Made by a program: the position numbers and the translations under genes. The notes under the pieces are model-generated. The model searched no databases, was not told the DNA's origin, and saw only the letters and a program-made list of their open reading frames with translations. From Octadecabacter sp. B2R22 (GTDB taxonomy: Bacteria; Pseudomonadota; Alphaproteobacteria; Rhodobacterales; Rhodobacteraceae), in contig NZ_JAHKQJ010000009.1 of NCBI RefSeq assembly GCF_018861045.1, positions 1 to 46,766 on the forward strand: a stretch of DNA of 46,766 bases, written 5' to 3'. Below, one piece after another: positions 1-46,766 of the stretch (positions are counted from its first letter, which is position 1; each line of letters opens with the position of its first letter).

Positions 1-315
1 GCGTTGGAAGACTGGATGCGCGACAATGCGGCCAGCGACGAAATCGTCGGTGGTGAAGGTGATGATGTGATGGCCGGCGGGTTTGGTTCGGACCTGTTCG
101 TGTTCCGCCAGGCGGATGCTGGCAGCGACGTTGTGCTTGATCTGGAAGCTTGGGATGGCATCGACATCACCGACTTCGAGTTCGGCGACCTTGCAACTGC
201 ACAAGCGGCCTTCACGCAAGACGGCACCGATGTGGTCTTTGCATCAGGCGACGTGGAAGTCGTCTTTGAAGGCACCGATCTGGCTGACTTCGATGACGGC
301 ATGCTGTTTGTTTAA
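1..315 (+). CDS. C-terminal end of a DUF4214/RTX-type exoprotein (5' truncated)
   Basis: The frame is open from base 1 and ends at a TAA at 313-315, so about 104 C-terminal residues are visible. They start with a short DW-containing helix (ALEDWM), then a glycine/aspartate-rich RTX-like stretch (VGGEGDDVMAGGFGSDLFVF), then an acidic beta-rich tail with LEAWDGIDITDF and a hydrophobic end. The same ~100-residue ending closes the genes at 15666-18221, 18272-20245 and 38492-42307, where it follows two DUF4214 units, so this is very probably the end of another member of that family. RTX-type C-termini are typical type I secretion substrates, so an extracellular location is inferred. The N-terminal passenger lies outside the window. 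The frame is compatible with the gene cut at the right end of the window. Confidence 0.85.
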   Translation, partial: ALEDWMRDNAASDEIVGGEGDDVMAGGFGSDLFVFRQADAGSDVVLDLEAWDGIDITDFEFGDLATAQAAFTQDGTDVVFASGDVEVVFEGTDLADFDDGMLFV

Positions 316-711
316 CGCGCTTATTTGGCAGGACACCTGCGTTTAAACGTCCGCCTAAGGGAATTGCGCCCTCGGTTCTTGACATAGGACTGAGGGTCGC
401 GCCTCAACCTTATTTGACATAATCATCATTATAGGACTTTTTGCCGATAATAGGCCCGATTCGCCCCCTATTTCGGCACATAGCCGCCACACCGCCGCTT
501 TTCTGAGCAGGTTGCCTAGAAATTAATTCGTAGTTAACAGGGATTTATGCCAGTCTCTGATCATGCGGTTACAAAACTGGCGCAAGGCAAGCGTGAGCTT
601 TATACCAGAAGTTGTAATGTTATTATCCGCATGTGATGCACGGCAAGTTTGAGTGTTCTTTTGGACCAGTTTTATGAGTTTTAAATTGCCGTACTGAAAG
701 GACTAAGTGGT
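316..711. other. 396-bp intergenic region
   Basis: No gene is visible here. It holds the hairpin at 366-400, two copies of TTGACATA (379-386 and 414-421) without a convincing -10 at normal spacing, and an imperfect inverted repeat (CGGCAAGTTT at 641-650 against AAATTGCCG at 683-691) just before the next gene. The promoter of the CapD-like gene should lie here but I cannot place it. Confidence 0.5.
366..400 (+). terminator. weak hairpin after the first exoprotein gene
   Basis: CCCTCGGT at 369-376 can pair with ACTGAGGG at 389-396 (8 bp with one G-T pair), with a further GCG/CGC around it. No clear T run follows, so this is only a possible terminator. Confidence 0.3.
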
Positions 712-2646
712 ATGCGACGTCGGACAATCAAGCACAAGCTTCTGAAACTGAACAAGAGATTGTCCCGCACCTTTGAGACAATGCCAAGAAGAATGAAGCT
801 TGGCATCCTGCTGCTCGTGGATATCCTTCTTGTGCCGATTGCCTGTGCGGTGCTGATCTTTGTCGCCGAGGACAGTTTCCGTGAACAGCTGGCTTTGGTT
901 GCTGTTTTGACAGTCGCAGGTGGCGCGGCCTCTCTCATCATGGGATTGCCGCGCATCAAATTGAAGACTTACGAACAAAACGGCATTCAGCGAACCGCTG
1001 GATATGGGGCCATTGTCGGCGTGACCGGAGTTATTGGGTCAATATTGCTATACGGCACTGTTGCTGATCCAATTTTCATTTTGAATGTGACGATGGCGAT
1101 TGTGATCCTGTCGGTGGCTGCGCGGTTTATCATGCGCAATATCCTGATCGCTATCTACATGCGTGGTCATGACAGACAACGGATCCTAATCTATGGGGCC
1201 GGCCAAACTGGCGTTCAACTTGCCGCCGCGCTCGACAAAGATGACGCCATCGAACCAGTTGCGTTCATTGACGACAACCCGACCCTTCAGAAAATCCTTG
1301 TTGCTGGCCTGCCCGTTCACTCCCCCGTTCGCATTGAGCAGATCATCACGAACTTGAGGGTCGACCGCGTTATTCTGGCAATGCCAGCGCAGAGCCGTCC
1401 ACGACAAGCGCGCCTGATCAAGTACCTCCAGTCGCTGAATTGCGAGGTCTCTGCCCTGCCTTCATTTGCTTCCCTCTTTGGCGCGACCCCACTTACGGAC
1501 AAATTGATTCCCACAAACCCAACTGATTTCCTGAATCGCGCAGATCTGGACGAAGACTTGGCGGGCAGTTCAGAAATCTATGCCGACAGCTGCGTTATGA
1601 TCACCGGTGCAGGTGGGTCGATCGGTTCGGAACTTGCACGTCAGGTCATAACCTGTCGCCCCAAATGCCTCGTTCTATTCGACGTGAGCGAGCATGCGCT
1701 CTACCAGCTTGATCGGGAACTGAACGACAACTCTGATGATGAACATTGCCCGATTATCCCGGTTTTGGGATCGGTGACAGACGCGCTCCATGTGCGTCGA
1801 ACCATTGCTGAGCACGGTGTGAACACGGTCCTACATGCCGCAGCGTATAAACATGTCCCGATGGTTGAAAAGAACCGCCTCGTCGGGCTTTATAACAACG
1901 TCATTGGCACCCAGACTGTAGCAAAAGCCGCGGGTGATGCTGGTGTCGACTCCTTTATTCTTGTCTCAACAGACAAAGCCGTTCAGCCCACGAACATCAT
2001 GGGCGCATCCAAACGGCTGGCAGAACTGCTGGTTCAAGATATTTCGACACGCACGCCCCAAACCCGCTTTTCAATCGTTCGATTTGGGAATGTTCTTGGC
2101 TCGTCGGGTTCCGTCATTCCGCTGTTTGACGAACAGATTGGACGCGGCGGCCCTGTGACGTTGACCCACGCCAAAGTCACGCGGTATTTCATGACCATCT
2201 CTGAGGCCGCAAGGCTGGTTCTGATGGTCGGTAGCCAGGCCCAGAAAACTGACCAACACGGCGAAATTTTTGTGTTGGACATGGGTGAGCCTGTCTCCAT
2301 CCGCGCCCTCGCCTGCCAGATGATCGAAGCGGCTGGGTATACGGTGTGCGACGCTGAAAATCCCGATGGTGACATTGAAATTCAGGAATGCGGCCTACGC
2401 CCCGGCGAGAAACTGCATGAAGTCTTGACGGTTGAAGGCAAGCCAATCACGGACACCGACCACCCAAAAATCAAACGTGTCCAAGAAGACCGCCTCGCGG
2501 AAATTGAAATCGCCTCTGCACTTCGCGCCTTGAACGAAGCCTTCGTTGAAGGGGACGAAGACATCGCGGTAGACATGCTGCGCCGCTGGGTGAAGCGCCC
2601 TGCCCTCGAACATGAAAGCTCGTCGTCTGCCCTCGCGTCGTTCTAG
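712..2646 (+). CDS. CapD/WbpM-family nucleotide-sugar 4,6-dehydratase/epimerase, membrane-bound long form
   Basis: At 644 residues this has the length of the membrane-bound long form of the family. The N-terminus (about residues 25-150) has four hydrophobic segments. A nucleotide-binding-like domain follows (YGAGQTG near residue 162), then an extended short-chain dehydrogenase domain from about 290 with the Rossmann motif GAGGSIGSE near 297. The active-site region STDKAVQPTNIMGASKR lies near 418; the usual Tyr is replaced by Met next to the Lys, as is normal for this subfamily. Family members convert UDP-N-acetylglucosamine-type sugars to 4-keto-6-deoxy sugars for capsule or O-antigen synthesis at the inner membrane. 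The start is preceded by AAGGA about 11 bases upstream. It converges on the polysaccharide export gene, which supports a role in exopolysaccharide synthesis. The exact substrate is not evident. Confidence 0.9.
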   Translation: MRRRTIKHKLLKLNKRLSRTFETMPRRMKLGILLLVDILLVPIACAVLIFVAEDSFREQLALVAVLTVAGGAASLIMGLPRIKLKTYEQNGIQRTAGYGAIVGVTGVIGSILLYGTVADPIFILNVTMAIVILSVAARFIMRNILIAIYMRGHDRQRILIYGAGQTGVQLAAALDKDDAIEPVAFIDDNPTLQKILVAGLPVHSPVRIEQIITNLRVDRVILAMPAQSRPRQARLIKYLQSLNCEVSALPSFASLFGATPLTDKLIPTNPTDFLNRADLDEDLAGSSEIYADSCVMITGAGGSIGSELARQVITCRPKCLVLFDVSEHALYQLDRELNDNSDDEHCPIIPVLGSVTDALHVRRTIAEHGVNTVLHAAAYKHVPMVEKNRLVGLYNNVIGTQTVAKAAGDAGVDSFILVSTDKAVQPTNIMGASKRLAELLVQDISTRTPQTRFSIVRFGNVLGSSGSVIPLFDEQIGRGGPVTLTHAKVTRYFMTISEAARLVLMVGSQAQKTDQHGEIFVLDMGEPVSIRALACQMIEAAGYTVCDAENPDGDIEIQECGLRPGEKLHEVLTVEGKPITDTDHPKIKRVQEDRLAEIEIASALRALNEAFVEGDEDIAVDMLRRWVKRPALEHESSSSALASF

Positions 2647-2726
2647 GCCCTTACCCTTTTACGTTTCAGCAAGGCGCTAATGGTCGTCGGACGATTCACG
2701 GAACTCTATAAGCTCCAAGGCCCGTC

Positions 2727-3839
2727 CTAGTTCAACTGGTTGTTTATCCCAAGGACAGAGCCAAACAATCCAAAGATCGACTGCACTGCCGTGACGGGGC
2801 TTTCTGCGACATAAACCAAGTCACCTGGCTGGATGATGAACTGGTCGGCCGAGAACAAGCCGTCAGCCGTCGTCAGATCGATTGTAAAGACGGTCCGTGG
2901 GTGATCGGGTCCAGACCTGTCAGCTGTTACAGCACGCGCAGGATAACGGCGCAAAATCAAGATTCCCTTGGCATCCGCACGCGACTCCGCGACCCCACCG
3001 ATGATCGTAAGGGCTTCTAGTGCCGTAACAGTGTCTTTCGTGAACGAATGCACCGCCTCAGTCCCTGACGCACCAAGCGAAAGGAAAATACGCTCATCTT
3101 CTTCGACAAAGACACGGTCGCGCGCATTCAGGGTCGTATTGAGCCGCGGTGTCCCCAACAAACGATCCGCGGAAACGCCATAAAGGGTGCCGTTGCGCTG
3201 CAATCGAACCTGCGGGTTGTTGAACGACGTCACAATCCCGCCGCCATCCGCGAGCAATTCCAAGATTGTGTAATTCGTATGGGGTAAAGTGACCTGCCCT
3301 GGGGCGCTCACACCGCTTACCAGCGTGACTTGCCGGTTTGGACCCTCAGTAAGCTCCAATTGGACCTGTGGCGACTGTAGTGCGCCCTCATATTCAGTCT
3401 CTATTCGCGCCCGAGCGCGATCAGGGCTCATACCGCTGACTTTGATGTCACCAACAAATGGCAGAAAAATCGTACCCGCCGCAGACACCGTGGTTTGTGG
3501 AAACGTTACAGACCGTTGGCCGGGGTTGGTCAAAAGGCCGTTTTCCTCTGTGCCCCAAATCGTAATGTCCAATCGATCGCCCGGCGTGACAATGCGGGTA
3601 TTGGGCTGATCAGCGGCTTCGATCCAACGCAAGTGTTCGTTGTCGATATCCGGCCAATGCAAGAACGTCGCAAGATTGTCGCGTGTGATTGGTTCAACTG
3701 CAAACTCAGGAACCACCTCTTCACCATTTTCTGAATTTGGAACGGCAAGAACCTCTGACTGCAGCCCTGCCCCTCTGGGGATCAGATCGCATCCAGACAG
3801 TAAAACAGCTCCACACAGCAGTAGACGGACGTTTAACAT
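2727..3839 (-). CDS. Wza/KpsD-family outer-membrane polysaccharide export lipoprotein
   Basis: The 370-residue product starts with a lipoprotein signal peptide: a hydrophobic stretch ending LLSGC, with Cys17 as the lipidated residue. The Poly_export domain spans roughly residues 80-165 (TPGDRLDITIWG, then GTIFLPFVGDIKVSG), followed by two SLBB-like beta-grasp segments (VSGVSAPGQV and LGASGTEAVHSF). Family members form the periplasmic/outer-membrane channel for capsule or exopolysaccharide. I chose the ATG at 3837-3839 because GGGGGA sits about 5 bases upstream and the signal peptide begins cleanly there; an in-frame ATG at 3860 would add seven charged residues. It would be the OPX partner of the KpsM, KpsE and KpsT homologues found 8-11 kb away. 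Confidence 0.92.
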   Translation of the reverse strand: MLNVRLLLCGAVLLSGCDLIPRGAGLQSEVLAVPNSENGEEVVPEFAVEPITRDNLATFLHWPDIDNEHLRWIEAADQPNTRIVTPGDRLDITIWGTEENGLLTNPGQRSVTFPQTTVSAAGTIFLPFVGDIKVSGMSPDRARARIETEYEGALQSPQVQLELTEGPNRQVTLVSGVSAPGQVTLPHTNYTILELLADGGGIVTSFNNPQVRLQRNGTLYGVSADRLLGTPRLNTTLNARDRVFVEEDERIFLSLGASGTEAVHSFTKDTVTALEALTIIGGVAESRADAKGILILRRYPARAVTADRSGPDHPRTVFTIDLTTADGLFSADQFIIQPGDLVYVAESPVTAVQSIFGLFGSVLGINNQLN

Positions 3840-3932
3840 TTGTTTCCCCCGGTTGGGCATAAATAGCGCCCTTCGTCTTTAAGACGCAACCCTAACGAGC
3901 CTGCGCGTTGTTTGGCGATGGACAGCCACCTG

Positions 3933-4676
3933 CTAGTCCATAGAAATGAGTCGTATCCCCTTAATCGATCGATCTTGGGCAATTGCGGCCGACAAAAGCC
4001 GCGTGTGTAGATGTGTCTCGATATAACTGGCCGAAAAACTGCTGGGCGCCGCAAGCACCAAGTGGTCCCCATCGCGATCCACATAAGCAAGCGCGCTCAA
4101 CCATGCGGCATAGACCGCTGGGTCCTGTGCCTTCATCTCTGACGCGATTGCAGGCCAAATTGTGCCATCCTGTGCTGGAACAGTGTCTGTTCCAGTATGC
4201 AGCGGCACAACGTTGCTTTGAATTTCGTCTGATGGTTCGGGCGCACCCGCCATTCGGGCTGCGAAGTCAGGACCGACCGCATCCCAATGGCCAATCGTAT
4301 CCCTTAATATATCCGCAAACTGAATTCTGTGTTGCGTAACGCGCCCTCGGGTCGCGGCCTTCTGGACTGAAATCCAGTTAATGCTCCGCATCAGTCCGAT
4401 TTCGCGTTTTGCAGTTCGCTCGGTCACGCCCCACATCCGCGCCAGTTCTTTGACCCCGACGCTGAAGAACCCCGACTTCCAATTGAACCGCGCCGTAATG
4501 ACCAGTGAAAGTCGCAGCGCCAGTCGGCCCTGCGTTCCGTTGTTCTGTGCCGCAAGTGCAAGAAGGGCCGTTAGAACATCATACTTGAGAGATGCTGATC
4601 CCGGCCCTGCAAATTTGTAATCTGCAGCTAAACCGCCCTGCCCTAACCTTGATTGTCGGTCGTTAGTGATTTCCAT
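3933..4676 (-). CDS. plasmid replication initiator with DnaA domain-I-like C-terminus
   Basis: The 247-residue protein has a winged-helix-like segment at about residues 80-125 (VGVKELARMWGVTERTAKREIG). Its C-terminal ~80 residues, from about 165, resemble the DnaA N-terminal domain: a WLSAL helix, LVLAAPSSFSASYIETHLHTRLL, and a final beta strand. No AAA+ ATPase and no DnaA DNA-binding domain IV are present. Together with the divergent parAB genes this identifies a plasmid replication initiator of the kind found on Rhodobacterales extrachromosomal elements (RepA-type or DnaA-like-type; I cannot decide the class by eye). The ATG has AACGAGG a few bases upstream. A perfect inverted repeat at 4695-4712, just upstream of the start, is a plausible autoregulatory site. 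The DnaA-like domain may recruit the helicase or host DnaA; this is inferred from the fold similarity. Confidence 0.82.
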   Translation of the reverse strand: MEITNDRQSRLGQGGLAADYKFAGPGSASLKYDVLTALLALAAQNNGTQGRLALRLSLVITARFNWKSGFFSVGVKELARMWGVTERTAKREIGLMRSINWISVQKAATRGRVTQHRIQFADILRDTIGHWDAVGPDFAARMAGAPEPSDEIQSNVVPLHTGTDTVPAQDGTIWPAIASEMKAQDPAVYAAWLSALAYVDRDGDHLVLAAPSSFSASYIETHLHTRLLSAAIAQDRSIKGIRLISMD

Positions 4677-4694
4677 GCCCGCCTCGTTTGCTCA

Positions 4695-4712
4695 ATGGTT
4701 ACTGCTAACCAT
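4695..4712. promoter_or_regulatory. inverted repeat upstream of the initiator gene (possible operator)
   Basis: ATGGTTA-CTGC-TAACCAT is a perfect 7-bp inverted repeat with a 4-base spacer, ending 18 bases upstream of the initiator ATG. Its position suits binding of the initiator's winged helix to its own promoter. This is inference from position and symmetry only. Confidence 0.45.
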
Positions 4713-4734
4713 GCGGAGGCTGCCTTTTGTTTTC

Positions 4735-4749
4735 ACTGAGAGACTCAGT
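4735..4749. repeat. short palindrome in the origin region
   Basis: ACTGAG-AGA-CTCAGT is a perfect 6-bp inverted repeat with a 3-base spacer, between the candidate operator and the GGGGGACA repeats. Confidence 0.35.
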
Positions 4750-4867
4750 TTAGGCGTTATTCCCGACCGCCCCCTGATTTGCGTTGGAAAAGGGCATCAT
4801 GTCAAGGATTCGCTCCTTTCTCCCCCAGCCTCTTTCAAACTAACTAAAGAAAAAATGGTATCAAAGG

Positions 4868-4951
4868 TATAGGGGGACATGTAGGATGACACCCTATTGC
4901 CCGTAGATGTCCCCCCAAAGTATTCCAAAGCCAGTCTCGTGTCCCCCTATA
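4868..4951. repeat. GGGGGACA repeats (iteron-like, inverted)
   Basis: TATAGGGGGACA at 4868-4879 recurs as its exact reverse complement TGTCCCCCTATA at 4940-4951. A third, shorter copy TGTCCCCC lies between them at 4908-4915. The arrangement next to the initiator gene suggests initiator-binding sites, but only three copies with uneven spacing are present. Confidence 0.45.
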
Positions 4952-5025
4952 TCTAGTCGATACTGTCTGGGGTTCTGCCGCATCCGATTCGGTGGGCGGC
5001 TGAGGCGCTTGGCTTACCTGTGCTG

Positions 5026-5045
5026 ACCTTATCCGCGGATAAGGT
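5026..5045. other. parS-like palindrome, copy 1
   Basis: ACCTTATCCGCGGATAAGGT is a perfect 20-bp palindrome. It lies 88 bases upstream of the preferred parA start and is identical to copies at 6112, 6433 and 7586. Four identical palindromes confined to the parAB locus point to the ParB-binding centromere; this copy may also act as an operator for parAB. Confidence 0.8.
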
Positions 5046-5133
5046 TGATTAGATTACATGAATAACATTCTCGACAAAAAGTGCAAATTGGGCGTAAATG
5101 CAGAAAAACCACGAAACAACGTCCGAGGCAAAA

Positions 5134-6477
5134 ATGCTGAATCACCGCGATCTACAAGAAATGCAGTCGAGATCCCTGAAGATGCAGGGTTGGATTCGCC
5201 AGCAGACCTTCTCTCCGGAGAACGTTAAAACCCTCCGGCGGTTCTCCTCATGGGAGGTTTCGGAGCTCATCTTGGGGATTAATCAGTCGACCTTTCGCGG
5301 CAAGCTTGCGGCGGACCCTTCACTGCCAGCGGGTCTTGTTGAACCCGACGGGCGCCAGCGTTGGTTTACCCTTGATGAGGTGAACATCTTACGTCGTAAG
5401 ATCCGCCAACGTGGGAAGCCTTTGACCCCTCCCCGTCCTGCTGGTCGCGCAATCAGAACCGCAATCGCAAATTTCAAAGGCGGCGCCGGAAAGTCGACTG
5501 TTGCGCAGCACTTTGCACACGCGGCCGCGCTTGATGGGTATCGCGTCTTGTGTGTTGATTTCGACCCTCAAGCCACGCTTAGTCACTCAATGGGTCTGAC
5601 GGATGTGAGTGAGGAGAACACGGTTTGGGGGATTATGGCCCGTGACCTGATCCGCCAGACCGAAGAGCAAAATGCCATGCCGCAAGGTGCTGCAAGCGGG
5701 GCCGCCCTGCCCCAGCGTTCAATCCCTTCGTCAATCACATCTTTGGGCCTGCAAGATTTGCGCGTGTCTGATTTCATTCAGCCGACGAACTGGCCGACGA
5801 TCGATCTGATCCCGTCCTGTGCGAACGCGGCCTTTGTGGAATTCGCCTCTGCGCAATATCGACACTTGAATCCTGAATGGTCCTTCTTTGCGGCGGTGTC
5901 GCGGTTCCTTGATCAGTTGCCGGACGATCAATGGGACCTGATTTTCTTCGATTGCCCGCCGGCGATTGGGTATCAATCCATGAACGCCGTCTTTGCGGCT
6001 GACGTTCTTTATATTCCATCAGGCCCTGGGTACTGGGAGTACGACAGCACGACATCATTTATCGGTCAGCTGGCCGAGGCGCTGGAAGATTTGTCGCAAG
6101 GGTTTGGGGATACCTTATCCGCGGATAAGGTTAGGTTGCCGAAAGAATTCTACGATGTCCGCTTTTTGCTTACGCGGTTTGAATCCGGCAATGATTTGCA
6201 CCGTGCGATGCGGGAAGCATTTGGTAAGGTTTTCGGTGAAAAACTTGCAGAGCACCCCGTAGAAATGACGCGCGCTGTTGAGCAATCCGGTCGGTTCCTG
6301 AGTTCCATTTACGAAATGGATTATCGGGACATGACTCGGGAAACTTGGCGGCGCGCCCGCGCTAGTTTTGATCGCGCCTATGGGGAGTTCAGAGAAGTGA
6401 TCCTTCCGCATTGGGAGGCAATGTCCGAAGAAACCTTATCCGCGGATAAGGTCGAACGTGAGGGAGAGAACACATGA
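5134..6477 (+). CDS. parA: ParA-type plasmid partition ATPase
   Basis: The 447-residue protein has a MerR-like helix-turn-helix region at about residues 35-85 (SSWEVSELILGINQSTFR, then RWFTLDEVNILRR). A deviant Walker ATPase follows: Walker A FKGGAGKST near residue 115, DFDPQATLS near 141, and Walker B LIFFDCPPAIG near 267. The DNA-binding N-terminus makes it a long type-Ia-like ParA, which usually represses its own operon as well as moving the plasmid. The ATG at 5134 is preferred because GAGG lies five bases upstream; an ATG at 5098 lacks a clear ribosome-binding site. The stop overlaps the parB start (ATGA). Two parS-like palindromes lie inside the frame and are read both times as TLSADKV, once near residue 330 and once in the last ~15 codons. 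Confidence 0.93.
   Translation: MLNHRDLQEMQSRSLKMQGWIRQQTFSPENVKTLRRFSSWEVSELILGINQSTFRGKLAADPSLPAGLVEPDGRQRWFTLDEVNILRRKIRQRGKPLTPPRPAGRAIRTAIANFKGGAGKSTVAQHFAHAAALDGYRVLCVDFDPQATLSHSMGLTDVSEENTVWGIMARDLIRQTEEQNAMPQGAASGAALPQRSIPSSITSLGLQDLRVSDFIQPTNWPTIDLIPSCANAAFVEFASAQYRHLNPEWSFFAAVSRFLDQLPDDQWDLIFFDCPPAIGYQSMNAVFAADVLYIPSGPGYWEYDSTTSFIGQLAEALEDLSQGFGDTLSADKVRLPKEFYDVRFLLTRFESGNDLHRAMREAFGKVFGEKLAEHPVEMTRAVEQSGRFLSSIYEMDYRDMTRETWRRARASFDRAYGEFREVILPHWEAMSEETLSADKVEREGENT
6112..6131. other. parS-like palindrome, copy 2 (inside parA)
   Basis: This is an exact copy of the 20-bp palindrome within the parA coding region, translated as TLSADKV. The Leu codon is TTA, uncommon in the surrounding genes, which suggests the sequence is kept for its DNA function. 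Confidence 0.8.
6433..6452. other. parS-like palindrome, copy 3 (3' end of parA)
   Basis: This exact copy of the 20-bp palindrome lies 25 bases before the end of parA, in the same frame as copy 2 and again encoding TLSADKV. Confidence 0.8.
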
Positions 6478-7583
6478 GCCGGAAACGTCGTGTATTTGAT
6501 ATCGACCTGCCAGATGATGCAGACGTCGATCCGCAGAGCCCAAAAGAAAACCCGACGCGACGCGGGCCAATGGCCAGCGCAATCTCCGAGAATGCGGATG
6601 CGTTGCGTGCGCGCAAACAGGCGGCTGATGCGATCCGCGACGAGAATGATGCCTTGGCCCATGAGTTCGTCGCCAAACGGGAGGCGGGAGGCGTTGTCCT
6701 TGATGTGCCTTTGGAAGACGTCCATACCTTCATGCTCGTACGTGACCGGATGCCAGGCGATGATCTGGAACTTGAAAGCCTTGTTACCTCGATCAGGGAG
6801 TTGGGTCTTTCCAATCCGATCCGGCTCCTGAAGCGCCCTGACGGGACAGGATATGAGTTGGTGCAGGGGTACCGACGTCTCAGCGCATATAAAGCGCTGC
6901 TCGAAGAAACGGGCGATAATCAGTGGGGCGCTGTTCCTGCTCTTGTTCTGTCGGGGGGCGATGACATCGGTGGTCTGTATCGCCGGATGGTCGATGAGAA
7001 CGTCATCCGTAAGGATCTGTCGTTTGCAGAAATGGCCCGGGCGGCCCAGACCTATGCGGCTGATCCCGCGACGGAAGCGGGGGATCTGGGGGCGGCCGTG
7101 GCTGCACTGTTCCAATCTGCGCCTTATTCCAAGCGCAGCTACATTCGCTCCTTTGCGTTTCTTCTGGACCAAATCGGAGAGGCTCTTGCGTACCCGACGG
7201 AAATCCCGCGGGCTTTGGGGGTTACGGTGGCACGTGCATTAAAGGACCGCCCCGAGATCAAGGCGCGCATCAGAGATGACCTGAAAGACTGGGATATGCG
7301 CGGCGTTCTGGATGAGCTGGACGTCCTGCGCCGCCATTCGGGGCAAGAGGCGATCGACGTTGGCGGTGACCCCGATGAGGTCGCTGCGGTGGCCAAATCC
7401 AAACGGGGGGCAGCTGATCCATCCAAGACAAAGACGACGTTCGATATCCGCACCAGCGCGGGTCGGGTGAAGTGTACGGCGGGTGTTGGGCGGCTGGAAA
7501 TCAAGGTGGATCGAGACTTTTCGACGATTGACCGTGCGCAACTTGAGCGAGCGATTGCCGGTCTTGTGGATGGGTTAGGGTAG
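6474..7583 (+). CDS. parB: ParB-type plasmid partition protein
   Basis: The 369-residue product begins with a basic tail (MSRKRRVFD). The ParB nuclease-like domain lies at about residues 78-165, with the CTP-binding box recognisable as VQGYRRLSAYKAL near 136. A helix-turn-helix region follows (ENVIRKDLSFAEMARAAQTY, near 175-195), and a short C-terminal segment suited to dimerisation closes it. ParB proteins bind parS, spread on DNA and stimulate ParA. Its ATG overlaps the parA stop by four bases, so the two are translationally coupled. The likely binding sites are the four identical 20-bp palindromes at 5026, 6112, 6433 and 7586, the last starting three bases after the parB stop codon. Confidence 0.93.
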   Translation: MSRKRRVFDIDLPDDADVDPQSPKENPTRRGPMASAISENADALRARKQAADAIRDENDALAHEFVAKREAGGVVLDVPLEDVHTFMLVRDRMPGDDLELESLVTSIRELGLSNPIRLLKRPDGTGYELVQGYRRLSAYKALLEETGDNQWGAVPALVLSGGDDIGGLYRRMVDENVIRKDLSFAEMARAAQTYAADPATEAGDLGAAVAALFQSAPYSKRSYIRSFAFLLDQIGEALAYPTEIPRALGVTVARALKDRPEIKARIRDDLKDWDMRGVLDELDVLRRHSGQEAIDVGGDPDEVAAVAKSKRGAADPSKTKTTFDIRTSAGRVKCTAGVGRLEIKVDRDFSTIDRAQLERAIAGLVDGLG

Positions 7584-7585
7584 GG

Positions 7586-7605
7586 ACCTTATCCGCGGAT
7601 AAGGT
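7586..7605. other. parS-like palindrome, copy 4
   Basis: This exact copy of the 20-bp palindrome begins three bases after the parB stop. With copy 1 it brackets the operon. The remaining gap to 7817 is AT-rich around 7645-7685 and holds no gene I can support. Confidence 0.8.
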
Positions 7606-7817
7606 TGGCGAGTGGGTGTTAGGTTGATTTTCTGAGAGGGCGAAAATTTTTATGTTTTATATCAAAGGCTTATACTTATTTTGCATTGCTAGGTGTCCTG
7701 AGAGTGGCTTATTTTCTTGGGGCGTGGACTAGCGGAAAACACCTGTCTCTTGTTGGTTCGATGTATTATCAGAAACCGCAGCAAGAGGGCCGCTAGGGTA
7801 AGATTGAAGGGAAGTGG

Positions 7818-10307
7818 ATGTTTGTACGTCGGATTTATAGCGTCTTTGAGCGATACGCCGACATCCACGTGGCGATTGATGTGCCTATCGATCGGGAGCG
7901 CCCGAGCGGATCGGCGGCTAACGTCACGATCAATTCAGTCTCTATCGCGGCGAATAGACTCTGTTTTTCGGCTGTTGGACCATTTGAAAGCGCTGAGCTT
8001 AGCTTGAATAAGGCGGCGGTTCCTGTGCTGGGGGTGCGCCAGACTGACGGCAGTTACATCTACGAAGGAAGTCTGCCGTTTGAATTGGGCGAAGCGAGGT
8101 TGCGCTTTGGCGCGGGGAATGAAGAGACGGTTGTTTCGCTTCCTTCCGTTCGTCCCGCCCAACTTGCCCGCGCGAGGGTTTGGCAGGGGTTCAGGTTCTG
8201 TGGGCAAATCGTGCGTTCTTTGCCACAAATCTATCGATGGAAAATCAAAGGCGACCTGCGCGAACGTGAGCTCGTGAAAGAGCGTTTCGGTCTCATAATT
8301 CGCCCGCCCGCTATGACGCTGGAGCCAGGCCTTTTTGATAAGGTTGAAGCTGCGGTAGGGACCCCACGACAGGCGACTTTGATGATGCCTGTGTTCAATG
8401 CTTTCGATTTGCTTCCCAATGCTCTTGATCGCATTGAGCGACATTCTGGTCAGGGCTGGCGTTTGGTTCTCGTGGAGGATTGTTCAACGGACCCGCGCAT
8501 CATGCCGTTTCTTGAGGAATGGTGTGGGGACGCGAGGCGGGCTGACCGGGTGACATTGGTTAAGCATTCAGAGAACAAAGGGTTCGTTGGCGCGGCGAAT
8601 ACGGGGTTGAAACAGGCACAAACCTGGCCTGATGATCCGGTCGTTTTGGTGAATTCGGATGCGTTTGTGCCGGACGGTTGGCTTGAGCGGTTGTTGGCGC
8701 ATCTGGATAGTCCCGATGTGGCATCGGTTACGCCCATGTCGAATGACGCCGAGATTTTCACGGTTCCCGTGCTGTGCGCCCGATCCACTCTAACGAGTGG
8801 TGCGGTTGATGCATTGGACGCAGTCGCTGCGACATTCGACCCTATTAAGGCCCAAATTGACGTGCCAACCGGTGTTGGGTTCTGCATGGCCATGTCGCCC
8901 AAGTACCTTCGGGATGTGCCGTTTTTCGATACGGCCTTTGGGCGTGGCTACGGAGAAGAGAACGACTGGTGTAAGAAAACAGAAGCCTTGGGCGGGCACC
9001 ATGTGGCTGCCGGAAACGTGTTTGTTGAACACTATGGGGGCATGTCATTTGGATCCGCGGCCAAGCAACGGCTGTTGGAAAAAAACATCGCAAAGCTGGC
9101 GGCCAGATATCCCAAATACCAGAAAGAAGTTCACACCTTCATAGGCAACGACCCACTGGCAACGGTGCGGTTGGCGTTGGCGTTAAAGTGGGCGTCATTG
9201 CATCAGGAAGACCCTGTTCCGGTCTTTTTGGGGCACGCAGCCGGTGGCGGTGCGGATATCTATCTTGATGGTCGGATCGCGGACTGTATCGCGGCTGGTG
9301 GTGCTGCTGTGGTGGTTCGGGTCGGGCTACGCATGAGTTGGCAGATTGAGCTTCATAGCTGTCAGGGGCTGACCATAGGCACGTGCGACGACGTTGAAAC
9401 GCTGTTGTCGATGGTTGGATTGTTGGCGAAACGGCGTGTGATCTATTCCTGTGGTGTCGGGGACCCCGATCCCATCAGGTTACCAGGCGTTCTATTGCAG
9501 ATGGCAGCCGGCGGTCAGCATCCGATTGAGGTTTTGATGCATGACTTTTTCTCGATCAGCCCGTCGTTCACCTTAATCGGGTCTGATGGCACGTATCGGG
9601 GCGTGCCGAGGGCAGGGGGGCCACTGGAACATGACCCTGCGCATCAGTTCAATGGCAACGGTTTGGCGGATTGGCAGTCTGAATGGGGGCGGCTTTTGCG
9701 GGCGGCACAAGACGTGCAAGTCTTTTCAAGTGTGAGCAAAAACTTGTTGATCGACGCCTATCCCGAGATGGCGGATAAGATATCGGTTGTTCCGCACGGG
9801 CTGCATTCTCAACCCGGTGCGATTGAACCTGCGAAGGGCGGGCAGGGCGAACTTGTGATTGGCGTGCTCGGCAATATCGGTGAGCATAAGGGCGCGGAAG
9901 TCGTCGTTGAGTTATCCAAGGAACTGGATCAAACGGGCGCCGGCCGGATCGTGGTGATCGGGAACATTGCGCCAGGGTATCATTTGGCATCTGGGTCGAC
10001 AGTACACGGCACGTATGCCGTTGGCGATTTGCCTGCATTGGTGTCGCGTTATGGAATCTCAAATTGGTTCATACCATCCATTTGGCCGGAGACGTTTTCG
10101 TTTACGACCCATGAGGCGCTGTCGACGGGCATGCCGGTATTTGCATTCGATCTTGGTGCGCAGGGTGCTGCCGTTGAGGCGGCGGTTAAGGGTGGTGCAC
10201 GTGGCGGGGTTTTGTCGTTACCTCAGACGGCCAGTTTGGACCAAACGTCGGCTGCAGAGCTTTTGTCTGCACTGGCGGCTTTAGGGACTGGAGAGCCACA
10301 TGAATGA
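7818..10307 (+). CDS. two-domain glycosyltransferase (GT2 plus GT4-like) with an unknown N-terminal domain
   Basis: The 829-residue protein has three parts. Residues 1-170 are beta-rich and unrecognised. A family-2 (GT-A) domain at about 185-450 has MMPVFNAFDLLPNALDRI, VLVEDCSTD, NKGFVGAANTGL and VNSDAF as the DXD-like motif, followed by GFCMAMSPKYLRDV and GYGEENDWC. A GT-B-like domain from about 460 ends with VIGVLGNIGEHKGAEVV and SIWPETFSFTTHEALSTGMPV, where the Glu matches the conserved EX7E-type motif of GT4 enzymes. Such fusions usually add two successive sugars to a polymer on the cytoplasmic face of the membrane. GAAGG precedes the ATG. The end overlaps the next gene by eight bases, so the two are probably cotranscribed. 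Donor and acceptor sugars cannot be read from the sequence. Confidence 0.88.
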   Translation: MFVRRIYSVFERYADIHVAIDVPIDRERPSGSAANVTINSVSIAANRLCFSAVGPFESAELSLNKAAVPVLGVRQTDGSYIYEGSLPFELGEARLRFGAGNEETVVSLPSVRPAQLARARVWQGFRFCGQIVRSLPQIYRWKIKGDLRERELVKERFGLIIRPPAMTLEPGLFDKVEAAVGTPRQATLMMPVFNAFDLLPNALDRIERHSGQGWRLVLVEDCSTDPRIMPFLEEWCGDARRADRVTLVKHSENKGFVGAANTGLKQAQTWPDDPVVLVNSDAFVPDGWLERLLAHLDSPDVASVTPMSNDAEIFTVPVLCARSTLTSGAVDALDAVAATFDPIKAQIDVPTGVGFCMAMSPKYLRDVPFFDTAFGRGYGEENDWCKKTEALGGHHVAAGNVFVEHYGGMSFGSAAKQRLLEKNIAKLAARYPKYQKEVHTFIGNDPLATVRLALALKWASLHQEDPVPVFLGHAAGGGADIYLDGRIADCIAAGGAAVVVRVGLRMSWQIELHSCQGLTIGTCDDVETLLSMVGLLAKRRVIYSCGVGDPDPIRLPGVLLQMAAGGQHPIEVLMHDFFSISPSFTLIGSDGTYRGVPRAGGPLEHDPAHQFNGNGLADWQSEWGRLLRAAQDVQVFSSVSKNLLIDAYPEMADKISVVPHGLHSQPGAIEPAKGGQGELVIGVLGNIGEHKGAEVVVELSKELDQTGAGRIVVIGNIAPGYHLASGSTVHGTYAVGDLPALVSRYGISNWFIPSIWPETFSFTTHEALSTGMPVFAFDLGAQGAAVEAAVKGGARGGVLSLPQTASLDQTSAAELLSALAALGTGEPHE

Positions 10308-11493
10308 GCAAGCACAAATGGTTTTACATGTTGGGGCCCCTAAATGCGGCAGCTCTGCTTTGCAGGCTGCTCTAAGCATGACGCCGGACCTGACAGGTAA
10401 AGACGGGCGGCAGTATCGTTATACGACTTGGAAAAAGGCCGCGGGCGTGGGCCGTGTTCAATACGGTAGGGGAGTCACGGTGGCAGCCAAATGGTCAGCC
10501 TTTGGATACACCAGCTGGCCGAATATTAAGAACACGGAAGTAGATGCCCCAATGTTTGCGGCGTTGAACCGCGCGCGATTGAGCGGCCTTCGCAAAGGGC
10601 ATGTGCCGATTGCATCCTGTGAGGGCTGGATTGATCGTGTTGATATGTTCGCGCATCACCTGAAAAGCTGGGGAAACCCGCCAGTTGATGTCGTCGCGTA
10701 TCTTCGCCCTGTGGTGGATTGGTACAACTCGGCGTTTTGGCAATGGGGCGTCTGGAACGTCAAAAGCATGGATGCTTGGATCAATCGCACGAAAACGCAC
10801 TACACGTTTGGGACGAACCTTGAGGCATGGTCGGCAATCCCGAATGTCAGTGTAAGATATGCTTGGGCGCAACCGGATGTCGTTGCGCGGTTTTCTGACC
10901 ATCTTGGGGTGGATTTGCCTGCTGCAGAACAAAGCAATGTGTCGTCGTCCCCAGCGTTGATCGGCGTGTTGAGACGTCATCGCCGCTTGCGGCGTTCAGG
11001 GCACGATGCGCATACCGAATTCGTTGTGCAGCGGTGGTGTCCGCAGGTCGGGGGGCGACGGCTTTGGGCAATTACGCCGCGCCATGCCGATATTTTGCGA
11101 CCGATCGCGCAGACCAATCTGGAAGCGCTAAAGCGCGTGGCGTCTGATGCGGCCATGAACCAAGTGTGTGATGACGTACGCTGGCTGGACGACACACGAT
11201 GGCAGGACGAAATAGATCGGGGGGTTTCTCCGATGAACGATCCGGAACAAATGGCCGCGCTGTTTCAGTCGTTGACGATCGGTCTTGAGCGCATTGCTGA
11301 GACTGGGGTGAAGGTGTCGGCTGACATGCCGGATTCTCCAAATATTTCGGCGTCCATTAAGGAGTGGGACAGCGCCATTCTGATGTTGCTTGATGCGTTG
11401 CTGAGGGCCGATAAGGACGCGCGTTTTCAAGCCGTTGGTGGATCAGCCGGCAAACTCCTTCGGAGGGTTAATGGCTTGGTTAAGAAACCCTGA
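10300..11493 (+). CDS. sulfotransferase-like protein
   Basis: The 397-residue protein opens with VLHVGAPKCGSSALQAAL (residues 8-25), a 5'-phosphosulfate-binding loop like those of PAPS-dependent sulfotransferases. A second family motif appears as VDVVAYLRPVVDWYNSAFWQ near residue 130, where the Arg and the following residues match the 3'-phosphate-binding region. This layout is shared with the genes at 32215, 33097 and 37345, although this one is longer and more divergent. It would transfer sulfate to a carbohydrate. GGAGAG lies just upstream of the ATG, which overlaps the preceding glycosyltransferase. Its stop TGA directly abuts the stop of the convergent kpsM gene (TGATCA at 11491-11496), leaving no room for a terminator. 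Confidence 0.78.
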   Translation: MNEQAQMVLHVGAPKCGSSALQAALSMTPDLTGKDGRQYRYTTWKKAAGVGRVQYGRGVTVAAKWSAFGYTSWPNIKNTEVDAPMFAALNRARLSGLRKGHVPIASCEGWIDRVDMFAHHLKSWGNPPVDVVAYLRPVVDWYNSAFWQWGVWNVKSMDAWINRTKTHYTFGTNLEAWSAIPNVSVRYAWAQPDVVARFSDHLGVDLPAAEQSNVSSSPALIGVLRRHRRLRRSGHDAHTEFVVQRWCPQVGGRRLWAITPRHADILRPIAQTNLEALKRVASDAAMNQVCDDVRWLDDTRWQDEIDRGVSPMNDPEQMAALFQSLTIGLERIAETGVKVSADMPDSPNISASIKEWDSAILMLLDALLRADKDARFQAVGGSAGKLLRRVNGLVKKP

Positions 11494-12342
11494 TCAAAGG
11501 TTCAACAGATCTCGGTGGTATCGGCGTAGCAATAGCAGTCCGAAGACCGTTAGGGTCAATGAAACGCCGATGACATATGGGATGCTAATCCAGTCGGGAT
11601 CGTAGGTGCTATAGAACCCAGACCGCATTAAGCCGGTCACATGGATCAGGGGGTTATACCACAACAGCGGCTGGTATTCGGTCGGCACTATCTCGTAGGT
11701 GAAAAAGACACCAGACAGGATGAACAAGGGTGCGTTCAGTACGGCCCAGAACCTTTGGTAGACAGGGAACTGTGTGAACATAAAACAATTCACCGAACCC
11801 ACGGCAAATGCGAGAGCTGCTGCGAGGGCATAGGCCTGAATGATGATTGCAAAATTCAGGTGCGTGCGCGTTTCAAACAGAAGCGGGATACCTGTGAGAA
11901 CGATGTACCCGACCAATAATTTGGTCATCGTTTCCAAGGTAAAACGAGCTACGAGTGAATCGAAATAAGTAACAGTGGGGTAGGCCATAAACGGCCGTGA
12001 ATAGGTTAGCGCTCCTGCGACCTTACCCTGCACTGCGTTATAAAGCAGAAAAGGCAGCATTCCGGTTGCGTAAAACATCGGGAAGCTAATCCCGAGGGCC
12101 GGGCTTCGAACGAGCGCAGAGAAGACGATGGACATGACAGTAATGGCTGCAACAGGTTCTAGGACCGCCCAAATGTAGCCACCCGGTGAGCGTCCATAAG
12201 ACGTCGCCATTTCACGCATAATGAGGGCGAGGACAGCGCGAATGCTTCCGAAGCGGCGCCGTGTTTGGGTTGGCGGCAGGGGAGCACGGGAAGGGGCTGT
12301 TGGCATTCTCGGTGTCCAATGTGCTATGGTGAAACGCTTCAT
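11494..12342 (-). CDS. kpsM: capsule polysaccharide ABC transporter permease (KpsM-like)
   Basis: The 282-residue protein has about six hydrophobic segments and the ABC-2 permease pattern: an N-terminal cytoplasmic stretch RRFGSIRAVLALIMREMATSYGRSPGGYIWAVLEP, as in KpsM/BexB proteins, and C-terminal PLLWYNPLIHVTGLMRSGFY followed by a last membrane helix. Family members form the inner-membrane channel that exports finished capsule chains with KpsT. An ATG at 12342 gives the full frame; another at 12306 would remove 12 residues, and neither has a strong ribosome-binding site. It is divergent from kpsE with 52 bases between the starts, so the promoters must overlap, although kpsM usually sits in one operon with kpsT. 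Confidence 0.92.
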   Translation of the reverse strand: MKRFTIAHWTPRMPTAPSRAPLPPTQTRRRFGSIRAVLALIMREMATSYGRSPGGYIWAVLEPVAAITVMSIVFSALVRSPALGISFPMFYATGMLPFLLYNAVQGKVAGALTYSRPFMAYPTVTYFDSLVARFTLETMTKLLVGYIVLTGIPLLFETRTHLNFAIIIQAYALAAALAFAVGSVNCFMFTQFPVYQRFWAVLNAPLFILSGVFFTYEIVPTEYQPLLWYNPLIHVTGLMRSGFYSTYDPDWISIPYVIGVSLTLTVFGLLLLRRYHRDLLNL

Positions 12343-12394
12343 ATGGGTATAGCGTTCCTGTCAAAAGTTAAAGTTCTTCTTGAAAGGCCCTGCG

Positions 12395-13858
12395 ATGTCC
12401 TCAGCCTCTAATTCTGATGCAGCCGCACCTAAACCGTCTGAGACTGTTCAAGGTTCTGCTGCAAAGGCTGCCAATAGCACCGATCAAGAGGGCCCCAGCA
12501 AAGCGGACCAGCGTAAAGCCGCGCGTCAAAAGGCGGCGCGGGAAGAACGAGCGGCACAAGCAGCGAAGGCCCCACCAAAAGCGCAAGCGCAACCAAAGGC
12601 TCAGCCTAAGCCGCAGCCCAAACCGAAGGCCCAGCAGCAAGCCAAACCAAAGCCAAAACCCCAACCGAAAGCACAGCCGCCAAAGGCAGCAGTGCGACCG
12701 CCTGTACGACGGAGCTTTTTCCGGTTGCGTCATTTCATAGTGACGTTGTCATTTCTATTGTTTGTCGTGGCACCGAGTGTCGTGAGCGGGGTCTACTTGT
12801 GGACTGTCGCGTTTGATCAATATGCGTCGAGTGTTGGGTTTTCTGTACGTCGGGAAGATTCATCGTCGCCCACGGACGTGTTGGTCGGGCTTACCAATTT
12901 CTCTGGTTCGAGTTCTACGGATACGGACATTTTGTTCGAATATCTCAGAAGCCAGAAACTGGTCAGTGAATTGGAAGACGAGATCGATCTGACTGAAATC
13001 TGGTCGTTGCCAACTGACGAGGAAACGCTTTGGCGCATTCCGTCGCAGGATCCTGTGTTCGCGCTGACGCCTAACGCCTCGATTGAAGACATTATGGTGT
13101 ACTGGGGGCGGATGGTTAACGTCTCATATGCTGCTGGAACAGGGCTGATTGAGGTCGAGGTGCGTGCCTTTGAAGCTGATGACGCGACGCTGATCGCGGA
13201 GCGGTTGTTTGAGAAAAGTTCTGGCATGATCAACCAGCTGAGTGCGGTCGCGCGAGAGGACAGTATTCGCTACACCGCCCGCGAGCTGGGGGAAGCAGAG
13301 GACCGGTTGCGCACCGCGCGTTCGACGTTGACGTTGTTCCGCAACGAGAACCAGATCATTGACCCGGAATTGGATCTACAAAGCCAAACGTCATTGCTGG
13401 CGAGTTTGCAGCAACAAAAAGCCGAGTCATTGATTGCATTGGATATGTTGAGCCGGATGGCGTCTGAAGCAGACCCGAGGCTTGTGCAAGAGCGCAGCCG
13501 TTTGGAAGTGATTGAAGAACGCATCATTCAAGAACGTCGCAAACTAGGGGGCGCGGGGTCGGCAGATCCGGACGATGACCTAGGAGGGTTTGCCAACCTG
13601 ATTGGCGAGTACGAGACGCTTGTCGTGGACCGAGAGTTTGCGCAGGAGGCCTATATTTCAGCCAGAGCGGCCCATGACAGTGCTTTGTCCGAAGCCAGCC
13701 GCCAAAGCCGGTATTTGGCCGCCTATCTAGAACCAACGCGCGCGCAAAGTGCTGTCTATCCCGAGCGTTTGATTTTGCAGGTCGTGTTCACCTTGTTCCT
13801 GTTCCTGCTCTGGAGCCTTGTCGCGCTCGTTTATTATTCCGTCAAAGACCGACGTTAG
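12395..13858 (+). CDS. kpsE: capsule export inner-membrane protein (KpsE/BexC/CtrB-like) with a low-complexity N-terminus
   Basis: The 487-residue protein has an unusual first ~105 residues made almost only of Ala, Lys, Pro, Gln and Arg. A membrane helix at about 113-137 (FIVTLSFLLFVVAPSVVSGVYLW) comes next, then a periplasmic region with long coiled-coil-like helices (about 280-440), and a second membrane helix near the C-terminus (about 458-482). This two-helix topology and the motif region ENQIIDPELDLQSQTSLLASLQQQ are typical of KpsE-type polysaccharide co-polymerases, which link the ABC transporter to the outer-membrane channel. GAAAGG seven bases upstream supports the ATG at 12395; an upstream TTG at 12380 is less likely. 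The basic tail may contact ribosomes, membrane lipids or acidic polymer, but no function is shown. Confidence 0.9.
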   Translation: MSSASNSDAAAPKPSETVQGSAAKAANSTDQEGPSKADQRKAARQKAAREERAAQAAKAPPKAQAQPKAQPKPQPKPKAQQQAKPKPKPQPKAQPPKAAVRPPVRRSFFRLRHFIVTLSFLLFVVAPSVVSGVYLWTVAFDQYASSVGFSVRREDSSSPTDVLVGLTNFSGSSSTDTDILFEYLRSQKLVSELEDEIDLTEIWSLPTDEETLWRIPSQDPVFALTPNASIEDIMVYWGRMVNVSYAAGTGLIEVEVRAFEADDATLIAERLFEKSSGMINQLSAVAREDSIRYTARELGEAEDRLRTARSTLTLFRNENQIIDPELDLQSQTSLLASLQQQKAESLIALDMLSRMASEADPRLVQERSRLEVIEERIIQERRKLGGAGSADPDDDLGGFANLIGEYETLVVDREFAQEAYISARAAHDSALSEASRQSRYLAAYLEPTRAQSAVYPERLILQVVFTLFLFLLWSLVALVYYSVKDRR

Positions 13859-13873
13859 CGGTGTCTTAGATCA

Positions 13874-14539
13874 ATGATCCGATTTGAGAATGTCACCAAG
13901 GAATTCGCCCTGGATGGTCGGCGAAAGGTCATCATGGAAAATGCCAATCTGGTGTTTCCTGAAGGCCAGTCTGTTGCATTGTTGGGCCGCAACGGCGCGG
14001 GGAAGTCTACGATCCTGAAGATGATCGCAGGCACCATGCAACCGACGTCTGGAAGGGTGGTGACCACGGGTGCAATTTCTTGGCCGGTGGGTTTTTCGGG
14101 GTCATTTCATGGTGAATTGAGTGGCGCACAAAACTGCCGTTTTGTCGGGCGCATTTACGGCGTGGATACAGATGAGCTGATCGATTTTGTCGCTGATTTT
14201 GCGGGTCTTGGTGCTCATTTTCATTTGCCACTGCGGACGTATTCATCAGGTATGAAGTCTAGACTGGCTTTCGGTGTTTCGATGGGGGTGGCGTTTGACA
14301 CCTACCTTGTGGACGAGATCACGGCCGTCGGGGACGCGGCATTCAGAAAAAGAAGTGATGAGCTGTTCAAGGCACGCATGAAAAACGCTGGCGCGGTCGT
14401 GGTGAGTCACTCAATGCAACAAATCCGGAACCTTTGTGATTCAGCGGTGGTTCTGGAAAATGGCGAGCTACGGTTCTTCGACGACGTTGAAGACGGCATT
14501 GAGTATCACGACGCAAACATGGAACGGGACAGCACCTAG
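13874..14539 (+). CDS. kpsT: capsule polysaccharide ABC transporter ATPase (KpsT-like)
   Basis: The 221-residue protein has Walker A GRNGAGKST at residues 38-46, the ABC signature as YSSGMKSRLAFG near 124, Walker B as YLVDE near 142, and a switch His in VVSHSMQQI. The degenerate signature (SSGM instead of LSGGQ) is characteristic of the KpsT/CtrD polysaccharide subfamily. It energises export through the KpsM-like permease encoded at 11494-12342. It begins 15 bases after the kpsE stop and is probably cotranscribed with it. It converges on the next gene with an 11-base gap. Confidence 0.93.
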   Translation: MIRFENVTKEFALDGRRKVIMENANLVFPEGQSVALLGRNGAGKSTILKMIAGTMQPTSGRVVTTGAISWPVGFSGSFHGELSGAQNCRFVGRIYGVDTDELIDFVADFAGLGAHFHLPLRTYSSGMKSRLAFGVSMGVAFDTYLVDEITAVGDAAFRKRSDELFKARMKNAGAVVVSHSMQQIRNLCDSAVVLENGELRFFDDVEDGIEYHDANMERDST

Positions 14540-14550
14540 CTGCGTCTTCG

Positions 14551-15492
14551 TCACACGCGGCCTAACGCAACAGCGAGGTACAGAAGCGCTGTCGTGATGC
14601 GGTTTTGGCGACGGATACGTGCCGCGTAGAACGCTTTTAGTCGTGCCGGACCTTTGGGAGCTGTTTCAAGGCGTCTGACGATGTCCCGATTGGCAGGGGT
14701 GAGCAGGGGGCTGACTTTGGACAGGGCCCTTAGATTTGTGGCGACCCATGCGCCATAAGTTTTCCCGAAGACTTGGGTTAGGCGTATGAGGCCCGCACGC
14801 AGACCATCGTGCGCCCCCATCGCATTCGAGGCGTGTTGCCGATAGTAAATGAGCCGCGCTGTGTCGATGTGGATCGTACCCCCGACACCACTGATCAGCT
14901 GATAGAGCCACCAATCATGATAGGGAATGCCTTCAGGGAGCCCAGCCTGACGAACAATCGAGAGCGCCTCTGTGTTCAAGACGAGACTGTGACCGCTTGC
15001 GATATTTTGGACCAGCGCGTTTTCAAAGAATGGACCGCGGGTTGGCGGGGTCGAGTGCCCGATCACATTCAGGTCGGTGTCTGTGTGATAGCTTTGATTG
15101 CTGAACAAGGCGGGTCCGGCAGTGAAGCTGAGTGTCGTAAGGGACGTTGACAGTTTGTTGGGCAGCCAAACATCATCCTGATCCGACAGTGCGGCTGGTT
15201 GATCTTGGGGGAGGTCAGGATGAACCAAAACGGACATGAAATTGGCTGCTGGGCCTTCGCCGGGACCTGCCAAAATCTTGATGGTGCGGTTGTGCCCGTT
15301 TTCCTTGGCGAAGGTCTTGAGAATCGTCATTGTGTCGTCGGATGACCCATCATCAGAGATCCACAAATCCCAATCTACGTCTGTTTGAGCCACGTATGAA
15401 TCGAGTTGCTGTTGAACGTATTTAGCGCCGTTGTAGGTCGCTAAGATAATCGTCACGCGCGGTAAGTCTGCTGTGTTCGTGGGAGTGGTCAT
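14551..15492 (-). CDS. family 2 glycosyltransferase
   Basis: The 313-residue protein begins with a typical GT-A fold: VTIILATYNGAKYVQQQLDSY at about residues 11-31, then DWDLWISDDGSSDDT. The motif ALSDQDDVWLPNKL near 100 contains the DXD-type metal site and matches the SDQDD variant common in rhamnosyltransferase-like enzymes. Such proteins transfer one sugar from a nucleotide donor to a growing surface polysaccharide. GGAA about seven bases upstream supports the ATG at 15492. It is divergent from the exoprotein gene at 15666 with 173 bp between, where promoters for both should lie. The sugar is not predictable; rhamnose is only suggested by the motif variant. Confidence 0.87.
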   Translation of the reverse strand: MTTPTNTADLPRVTIILATYNGAKYVQQQLDSYVAQTDVDWDLWISDDGSSDDTMTILKTFAKENGHNRTIKILAGPGEGPAANFMSVLVHPDLPQDQPAALSDQDDVWLPNKLSTSLTTLSFTAGPALFSNQSYHTDTDLNVIGHSTPPTRGPFFENALVQNIASGHSLVLNTEALSIVRQAGLPEGIPYHDWWLYQLISGVGGTIHIDTARLIYYRQHASNAMGAHDGLRAGLIRLTQVFGKTYGAWVATNLRALSKVSPLLTPANRDIVRRLETAPKGPARLKAFYAARIRRQNRITTALLYLAVALGRV

Positions 15493-15665
15493 ACGGGTTC
15501 CAAATCGATTGATTTAGCGGCTAACACCGGTGGTCCTCTCAATAAAGCTATTAATTTTTGTGAAATTAAATCCGAAAGGCGCAGTCCTGCCGCGTTCGCG
15601 CCGCGCGTTTGGTCACGTCGCCTCGCACACAAGAAGCCTAGGAGTGGTTTAGGTGGAGCAAGGGC

Positions 15666-18221
15666 GTGGCCGAGTTCGAACATGTTTCGACGCAGACGAA
15701 CGGAGAGGTTTCGCACACCATCGGGCTGGCTGACGTAACGAGCTTTACGCTTGGCGAAGAGACCTATGTCTATACGGCGAGCGCGATGGGGGGCGGTGTT
15801 ACAGCCCGAACAACGGGCAGCGACATGACGATTCTGGACCACGAAGACTATGACACTATCCAAGGGCTCGATGCGGGGCGTTCGCTATCTGTCACCGGAT
15901 TTGATGGTGAGGCGACTTTGATCGCGGTGGGGCGTTATGGCACTGAAATCGAAACATGGGAGATCAATTCAGACGGAACGCTTGGCGGGTTAGAGACGCT
16001 CTCATTTGTTGGACACGAAGACGAGGCCATAACGGCATTCGTCGATTATTATAGCGGGGGCAGTCACTACTTTGTCTCGGCGAGCCGCCATAGTGACGGG
16101 CTGACGGTCTGGGAACGTGACGCGGGGACCTTGGTCGAAATTGGCAGCACTGACGTTTCATCGTTCCTATCCGCCGGTTCTGTTCACGCCGTCCAAATGG
16201 CAGAACCGGATGGGGTATCACATGTGTTGGCGCTGGATCACACCACGGATGATTTACTGGCATTTCGTGTTCTGGATGACGGCACTTTGGGTGTTCCGAC
16301 GCGGTTGGATGATCGGGATGGCCTGTTCATATCCACCCCCACAGAATTGGACGTGGTCGAGCTGGATGGCCAAACATTTGCCATTGTGGGTGCCGCTGGC
16401 AGCAGTTCGATATCGGTGGTGGCGTTAGATGCGACAGGGCAGATGACGGTCATAAGTCAGGTGAACGACACGCGCGATACGTTTTTCGATGGTTTGGTCC
16501 ATTTGGAAACCCTAGAAGTGAACGGCCGAGTTCTTATTCTGGCGGGCGGCAGCGACAACGGGCTAAGTCTGTTGTCACTGCAAGCCGACGGGCAGTTGTC
16601 CCACGTCGCGAGCCTTGACGACGAGATGCGTGAGATGGCGTTGATGGATACGGGCGGCCTAAACATGGTTTGGCGTGACGGCGGGCTGGACATTTTTGTG
16701 ACGGGGGAAACGCTTGACGACACCGAAGCAGGGCGCGGGATTACGCAGCTGCGGGTTGATGACCTCGACGTTGAATTACCAACACCCCAACTGGGCGATG
16801 ATGAGGGCATATTCTTTGGCACGGCCAATGCGGATCAGTTTGTCATCGAAGATTCTGGTGTTCGACAGGTTGTGAACGATTTCAACATTGACACCGACCA
16901 CCTGGATTTCAGTGATTTCGATCAGTTTTTCGACCTTGATCAGCTGACATTCAAATCCAAGAAGAACGGGTTGGAGGTCAAGCTGAACGGCACCACCATT
17001 CGGCTAAACAGTGATGACGGTGACCCGATTTTGGAAGAAGATTTTCTTGCCAGTCATGAAGCCGGAATATGGCAGATCGATACGACGGCCCTGCCCACCG
17101 AAGCCCTGAATGAGACAGGAACAGAGGAGCAAGATCTTTTAGATGGCCGCGAGGGCGATGATTTCTTATTGGCGGGGGTGGTCGACAGTGCATTTGATGC
17201 GGTTTCATCGCAAATATTCCGCCTGTATCAGGCCACGTTGGACCGGACACCGGATGTCACTGGATTGAACAACTGGGCGGATCGTTTGGACAGTGGGGGG
17301 TACACACTGGTCGAGGTGACGCATGGTTTCGTGAATTCGCCTGAGTTTCAAAAGACATATGGAGATTTGGACAACGAAGGGTTTGTGAGCCTGCTTTATG
17401 AAAACGTGCTGGGTCGCGCCCCAGATGCCACAGGGTTGGCAAACTGGACTGCGCGGTTGGACGATGGCGCAAGTCGCAGTTCAGTCGTCGTGGGATTTTC
17501 TGAAAGTGCCGAGTTCAAGGGCACCACAGAAATCGAGTCTTTGAGTTTCAGCAGGGCGGGACTTCAAAGCGGGTTTTTGGACGATGTTTTCCGGCTGTAT
17601 GGGGCAACGCTTGATCGTGTTCCTGATGAGGGTGGGTTTGGAAATTGGTCGTTACGTTTGGCCGAAGGGACGTCCTATCTGACCGTTGTTGACGGGTTCA
17701 CCAATTCTGCAGAATTTCAAAACACCTACGGGGCGACGGACAATGGTGGCTTTGTGGAACTGCTTTACAACAACGTTCTCGACCGCGCGCCGGATGAAAC
17801 TGGCCTTGAAAATTGGACGACACGACTGACCACCGGAGAGATGTCGCGGGCGCAAGTGGTGCAGGGATTTGCCCAAAGTACAGAATTCAAAGAGGCGACC
17901 CATGATGCGATGACAGATTGGGTGAAGAGTTTTGGCACCGAAGACATTCTGTCCGGAGGAGGGGGCAGCAATGTCCTGATCGGCGGCATTATGTCTGACA
18001 CATTTGCGTTCGAGCAATCCACAAATGGCCACAATGTGATCATAAATTTCGAGCCTTGGGATGTTCTAAGTTTCGCCGGATCCGAATGGGATTCAGTTTC
18101 TGACATTGCGCAGTTGCTGGTTTCAGATGGGACCAACGTAATTTTTGAAGATGCAGGCTTGGTTATAGAATTCTGCAACACGACACTCGAACAGATCCTC
18201 GATTCCGAGTTTTTGTTCTGA
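15666..18221 (+). CDS. large secreted-type protein: beta-propeller-like N-terminus, two DUF4214 units, RTX-like C-terminus
   Basis: The 851-residue acidic protein starts at a GTG with GGAG seven bases upstream. Residues 1-370 have repeated strands of the type LIAVGRYGTEIETWEINSDGTLG and SISVVALDATGQMTVISQVND, consistent with a seven-bladed propeller. An RTX-like segment (GIFFGTANADQFVIEDSG) follows near 380. Two DUF4214 units start at about 515 (FRLYQATLDRTPDVTGLNNWADRL) and 637 (FRLYGATLDRVPDEGGFGNW). The last ~100 residues are the shared cassette with DILSGGGGSNVLIGG and NFEPWDVLSFAG. No Sec signal peptide is present, so type I secretion is likely. The function is unknown; a matrix or surface protein is inferred from the neighbouring polysaccharide genes. 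Confidence 0.85.
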   Translation: MAEFEHVSTQTNGEVSHTIGLADVTSFTLGEETYVYTASAMGGGVTARTTGSDMTILDHEDYDTIQGLDAGRSLSVTGFDGEATLIAVGRYGTEIETWEINSDGTLGGLETLSFVGHEDEAITAFVDYYSGGSHYFVSASRHSDGLTVWERDAGTLVEIGSTDVSSFLSAGSVHAVQMAEPDGVSHVLALDHTTDDLLAFRVLDDGTLGVPTRLDDRDGLFISTPTELDVVELDGQTFAIVGAAGSSSISVVALDATGQMTVISQVNDTRDTFFDGLVHLETLEVNGRVLILAGGSDNGLSLLSLQADGQLSHVASLDDEMREMALMDTGGLNMVWRDGGLDIFVTGETLDDTEAGRGITQLRVDDLDVELPTPQLGDDEGIFFGTANADQFVIEDSGVRQVVNDFNIDTDHLDFSDFDQFFDLDQLTFKSKKNGLEVKLNGTTIRLNSDDGDPILEEDFLASHEAGIWQIDTTALPTEALNETGTEEQDLLDGREGDDFLLAGVVDSAFDAVSSQIFRLYQATLDRTPDVTGLNNWADRLDSGGYTLVEVTHGFVNSPEFQKTYGDLDNEGFVSLLYENVLGRAPDATGLANWTARLDDGASRSSVVVGFSESAEFKGTTEIESLSFSRAGLQSGFLDDVFRLYGATLDRVPDEGGFGNWSLRLAEGTSYLTVVDGFTNSAEFQNTYGATDNGGFVELLYNNVLDRAPDETGLENWTTRLTTGEMSRAQVVQGFAQSTEFKEATHDAMTDWVKSFGTEDILSGGGGSNVLIGGIMSDTFAFEQSTNGHNVIINFEPWDVLSFAGSEWDSVSDIAQLLVSDGTNVIFEDAGLVIEFCNTTLEQILDSEFLF

Positions 18222-18271
18222 ACACCGCCAATGCGAAACATGCTTTTTGTCTGATGAGCAGGAGTTGAGAT

Positions 18272-20245
18272 ATGGAAAACGCGCCGACTGAGTTTGAACA
18301 GCTGATGTTGGAATACATCAATCGCGCCCGCATGAATCCAGACGGGGAATATGACGTCGCGATGGATGCGATTTCATCTAACCCTGATGTTGCGTCCGCG
18401 ATCAGCTATTTTGGCGTCGATATGGACGTCTATGCGGCGCAGATGGCGGCGTATGATCCTGTTGCGCCTCTCGCTTGGAACGATGCTCTCGCGGCGGCGG
18501 CAGATGCCCATTCGCAGCTGTTGATTGATGTAGATGAACAGTCCCATCAGGTCGATGGTGAAGCATCATTGTCCAATCGGATCGAAGATGCCGGTTATGA
18601 CAATCTGTGGACGGTAAGAGAGAACGTTTACGCGTACACCAAGGACACACTGTATGGTCATGTCGGGTTCATGGTTGATTGGGGGTACGATGCCGTCGAT
18701 TTTGATGAAAACGGCACCCTCTATAGCAACTGGCAGAGCCTTGGCGACGGCATTCAGGACAGCGCGGGTCATCAAGCGTCAATCATGTCAGGGACGGTTG
18801 AAGACATTGGTATTTCCGCGTTGGAGGAAACTGATGCCAGCACCGGTGTCGGCCCGTGGGTGGTTACGCAGGATTTCGCGGCATCCTTCGGCAGTAGCGT
18901 CGTATATCTGTTAGGCGTCTTTATTGACGATGCGGATGATGACCAGTTCTACGACATGGGTGAGGGGATAGGGGATGTAACTGTTACCGTAACCGATGAC
19001 GACACTGGCGATGTCTTTACAACAACGACTTGGGCGGCTGGTGGATACCAAGTGGCCGTCGACGCCGGAAGCTACACCGTTGAATTCTCGGGCGATGATT
19101 TAACTGGTGTTGCGACGTATTCGGTCGACGTCGCCGATGAAAATACGAAGCTAGACGGGTTTTTCGAAGATCTTGTGGAGACGGCTTATACGTTTGCCGA
19201 TGGATTTGAGGCACAGTATTTCTCGTCCGTCTCTGAACAAGTTTTCCGCCTTTATCAGGCTGTCCTTGGGCGTGAGCCAGATAATTCGGGGCATCTGGCA
19301 TGGACCGAACGTCTTGCTGTCGAAGGCCAAGAACTGTTGGACGTCATTGGTGGGTTCATGGGCTCTAGCGAGTATCAAACACAGTACGGCGGGCTTGAGA
19401 ACGAAGCCTTTGTTGAGCTTCTTTATTCTAACGTACTTGGCAGGGATGCGGATGACGCCGGGCTAACGCGTTGGGTTGGAGAGCTGGAAGCCGGAACCGA
19501 GAGAGCATCGGTCATCCAAGGTTTTTCAGAGAGCACCGAGTTCAAGAGTAGCACCGCTGAAGCGGCCAGTGCGTTCACGAAAGGCAATTCGCCGTCCGAG
19601 TGGAGTGATGATGTGTTCCGGTTGTACCAAGCAACATTAGATCGAGCACCTGACGCGACTGGATTTGCGAATTGGTCCGATCGACTTGGGTCGGGGACAG
19701 ATTATTTAGACGCCGCGAGCGGCTTTGTGAACTCAACGGAGTTCGCGAATACCTATCAGGATTTGTCGGATTCTGAATTCGTAACGCTTTTGTATGCCAA
19801 CGTTCTTGATCGCGCGCCCGACGAAACCGGTTTGGAAAACTGGTCGCAGCGGATGGCTGACGGGATGACCGAGGTCGAGGTTGTCCAAGGGTTCGCACAG
19901 AGTGCCGAGTTTATTCGGTCGACAACCGATAGCCTGAAAGACTGGATTATCGCGCAAGGTGTCGATGATGAACTGGAAGCCGGCAAGGATGGGACGTTGC
20001 TTGCGGGTGGTTCTCTTTCGGACAGTTTCATTTTCTCCGAGACTGTAGCGGAAACGACGGTTCTTGATCTTGAGGCATGGGATTTCATCGACCTCACTGA
20101 TTTTGACTTGGCGAATGTGTCAGACGCCCAAGCCTTGTTCAGTCAGCAAGGTGACGATGTTGTTTTTGATGACGACGCCAATGCGACGGTTACATTCGTG
20201 GACACAGATATCTCACTGATCACGGATGATATGATCCTGATCTAG
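18272..20245 (+). CDS. CAP-domain protein with SdrD-B-like domain, DUF4214 units and RTX-like C-terminus
   Basis: The 657-residue protein opens directly with a CAP/SCP-like domain (about residues 6-210): LMLEYINRARMNP, a His in QSHQVDGEASLSNRIEDAGY, ENVYAYT, and DSAGHQASIM with a second His. These match the two conserved His and the Glu of CAP proteins. A beta-sandwich of SdrD-B type follows at about 213-290 (DADDDQFYDMGEGIGDVTVTV, a likely calcium loop). Two DUF4214 units begin near 318 and 443, and the shared RTX-like cassette (AGKDGTLLAGGSLSDSF, LEAWDFIDLTDF) ends the protein. No signal peptide is seen; type I secretion is inferred. GGAG seven bases upstream fixes the start. It lies 50 bases after the previous exoprotein and may be cotranscribed. 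Confidence 0.87.
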   Translation: MENAPTEFEQLMLEYINRARMNPDGEYDVAMDAISSNPDVASAISYFGVDMDVYAAQMAAYDPVAPLAWNDALAAAADAHSQLLIDVDEQSHQVDGEASLSNRIEDAGYDNLWTVRENVYAYTKDTLYGHVGFMVDWGYDAVDFDENGTLYSNWQSLGDGIQDSAGHQASIMSGTVEDIGISALEETDASTGVGPWVVTQDFAASFGSSVVYLLGVFIDDADDDQFYDMGEGIGDVTVTVTDDDTGDVFTTTTWAAGGYQVAVDAGSYTVEFSGDDLTGVATYSVDVADENTKLDGFFEDLVETAYTFADGFEAQYFSSVSEQVFRLYQAVLGREPDNSGHLAWTERLAVEGQELLDVIGGFMGSSEYQTQYGGLENEAFVELLYSNVLGRDADDAGLTRWVGELEAGTERASVIQGFSESTEFKSSTAEAASAFTKGNSPSEWSDDVFRLYQATLDRAPDATGFANWSDRLGSGTDYLDAASGFVNSTEFANTYQDLSDSEFVTLLYANVLDRAPDETGLENWSQRMADGMTEVEVVQGFAQSAEFIRSTTDSLKDWIIAQGVDDELEAGKDGTLLAGGSLSDSFIFSETVAETTVLDLEAWDFIDLTDFDLANVSDAQALFSQQGDDVVFDDDANATVTFVDTDISLITDDMILI

Positions 20246-20329
20246 GCAACGCGCGGTGGGTTTCTGATGTCTTAAAGGATGGTTTCTAGGTTTGGTGCAA
20301 TCACGCCATCAACTCGGGGAACCCATAAT

Positions 20330-21430
20330 ATGTCGGATGTTTCGGCCAATCTAGAACTTCCATATTTGGCGCCGTCGCAGGCCCAAAAACACGTCACGCA
20401 TAATGAAGCTTTGCAGATCATTGACGCAGTGGCGCAGCTGTCCGTCGAAAGCAGAACTTTGATTGAACCGACGGGCACGGTCGAGTCCGGCGCGTGTTAT
20501 CTTGTGCCCGAACTGGCCAGCGGAGTGTGGCTGGGACAGGATAACAAGATCGCATTGTGGAACGGTACGGGCTGGATTTTTCTGACGGCAAAAGAAGGTT
20601 GGCGCGCGTGGGTCATCGCGGAAGCCCTTGAGGTGGTCATGACCTCCGGTGTTTGGATCACAGTCGAAGGCCAAGGCGCCATAGAGACATTGGGGGTCAA
20701 CACCACAGCTGATGTTGTAAACCGTCTGTCTGTTGCTGCTGACGCAACTTTGTTGTCTCATGATGGGGGCGGGCATCAGTTGAAGGTGAACAAAGCAAGC
20801 AGTGGCGATACGGCCAGCTTACTTTATCAAAGCAATTGGTCCGGGCGGGCGGAAATGGGCCTTGCCGGTAACGATGAGTTTTCAATCAAGGTGTCTGATG
20901 ATGGTTCCACATGGACCGAGGCATTGCGATTTGATGGGGCGGACGGTCTGGCCAGTGGTGCGGCGGTTACACAGGGCCCAACGGACATCACGGACGGGCG
21001 GCTAATCCGGAACGGGGACGGTTATGTCAAAAGCACTGTTATTGGCACGGTTTCGCAAACCGGCGGCGTGCCAACAGGTGCGATCGTCGAAACAGGGTCG
21101 AATGTGAATGGTGATTATGTGCGCTTTGCCGATGGCAGCCAAATTTGCACGACCACTTTGACACTCGACTACTCGGGGACGGCACGGCTTTCGGGGACAT
21201 GGACGTATCCCATTTCGTTTGCAGCCGAAGCCAATACCACAGGAATTGTCGATCTGTCTGATCTCAACGTTAATGCGACGCCGGGGCCGGACGAAGTGGG
21301 GTCGGTTATGCTGGGTAACAACAGCGCAACCTCGGCTGTGTTTTGGCTGTATCGTCTGAGTGGCATGACCAGCTTTGCCAGTGCGGACACCTGCGAAGTT
21401 AGGGTCATGGCACAGGGGCGCTGGTTCTAA
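20330..21430 (+). CDS. DUF2793 domain-containing protein
   Basis: The 366-residue product starts with the DUF2793 hallmark: LELPYLAPSQAQKHVTHNEAL, followed by QLSVESRTLIEPTGTVESGACYLVPELASGVWLGQDNKIALWNGTGWIFLTAKEGW, over roughly the first 95 residues. The rest is beta-rich with many Thr, Ser and Gly residues and looks like a trimeric fibre or receptor-binding tail, though I do not recognise a named domain. DUF2793 proteins are common in Rhodobacterales, often near phage-like or surface genes; their function is unknown. I chose the ATG at 20330 (GGGGA nine bases upstream) because the family starts with MSD-type sequences; an upstream ATG at 20279 would add 17 residues. A strong terminator follows at 21458. 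Confidence 0.82.
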   Translation: MSDVSANLELPYLAPSQAQKHVTHNEALQIIDAVAQLSVESRTLIEPTGTVESGACYLVPELASGVWLGQDNKIALWNGTGWIFLTAKEGWRAWVIAEALEVVMTSGVWITVEGQGAIETLGVNTTADVVNRLSVAADATLLSHDGGGHQLKVNKASSGDTASLLYQSNWSGRAEMGLAGNDEFSIKVSDDGSTWTEALRFDGADGLASGAAVTQGPTDITDGRLIRNGDGYVKSTVIGTVSQTGGVPTGAIVETGSNVNGDYVRFADGSQICTTTLTLDYSGTARLSGTWTYPISFAAEANTTGIVDLSDLNVNATPGPDEVGSVMLGNNSATSAVFWLYRLSGMTSFASADTCEVRVMAQGRWF

Positions 21431-21457
21431 ATACAACGATTTAGACGTCTTTAGATG

Positions 21458-21493
21458 GCGGGCCTCCAAGACAGGAGGCCCGCTACCGTTTTT
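21458..21493 (+). terminator. rho-independent terminator after the DUF2793 gene
   Basis: GCGGGCCTCC at 21458-21467 pairs perfectly with GGAGGCCCGC at 21474-21483 around a six-base loop, followed by TACCGTTTTTA. It ends plus-strand transcription and also lies between two convergent genes; the minus-strand side lacks a good U tract. Confidence 0.88.
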
Positions 21494-22919
21494 AGCCTTT
21501 GGCGCCTTGGCCGCGCGAATAGATGTCTTCGTAGCGGATGATGTCGTCTTCACCCAAATACGCACCTGTTTGCACTTCGATCAGGACCATTGGGACCTTA
21601 CCGGGATTTTCCATACGGTGAACGGCACCAAGTGGAATGTAGACAGATTGGTTTTCAGTCAGCAGGGTAACCGTATCATCAACTGTGACCTTTGCCGTCC
21701 CTGCCACTACGATCCAGTGTTCGGAACGGTGGTGGTGGCTTTGAAGGCTGAGTGACGCGCCAGGGTGAACGTGAATGCGTTTAACCTGAAAGCGGTCGGC
21801 GAGTACCAGTGTCTCGAACCAACCCCATGGGCGGTGATCTACAGGGAAGTGCTGAGCCTGCTTCGCACCGCGGTCTTTCAGAACTTTTACAGCTTTTTTG
21901 ACGTGCTGGCTGTCGGACAGATTTGCGACCATCACCGCATCGCGCATGGCAACGGCGACAGTGTCTTTCATGCCGATTGCGACCAGTTCAATTTCGTCGG
22001 TTTCCGATCGCAGCAACGTGTTTTCGCAATCAAATGCCGTTGTGTTTTCGGAGAATGCGTTTCCGTTTTCATCCTTTGGCGATTCCTGCCAAACGGATTC
22101 CCAGCTTCCCAGATCGGACCACTGCCCATCGAAACGGACGACGCTCATGTTATTGGCTTTTTCCATGACCGCGTAATCGACGGAGTCTTCGGGGACACTT
22201 GCCCATAGATCAGGGTCGATGCGAATGAAGCTTAGGTCGTTTGTACCGGCGTTGATTGCAGCCTCGACGGACGCCAAGATTTCGGGGGCATGTTCGCGGA
22301 ACGCCGCGATCAGTGTGTTTGCTTTCGCAAGGAATACACCGGCATTCCAAAGGTTGACCTTGTTTTCGAACAGGGCCTGAGCACGCTCTTCATCAGGTTT
22401 TTCAATGAACCGCGTCAGCTGGTGGACCTTTGGGTGCGTTTCATCACCCGCTTCGAGCCAGCCATAACCGGTTTCAGCGCGTGTTGGCGCGATACCGAAA
22501 GTGACGATCTGGCCCTCTGCCGCTGCGACGCTGCCTTTCTCGACGGCCGTACGGAAAGCCTGCGGGTCTGCGACAGCGTGATCGGATGGCACGAGAAGCA
22601 ACATCGCATTTGGATCTGTCTTGGCGACTTGCAACGCTGCTGCGATCGCGGCCGGGGCTGTGTTGCGTCCCTCAGGTTCGATCATGATGTCAGTCGCGTT
22701 CATTCCGACTTCGTCGAGCTGTTCAGTTACAATAAACCGAAAGTCGTTTCCTGTAATGATGATTGGGTCCGTGAACTCCGGCCCAGCAAAACGTTTGGCC
22801 GAAGCTTGGAACAGGCTTTCATGACCAATCATATCAGCGAATTGTTTTGGAAAGCTCTTGCGGGAAAGTGGCCAGAGCCGAGTTCCGGAACCGCCGCACA
22901 GTAAAATCGGTGTAATCAT
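21492..22919 (-). CDS. manC: mannose-1-phosphate guanylyltransferase / mannose-6-phosphate isomerase (bifunctional)
   Basis: The 475-residue protein has the length of the bifunctional ManC/AlgA type. The N-terminal nucleotidyltransferase starts with LCGGSGTRLWPLSRKSFPKQF at residues 7-27. The C-terminal cupin (about 360-440) carries RPWGWFETL, HPGASLSLQSHHHRSEHW and VVAGTAKVTV, with the metal-binding His cluster of type II phosphomannose isomerases. It would turn fructose-6-phosphate into mannose-6-phosphate and mannose-1-phosphate into GDP-mannose, feeding the Gmd enzymes encoded upstream in the same cluster. Its ATG overlaps the preceding stop (ATGA), indicating translational coupling with the sulfotransferase-like gene. 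Confidence 0.95.
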   Translation of the reverse strand: MITPILLCGGSGTRLWPLSRKSFPKQFADMIGHESLFQASAKRFAGPEFTDPIIITGNDFRFIVTEQLDEVGMNATDIMIEPEGRNTAPAAIAAALQVAKTDPNAMLLLVPSDHAVADPQAFRTAVEKGSVAAAEGQIVTFGIAPTRAETGYGWLEAGDETHPKVHQLTRFIEKPDEERAQALFENKVNLWNAGVFLAKANTLIAAFREHAPEILASVEAAINAGTNDLSFIRIDPDLWASVPEDSVDYAVMEKANNMSVVRFDGQWSDLGSWESVWQESPKDENGNAFSENTTAFDCENTLLRSETDEIELVAIGMKDTVAVAMRDAVMVANLSDSQHVKKAVKVLKDRGAKQAQHFPVDHRPWGWFETLVLADRFQVKRIHVHPGASLSLQSHHHRSEHWIVVAGTAKVTVDDTVTLLTENQSVYIPLGAVHRMENPGKVPMVLIEVQTGAYLGEDDIIRYEDIYSRGQGAKG

Positions 22920-23842
22920 TGAGTTAGGCCTTTCAAATTTGACTGCGGTGCAATGAGCGCGTCACATGTATCGTAAAGGATGTTGTCCCAAACGGTATAG
23001 CGTTCAAAAATTTCTCGTTGTTTCGGGCTCAGCGAAGAGATCGCGGACTCGTATTTGTCCGAGTTCGGCGACGTATTAGCGCGATCGATATTCGGGGACG
23101 CGAGGAACCCTTCTTTGACGAGCGTCGCCAAGAGAAGTTCGATCTTCTCTACGACGCCCAAAATCATATTGGGGGCCGTGATGTTATGCAGCGCCATACG
23201 CAAAAGGCTGGCTTCGGTGCCAAAGCTGGTCGCATTGAACTGACCAGACAAACGGCGCATCTGACCGTTGTCTATTTCCAGACGGTGGTTAGGCGTTCGG
23301 GTGCTGTAATCAAGGTAGTCACCAAAGCTCATGTCCTGTTCGTTGAGTATCTCAAATGAAGGATGTGTGCGGGTACGTTTGATGAATTGGTAAAAGCTAA
23401 AGATCCGCGGCCCGGGGCGACGCAGCGCACATAGATAACGATAGGGCAGGCCATATGCCTCACCCGCGCCCATGCTAAGGTGCCCACGAATATATCGGAG
23501 GTTCCGTCTTACAGGGCGGGGTAGGGCCTTTAGTTCATCCAACGTGCCATCGTGCACAATCCGGTTCGGCTGCAGGGATGGTTCCGCAGACAGCGCTTTG
23601 GCCAGAGAGGTTCCTGCCGTTTTAGGAAGGTGAAGGTGGATAAGCGCCGGTTTGATCTGCGCGTCTTGTTCTGCAAGCATCGCTGCATACCGACGTCGAA
23701 ATTCGTCAGATCCCATGAACGCACGTCGCACCGAAGAAAGCGTTTCGTGGTTTTTGGCTTGGTTGGCGATCTCTTTTTCGGACCCGCGACGGTCCAAAAT
23801 CAGTTGGTAGGCCAGAGCGACTTGGTTTGGATTTAAGGGCAT
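22916..23842 (-). CDS. sulfotransferase-like protein with a DUF4214-like N-terminal segment
   Basis: Residues 5-60 (QVALAYQLILDRRGSEKEIANQ, then VRRAFMGSDEFRRRYAAM) resemble one DUF4214 unit: the YxxxLxRxxs/G start and the FxxSxEFxxxY end match those in the secreted proteins of this window. The sulfotransferase domain begins at about 69 with HLHLPKTAGTSLAKAL (phosphosulfate loop), and has YLCALRRPGPRIFSFYQF as the likely second phosphate motif. The protein is 308 residues long, without signal peptide, and presumably cytoplasmic or membrane-associated. It would sulfate a carbohydrate at the site of synthesis. It overlaps manC by four bases. A DUF4214-like domain on an enzyme suggests that this domain recognises the acceptor glycan; this is inference. 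Confidence 0.82.
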   Translation of the reverse strand: MPLNPNQVALAYQLILDRRGSEKEIANQAKNHETLSSVRRAFMGSDEFRRRYAAMLAEQDAQIKPALIHLHLPKTAGTSLAKALSAEPSLQPNRIVHDGTLDELKALPRPVRRNLRYIRGHLSMGAGEAYGLPYRYLCALRRPGPRIFSFYQFIKRTRTHPSFEILNEQDMSFGDYLDYSTRTPNHRLEIDNGQMRRLSGQFNATSFGTEASLLRMALHNITAPNMILGVVEKIELLLATLVKEGFLASPNIDRANTSPNSDKYESAISSLSPKQREIFERYTVWDNILYDTCDALIAPQSNLKGLTQ

Positions 23843-23906
23843 TTAGAACCTACAACTGATGTTTCATGCTGCGAGGTCGTCCAGCTGGATATGTGGCGAC
23901 GGATCA

Positions 23907-25601
23907 TCATTTGAGAAGCTCTCGTGCATGGGCATATAAGATACGATCATATGCAACGAGCTCTTCCATGTCGTCACGCGATTGAGCGGTTGGTTTTTGT
24001 TTGGTGATTTTCCGCATATCGGGGCTGCTGTCCATAAGGTCATCGAGAACCTGATGTTTCTTGACTTTTGAAGGCGGTTCGCAGCCCAACGTCGCGGCAA
24101 GGCGTTTCATGTCCGCTGCGTATTGGTCCATGAAGCCAACAAACGCGAATTTTTCCAGATTGCGCAGGGCTTGTTCCAACATCTCGTCGAGCGAGATTTC
24201 TTTGGCGGCGCCGGTTTCATGGTACCGCCCGATCTGTGGAACGTCAGAGAAATAGCGCACCATTGTGTTGTTGATTGCCGGACTGTTGCGAATGACCGGG
24301 TGTTCAAAATAGCTGTCGACGTCGTGCTCGTTCGCCCAACGGGGCAGAACGAGGTTGTGACGCTCGATAATGCTTGGCGAGTGCGCTCGGTGAAAGTTGT
24401 ACAGTGATACAAGTCGATCCAGCGGGTCGCGCAGGAACGTGATCATCTTCTTAGGACCAGGAATGAGCGTCGTGGCGTAGTGATCGTAATGACCAGAGAA
24501 GACCTTTGCAGACGCGAGGCTAGCGCCAGTGTGACCGTACAAACCATTCAACCGTTCGGAGTGAACATTCGATTGTCCAAACCAGTAAGACAGCATGTTG
24601 TGTAAAGTTGTACCGCCGCATTTGGGAATGTGCAGGAATACAACGCGATCCTCTTTTGCCGGCTGAAACTTGGTGATGTTCTTGAATGGCGTCGCAGGCG
24701 TAGACTGCTGGACGTTCGCGGTAGGTTGAGCGCCGGCGATATTCTTGTACTGCGCCGAAAATTCGGACGACTTTAGGAAAACCTGACGAAGGCTTGTGAT
24801 GTCAGGGTGCGTGTTCTTCACTCTCTCCATCTCTTGAGGTGAGGGCGCGCGACCTAGGAAAACATTATAGCTTGTCTGGATGTCACGATCGGAAAGACCA
24901 ACTTGTTTTGGGTCTTTCTTGGACGCGTCAAGGGATGCGCGCAGTCGGTCAATCGTGGGCAGGCCTTGTAAGAGGATGATCTGTGCATTCGTCGCATCAC
25001 GACCCATGATGTTTTGGTATGTCTGCTGCACGACGTGGCGAGGAAGTTTGAGGGTACGAAGCCCCGTAATTACATCTTCATTGTTATGGCGGAACGTGTC
25101 CGGAACGAGACGGTCCAAAAGAGGTAGCAAAGGAGCGCAAAAGCGTTCTGCGTCAGTTGAAAGCAGAGGGGTGGTTTCGTGCTTTTCTGGCGCAAGAGCG
25201 TTGATTACAGGATTCAGCGTTTTGGCCGGTGTCAGCCGCATTGCATTCAGGTTCAGCTTTGGTGTGGATTTGACGTCTGAACCGCCAATCCAACGTTTCC
25301 GGAAGTCGAGGAAACTAGAGAAGTATTCACTGACAAAGCGGGCAAAGTTATCAACGGTGTCTTCAAGGCCGTCACGCACAGCCTTTTCGAAAGCGAGAAT
25401 GGCACCAGGCAAAAATGCCAAATGGACCACAACTTTTTGGCCTTCAATGGGGTCTTCACCGCTCAGCTGTGCTGCTGTTGCGACTTTGATTTTAGTCTCT
25501 GTCGCATTCGCCAATTCCGCCAAAAACACCTTGGCCTCATCAGGAATAGACCCTGATTTGATGTCTGTAAGTGGCCAAAAAACGGCGGTCACATGTGTCA
25601 T
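23907..25601 (-). CDS. sulfotransferase-like protein with two DUF4214-like segments
   Basis: The 564-residue protein has an unrecognised N-terminal region of about 170 residues. Two DUF4214-like units follow at about 190-290 (VQQTYQNIMGRDATNAQII and IQTSYNVFLGRAPSPQEMERV, the second ending FLKSSEFSAQYKNIAG). A sulfotransferase domain starts near 320 with VFLHIPKCGGTTLHNML, the 5'-phosphosulfate loop, and continues with MITFLRDPLDRLVSLYNFHR as the 3'-phosphate motif. It lacks a signal peptide. It sits between a glycosyltransferase and the second DUF4214-sulfotransferase in the GDP-sugar cluster, so it probably modifies the same polymer. GAAAGA precedes the ATG at 25601 at a rather long distance. 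Confidence 0.83.
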   Translation of the reverse strand: MTHVTAVFWPLTDIKSGSIPDEAKVFLAELANATETKIKVATAAQLSGEDPIEGQKVVVHLAFLPGAILAFEKAVRDGLEDTVDNFARFVSEYFSSFLDFRKRWIGGSDVKSTPKLNLNAMRLTPAKTLNPVINALAPEKHETTPLLSTDAERFCAPLLPLLDRLVPDTFRHNNEDVITGLRTLKLPRHVVQQTYQNIMGRDATNAQIILLQGLPTIDRLRASLDASKKDPKQVGLSDRDIQTSYNVFLGRAPSPQEMERVKNTHPDITSLRQVFLKSSEFSAQYKNIAGAQPTANVQQSTPATPFKNITKFQPAKEDRVVFLHIPKCGGTTLHNMLSYWFGQSNVHSERLNGLYGHTGASLASAKVFSGHYDHYATTLIPGPKKMITFLRDPLDRLVSLYNFHRAHSPSIIERHNLVLPRWANEHDVDSYFEHPVIRNSPAINNTMVRYFSDVPQIGRYHETGAAKEISLDEMLEQALRNLEKFAFVGFMDQYAADMKRLAATLGCEPPSKVKKHQVLDDLMDSSPDMRKITKQKPTAQSRDDMEELVAYDRILYAHARELLK

Positions 25602-25649
25602 AAGAAAACATCTTTCAGGTCGGGGCGTTCCAGATCGTACTAACGAGAC

Positions 25650-28187
25650 TTATAGATCTTCTAGGATTTCTTTCAAACGGCCACCGTACCGTTTGCCGAT
25701 CGCCTTGCTTGAGAAGTTTTTACTAATGTAATCGTACGCTGCTTCGGCTTTTCCAATACGTTTCTTTGGATCATCGTAGGCTGCACGGAGCTGCGACGCG
25801 GCGTGCTCGATGAAAGGTTCGGCCCATTCGGATTTGGGGCGCACAAAAATGTAATCGCCATGGCGCAGTTGCGATATTTCGTAATCGACCAACCAAACCG
25901 TTTCGTCCGAGCAGAAATCCATATTTCCGGAATACGCAGTGCAAACGACCGGAACCTTCAGGTTCATGGCTTCGATCATGCCGAAACCCCAGCCTTCGGA
26001 TTTGTGCAGCGAAATGTAGCAATCCGACCCGCATTTGAGACGCAGCAAGTCATGGTAGCTAAGTGTCTGGTTCAGGACCACAATACGTGGGTCTGATGAC
26101 ATGATTGCATCAACCTGATCCCAAAGCTGAACCTGAACTGGGTCGAAAACGGAATCACGGTTTTGGGTCTTCACGATAAGGCGGGCATTCTTTACGCCCT
26201 CAAACGCCTTTTGGAATGACTTCAGAACGCTGACTGGGTTCTTGCGCTGAACAAACGAGAAGCTGTCAAACGCAACCAAGCAAACGTAGTGTTCTTCATC
26301 AAACTGGAACAAACGATTCACGAAGTCGCGGCTGTCTTCGCGCGTGATGTCTGTGTTGTCTTCGAAACACATCCCGACGTTGACGACCGGTTTCCCTTTT
26401 GCGTCGTCCTTATAGATGTCGACGCCGTACTCGGTTGAGACCCAGATTTCGTCCAACAACTCCATGCCGAGATAGTGGCAATACGCTGGTTTATCGAGTT
26501 CCCAAAAGAAGTAGCCGATATTGTAAGAGTTCGAGAAAACATCTGGCTGATAGGCATACGCGAGAGGCGTGCTTTCAGCGTTCAGGTGAATGATATTCAC
26601 CTTGGCTGGGCCATATTCCTCGATGAGTGTGTCGGAGCTGAATCCAACGGGGGCCGGATTGTCGAGGTCGAAATCGACGCCTCTGATTGAGACACCTGTT
26701 TCACGCAAAACAGCGGCAGACAAACGTGTCGCCTGACCAAGGCCAGACGCCTTTGCGAGCGGGCCGATCAGCTGAACATCAACGGTTTCGCGGTCGCCGT
26801 TCGGCACTGTAAGGGCGGCCGCTTCGAAGCGGTTGCCGTCCTGATCTCGGGTCATGAACATAAAGCTGTCGAGGTCAAAACCGCGTTTGCGCAGGATTGC
26901 AGCATAGCGATTGCGAGACATCGAAGTGAATTCACCGTCGTCGTTCTGCAGGCCACCTAGGAAGCGTTCGAACTCTGACTGACCGTCTTCGCCTTCAACA
27001 AGCAGTGAATTGATCGAGGACTTCGGGATATAGCGGAGCAGATCCGGCCGTTCGACGGCTGCCAGCATCATCGCCAGAACAAGGGATTTTCGTCCACTTG
27101 CGGTGCCCGGCCGTAAGAAATGCAGGCTCGGTGTGTTTTGGAAATACCGTTCTGAGAAGTAGCTCAGAGGGTAGGAATCAAGCCGGCGGGATGGGTGCAC
27201 GCCACGTAGGAAATCAGCGTAGCGGTCCGGTATTAAGCAATCCTCGAAGTGCATATGCGGGCAGTCTTGATGGGCCCACCAGAACAACGTGTTTAGAAAG
27301 CTGTCACGATCATTGAGGTTCAAGGTGCCCATCAGGTCGGGACGACCTGTGATGCGCCACCAGATGACACGGCTAACGGAGAACGTTTGACCGGCCATAA
27401 CGATCGGCTCGTTCAAGTAGTCGATGAGGTCCGCACTAAGTGGCACGCGGCGCTTTTCGCCACCGCGATATGCGGTCAGATACCAGAACAAAAACCGATC
27501 TTGGCTCTCAAGCCCAGGTTCGACCTTATAGGTTTCATCCATCCGGTATCTGTACCGGACATAATCCAAGTAGGCCGGATGACCACTTGTCGGGATTTCA
27601 GGGATGATCGGATCGGTTTTGAACATCAAACCGTGGTTCTTGAACGGCGGTTTGACGATCTTGGGGAGAGGCCCGTCTAGTTCGGGCGTTTCCTCAGCCA
27701 GCTTTAGAAACTGCGAAATCTGGCTGTTCAAGGCACGACTGCACCGCTCGGCGTCGGAGAGATCAACGGCCGGATTTGAAGCGTCTACGGCAATGGTCAA
27801 AGACCCAATTTCGTAGGATTTATCCCCGTGCGTGCGAACCGAAAGCCTGCCCTTTGTTGTCTTCAAAAGGTCATATGTTGCATCTGTGAGCTTGAAGCCG
27901 AAACCGCATTCAACTTCACCGCCCGTTACGCCGCGAACGTCTTCGCGTAAACCATTTGCAAAGCCGACCTCGACGAGGGTGTCGCCCGCATAAAGCGCCA
28001 CCTGCACGCGTCCTTGCCCGGTGCGTCGGTTGAACACCCAACCGCGCACCATTCCATCGGCGCTTACTCCGTCAACGTAACCCTTGTACGGGCCCATTTT
28101 TGCAAGACGGGACGCCGCATTCGCTGCGCGCTTTGATGAATAAAGGGCATTACCAATCAACCCTCGGAAAGACGAAGCAAAAGACAT
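25650..28187 (-). CDS. large glycosyltransferase (GT4-like) with an N-terminal beta-sandwich domain
   Basis: The 845-residue protein starts with a basic amphipathic region, then a beta-rich domain at about 35-135 (GYVDGVSADGMVRGWVFNRR, VQVALYAGD, ECGFGFKLTD) of a type I have seen attached to other surface-polysaccharide enzymes; its role is unknown. A middle region (about 190-470) is helical and unrecognised. The GT-B domain from about 490 has QLIGPLAKASGLGQATR, a glycine-rich loop, and in its C-terminal half CYISLHKSEGWGFGMIEAMNLKVPVVC, the typical EX7E donor-site motif of GT4 enzymes. It is the fourth gene of the minus-strand GDP-sugar cluster and likely adds a GDP-linked sugar. It begins 29 bases after gmd. 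Confidence 0.86.
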   Translation of the reverse strand: MSFASSFRGLIGNALYSSKRAANAASRLAKMGPYKGYVDGVSADGMVRGWVFNRRTGQGRVQVALYAGDTLVEVGFANGLREDVRGVTGGEVECGFGFKLTDATYDLLKTTKGRLSVRTHGDKSYEIGSLTIAVDASNPAVDLSDAERCSRALNSQISQFLKLAEETPELDGPLPKIVKPPFKNHGLMFKTDPIIPEIPTSGHPAYLDYVRYRYRMDETYKVEPGLESQDRFLFWYLTAYRGGEKRRVPLSADLIDYLNEPIVMAGQTFSVSRVIWWRITGRPDLMGTLNLNDRDSFLNTLFWWAHQDCPHMHFEDCLIPDRYADFLRGVHPSRRLDSYPLSYFSERYFQNTPSLHFLRPGTASGRKSLVLAMMLAAVERPDLLRYIPKSSINSLLVEGEDGQSEFERFLGGLQNDDGEFTSMSRNRYAAILRKRGFDLDSFMFMTRDQDGNRFEAAALTVPNGDRETVDVQLIGPLAKASGLGQATRLSAAVLRETGVSIRGVDFDLDNPAPVGFSSDTLIEEYGPAKVNIIHLNAESTPLAYAYQPDVFSNSYNIGYFFWELDKPAYCHYLGMELLDEIWVSTEYGVDIYKDDAKGKPVVNVGMCFEDNTDITREDSRDFVNRLFQFDEEHYVCLVAFDSFSFVQRKNPVSVLKSFQKAFEGVKNARLIVKTQNRDSVFDPVQVQLWDQVDAIMSSDPRIVVLNQTLSYHDLLRLKCGSDCYISLHKSEGWGFGMIEAMNLKVPVVCTAYSGNMDFCSDETVWLVDYEISQLRHGDYIFVRPKSEWAEPFIEHAASQLRAAYDDPKKRIGKAEAAYDYISKNFSSKAIGKRYGGRLKEILEDL

Positions 28188-28216
28188 GTGAAACCGCCAA
28201 TTCTAAGTTTGGTATT

Positions 28217-29230
28217 CTATGCGAGCGCGTCGTAGTCAGACTTTGCCATCATTTCTGCGAGTTCGTTCACAGTCACCTTAGGCTGCCAGCCCAGCTTTGT
28301 TAGGGCTTTCGTCGGGTCACCGATAAGAAGTTCGACTTCGGCAGGGCGGTAGAACTTAGGATTAACCTTCATGACCTGCTTGCCGGACTTCTTATCAGTC
28401 GCGGTTTCGTTTTCGCCTTCACCGGACCATTCAATGTCCATACCAAGCGCTGAACCGGCGGCAGTAAAGAAGTCGCGGATCGTGGTCGTGACACCTGTTG
28501 CCAAAACATAGTCGTCAGGAACGTCTTGTTGCAGCATGTGCCACATGCCTTCGACGTAGTCGCCCGCAAAACCCCAGTCGCGCTTTGCGTCCATGTTGCC
28601 CAACTCGATCGCAGCATCGCCGCCCCGCGCCAAAGCCGCGAGACCCAGCGTGATTTTGCGAGTTACGAATTCTTTGCCGCGCAGCGGGCTTTCGTGGTTG
28701 AACAAAATGCCAGAGGAGGCATGCATGTCGAAACTTTCACGGTAATTCATAGTGATGTAGTGGCCGTACACCTTTGCAACGCCGTATGGCGAACGCGGAT
28801 ATAGGCGTGTGGTTTCAGACTGCGGAACCTCTTGCACGAGGCCAAACATTTCAGATGTCGAGGCTTGGTAGAAGCGTGTCTGAGGGCTGAGGGAGCGGAG
28901 CGTGTCGAGAATTTTGACAACAGCCATCGCATCGACGTCAGCAGTATAGATCGGGAGTTCCCAAGATGCGCCAACAAAGCTTTGCGCGGCCAAGTTGTAG
29001 AACTCATCAATTTCGAGATCGCGGATCACACGGAAAATGTTGTTCTGCTCGGCCAAATCGAACTCATGCAGCTCAACCTGGTTCGTGACACCCAGAAGAT
29101 CCAAGCGCGTCGTCTCCGGCTGTGAAATGCGACGAACGCCCCCGTGAACCTTGTACCCTTTTTCCAAAAGGAATTTGGCCAAATACGCACCGTCTTGCCC
29201 TGTGATGCCGGTAATAAAGGCAGTTTTCAT
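28217..29230 (-). CDS. gmd: GDP-mannose 4,6-dehydratase (paralogue 1)
   Basis: The 337-residue protein has the full Gmd signature: GITGQDGAYLAKFLLEKGY at the NADP-binding N-terminus, YNLAAQSFVGASW, STSEMFG, the YPRSPYGVAKVY catalytic Tyr and Lys, NHESPLRGKEFVTRKIT, and RDWGFAGDYVEGMW. It converts GDP-mannose to GDP-4-keto-6-deoxymannose. I use the ATG at 29230, with AGCGAG six bases upstream; a GTG at 29251 would add seven residues. A second gene of exactly the same length and about two-thirds identity by eye lies 303 bases upstream in the same orientation. Confidence 0.95.
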   Translation of the reverse strand: MKTAFITGITGQDGAYLAKFLLEKGYKVHGGVRRISQPETTRLDLLGVTNQVELHEFDLAEQNNIFRVIRDLEIDEFYNLAAQSFVGASWELPIYTADVDAMAVVKILDTLRSLSPQTRFYQASTSEMFGLVQEVPQSETTRLYPRSPYGVAKVYGHYITMNYRESFDMHASSGILFNHESPLRGKEFVTRKITLGLAALARGGDAAIELGNMDAKRDWGFAGDYVEGMWHMLQQDVPDDYVLATGVTTTIRDFFTAAGSALGMDIEWSGEGENETATDKKSGKQVMKVNPKFYRPAEVELLIGDPTKALTKLGWQPKVTVNELAEMMAKSDYDALA

Positions 29231-29533
29231 CTTGATCTCGCTCAATTTCACATAAATTCAGGGGACACATATTACGGTCGAGTTGGTAACACAATGGTCA
29301 TCCCAACAACGCTAAATAGGCGCTGGATCCAAGATATTTCTTAGGTTTTGGGGTCTACTCGGAGCGCATGTTAAAAATCCCAGAGGTTGAACGCCCTGGA
29401 CGGCTAACTAGGCCACATGTTCCCGGTGGTAACCTGATCCTGAACTTGCTCTGAGTTCTGGCTCAAACGGGTCTCGGGATCGGAGGTTAGCCGCCCCATA
29501 CCGCGATATCGCAGCATGGGGCGAGAAGTCTCA
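29231..29533. other. 303-bp gap between the two gmd genes
   Basis: No gene is visible. On the minus-strand side nearest the upstream gmd there is a hairpin at 29492-29523, and a short inverted repeat (CGGCTAAC at 29401-29408 against GTTAGCCG at 29486-29493). The length suggests that gmd paralogue 1 has its own promoter here, but I see no convincing -35/-10 pair. Confidence 0.5.
29492..29523 (-). terminator. hairpin downstream of gmd paralogue 2
   Basis: CGCCCCAT at 29492-29499 pairs with ATGGGGCG at 29516-29523, and the loop itself contains the palindrome GCGATATCGC. It lies 11 bases beyond the gmd stop. No U tract follows, so it may reduce rather than stop transcription, or protect the mRNA end. 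Confidence 0.45.
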
Positions 29534-30547
29534 TTAAGACAGCGCGTCGAAATCTGCTTTTGCCATCATTTCAGCAAGCGTTTTAACATCTACGGTGTGC
29601 TTCCACCCGAACGCAGCTTTTGCCTTGGATGGGTCGCCAACCAACGCATCGATTTCAACTGGACGGAAGAATTCCTCGCTGACTTTTACGATTACGTTGC
29701 CTGATTTACGGTCGACCGCTTCTTCGGTTACGCCGGCCCCGTTCCATTCAAGGTCCAAGCCCAAGGCAGACCCTGCGTAGGACACAAATTCGCGGATTGT
29801 TGTGCTGACACCCGTCGCGAGAACATAATCGTCGGCGGTTTCTTGCTGCAGCATTTGCCACATGCCTTCGACGTAATCCCCCGCAAAACCGAAATCGCGT
29901 TCTGCATTAAGGTTCCCAAGCAAAAGCGGCGCGCTGTCACCTTTGGCAATCCGCGCAAGTTCACTGGTGATCTTACGGGTCACGAATTCTTTGCCGCGCA
30001 GTGGGCTTTCGTGATTGAACAAGATGCCGCTGGACGCATGCATGTCAAAGCTCTCACGATAGTTAACTGTAATGTAGTGCGCGTAAACTTTGGCAACGCC
30101 ATAAGGCGAACGAGGATAGAAGGCTGTTTCTTCGTTCTGAGGCACGCTTTGGACGCGACCATACATTTCTGATGTGGACGCTTGGTAAAAACGAGCTTCT
30201 GGTAAAACCGTACGGAGGGCATCAAGGATGCGCAGAACACCGATACCGTTTACGTCAGCGGAATAGGTAGGTTGATCCCAAGATGCGCCAACAAAGCTTT
30301 GAGCGGCGAGGTTGTAAACCTCATCAAAATTGTTGTCGCCAAATGTCTTGAACAGATTTGAACTGTCACCCAGATCGAATTGGTGCATGTGAACATCATC
30401 CAACACACCAAGCTTTTCGAGGCAGGCGGTCTCAGGGCTGGCAGGGCGGCGCACACCACCGTGCACCTCGTACCCTTTTTCAAGTAGGAATTTCGACAGA
30501 TACGCGCCGTCTTGGCCGGTAATCCCCGTGATGAATGCTCTTTTCAT
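29534..30547 (-). CDS. gmd: GDP-mannose 4,6-dehydratase (paralogue 2)
   Basis: The 337 residues contain GITGQDGAYLSKFLLEKGY, YNLAAQSFVGASW, STSEMYG, YPRSPYGVAKVY, NHESPLRGKEFVTRKIT and RDFGFAGDYVEGMW, the complete Gmd set, so the protein should be active. Differences from paralogue 1 are spread through the protein and heaviest around residues 35-80 and in the C-terminal substrate region. The ATG at 30547 has GAG about four bases upstream; an upstream TTG at 30562 is less likely. It follows the Fcl-like gene by 88 bases, so fcl and this copy form the usual GDP-6-deoxyhexose pair. Two dehydratases may serve two sugars or simply raise flux. Confidence 0.95.
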   Translation of the reverse strand: MKRAFITGITGQDGAYLSKFLLEKGYEVHGGVRRPASPETACLEKLGVLDDVHMHQFDLGDSSNLFKTFGDNNFDEVYNLAAQSFVGASWDQPTYSADVNGIGVLRILDALRTVLPEARFYQASTSEMYGRVQSVPQNEETAFYPRSPYGVAKVYAHYITVNYRESFDMHASSGILFNHESPLRGKEFVTRKITSELARIAKGDSAPLLLGNLNAERDFGFAGDYVEGMWQMLQQETADDYVLATGVSTTIREFVSYAGSALGLDLEWNGAGVTEEAVDRKSGNVIVKVSEEFFRPVEIDALVGDPSKAKAAFGWKHTVDVKTLAEMMAKADFDALS

Positions 30548-30635
30548 GATCTCATATTCCAAATTTGTATTTAGTTTTTGCCAGATCAGGCTCGCTGATA
30601 TTTCCTAAGGGAGATTTCACAAACCCGACGGCAAT

Positions 30636-31547
30636 TCAATGGCGGGCTTTGGCGTGGTTTTCTTGATACCAATCATATGTCGCCTTCAAGCCATCCCGAA
30701 GAGACCAGCTATGTGTAAAGCCGATGTCGCGCAGGCGCGAGACGTCGTAGCTTCGATCCAGCTGACCCTCGGGTTTGTCGTGCTCCCAGTTGATCCCAGT
30801 AACACCTGAGACCTCGGACAAGATTTCAACGACCCGCGCGATCGGCAGGGTATTGCCTGTCGCAACGTTGATCCGGCCTTCACCATTATCAACCATGTGA
30901 ACGAGAGCCGCAGCTGCATCTTCTACATAAAGGAAATCACGGCGCGCCCGGCCGCGGCCCCAAACAGGAACTGCGCTGCCTTCGTTTTTGGCCGCGAGAA
31001 ATTTGCAGACCAGCGATGGAATAACGTGGCCGTTCTCAACATCAAAACGATCACCTGGGCCATAGAGGTTGGTCAAAATAGCGTAGGCATAGCTCATGCC
31101 ATATTGGCTTTGGTATGCTTCGAGTTGGCCAAGCATCGCGCGTTTGGACGCTGCATATGCGGCTTCGCCTGCGTGGGGCGGGCCATTGAGATATTGCTCT
31201 TCGCGGATATTTTCGACGAGGTGGCCCGGGTATGCCGCAACAGTTGACGCCGCAACAAACCGTTTGGCACCGACGGCGTGGGCAGCTTTGATCACGCTCA
31301 GGTTAATGGAAACATTGTCGTCAAAGACTTCGGCGGGGAAGCGCTTGTTGCCCATCAAACCATGGACGCGGGCAGCCGTATGAATGACGGCCTCTGGCTT
31401 ATGCTTTTCAAAGAAGGCAAGGGTTTGTGCGTAGTCGGTCAAGTCAACTTCTGAGTGCGCAGCCGATACGTAAGGCCGGTTGGCGGCATCCAGTTGCCGG
31501 ACAATTGATGCGCCCAAAAGTCCAGTGGTGCCAGTGACTAAAATCAT
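30636..31547 (-). CDS. fcl: GDP-L-fucose synthase-like NAD-dependent epimerase/reductase
   Basis: The 303-residue protein matches the Fcl/WcaG family: VTGTTGLLGASIV at the N-terminus, HTAARVHGLMGN near 60, the Tyr-Lys pair in AYAASKRAM near 135, TNLYGPGDRFDVENGHVIPSL with the conserved His, and VWGRGRARRDFLYVEDAA. The enzyme class takes the Gmd product GDP-4-keto-6-deoxymannose and makes GDP-L-fucose by epimerisation and reduction. The segment that in E. coli Fcl reads SSCIYP (with the catalytic Cys) appears here as STVAAYP, so the epimerisation Cys seems to be missing and the product could differ. GGAG eight bases upstream supports the ATG at 31547; a GTG at 31577 is weaker. It is the first gene of the minus-strand cluster. 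Confidence 0.87.
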   Translation of the reverse strand: MILVTGTTGLLGASIVRQLDAANRPYVSAAHSEVDLTDYAQTLAFFEKHKPEAVIHTAARVHGLMGNKRFPAEVFDDNVSINLSVIKAAHAVGAKRFVAASTVAAYPGHLVENIREEQYLNGPPHAGEAAYAASKRAMLGQLEAYQSQYGMSYAYAILTNLYGPGDRFDVENGHVIPSLVCKFLAAKNEGSAVPVWGRGRARRDFLYVEDAAAALVHMVDNGEGRINVATGNTLPIARVVEILSEVSGVTGINWEHDKPEGQLDRSYDVSRLRDIGFTHSWSLRDGLKATYDWYQENHAKARH

Positions 31548-31936
31548 CTTCTTACTCCGTAATCTGTTCCTTTCCACTAAGGCGTCTTTTCTAACGTGTG
31601 GAGGAGACAGGGTCTTTAATGTCTAACTATTCTACTGTGCCGCCATGGCATTGAACCGGTATCTTTATGGGCTCAAAACTTGTGACTGCCGTCTTTTCGC
31701 ACCTTGATCTTTTGTTATGCCCTTTTCGCTATGAGGCACGTGGGAGTCAATCCAATTGGCCCCACTAAGTCGCGGATTTGCCTGACCTTTACGTCACCTG
31801 AAAGACATCCTTCAGAGCCTCGTATAGGGGGTTTGATCTAGACTTAGAAGGTAGGGTTTCCTATAGTTAATTTTGTCTAGAAAGATGGCTTATGGTGCCA
31901 TTTGATTTCTTTCGACTACACAGGAGCTACCGTATC
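31548..31936. other. 389-bp divergent promoter region
   Basis: The region lies between the divergent fcl-like gene and the small gene at 31937. It should contain the promoter of the seven-gene minus-strand cluster, which I cannot place, and a candidate plus-strand promoter at 31839-31867. No other gene or long repeat is visible. Confidence 0.5.
31839..31867 (+). promoter_or_regulatory. candidate sigma-70-type promoter
   Basis: TAGACT at 31839-31844 and TATAGT at 31862-31867 are separated by 17 bases and match the -35/-10 consensus at four and five of six positions. This would give the small gene at 31937 a leader of roughly 60 bases. Confidence 0.35.
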
Positions 31937-32131
31937 ATGCCAAACGACAAAACCGTCGAATTTGACAGCCTCGTCCTCAGCAAACTTGCCCGAACACTTT
32001 ATGGCCGCCAGTCTCAAGGCGCCTTCGACAAGGACGCTTGGGAAGCAGCGCGCCCCGAATTCCGCAAGCAAGCCCGTGCTTTGTTGCGCAGCTTGGACAA
32101 GCAGGGCTTGAAATTGGTCAGCGCAGAATAA
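31937..32131 (+). CDS. small conserved-looking protein of unknown function (64 aa)
   Basis: The gene starts at an ATG with CAGGAG ten bases upstream; upstream in-frame codons to 31892 are probably leader. The 64-residue product begins MPNDKTVEFDSLVLSKLARTL and is highly charged and mostly helical (WEAARPEFRKQARALLRSLDKQGLKL). It has no membrane segment. I do not recognise the family. Codon use with G/C in third position, a good ribosome-binding site, a candidate promoter and a strong terminator 25 bases after the stop all support a real, separately transcribed gene. It may be a small regulator or a structural protein, but nothing in the sequence decides. Confidence 0.68.
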   Translation: MPNDKTVEFDSLVLSKLARTLYGRQSQGAFDKDAWEAARPEFRKQARALLRSLDKQGLKLVSAE

Positions 32132-32155
32132 GACACCTATTAGGTTAGAATTTTT

Positions 32156-32198
32156 ACACCCCTGAATGTTGTCACAGACACGTTCAGGGGTGTTCTTA
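32156..32198 (+). terminator. rho-independent terminator just upstream of the sulfotransferase pair
   Basis: ACACCCCTGAA at 32156-32166 pairs perfectly with TTCAGGGGTGT at 32183-32193, followed by TCTTATATTT. It closes the small gene but lies only about 20 bases before the start of the sulfotransferase-like gene at 32215. Confidence 0.9.
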
Positions 32199-32214
32199 TA
32201 TTTGGTAATAGATA

Positions 32215-33087
32215 ATGAAAAAGATCGTCCTGCACATCGGGCTGCCAAAGACGGCAACGACATTGATACAGAATACGCTTTGCGCTCATCCTGATAAGTT
32301 GGCGGATCTAGACATCGCCTATCTTCAGGCGGGATCGAGAGATTTCGGAGACCGCGGCCACCATTTGCAGGTTCAAGGGTTGCTGGGTGAGCGCGGCAAA
32401 CGAATTCGCGTCAGCACCACTCAAGATGAGATCGAAGCCATCTGGCCTAAGACCTTTGACGAATTAGAAGCGAGCCCGGCCAATCAAATCATGATCAGCT
32501 CAGAGCTGTTTTCATTTGCGGTAATTACTCCTGCGGATATCCAGAAGCTAAAAGAACTTCTGGGAAACTATGAGGTCCGGGTCGTACTGGTGCTTCGAGA
32601 CGTTGCTGACTTTGTCGACAGCGTCTATTCGCAACGTATCAAGGGTGGGTTTGCTGGATCGCCCGGCGACTTTATCGCGGCCAATTGGGGCAATTTGCAT
32701 TGGCTTCAAATGTTCAATCGCTGGGCGAAAGTGTTCGGCGAGGACAACATTCGTGCCCTCGATTTTGGCGAACTCAAGAAGGGTAACTTGGTCGATAACT
32801 TTGTTCGTGATGCCTTTGATGTCAGTTTCGATGGGACATTGTTTGAAACTGAAACCGCGAATGAGGCCCTCCCTTATTATGCGGCGCAATTGCTGAAAGA
32901 AATTAACGCGAGCGATATACCACGGCCAATTGCGACGCGTTTCCGCATTCAAATTCGCGACTTCTTCATAGAACACGGTAGTTCTGGTGATTTTCGCAAG
33001 GCGAAATTCCTCGATGAGGACACCAAGACGATGTTGCGCCATTATTGCAAATGGCCGCGCATTTTCAGTCGATCCAACAATGTCTAG
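32215..33087 (+). CDS. sulfotransferase-like protein, paralogue A
   Basis: The 290-residue protein starts with VLHIGLPKTATTLIQNTL (residues 5-22), the 5'-phosphosulfate loop of PAPS-dependent sulfotransferases. A conserved block GDRGHHLQVQGLLGERG lies near 43, MISSELFSFA near 92, and VRVVLVLRDVADFVDSVYSQR near 120 as the 3'-phosphate region. The same blocks occur in the next gene (33097) and on the other strand at 37345, so the three form a paralogous trio. The start lacks a recognisable ribosome-binding site and stands close behind a terminator hairpin, so expression may be low or regulated by readthrough. It ends nine bases before the next gene, indicating cotranscription. Confidence 0.8.
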   Translation: MKKIVLHIGLPKTATTLIQNTLCAHPDKLADLDIAYLQAGSRDFGDRGHHLQVQGLLGERGKRIRVSTTQDEIEAIWPKTFDELEASPANQIMISSELFSFAVITPADIQKLKELLGNYEVRVVLVLRDVADFVDSVYSQRIKGGFAGSPGDFIAANWGNLHWLQMFNRWAKVFGEDNIRALDFGELKKGNLVDNFVRDAFDVSFDGTLFETETANEALPYYAAQLLKEINASDIPRPIATRFRIQIRDFFIEHGSSGDFRKAKFLDEDTKTMLRHYCKWPRIFSRSNNV

Positions 33088-33096
33088 TAGCCCAAA

Positions 33097-33966
33097 ATGA
33101 AGCAAATCCTACTGCACATTGGCCTGCCAAAGACAGCGACAACCCTCATCCAAGATGAGTTGGCGACTGAGCCTGAAGCACTGCAAAACGCAGGTGTGCA
33201 CTATGTGCAATCTGGGACGGACGTGTTTGGTGACAAGGGTCATCATATTCTTGTGCAGGCTCTCTTGGGCGAGCGTGGGCGCCACATTCGTCATGACACC
33301 ACGCAGGATGAACTGGATCAAGCATGGCCAAATGCGATGCGCGAAATGCGCCGCCATGATGCACCAATTCAGGTTCTAAGCTCGGAGTTGTTTTCGTGGG
33401 CTTTGACTGACGTCCGCGATCTCCGACGGTTGCAGCGCCGTTTAGACGGGTTCGACGTGCGGGTTGTTTTGGTCTTGCGCGACATCGGGTCTTTTACGGA
33501 CAGTGCATATGCTCAGCGGGTAAAAGATGGCGCAGGCAGTTCAATCGGTTCGTTTGTCGCCCAGCATTGGGATTTGCTGAATTGGCGGGAGCTCACAAGA
33601 AATTGGGCCCGCGTCTTTGGGCGGGGAAATGTCCGTGCGCTTGATTTCAAGACACTTCAGAAGGACGGGCATGTCGTCGATAATTTTCTACGCAAATCTG
33701 TGGACCTACAGATCGACACGCCGATATTTGAACCCACATCAACTAATGTCGCACTGCCATTAAACGCGGTGCAAATCATCCGCGAAGTAAACGCCAGCGA
33801 CATTGGGGAACCCGAGCAGATTGCGTTCCGCCATATGGTTCGGGCATTTTTCGACACACACGCTGGCGCTGTTGATCCGGCCGCGTTTCAAAAGGCCAAG
33901 TTCTTGAGCGGCGACGCCCGAAAAGTTCTGGAACGTCATTGCGATTGGCCGCAGATAGACGGTTAA
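33097..33966 (+). CDS. sulfotransferase-like protein, paralogue B
   Basis: The 289-residue protein is clearly related to the preceding one: LLHIGLPKTATTLIQDEL at residues 5-22, GDKGHHILVQALLGERGRHIR near 45, VLSSELFSWA near 93, and VRVVLVLRDIGSFTDSAYAQR near 121. By eye about half of the residues are shared with paralogue A, so the duplication is not recent. The end HCDWPQIDG matches the trio's common xC-x-WP ending. The predicted activity is sulfate transfer from PAPS to a carbohydrate hydroxyl. The last codons lie inside a terminator hairpin (33961-33994). Confidence 0.8.
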   Translation: MKQILLHIGLPKTATTLIQDELATEPEALQNAGVHYVQSGTDVFGDKGHHILVQALLGERGRHIRHDTTQDELDQAWPNAMREMRRHDAPIQVLSSELFSWALTDVRDLRRLQRRLDGFDVRVVLVLRDIGSFTDSAYAQRVKDGAGSSIGSFVAQHWDLLNWRELTRNWARVFGRGNVRALDFKTLQKDGHVVDNFLRKSVDLQIDTPIFEPTSTNVALPLNAVQIIREVNASDIGEPEQIAFRHMVRAFFDTHAGAVDPAAFQKAKFLSGDARKVLERHCDWPQIDG

Positions 33967-33994
33967 CCCCTTTCCGAGCGGTAAGGGGTTAACC
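33961..33994. terminator. hairpin between convergent genes
   Basis: GGTTAACCCCTT at 33961-33972 pairs perfectly over 12 bp with AAGGGGTTAACC at 33983-33994 around a ten-base loop. The left arm includes the stop codon of the sulfotransferase-like gene. A short T-rich stretch (GTCTTTGG) follows on the plus side. It probably serves as the terminator for the plus gene and perhaps for the convergent minus gene ending at 34006. Confidence 0.72.
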
Positions 33995-34005
33995 TGCGTC
34001 TTTGG

Positions 34006-37000
34006 TTATGAGGACTCGTCGTCTGTCGATGCTGTCCGAATTGCAAAACTGGAAATATTTGCACCCAATCGGCGACTGTCGAGAATATCCGTTTGATCCG
34101 CACCAAACACCATTTCAGGCATCTCTTTCAAACTGATCTCAACGGTGAAGTCCTGCGATTCATCTGAGAACACAGATGCTGGTAGACGCGTCACCAACTC
34201 CTCGATGCTCGTTTTTAGCTCGTGCGTTTCCAGTTTTTCACCGTTGACGGTAACGATCACCTGATGCGCATCCCCCGAAGAAAGATCCCGTCCAGACATG
34301 GCCAAGACGAGTTCGAGGTCTTCGTCGTCCGCCTTGAACTGAATGTCGATCACAGCCCGATCACCGTCGATCCAAGTGAACCTGTCTTCGGCCGATGAGA
34401 ACCCGTCTGACAAGAACTGCAAGCCATCCTCGTTGGTGACGGTCTTATAAACTGTATCGACTTCAACAAACGTAGCTTGGGACAAACGCATCTTTTCTAG
34501 TCCGGCACTGACGACACGGTTCTTACCACGTGCGCGCTTTGCGTGACTTGGGTGAAGTTCCAAATGGCACACGCCAGCAGACCCAGCCATTTCTGGGTCG
34601 AGCAGGATATCGTACCGTTCGACCTTATCGGTCAAAACAAACTCGGACGTGGTCGTGTCATTAATTGAGCAGGTCATTGTGATGTCGTCGCCCTGTTCCT
34701 CTGAGTCGACAGCGCTCATGTAGAGGGACAGTTTGGTCGAGCTTTTCAAGTCAGGGACAGAGAAGCTGAACTTGGCAGGACCATCCGTCAACCAAACCAA
34801 ATCAGGCTCGACGTAGCCGCCGGACACCAACAATGGCAGACCAGATCCACCCCGACGCATGTCGTAATCCATGTCCTCGGACAGCTTAGGGATTTCAATA
34901 TCTTGCGCACGGATGATCCCAATTGAGCTGACAAGAACACTCAGTTCGCGTGGGTCCAGAACCGCACCCTGTTCATCCAAAACCCGTTCGGCGTGATCAG
35001 CGGTCAGGCGCAAACGAATGGTGTCGGAATCAAGCGCGCCCAAAGGCAACGTAACCAGAATTTGGGTAGGGCTTGAGTTCAGGGCGTAATACCCGAGAGT
35101 CACGCCATTGACCGAAATCGTACAATGCTGCGGACGCTGTGAATTCGTTGCTGGACGACCTGCAAGGCCGATCGAAAGCTTCAGGTTATCTTTGTCCTTT
35201 TCGGTGACATCACCGAGCCGGAACCGCAATGTCGCAGAGAGACCATCCACCCAAATTGCGGTATCTTCCGGATAAGAAAAACCGGACCCCAAGTACTTCA
35301 GAGCGTCACTCCCTTTACGCAGATCGACGATATCGTCGATGAACATACGAGGGTAATACAGCGATGCTTCGCCGCCAGACTTCGTGGCCTGTGCGCCGAT
35401 TGGTTCCAGACAGTCGCGAAGCGTGTTCATCTCGGGGTCGAACTTCATCATGTCGCGCAGGAATTGGCGTTGCCGAACAAAGCTGGCCTTCGACGGTCTG
35501 TGCGTTTCTAAGTCTGCCGTCACGGCGACATAGCTGGCGATGCCATTTTGCTGCAAACCACCATTCTTCAACGCGCCAATCAGCAAGGCGACAACTTCCA
35601 AACCATCGAGCAACGCGAGAAACTCGGGGCGCAACGTGTCCAGCACTGAACGCTTGAACACAAAACGACCCGTGTCCGAAAAATTATCGTCCGTCAAAAG
35701 CTGTTCAGTTTTGGTCGAGAACCCAAGACCGGCAACTTTCCGAGTTACGAAACGGTCGCGAACTGTGCCTTCAAAAGATTCTTCAAGCTTGCCGGATGCA
35801 GCAACCAGCGCAGTCGGGTTGTCCGACAAACGTCTGGCCAAGCCCGAAAAGTGTTCGCTAAAGAACCGCTCACCAGTGCGTACCAACGCAAACTGGTCGG
35901 TCTTGATGTGGGGCAGGGCGGCTGCAAATGCTTGGCCCGTTGTTGCTTCGATTGAGCTCGTTCCAAACACATCCGTCACAACTGTCGCGGAGGCAAATTG
36001 TTTGCCAAGCCCTGCCACGAGTTGTTTGCCGGCCCCATCCGCAAAGGCCTGATCACAGACAAACACTAGATGAAGTTTGACTTTAACCTGTTCTGCCAAA
36101 TCTTTGATCACGTTGGCGGCTTCCACCAAGCGGTGACCGCGATACGGGAAAACAACCGTGATTTCGGATTTTGTTGTTGCCAGATTGTCCTTGGCGAAGG
36201 TTTTCGCGCGGCCCTCGTGTTGGTTGATCAATGCTTGAAGCGACTTTTCGAGGCTGAAGAACTCACGCATCCGTTCCTGGCCAACCCGCGCGCGTTCGTT
36301 TGCTGCGGCTGGATCCCGACGAATATCTTCGATGATCCCTTTGACCTGAAAGAAAATCTCTTCGTCGCTGAGGGTGTCGTCAATTTCATAAACAACGTCC
36401 GAGAAATACTTGTCCACAATCGAGTGCGGGTTCGCGATCATGGCCGCCCCTGCAGCCAATCCTTCAAACAAGCGGTTGGACATCACGCCACTTTCTTGGT
36501 GTGGGTGCGATGACATCGCAAGACAGATACCGGACCCAGCCAACGCGCGCACAACGGACGTCCCATCAAACGGGATTTCACCGCGATAAGTGTCGAAACC
36601 TTCCCAAGGACGTTTTCCAAGGAACACGCGTGGACCGTAAATATCGATCAGGTCTTCTTCGTCCAATAGGCGCAACAGTTCATGGTGGCGCCCCTTGGTG
36701 CTCCCCAAACGTTCCCAGTTGATCCCGATGTAAAACAATCGGGAATCTGCTGTGATGTTTGGCTCGAAGTAAGGCTCAGCAGGGCTATGGAACAAGTACG
36801 GGAATGGTTTTGGTGGCTGTGGACGCGCAGACCCCATCAGGGTGCGAACATGTGCATCGGCCATATCGGATGAACAGGACAACGCATCGTTGTGGGTCAT
36901 CAGTTTTTCAACTGACGCTTCGTATCCGAAATCAAAATAGAAGCTCACAGGTTGCCAGATTGCATAGTAAGAATAAACGTCCGTGAGACGCGGGCTTTCG

Positions 37001-37296
37001 AAATGCAACGACAGGACAAAATCCACGTCGTCCCGCCCAAGCGGCCTGCTGTCATCAACGGGGCTGTCGTCACTGGCCCAAACTGGATAACCGTTATTGT
37101 CGGTCACAATGATCTTTGAACCGATGTTCTCTGCCGCAATACAGAAGCGTTTGATCACTTCGTATTCCGCGTTTTTAATATCGGGCCATGTTAATGGCAC
37201 TGCGATCGTCGCCTTTGTTGGGTCGCCTGAGATGTTCGTCTTGAAATACGTCTCGAGCTTACTCAGATCGGGACTACCCAGTGTGGCTTTGATCAT
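34006..37296 (-). CDS. multidomain glycosyltransferase-like protein with two repeated beta domains
   Basis: At 1096 residues this is the second longest complete gene here. Residues 1-370 look like a GT-B glycosyltransferase of the CgeB/GT1-like kind: LFYIGINWERLGSTKGRHHELLRLL, IDIYGPRVFLGKRPWEGFD and SSHPHQESGVMSNRLFEGLAAGAAMIAN. Residues 380-600 start SEITVVFPYRGHRLVEAANVI and resemble a family-2-type domain, but without an evident DXD motif. Two related beta-sandwich domains follow, near 660 (LGSGFSYPEDTAIWVDG) and near 960 (LSDGFSSAEDRFTWIDG), each with HxxxVxVNGxxL-type strands; they may bind carbohydrate. No signal peptide is present. It sits between two sulfotransferase-like genes. Linkage and sugars are unknown. 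Confidence 0.8.
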   Translation of the reverse strand: MIKATLGSPDLSKLETYFKTNISGDPTKATIAVPLTWPDIKNAEYEVIKRFCIAAENIGSKIIVTDNNGYPVWASDDSPVDDSRPLGRDDVDFVLSLHFESPRLTDVYSYYAIWQPVSFYFDFGYEASVEKLMTHNDALSCSSDMADAHVRTLMGSARPQPPKPFPYLFHSPAEPYFEPNITADSRLFYIGINWERLGSTKGRHHELLRLLDEEDLIDIYGPRVFLGKRPWEGFDTYRGEIPFDGTSVVRALAGSGICLAMSSHPHQESGVMSNRLFEGLAAGAAMIANPHSIVDKYFSDVVYEIDDTLSDEEIFFQVKGIIEDIRRDPAAANERARVGQERMREFFSLEKSLQALINQHEGRAKTFAKDNLATTKSEITVVFPYRGHRLVEAANVIKDLAEQVKVKLHLVFVCDQAFADGAGKQLVAGLGKQFASATVVTDVFGTSSIEATTGQAFAAALPHIKTDQFALVRTGERFFSEHFSGLARRLSDNPTALVAASGKLEESFEGTVRDRFVTRKVAGLGFSTKTEQLLTDDNFSDTGRFVFKRSVLDTLRPEFLALLDGLEVVALLIGALKNGGLQQNGIASYVAVTADLETHRPSKASFVRQRQFLRDMMKFDPEMNTLRDCLEPIGAQATKSGGEASLYYPRMFIDDIVDLRKGSDALKYLGSGFSYPEDTAIWVDGLSATLRFRLGDVTEKDKDNLKLSIGLAGRPATNSQRPQHCTISVNGVTLGYYALNSSPTQILVTLPLGALDSDTIRLRLTADHAERVLDEQGAVLDPRELSVLVSSIGIIRAQDIEIPKLSEDMDYDMRRGGSGLPLLVSGGYVEPDLVWLTDGPAKFSFSVPDLKSSTKLSLYMSAVDSEEQGDDITMTCSINDTTTSEFVLTDKVERYDILLDPEMAGSAGVCHLELHPSHAKRARGKNRVVSAGLEKMRLSQATFVEVDTVYKTVTNEDGLQFLSDGFSSAEDRFTWIDGDRAVIDIQFKADDEDLELVLAMSGRDLSSGDAHQVIVTVNGEKLETHELKTSIEELVTRLPASVFSDESQDFTVEISLKEMPEMVFGADQTDILDSRRLGANISSFAIRTASTDDESS

Positions 37297-37344
37297 TTAT
37301 TTTTCCAGTTTCTAATCAAGTTTAAGAAGACGTGCGCAAGTGAA

Positions 37345-38196
37345 TTAAACGGGCTCGGGCCATTCACAAAACGCGAGGAGCTTTGTCTTAAGTTCCTCTG
37401 TTACAAAGTTTGGTCGGGGTAATCCACTTGGTTCCGCTGTAATCTGGGCATGAACCGAATTTCTTAGCTCAGCCTTGAGTTCACCACTGAGGTTAGAGCC
37501 GTTGATCTCTTTAAAAAACTCGATGGCGCAGTGAGGGACGCTTTCGTTCGAGGATTCATTTGGAAGACGCGGCTCTTCGTAGTCCCAGCCGAACATCCTG
37601 CGGATAAAGTCATCCGCAAGCTGATCGCGCTGAAGATGTTCAAATCGAAAGGTGATGACGTTTTTGGGCCCAAATACAGAACGCCAATGGTTCACAAGGG
37701 TCTTCCAGTTTAACAGCGGCCAGATTTGGTCGGAGTAGTCCTCAATCGATCCGTCATATCCATCGCGTACACGTTGGGCGTACACAGAATTCAGGAAATC
37801 AACGGGGTCGCGCAGAACCATTACGATCCGGATTTCATAACCAGTAAACGAGTCCCGCAACCGTTCGAGGTCCAAGGTCTCGTGAAGGTCCATCGAAAAC
37901 AATTCGGAGCTGATGATAATGTAGTCCTCGGGACATTCAGCGATTTCAATGAATGAATCATCCCACGCCTTCTTGACCCGTTCTTCGGTTAGCCCGGGGT
38001 AAATGTGGCGACCACGATCACCAAGAAGCCCCATCACCAAGACATGGTGCCCAGAATCGTGAAATTCGTCAGTCCCAGTTTGAAGATAACGGATGTTCAT
38101 ATCCGCCAAAGCGGCAGGCGCCCTCCGCAAGCTATTTTGGAAGGTTGAAGACGCCGTTTTAGGCAGACCTACGTGCAAATACACAATCTTAGACAT
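37345..38196 (-). CDS. sulfotransferase-like protein, paralogue C
   Basis: The 283-residue protein has YLHVGLPKTASSTFQNSL (residues 6-23) as phosphosulfate loop, HDSGHHVLVMGLLGDRGRHIY near 45, IISSELFSMD near 93, IRIVMVLRDPVDFLNSVYAQR near 121, and ends FCEWPEPV. The same blocks occur at 32215 and 33097, so it belongs to the same trio but is encoded on the opposite strand. It lies 48 bases upstream of the 1096-residue glycosyltransferase gene and probably forms an operon with it. No strong ribosome-binding site is visible at the ATG. Predicted role: PAPS-dependent sulfation of the same polysaccharide. Confidence 0.8.
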   Translation of the reverse strand: MSKIVYLHVGLPKTASSTFQNSLRRAPAALADMNIRYLQTGTDEFHDSGHHVLVMGLLGDRGRHIYPGLTEERVKKAWDDSFIEIAECPEDYIIISSELFSMDLHETLDLERLRDSFTGYEIRIVMVLRDPVDFLNSVYAQRVRDGYDGSIEDYSDQIWPLLNWKTLVNHWRSVFGPKNVITFRFEHLQRDQLADDFIRRMFGWDYEEPRLPNESSNESVPHCAIEFFKEINGSNLSGELKAELRNSVHAQITAEPSGLPRPNFVTEELKTKLLAFCEWPEPV

Positions 38197-38491
38197 AATT
38201 TTAGGTATGGTATTAGCCGCCCCTTGTAAAGCAACCGACCCAGACAGCGCCTATTCCCTAGCGTTAGGGCGACCGCACCTAAGTCCTTCGTTCATAAGGT
38301 GAAATCCGGCCAATATCAGCGCACGCCTTATGCAATTTGCGCGCAATTCGGCTTAAGCCAAACGATCCCCCCATAGAAAATGAACCGTTTGACCATATTT
38401 AGGTCATCTTTTTGCCTACCCTAAAATGCCATTACGTCAGGGCAAGCGAGCGCAAACCTAATCAGCAACCAGTTTTCAAGGACCACTTTGA
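38197..38491. promoter_or_regulatory. divergent intergenic region with a TGACC-N7-GGTCA motif
   Basis: This 295-bp gap separates the sulfotransferase-like gene and the 1271-residue exoprotein. It contains a small hairpin (CCCTA-GCGT-TAGGG at 38256-38269) and a symmetric motif TGACC-ATATTTA-GGTCA at 38390-38406, about 85 bases upstream of the exoprotein ATG, which could bind a dimeric regulator. Promoters are not assignable. Confidence 0.35.
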
Positions 38492-41400
38492 ATGGACGAC
38501 TTTTTCTTTCCGGAACATCAAGCACCCGACAGTTCAGAAGATATTCGAAACGACACCATTCAGACGGCACAACTGATCGCCGAAGGAACATATGATGTTT
38601 CCGGTCTGGGTCATGACTGGTACGAAATTCGTGCCCAAGCAGGTTTCCTGAACATCACAATGACGCCGGGTGATGAACCTCTCAACCTTGAGATGGCGTT
38701 GCACAACAGCGATGGCGACCGCATCCAACGCGCGCCATCGCCAAGCGGTGAAGAAACCCTCGAACGTCGGATCTCGACAGAGGACACCTATTTCCTACGC
38801 GTGTTCGCAGCCCCGCTCGGAGATAACCCCGCCGCCGACACCGAACTGGATTACACCTTATCAATCGATCTACCTGAATATATCGAGGACGATGGAAACG
38901 ACACGCAGGCGACCGCAACGACGCTCGACGAAGGGCAATCTGGCCCAATCTTGGGAACCGGTATCGATTGGTGGAAGGTTACCAGCCCGTCTGGGTCGAT
39001 AAATGTCACCATGACGACTGCGGAAAACCTAGATGATCCAGACGATTTCCGCGACGACCTGCGGAACTTGAATATGGAACTGTACGACAGTGACGGTAAC
39101 CTGTTGCGGTCGAACTTCTCGACCAGCATGGTCGAGGATCTTACCTATCTAGCGCCGACCGCAGGTGATTACTTTATCAAAGTATACACATCGCAATTTG
39201 GCGGAAGCACGCCCGCGCCTGACAACATTCTGCTGAGCTACTCTCTCGACATTGACTTGCCAGAAGAAGACAACCGCGTTGATACAAACGGGTCTATCGC
39301 GACTGCTGAACTGCTGAGCGCAGGGGAAACCGTTGTCACCGACGGGATTGGGTCTGACTGGTATCAGTTTGAATCCGGGCCGGGGCTCATGGAGTTTTCC
39401 ATGACAAACACCGATGTGTTTACGCCAGATGGCACCGCGATGAACCTGAACATGCGTCTTTATGATGCTGACGGAACTCCGATCCGGAACGGGTTCCAAG
39501 AGTTCGCTGACGAAAGCTTTGAACAGTATTCCAACGAAACCGCGACCTACTTTCTAAACGTTTACTGGGCCCCCTATGTGGACCAAGACCTGCCCAATGG
39601 GGTCGTTTTGGATTACACTCTGAATGTTGATCTTCCGATAAACACTTGGTCAAAAGAACTGGAATTTGGCCCTATCCGCAATGCCTCGGCTTCTGTCTAT
39701 GACATCGACAACGATGGCAAAGATGAAATTTTCGTGGGCGCGGTGAAGTCCCTCGATGATGACGGCAATGAGATTTTGCCCGGTGGCCTGATTGTTCTTG
39801 AGGACAACGGTGACGTAAAATGGAGCCAAACATTCCCAGCGATTTCAGGTGCTGACCCAGTTACAGGCCTCTTTTACAACAGTACCTCCGTGACCACTGC
39901 ACCAGTTTTCTCGGATGTGAACGGCGATGGTAGCATAGATATCATTGTTGGTGTTGGCGCTGACAATCGGAACGAATTTGCGCCTGCAGGCCAGCCCGGT
40001 GACATGGGCGGCGTCTATGCGCTGGACAGCGACGGCAACATTCTATGGTCGCACATAAATGAAGATTCATTTGGCCTTCTGAGCGATCCAAATGACCCGG
40101 AATCTGCAAGTGGGCCAGACGGTCGCCCTGATGGGACCTATGGCACACCGCGTGTTTTTGACATCGATGCTGACGGCCAACGCGAAGTGATCGTGGCGTC
40201 TTGGGATCACTATTTATATGTCCTGAACGGGTCCGACGGATCAGTAGAATACCGCGTTGATCTGCACGACACCGCAGGCGCATCACCAGCGGTTGCAGAC
40301 CTTGATCTGGACGGTTTGTTCGAGATTATTGCACCCGCAGATATTACAGCGAACGCGAGTGCTGGCATCCCCGAGCAGGGCGGCATTTTGCACGTTTTGA
40401 ATAACTACGGGCATCAAACCGTGAGCGGCTGGGACACCCAAGTCGGAACATCGACAAATGCTGAGTTCCGAGGCCAATTTGACGAACAATCGTTGTGGTC
40501 AAGCCCCACGACAGCCGATCTGGATAACGACGGCAGCCTAGAAATCATTCAGGGCACGGGCAACTATTTCCAAGATGACCGCGGTCAACATGTGAACGTA
40601 TGGGACGCTGAAGGTAATTTGGTTTACGAACTCGCCACCCAAGGTCGCGTTCTGGCCGGCACTCTCGTTGCTGATCTGGATGGCATCGGCGGATCAGAAA
40701 TCATTGCAGCAACCCTAGAGGGATACGTCCATGCATGGTCGGCATCTGGCCAAGAATTGTTTTCAACTCAGGTGATGCCTTACAATTTATCAACGGGAGA
40801 AGGCGTCGTTGATATTCCAATCGCACGTCAGCCCGTCGCCGTTGATCTGACGGGTGATGGTAACTTGGAAATCCTCGTCAGCATTGGGTCTCAGGTTGTT
40901 GTTCTGGATTCACAGGGCAATCAGATCACCAACACGGATTCAGCAGAACGGGCATTTAACAATTATGCAGGATCCCCCGTCGCACATGACATTGATGACG
41001 ATGGCTATCTGGACTTGATCACGGGCGGCACGAACGCGGCCCAAGATCATGCCGTCGTCTATCGGTGGGAAAACATCGTAGATACGCAGTTCTCAACTGA
41101 AACCCGCATTGGCGAATATCAGAACAGCCAGTCCCTGAACGAGATCGAAGACTTTGTTCAACAGCTCTACGTCAACATTCTTGGCCGAGAAGCAGATGCG
41201 CGCGGTCAGAACAACTGGACGGATCGGTTGTATACAGGTGTTCTCAGCGGATCTGACGTCGCGCGCGGGCTTATCTTCAGCCAAGAATTCGTAAACCAAA
41301 ACACGACGAACGATGAATTTGTTTCTGTTCTATACAAGGCAATCTTCGGCCAAGATGTTCCCGATGAACGTGGCTTTGCGCGATGGACTGGGGATTTGGA

Positions 41401-42307
41401 CGACGGATTGAGCAGATTGCAAGTTTTGCAAGGGTTCACCGGTTCTCCGCAATTTTCTAACTTGGCGAGCTCTTATGGTATTCGGGCTGCCGCCAAATTT
41501 GGCGCTGTCACAGCAGGTGAAACCCTGATCGGTGACGACACAGACAGTTCGGTTTTGCGGGCCGGCGACGGCGATAACATCCTCGTTGTAGGGGCCGGGG
41601 CCGTCGATGACGTTTCCACAAGCCGCGTAGAATTGGCAGGCCAAGTTTACCGCCTGTATGAAGGCACTCTTGGTCGCCAACCAGATTCCACTGGTTTTCA
41701 AGGATGGTTTAACGGGCTGTCCAAACTGGTCGAAGGCCTTGGCGGCGGTGTAACATTGCAGCAAGCCGCGAACACCTTTGTAAATTCCCGTGAATTTCAG
41801 AATAACTACGGCGACTTGTCTGACGCAGAATTCGTAACACAGCTCTATCAAAACGTTCTGGATAGAGCGCCCGATGATCGTGGCTTGGCCCGATGGACAG
41901 GGGATCTTGCTGACGGTCTATCGCGCGCCGAAGTTGTGCTAGGCTTTACCCAAGCGGCAGAATTTCGTGCCAACACGGACCCAGAACTAGATGACTGGAT
42001 GCAAGACGCAAAGGTCGAATGGAACGATGTCTTGGAAGGCGGCGCTGGTGATGACCAGATGAACGCCGGCACGGGCAGCGATGTCTTCGTATTCCGCAAC
42101 GGCGAGGGCGGATCCGACATTATCTATGATTTCGAACCATGGGACCGATTGCAGTTGTCCGGCTTTGGGTTTGACACAAAAGAAGATGCTATTTCAAACA
42201 TGACCCAGAGCGGGGGGTCAGTTGTGTTCGAAAAGTCTGGTCAGAAGATCACCTTCTTGAACACAAGCCTTAGCATGATGGACCGTGTCGGCTATAACTT
42301 GTCGTAA
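38492..42307 (+). CDS. giant exoprotein: PPC domains, FG-GAP/VCBS propeller, DUF4214 units, RTX-like C-terminus
   Basis: The 1271-residue acidic protein has three PPC-like beta-sandwiches in the first ~385 residues, each with a DW[YW] start and a YFLxVxxxP-type end. At about 390-860 there are some eight FG-GAP/VCBS repeats with calcium loops such as DIDNDGKDE, DVNGDGSID, DLDNDGSLE and DLTGDGNLE, giving a beta-propeller. DUF4214 units occur near 885 (FVQQLYVNILGREADARGQNNW) and 1046 (VYRLYEGTLGRQPDSTGFQGW). The shared cassette (EGGAGDDQMNAGTGSDVFVF, FEPWDRLQLSGF) ends it. There is no signal peptide or protease domain, so an adhesin or matrix protein secreted by a type I system is the best guess. 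AAGGA lies ten bases before the ATG. Confidence 0.87.
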   Translation: MDDFFFPEHQAPDSSEDIRNDTIQTAQLIAEGTYDVSGLGHDWYEIRAQAGFLNITMTPGDEPLNLEMALHNSDGDRIQRAPSPSGEETLERRISTEDTYFLRVFAAPLGDNPAADTELDYTLSIDLPEYIEDDGNDTQATATTLDEGQSGPILGTGIDWWKVTSPSGSINVTMTTAENLDDPDDFRDDLRNLNMELYDSDGNLLRSNFSTSMVEDLTYLAPTAGDYFIKVYTSQFGGSTPAPDNILLSYSLDIDLPEEDNRVDTNGSIATAELLSAGETVVTDGIGSDWYQFESGPGLMEFSMTNTDVFTPDGTAMNLNMRLYDADGTPIRNGFQEFADESFEQYSNETATYFLNVYWAPYVDQDLPNGVVLDYTLNVDLPINTWSKELEFGPIRNASASVYDIDNDGKDEIFVGAVKSLDDDGNEILPGGLIVLEDNGDVKWSQTFPAISGADPVTGLFYNSTSVTTAPVFSDVNGDGSIDIIVGVGADNRNEFAPAGQPGDMGGVYALDSDGNILWSHINEDSFGLLSDPNDPESASGPDGRPDGTYGTPRVFDIDADGQREVIVASWDHYLYVLNGSDGSVEYRVDLHDTAGASPAVADLDLDGLFEIIAPADITANASAGIPEQGGILHVLNNYGHQTVSGWDTQVGTSTNAEFRGQFDEQSLWSSPTTADLDNDGSLEIIQGTGNYFQDDRGQHVNVWDAEGNLVYELATQGRVLAGTLVADLDGIGGSEIIAATLEGYVHAWSASGQELFSTQVMPYNLSTGEGVVDIPIARQPVAVDLTGDGNLEILVSIGSQVVVLDSQGNQITNTDSAERAFNNYAGSPVAHDIDDDGYLDLITGGTNAAQDHAVVYRWENIVDTQFSTETRIGEYQNSQSLNEIEDFVQQLYVNILGREADARGQNNWTDRLYTGVLSGSDVARGLIFSQEFVNQNTTNDEFVSVLYKAIFGQDVPDERGFARWTGDLDDGLSRLQVLQGFTGSPQFSNLASSYGIRAAAKFGAVTAGETLIGDDTDSSVLRAGDGDNILVVGAGAVDDVSTSRVELAGQVYRLYEGTLGRQPDSTGFQGWFNGLSKLVEGLGGGVTLQQAANTFVNSREFQNNYGDLSDAEFVTQLYQNVLDRAPDDRGLARWTGDLADGLSRAEVVLGFTQAAEFRANTDPELDDWMQDAKVEWNDVLEGGAGDDQMNAGTGSDVFVFRNGEGGSDIIYDFEPWDRLQLSGFGFDTKEDAISNMTQSGGSVVFEKSGQKITFLNTSLSMMDRVGYNLS

Positions 42308-42324
42308 CCACAAACGACAAAATT

Positions 42325-42364
42325 AGCGCGCAGCCCGATAATCAAAGATCGGGCTGCGCCAATT
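42325..42364. terminator. bidirectional rho-independent terminator
   Basis: GCGCAGCCCGAT at 42328-42339 pairs perfectly over 12 bp with ATCGGGCTGCGC at 42348-42359. It is flanked by AAAATT on the left and AATTT on the right, so it can end transcription of both convergent genes. Confidence 0.9.
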
Positions 42365-42365
42365 T

Positions 42366-43763
42366 CTAAAGCGTTGTGCGCAGTTTTTCCAAATGCACTC
42401 CAAGCAACTCTTGCGCTCGCTGTGCCGTGTCAGCTTCGACGTAACACCGGAATTCAGGGGCGTTACCTGACGGTCTCAGGTGGACAACATCGCCACTCTC
42501 AAAGCTCACTCTCAACCCGTCTGTTGTGTCAGAATCGGTTTCCGCGCCGACCTCCGCAAAGAAAGCTGCCCGCGCGGATGGGCTCTCAATCAGCCCTGTC
42601 AGAAACGCTTTGGACGCATCCGGAGCGATACCCGTCAACCGATCTGCGGCGGTGAAACGCGCGGGCAAATCAGCGACCAGCGCATCAAGCGTGGTTCCAG
42701 ACGCCTGCGCGAGCGACAACGGTGCCAAAATCGGCAGAAGGCAATCGCGGGTCATCAACGGCGCCAAGCGGCCTGACGGCGTGACGGCTTCGAAGCCAAG
42801 CAAAAACCCGCCATTCGCCTCGTAGCCAACGACCTTTGCCGATGAATCCGCCGCGAGGCAGTCTTCCATCGCTGCAATCACAAATGGTGACCCAATACGC
42901 GTGAGATGGATCGTCTCGAAGTCGTCCATTTGCTTGATCATCGTGTTGGATGACACAGGCGTGCACAGGATGTCGGCGCCCAACATTTTCGATGTAATCG
43001 CGCCCAAGACATCCCCTGGAACGATATTGCTGTTGCGATCCACGACCATCGGACGATCAGCGTCACCATCGGTTGAGATCAAAACATCAAGGCTATGATC
43101 ACCGCACCAGCCAGCAAACAAACTGCTGGTTTCTGGATCTACGGCTTCTGTATCGACGGGGATAAATTCATCCGACCGCGCGATCGGCACTGCGGTGCCG
43201 CCCAATGCGGTCACAACATCGACCATAACGTCCCGCGCCACAGAGCTGTGCTGGTAAACACCAACCCGCAAACCTGTCAGAGCGGCCGTACCGAAAGCCG
43301 ACGTATAGCGCGCCACATACGCCGCAATCGCGTCTTGCCCGCCATCGATTTTGGCCGTCGCCTCAACTGCTGGACCTTCAAGCGCGGTCAGATGTAAAAG
43401 GATAGACGTTTCGTCTTCTTTCGAAATTTCGCCCTTCGTCGTGTAGAACTTCAGCCCGTTGCGATCCGCAGGAATGTGGCTGCCGGTAATCATGATCGCC
43501 GCTTGTCCTGCGGAAAGAGACGCGAGCGCCAGAGCAGGCGTCGGAAGAGGGCCGTCAACGATCGCGGTCTGACCAGCCTGCGAAATTGCCGTGATGACAG
43601 CGTCCGCGATGTCCGGCGAAGATGGGCGCAAATCCCAGCCCACTCGGACGGTGCCGTTTGTCTCACACGCCAAAAGGAACGCATTCGTGTAATCACTGAC
43701 CAGATCCGATGTCAGTTCAGTGACAAGGCCTCGAAGCCCGCTCGTGCCAAATTTAGGAGCCAT
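42366..43763 (-). CDS. manB: phosphomannomutase/phosphoglucomutase family protein
   Basis: The 465-residue protein has all four loops of the alpha-D-phosphohexomutase family: the start KFGTSGLRGLV, the phosphoserine loop MITGSHIPADRNGLKFY near residue 100, the metal site STDGDADRP near 230, the sugar-binding loop YEANGGFLLG near 310, and the phosphate-binding RPSGNAPEFRCYVEA near the C-terminus. It probably interconverts mannose-6-phosphate and mannose-1-phosphate for the ManC enzyme at 21492-22919; phosphoglucomutase activity is also possible. The catalytic loop has GSHIP where TASHNP is usual, a mild variant. The ATG at 43763 has GGAAGG nine bases upstream; a TTG at 43820 is unlikely. Confidence 0.9.
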   Translation of the reverse strand: MAPKFGTSGLRGLVTELTSDLVSDYTNAFLLACETNGTVRVGWDLRPSSPDIADAVITAISQAGQTAIVDGPLPTPALALASLSAGQAAIMITGSHIPADRNGLKFYTTKGEISKEDETSILLHLTALEGPAVEATAKIDGGQDAIAAYVARYTSAFGTAALTGLRVGVYQHSSVARDVMVDVVTALGGTAVPIARSDEFIPVDTEAVDPETSSLFAGWCGDHSLDVLISTDGDADRPMVVDRNSNIVPGDVLGAITSKMLGADILCTPVSSNTMIKQMDDFETIHLTRIGSPFVIAAMEDCLAADSSAKVVGYEANGGFLLGFEAVTPSGRLAPLMTRDCLLPILAPLSLAQASGTTLDALVADLPARFTAADRLTGIAPDASKAFLTGLIESPSARAAFFAEVGAETDSDTTDGLRVSFESGDVVHLRPSGNAPEFRCYVEADTAQRAQELLGVHLEKLRTTL

Positions 43764-43904
43764 TATCGCGTGCCTTCCAAAAATAAAGTGATGTGGGTCC
43801 GAAGATTTCAGCGGCCCCAAGTTGATCTAGATTTGTCTGTTACAAGAAATCCTAGAAAACTGGAACGGCCCTATCGGCAGAAACTTGTTTTCATCTCGGC
43901 ACGC

Positions 43905-44600
43905 TTAATAGGACGCGCTGACCCCCAAGTTGAAAGCGAAAGTGCTGTCCGGCGCGATCTGTACGCCAAAGGCAATTTGACCGTTATGCGAACTGTCCCA
44001 CCCATAATATGCATCCGTAAAGACAAACCCGGTGGCATGAGTGCTCGTGTCGTGCACGTCCAAAAGCGCCGACGTAATCGCAACGCGCGTACGGGAAACC
44101 TCCACTCCGCCGCCGCTGCGCAAACCCCACACGCTCGATCCGCGAAGCGGGCGTTCAAACTGGGTATACAGGCGAGGCGTGAGTGTGACGAAATCAAATC
44201 GGACAGAGATTGGTTCGGGCAAAGGATCCGCACCATCTGGCAACTTATAATGCGCCTGACCGACCGACATCACTGCGTCCCACATTATATCCATATCGGA
44301 ATGAGACCATATCAACTGCGACGCCCGCAAAGACAGCGCATAAGATGCGCCACTGCTTTGACGGGCGCCATCGGTATCTCCAAATATGTCATCAGCGGTT
44401 AGGTTAATTCGGAACCCCCCGGAGCTTTTTCCGAAAAAGCTGTTGGCGGTGCTTTCCAATGCATCCGGCAGTGTCAAACTAGGGCCGGACCCTGCCTGCA
44501 ACCGAACCTCTATCGGGTTTTGTGCTGAGCCAATCGAAGGGCCAATTATAGCTATCAAGAATATTCCTAAGAAAAACGAACGAAAAGGATATTTGCTCAT
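43905..44600 (-). CDS. putative outer-membrane beta-barrel protein of unknown function
   Basis: The 231-residue protein starts with a Sec signal peptide (MSKYPFRSFFLGIFLIAIIGPSIGSAQ, cleavage probably after GSA). The rest has alternating hydrophobic and polar strands with frequent aromatic residues (YALSLRASQLIWS, VWGLRSGGGVEVSRTRVAI) and ends in SASY, an aromatic C-terminus as recognised by the BAM complex. This suggests a small porin-like barrel of about 8-10 strands. I recognise no named family. It is divergent from the exoprotein gene at 44694 with 93 bp between. A role in exporting or anchoring the polymer is possible but only suggested by position. Confidence 0.7.
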   Translation of the reverse strand: MSKYPFRSFFLGIFLIAIIGPSIGSAQNPIEVRLQAGSGPSLTLPDALESTANSFFGKSSGGFRINLTADDIFGDTDGARQSSGASYALSLRASQLIWSHSDMDIMWDAVMSVGQAHYKLPDGADPLPEPISVRFDFVTLTPRLYTQFERPLRGSSVWGLRSGGGVEVSRTRVAITSALLDVHDTSTHATGFVFTDAYYGWDSSHNGQIAFGVQIAPDSTFAFNLGVSASY

Positions 44601-44693
44601 TTGTTTAGGACTTTCAGCCTTGCTCGAATTTCAACCATGGATAATATAAGTATTGGTAGAAATTGATAATAATTGTTTTCAAAGGGTGGATTT

Positions 44694-46766
44694 ATGTTGG
44701 ACGGTGTTTTTTCGGTACTATTTCTCATAGAAGGTGACGGCGACGGCGCATTTGATGACTTGTACGACGCGGATCTGATCAATGGCTTTAGTTTCGAACA
44801 TGCTGACGCGCTTTCCGTTTTTGGCGATACGATCGCAGACGCAATCAACGCGGCACCGACAACGCTCTCCAGCACAAGCGTCGTCTGGGGTGACTCACAG
44901 AACGCCCTTTCGATTTCTGGGCTCAATCTCAGCGGTATCAGCTCTCTAGAAGAGCTCGCTAACGATCTGGAAGCGGGTATCGCAGAAGGTAACTTTTCCT
45001 CGATTGAATTCATCAGTGGTGGGACAACCATCCTAGAAATCGAAGCGACCGGAACCGCGTTTTCTCTGATTTCTGGCGCTCAAAGGATCGACCTGGTCGG
45101 CCAAATTCCCAATAGCTTCCAAGGCATGGCTGATCTGCTAGGTGCGGTCGCAGAACTATCACTGACCGATCCTGCTGACTTTAGCCAAGCTGATTTCAAT
45201 TCTCTTATCAGTGTCTTGGACACCTTCGATTTGTCGTCCGCGACCGTAAGCAACGACGGCGCGCAAGTCGCGCAATTGACGCTTGGATCTTCCAGTGTTG
45301 CCTTCAATCTCGCTGGGTTAGAATTTGCGGCCGAAGGCACATTTGATTTTGATAGCCTCGGCAACTTCATCGAGATAATTTCGGATGCCACGAATAGGGG
45401 CCAAGATCCTCTCGACCTCGGGGATATCGCAGAATTTGGGCTGACAGAAGTATCCGTCACAGGCGCTGACGGCTCCGAACTGATCACAATTACCGGCAAC
45501 CCAGAGACAGAAGACGACCTCGTCTTTGAAACACTCGAAGTGGTCGGAACTGATTATGAGGATCACGACGTTTCTTTAGACGCCATTCTCTCTTTTGACG
45601 CCGAGCAAATCACGGTCGACCTCGGGGCTGGTAAAGACGAGCTCTCCGTGCGCCCAGACTATGCTTATTATGGCAACGAAACTGACTATCTCAACCCTCC
45701 CGATGTCTTCGTCGACGGCGGGGCTTCATTGAATGGTAACTTTGAGAGTAACGAGTTAGATATCATCTCTGAACTTTATGGTATTTACACACTCAATTTC
45801 GAAGATGGGACATTTGACGCAACCGTCGACCCTGATGCCATCTACGGGAATTATGTCTACCAGGACGGCCAGTGGGTCTTTGTCAGCCCCGAAGATGATT
45901 TCTCAGAAGATAACGCTGTAACCGTCCTAGAATTTGACTTCGTGAACTTCTCGGATGTGGATCTCAATCTTTATGGCGGTGGCCAATTGATGGTGACCGG
46001 TGACGCCGAAGAAAACCGCTTCGATCTGAAATCGCTGCCGGACTACTTCGAAATTGACGGAAAAGACGGCGATGATCGGCTTAAGTTCGACAACGGGTAT
46101 TACGAAGTAACGGTCTCAGAACTCGTCAACGGTGTCGAAGTATCAAGCGTTGAATACTTAAACAACATCACAGCTGAGGATTTCCTCGCCGTGTTTGATA
46201 TCGAGGTAACCGAAGGGGCCTGGTATGAAGTGTTCGTTGAATCCACGGGCGAAGTCGTCGGGAAATTCCGCAATATCGAGTCATTCCAGTTCTTGGACGA
46301 CATCGGGGAAGACGTTTTCCTAGGATTGGAAGACTTGGTTAATGACAATGCGTTCGTAGGCGACGACCTCGGCAATTTCTTGGTCGGAGATGATGCGCAG
46401 AACGTTCTTGTTGGCGCAGGTGGTAACGACGTACTGCGCGGTAAGTCGGAGTCAGATATCCTGTTTGGCGACGACGGTGATGATTACATTTTCGGTGACG
46501 ATCTTCCGGTAACGTATTTTGCGGACACGGCGGCGTCTGTGTACCGTTTGTACCAAGCCACGCTTGGGCGCGAACCAGATGCGAATGGGCATCAGAACTG
46601 GACAACGCGCGTTGCCACGGATGAACTATCGCTGCTTCAGGCCGCGAATGGGTTTGTGAATTCAACGGAATTCCAGAACACATATGGTGCCTTGGAAAAT
46701 GCCGACTTCGTCAATCTGCTCTATCAAAACGTGCTGAACCGCGATGCGGATGACACCGGCTTGGCC
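44694..46766 (+). CDS. exoprotein with RTX repeats and a DUF4214 unit (3' truncated by window end)
   Basis: The frame is open from the ATG at 44694 (AAGGG about eight bases upstream) to the last base, 691 codons, so the gene runs off the window. The N-terminal ~550 residues are very acidic and beta-rich, begin MLDGVFSVLFLIEGDGDGAF and match no family I know. Near 552-605 there are RTX-like calcium repeats (VGDDLGNFLVGDDAQNVLVG, AGGNDVLRG, DILFGDDGDDYIFGDD). A DUF4214 unit starts at about 613 (VYRLYQATLGREPDANGHQNW) and is followed by the start of the next half (FVNLLYQNVLNRDADDTGLA). There is no Sec signal. By analogy with the four related genes the missing end should be the rest of DUF4214 plus the common ~100-residue cassette. 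Confidence 0.85.
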   Translation, partial: MLDGVFSVLFLIEGDGDGAFDDLYDADLINGFSFEHADALSVFGDTIADAINAAPTTLSSTSVVWGDSQNALSISGLNLSGISSLEELANDLEAGIAEGNFSSIEFISGGTTILEIEATGTAFSLISGAQRIDLVGQIPNSFQGMADLLGAVAELSLTDPADFSQADFNSLISVLDTFDLSSATVSNDGAQVAQLTLGSSSVAFNLAGLEFAAEGTFDFDSLGNFIEIISDATNRGQDPLDLGDIAEFGLTEVSVTGADGSELITITGNPETEDDLVFETLEVVGTDYEDHDVSLDAILSFDAEQITVDLGAGKDELSVRPDYAYYGNETDYLNPPDVFVDGGASLNGNFESNELDIISELYGIYTLNFEDGTFDATVDPDAIYGNYVYQDGQWVFVSPEDDFSEDNAVTVLEFDFVNFSDVDLNLYGGGQLMVTGDAEENRFDLKSLPDYFEIDGKDGDDRLKFDNGYYEVTVSELVNGVEVSSVEYLNNITAEDFLAVFDIEVTEGAWYEVFVESTGEVVGKFRNIESFQFLDDIGEDVFLGLEDLVNDNAFVGDDLGNFLVGDDAQNVLVGAGGNDVLRGKSESDILFGDDGDDYIFGDDLPVTYFADTAASVYRLYQATLGREPDANGHQNWTTRVATDELSLLQAANGFVNSTEFQNTYGALENADFVNLLYQNVLNRDADDTGLA

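Follow-up and report, generated by a model that had tools for sequence, protein, structure and literature searches.

DUF4214-like units on two sulfotransferase-type proteins of an Octadecabacter polysaccharide locus

Carbohydrate-binding modules on CAZymes are small accessory modules that tether an enzyme to its polymer, and phycobilisome linker domains bind phycobiliproteins; we know of no glycan role for the linkers. Ca2+-dependent binding of O-antigen has been demonstrated for the S-layer protein RsaA, as described in PMC6978808. DUF4214 is called a likely surface-anchoring domain in the accessible part of PMC12780176 and is also named in that of PMC11970703, and no report of Ca2+-dependent O-antigen binding by DUF4214 was found in the literature searched. 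A search of the open-access literature, with supplements outside its reach, likewise found no report of DUF4214 on sulfotransferases. Here we describe such a case in a window of 46,766 bases (the whole stretch of DNA analysed, which is an entire contig, G000:C2, of Octadecabacter sp. B2R22). Sequence of the DUF4214 type is frequent on bacterial plasmids (one pair of the window's DUF4214 units matches 104 of 72,556 records in a plasmid collection), yet the domain is named in no more than four papers of the open-access literature searched. The two genes concerned, p1 and p2, lie among polysaccharide genes as follows.

21492..22919, reverse strand: ManC, mannose-1-phosphate guanylyltransferase, neighbour of p1/p2 (sequence and annotated similar DNA)
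22916..23842, reverse strand: p1, 308 aa; N-terminal DUF4214-like unit, then type-B sulfotransferase domain (ORF, unit profile, model, fold match, HLHLPKTAGTSL loop)
23678..23842, reverse strand: DUF4214-like unit of p1, residues 1-55; predicted helices 5-16, 22-31, 35-43, 46-57
23907..25601, reverse strand: p2, 564 aa; degenerate type-A sulfotransferase, two DUF4214-like units and intact-looking type-C sulfotransferase
23922..24659, reverse strand: type-C sulfotransferase domain of p2 (VFLHIPKCGGTTLHNML; Pfam)
24735..24896, reverse strand: second DUF4214-like unit of p2, residues 236-289 (profile comparison)
24900..25049, reverse strand: first DUF4214-like unit of p2, residues 185-234 (profile comparison)
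25053..25601, end approximate, reverse strand: degenerate type-A domain of p2, in which the WPRSGHH loop of relatives is lost
25650..28187, reverse strand: glycosyltransferase, the other neighbour of p1/p2
28217-29251, reverse strand: GDP-mannose 4,6-dehydratase (Pfam)
29534-30562, reverse strand: gene similar to GDP-mannose 4,6-dehydratase (sequence resemblance)
30636-31577, reverse strand: epimerase/dehydratase (Pfam)

Types A, B and C are labels coined in this analysis for the sulfotransferase domains. The C-terminal domain of p2 belongs to Sulfotransfer_2 (PF03567; 38.7 bits against a cut-off of 22) and has the cofactor loop HIPKCGGTTL, and residues 1 to ~183 contain a type-A domain matched by a profile of five intact members (E 4.2e-12, 25173-25448). 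All five aligned members share SWPRSGHH and end C-terminally in one unit; their Pfam matches are weak, with three of the five reaching Sulfotransfer_3 at a best E of 0.0014. No sulfotransferase family in Pfam matches p1 at E ≤ 1, and its sulfotransferase fold (from a fold match of its predicted structure, a model of moderate confidence) and cofactor loop are both present. A close relative of p1, 94-95% identical, occurs in Octadecabacter algicola. Both proteins resemble the heparan sulfate 2-O-/6-O-sulfotransferases (Sulfotransfer_2), p2 in its C-terminal domain by Pfam and p1 by fold and cofactor loop, but they are bacterial and carry the added DUF4214-like unit, and p2 has a second, degenerate sulfotransferase domain. 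We consider that p1 and p2 probably add sulfate to a surface polysaccharide, and that the polysaccharide of this locus may be heavily sulfated.

The genes at 28217..31577 would supply a precursor of the GDP-fucose type. A search with the unit profile found no DUF4214-like unit in the neighbouring glycosyltransferase. A unit-bearing enzyme gene lies beside manC in seven of eight regions (the window, L034 and L039-L044), with a methyltransferase gene sitting between the two in L039; in the L044 stretch neither manC nor a unit-bearing enzyme was found, and a related sulfotransferase there (19123-19950) is without a unit. The same Alloyangia plasmid stretch has cysD and cysN, for sulfate activation, beside a DUF4214 gene (12549-15420). 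Of four more sulfotransferase-like genes on the contig of the window (10300-11493, 32215-33087, 33097-33966 and 37345-38196), two match a Pfam sulfotransferase family at E ≤ 0.001, above the cut-off in one case, and two are recognized by sequence only.

The same contig encodes secreted-type proteins with DUF4214 units:

17199..17909, forward strand: four DUF4214 units (two pairs) of the secreted-type protein 15666-18221 (Pfam, 206.4 bits)
19226..19942, forward strand: four DUF4214 units of the CAP-domain protein 18272-20245 (Pfam, unit count)
41141..41992, forward strand: four DUF4214 units of the FG-GAP/PPC protein 38492-42307 (Pfam, unit count)
46524..46766, forward strand: DUF4214 units of the ORF from 44673, open at the contig end

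Across the window and six plasmid regions, 19 of the 21 secreted-type DUF4214 ORFs have four units of ~56 residues in two pairs, and the remaining two have two units each, one of them being cut by a contig end. A confident AlphaFold2 model of the four-unit array at 17199..17909 (mean pLDDT 88.3, pTM 0.72) has four helices per unit. A DUF2793 protein (20279-21430) adjoins the DUF4214 genes of the window, and all six related plasmid regions except L040 have annotated DUF2793 genes. The first ORF of the contig is without a start and the last without an end. Translation of positions 1-312 gives 104 residues sharing 99% identity with the C-terminus of a DUF4214 paralogue (L104) located outside this contig; at the opposite contig end, the final 128 residues share 76% identity with an inner part of that paralogue. 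Because the open ORFs at both ends (44673-46766 and 1-315) resemble this paralogue, the contig is, judging from sequence, probably a complete circular plasmid. Among its genes are ones for replication and polysaccharide export, ParA/ParB-like genes, and precursor and transferase genes. Related gene sets occur on plasmids of Roseovarius, Neotabrizicola, Sulfitobacter, Alloyangia (two) and Pseudosulfitobacter, four of these six belonging to replicon cluster 252.

How the units of p1 and p2 relate to DUF4214 rests on profile comparison. Pfam DUF4214 (PF13946) gives no match to full-length p1 or p2 at E ≤ 1, and isolated segments score 13.6 and 17.0 bits, under the curated cut-off of 23.2. In the profile comparisons the first p2 unit scores no more than 8.8 bits, and its end is irregular. 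Profile searches and hhalign, the score of the latter varying with column settings, find profile-level homology over the unit. Not one of 200 permuted profiles, and not one of the 3000 shuffles made for each segment, scored as high as the real comparison, a reverse search recovers 21 of 21 DUF4214 ORFs, and the helix pattern predicted for the p1 unit agrees with that of a secreted unit (2-14, 20-31, 37-45, 48-54). Short helical segments with an LGR-P...S-EF pattern could have arisen by chance, and scores under the Pfam cut-off and the dependence of hhalign on column settings would suit such convergence; against the permutations, shuffles, reverse search and matching helices, we regard it as very improbable. 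The sequence-only reading had described two adjacent sulfotransferase-like genes with one and two DUF4214-like segments, and the profile comparisons and shuffles bear this out, with a similarity to DUF4214 beyond what permuted or shuffled sequences reach. By their sequences, the sulfotransferase units are remote homologues of the surface-type DUF4214 units of the same plasmid.

The sulfotransferase units match DUF4214 in length, four-helix pattern and core motif (Y...LGR.P ... S.EF), but they are single or double instead of forming two pairs, and they sit on sulfotransferase-type enzymes, not on surface-type proteins. R16 is kept in 78 of 79 secreted and 18 of 18 sulfotransferase units, and E48, the E of the S-x-E-F end, in 78 of 79 and 15 of 18. 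In contrast, the 18 sulfotransferase units do not conserve G22, W26, G33 and G42 (present in 73, 78, 70 and 75 of the 79 secreted units, respectively), and net charge averages -3.9 in the secreted units and +2.3 (range -2 to +10) in the sulfotransferase units. The local unit profile comprises 18 units including that of G272, and alignment A1 comprises 17 without it. From a domain shared by enzymes and secreted proteins it had been suggested that DUF4214 recognises the glycan. This reading is partly supported: the shared domain stands as remote homology, and the differences in signature residues and charge between the two unit sets speak against a simple shared ligand. For that reason we do not take it as shown that DUF4214 units on either side of the envelope bind one and the same glycan.

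Of 295 family genomes, 16 have matches to the unit profile at E ≤ 0.001. In 12 of the 16, enzyme-type proteins are among the matches, for a total of 15 (14 sulfotransferases or degenerate partners plus one methyltransferase). The other matches are ordinary DUF4214 proteins, except in G160, where the match contains a stop codon and no ORF matches; it was left out of the counts. DUF4214 itself occurs in 9 of 299 phylum genomes at E ≤ 1e-5, and most DUF4214 proteins read from six of these nine resemble secreted enzymes or surface proteins, glycoside-hydrolase-like ones with a C-terminal pair among them. Three stretches from one genus (L086, L087, L088) encode glycoside-hydrolase-like proteins with a C-terminal DUF4214 pair, placed much as a carbohydrate-binding module would be. 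A Lichenihabitans plasmid protein, from another order, joins Methyltransf_11, DUF4214 (64.6 bits) and Glycos_transf_2 in one chain and is encoded among glycosyltransferase genes. Because its DUF4214 is of full strength, the occurrence of DUF4214 on glycan-synthesis enzymes does not depend on the weak units alone.

Among relatives the units are N- or C-terminal and are found on several sulfotransferase types and one methyltransferase, a class I enzyme of G008. Roseovarius THAF8 and Sulfitobacter S190 have a split pair, [type A-unit] and [unit-type B]; Neotabrizicola shimadae and the same-genus genome G145 have one fused gene, [type A-unit-type B]; Alloyangia and Poseidonocella have [unit-type B]; and G282 has three neighbouring genes, [unit-type C], [unit-unit-type B] and [type A-unit]. 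Three more sulfotransferase-like proteins bear units, two from Pseudosulfitobacter and one from G254, and two of the three pass Sulfotransfer_2. Type-A genes occur also in G262, G202, G223 and G272. Six loci pair type A with type B (the window, L034, L039, L040, L041 and L056/L073/L082), and by motif reading of alignments, which speaks to sequence and not to activity, exactly one cofactor loop is altered in five, none in one and both in none. Type A is altered in the window (WPLT), N. shimadae (WPAGQK) and G145 (WPDSGQ), type B in THAF8 (PAAEPE) and S190 (PGTGAG), and both loops of G282 are intact. The intact type-A profile matched 3 of 385 class genomes at 1e-8, one being the window's own. 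Type-A-related domains of two G611 proteins and one G557 protein had no detectable unit. With a profile that includes degenerate members, no type-A partner was found near L042 or L046-L048; tblastn with the intact type A of THAF8 does not recover the degenerate type A of N. shimadae, and tblastn absences were not used.

The comparison with RsaA is best separated into fold and sequence. The RsaA N-terminal domain (PF19198; PDB 6t72, 6z7p) superposes on a predicted secreted DUF4214 pair at 3.0-3.1 Å over 118 residues with 14% identity; RsaA was missing from the best 50 matches that Foldseek listed for the unit array and present in the realigned list. The best-scoring fold matches of the modelled secreted units are phycobilisome linkers (PF00427), with rmsd values of 5.0-5.9 Å for most single-domain linkers and larger values for some others and for multi-domain chains. 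Three secreted-type proteins also match the linker family PBS_linker_poly in Pfam at 19.9, 19.5 and 12.9 bits, all under the cut-off of 28.7. In Pfam, RsaA matches PF19198 alone and not DUF4214, and PF19198 gives no match at E ≤ 1 to the three window DUF4214 proteins scanned. Searches of the PDB gave nothing significant and did not list RsaA, either by phmmer with secreted units (best, the phycobilisome protein ApcH, E 0.43) or by profile (best E 1.1). Ranked among itself and 2000 shuffles, RsaA came 35th by the secreted-unit profile and 10th by the sulfotransferase-unit profile. Shuffles scoring at least as high as the real sequence, per 3000, for RsaA residues 1-56, 50-125, 125-230 and the whole respectively, numbered 12, 386, 738 and 39 with the secreted profile, 81, 11, 25 and 22 with the sulfotransferase profile, and 6, 6, 346 and 2 with the combined profile. 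Because these 12 segment tests overlap, the sequence relation between RsaA and DUF4214 is suggestive only. The likeness of the two domains had been offered by the sequence-only reading as an impression; what survives of it is a tentative likeness in predicted fold to a pair and, from comparing the RsaA sequence with unit profiles, the weak whole-length signal of the combined profile (2 per 3000), and Pfam supplies no link. Candidate RsaA relatives in L107 and L108, two in 289 genomes, were judged chance matches from their alignments and their having no units. PF19198 was not found in 177 genomes, nor RsaA relatives in the plasmid collection. We found no open-access paper linking RsaA to phycobilisomes, and none linking phycobilisome linkers to glycans among ten of 18 matching papers, judged by title.

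Our best explanation, to which we give a probability of roughly 45%, is that the unit is a mobile four-helix accessory module on enzymes that decorate one surface polysaccharide. In the cytoplasm it would hold the enzyme on the growing, presumably GDP-mannose-derived polysaccharide and raise the local concentration, a tethering role like that of a carbohydrate-binding module; no CBM family is among the Pfam matches of the scanned proteins. The enzyme unit would bind through its mostly basic surface without Ca2+, and the acidic secreted units, with the same fold, would retain the completed polysaccharide at the cell exterior in an RsaA-like, Ca2+-bridged manner. Degenerate sulfotransferases (the N-terminus of p2 and the type B of THAF8 and S190) would be kept with their unit as substrate-positioning subunits. 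Because signature residues and charge differ, we keep fold and role apart, and we infer that the same module is Ca2+-bridged outside and directly cationic inside.

The unit could instead dock proteins, assembling sulfotransferases, degenerate partners, methyltransferases and glycosyltransferases as phycobilisome linkers assemble phycobiliproteins, a possibility that we take seriously and hold to be somewhat improbable. The top-scoring fold matches and the sub-threshold PBS_linker_poly matches would fit docking, as would the single altered cofactor loop in five of six paired loci, which an obligate heteromer could allow. A covalent link in fused genes would replace docking, so that one unit would be enough, and the split THAF8 and S190 pairs indeed have one unit per protein and the fused N. 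shimadae and G145 genes one unit; the window's fused p2, however, has two. Docking also sits poorly with units at L042, L046, L047 and L048, where no type-A partner was detected nearby, with the unit on a methyltransferase (L071) and with units on secreted-looking enzymes, where a cytoplasmic enzyme complex is impossible. Were the sulfotransferase units instead inherited DUF4214-derived linkers with no present binding role, the loss of G22, W26, G33 and G42 and the low score and irregular end of the first p2 unit would be signs of decay. Yet R16 and E48 are largely kept, and units have been retained next to degenerate catalytic domains, across several types of enzyme and at either terminus; this conservation and persistence argue for selection, and we find a relic quite unlikely.

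The accessory-module reading can be extended to a broader proposal, which we consider unlikely as a whole: DUF4214, the RsaA anchor domain and phycobilisome linkers would form one ancient four-helix superfamily whose bacterial surface branch recognises polysaccharide of the same cell on both sides of the envelope, with Ca2+-bridged acidic units anchoring proteins outside and basic, Ca2+-free units holding sulfotransferases and methyltransferases inside, in active and degenerate sulfotransferase pairs. If the relation to RsaA is true, it would provide a structural template and a concrete assay for the long-unexplained DUF4214. Enzymes that probably tailor glycans in the cytoplasm also carry DUF4214, which gives a soluble system for testing, and the apparent pairs of intact and degenerate sulfotransferases are a further testable arrangement for the synthesis of sulfated bacterial polysaccharides.
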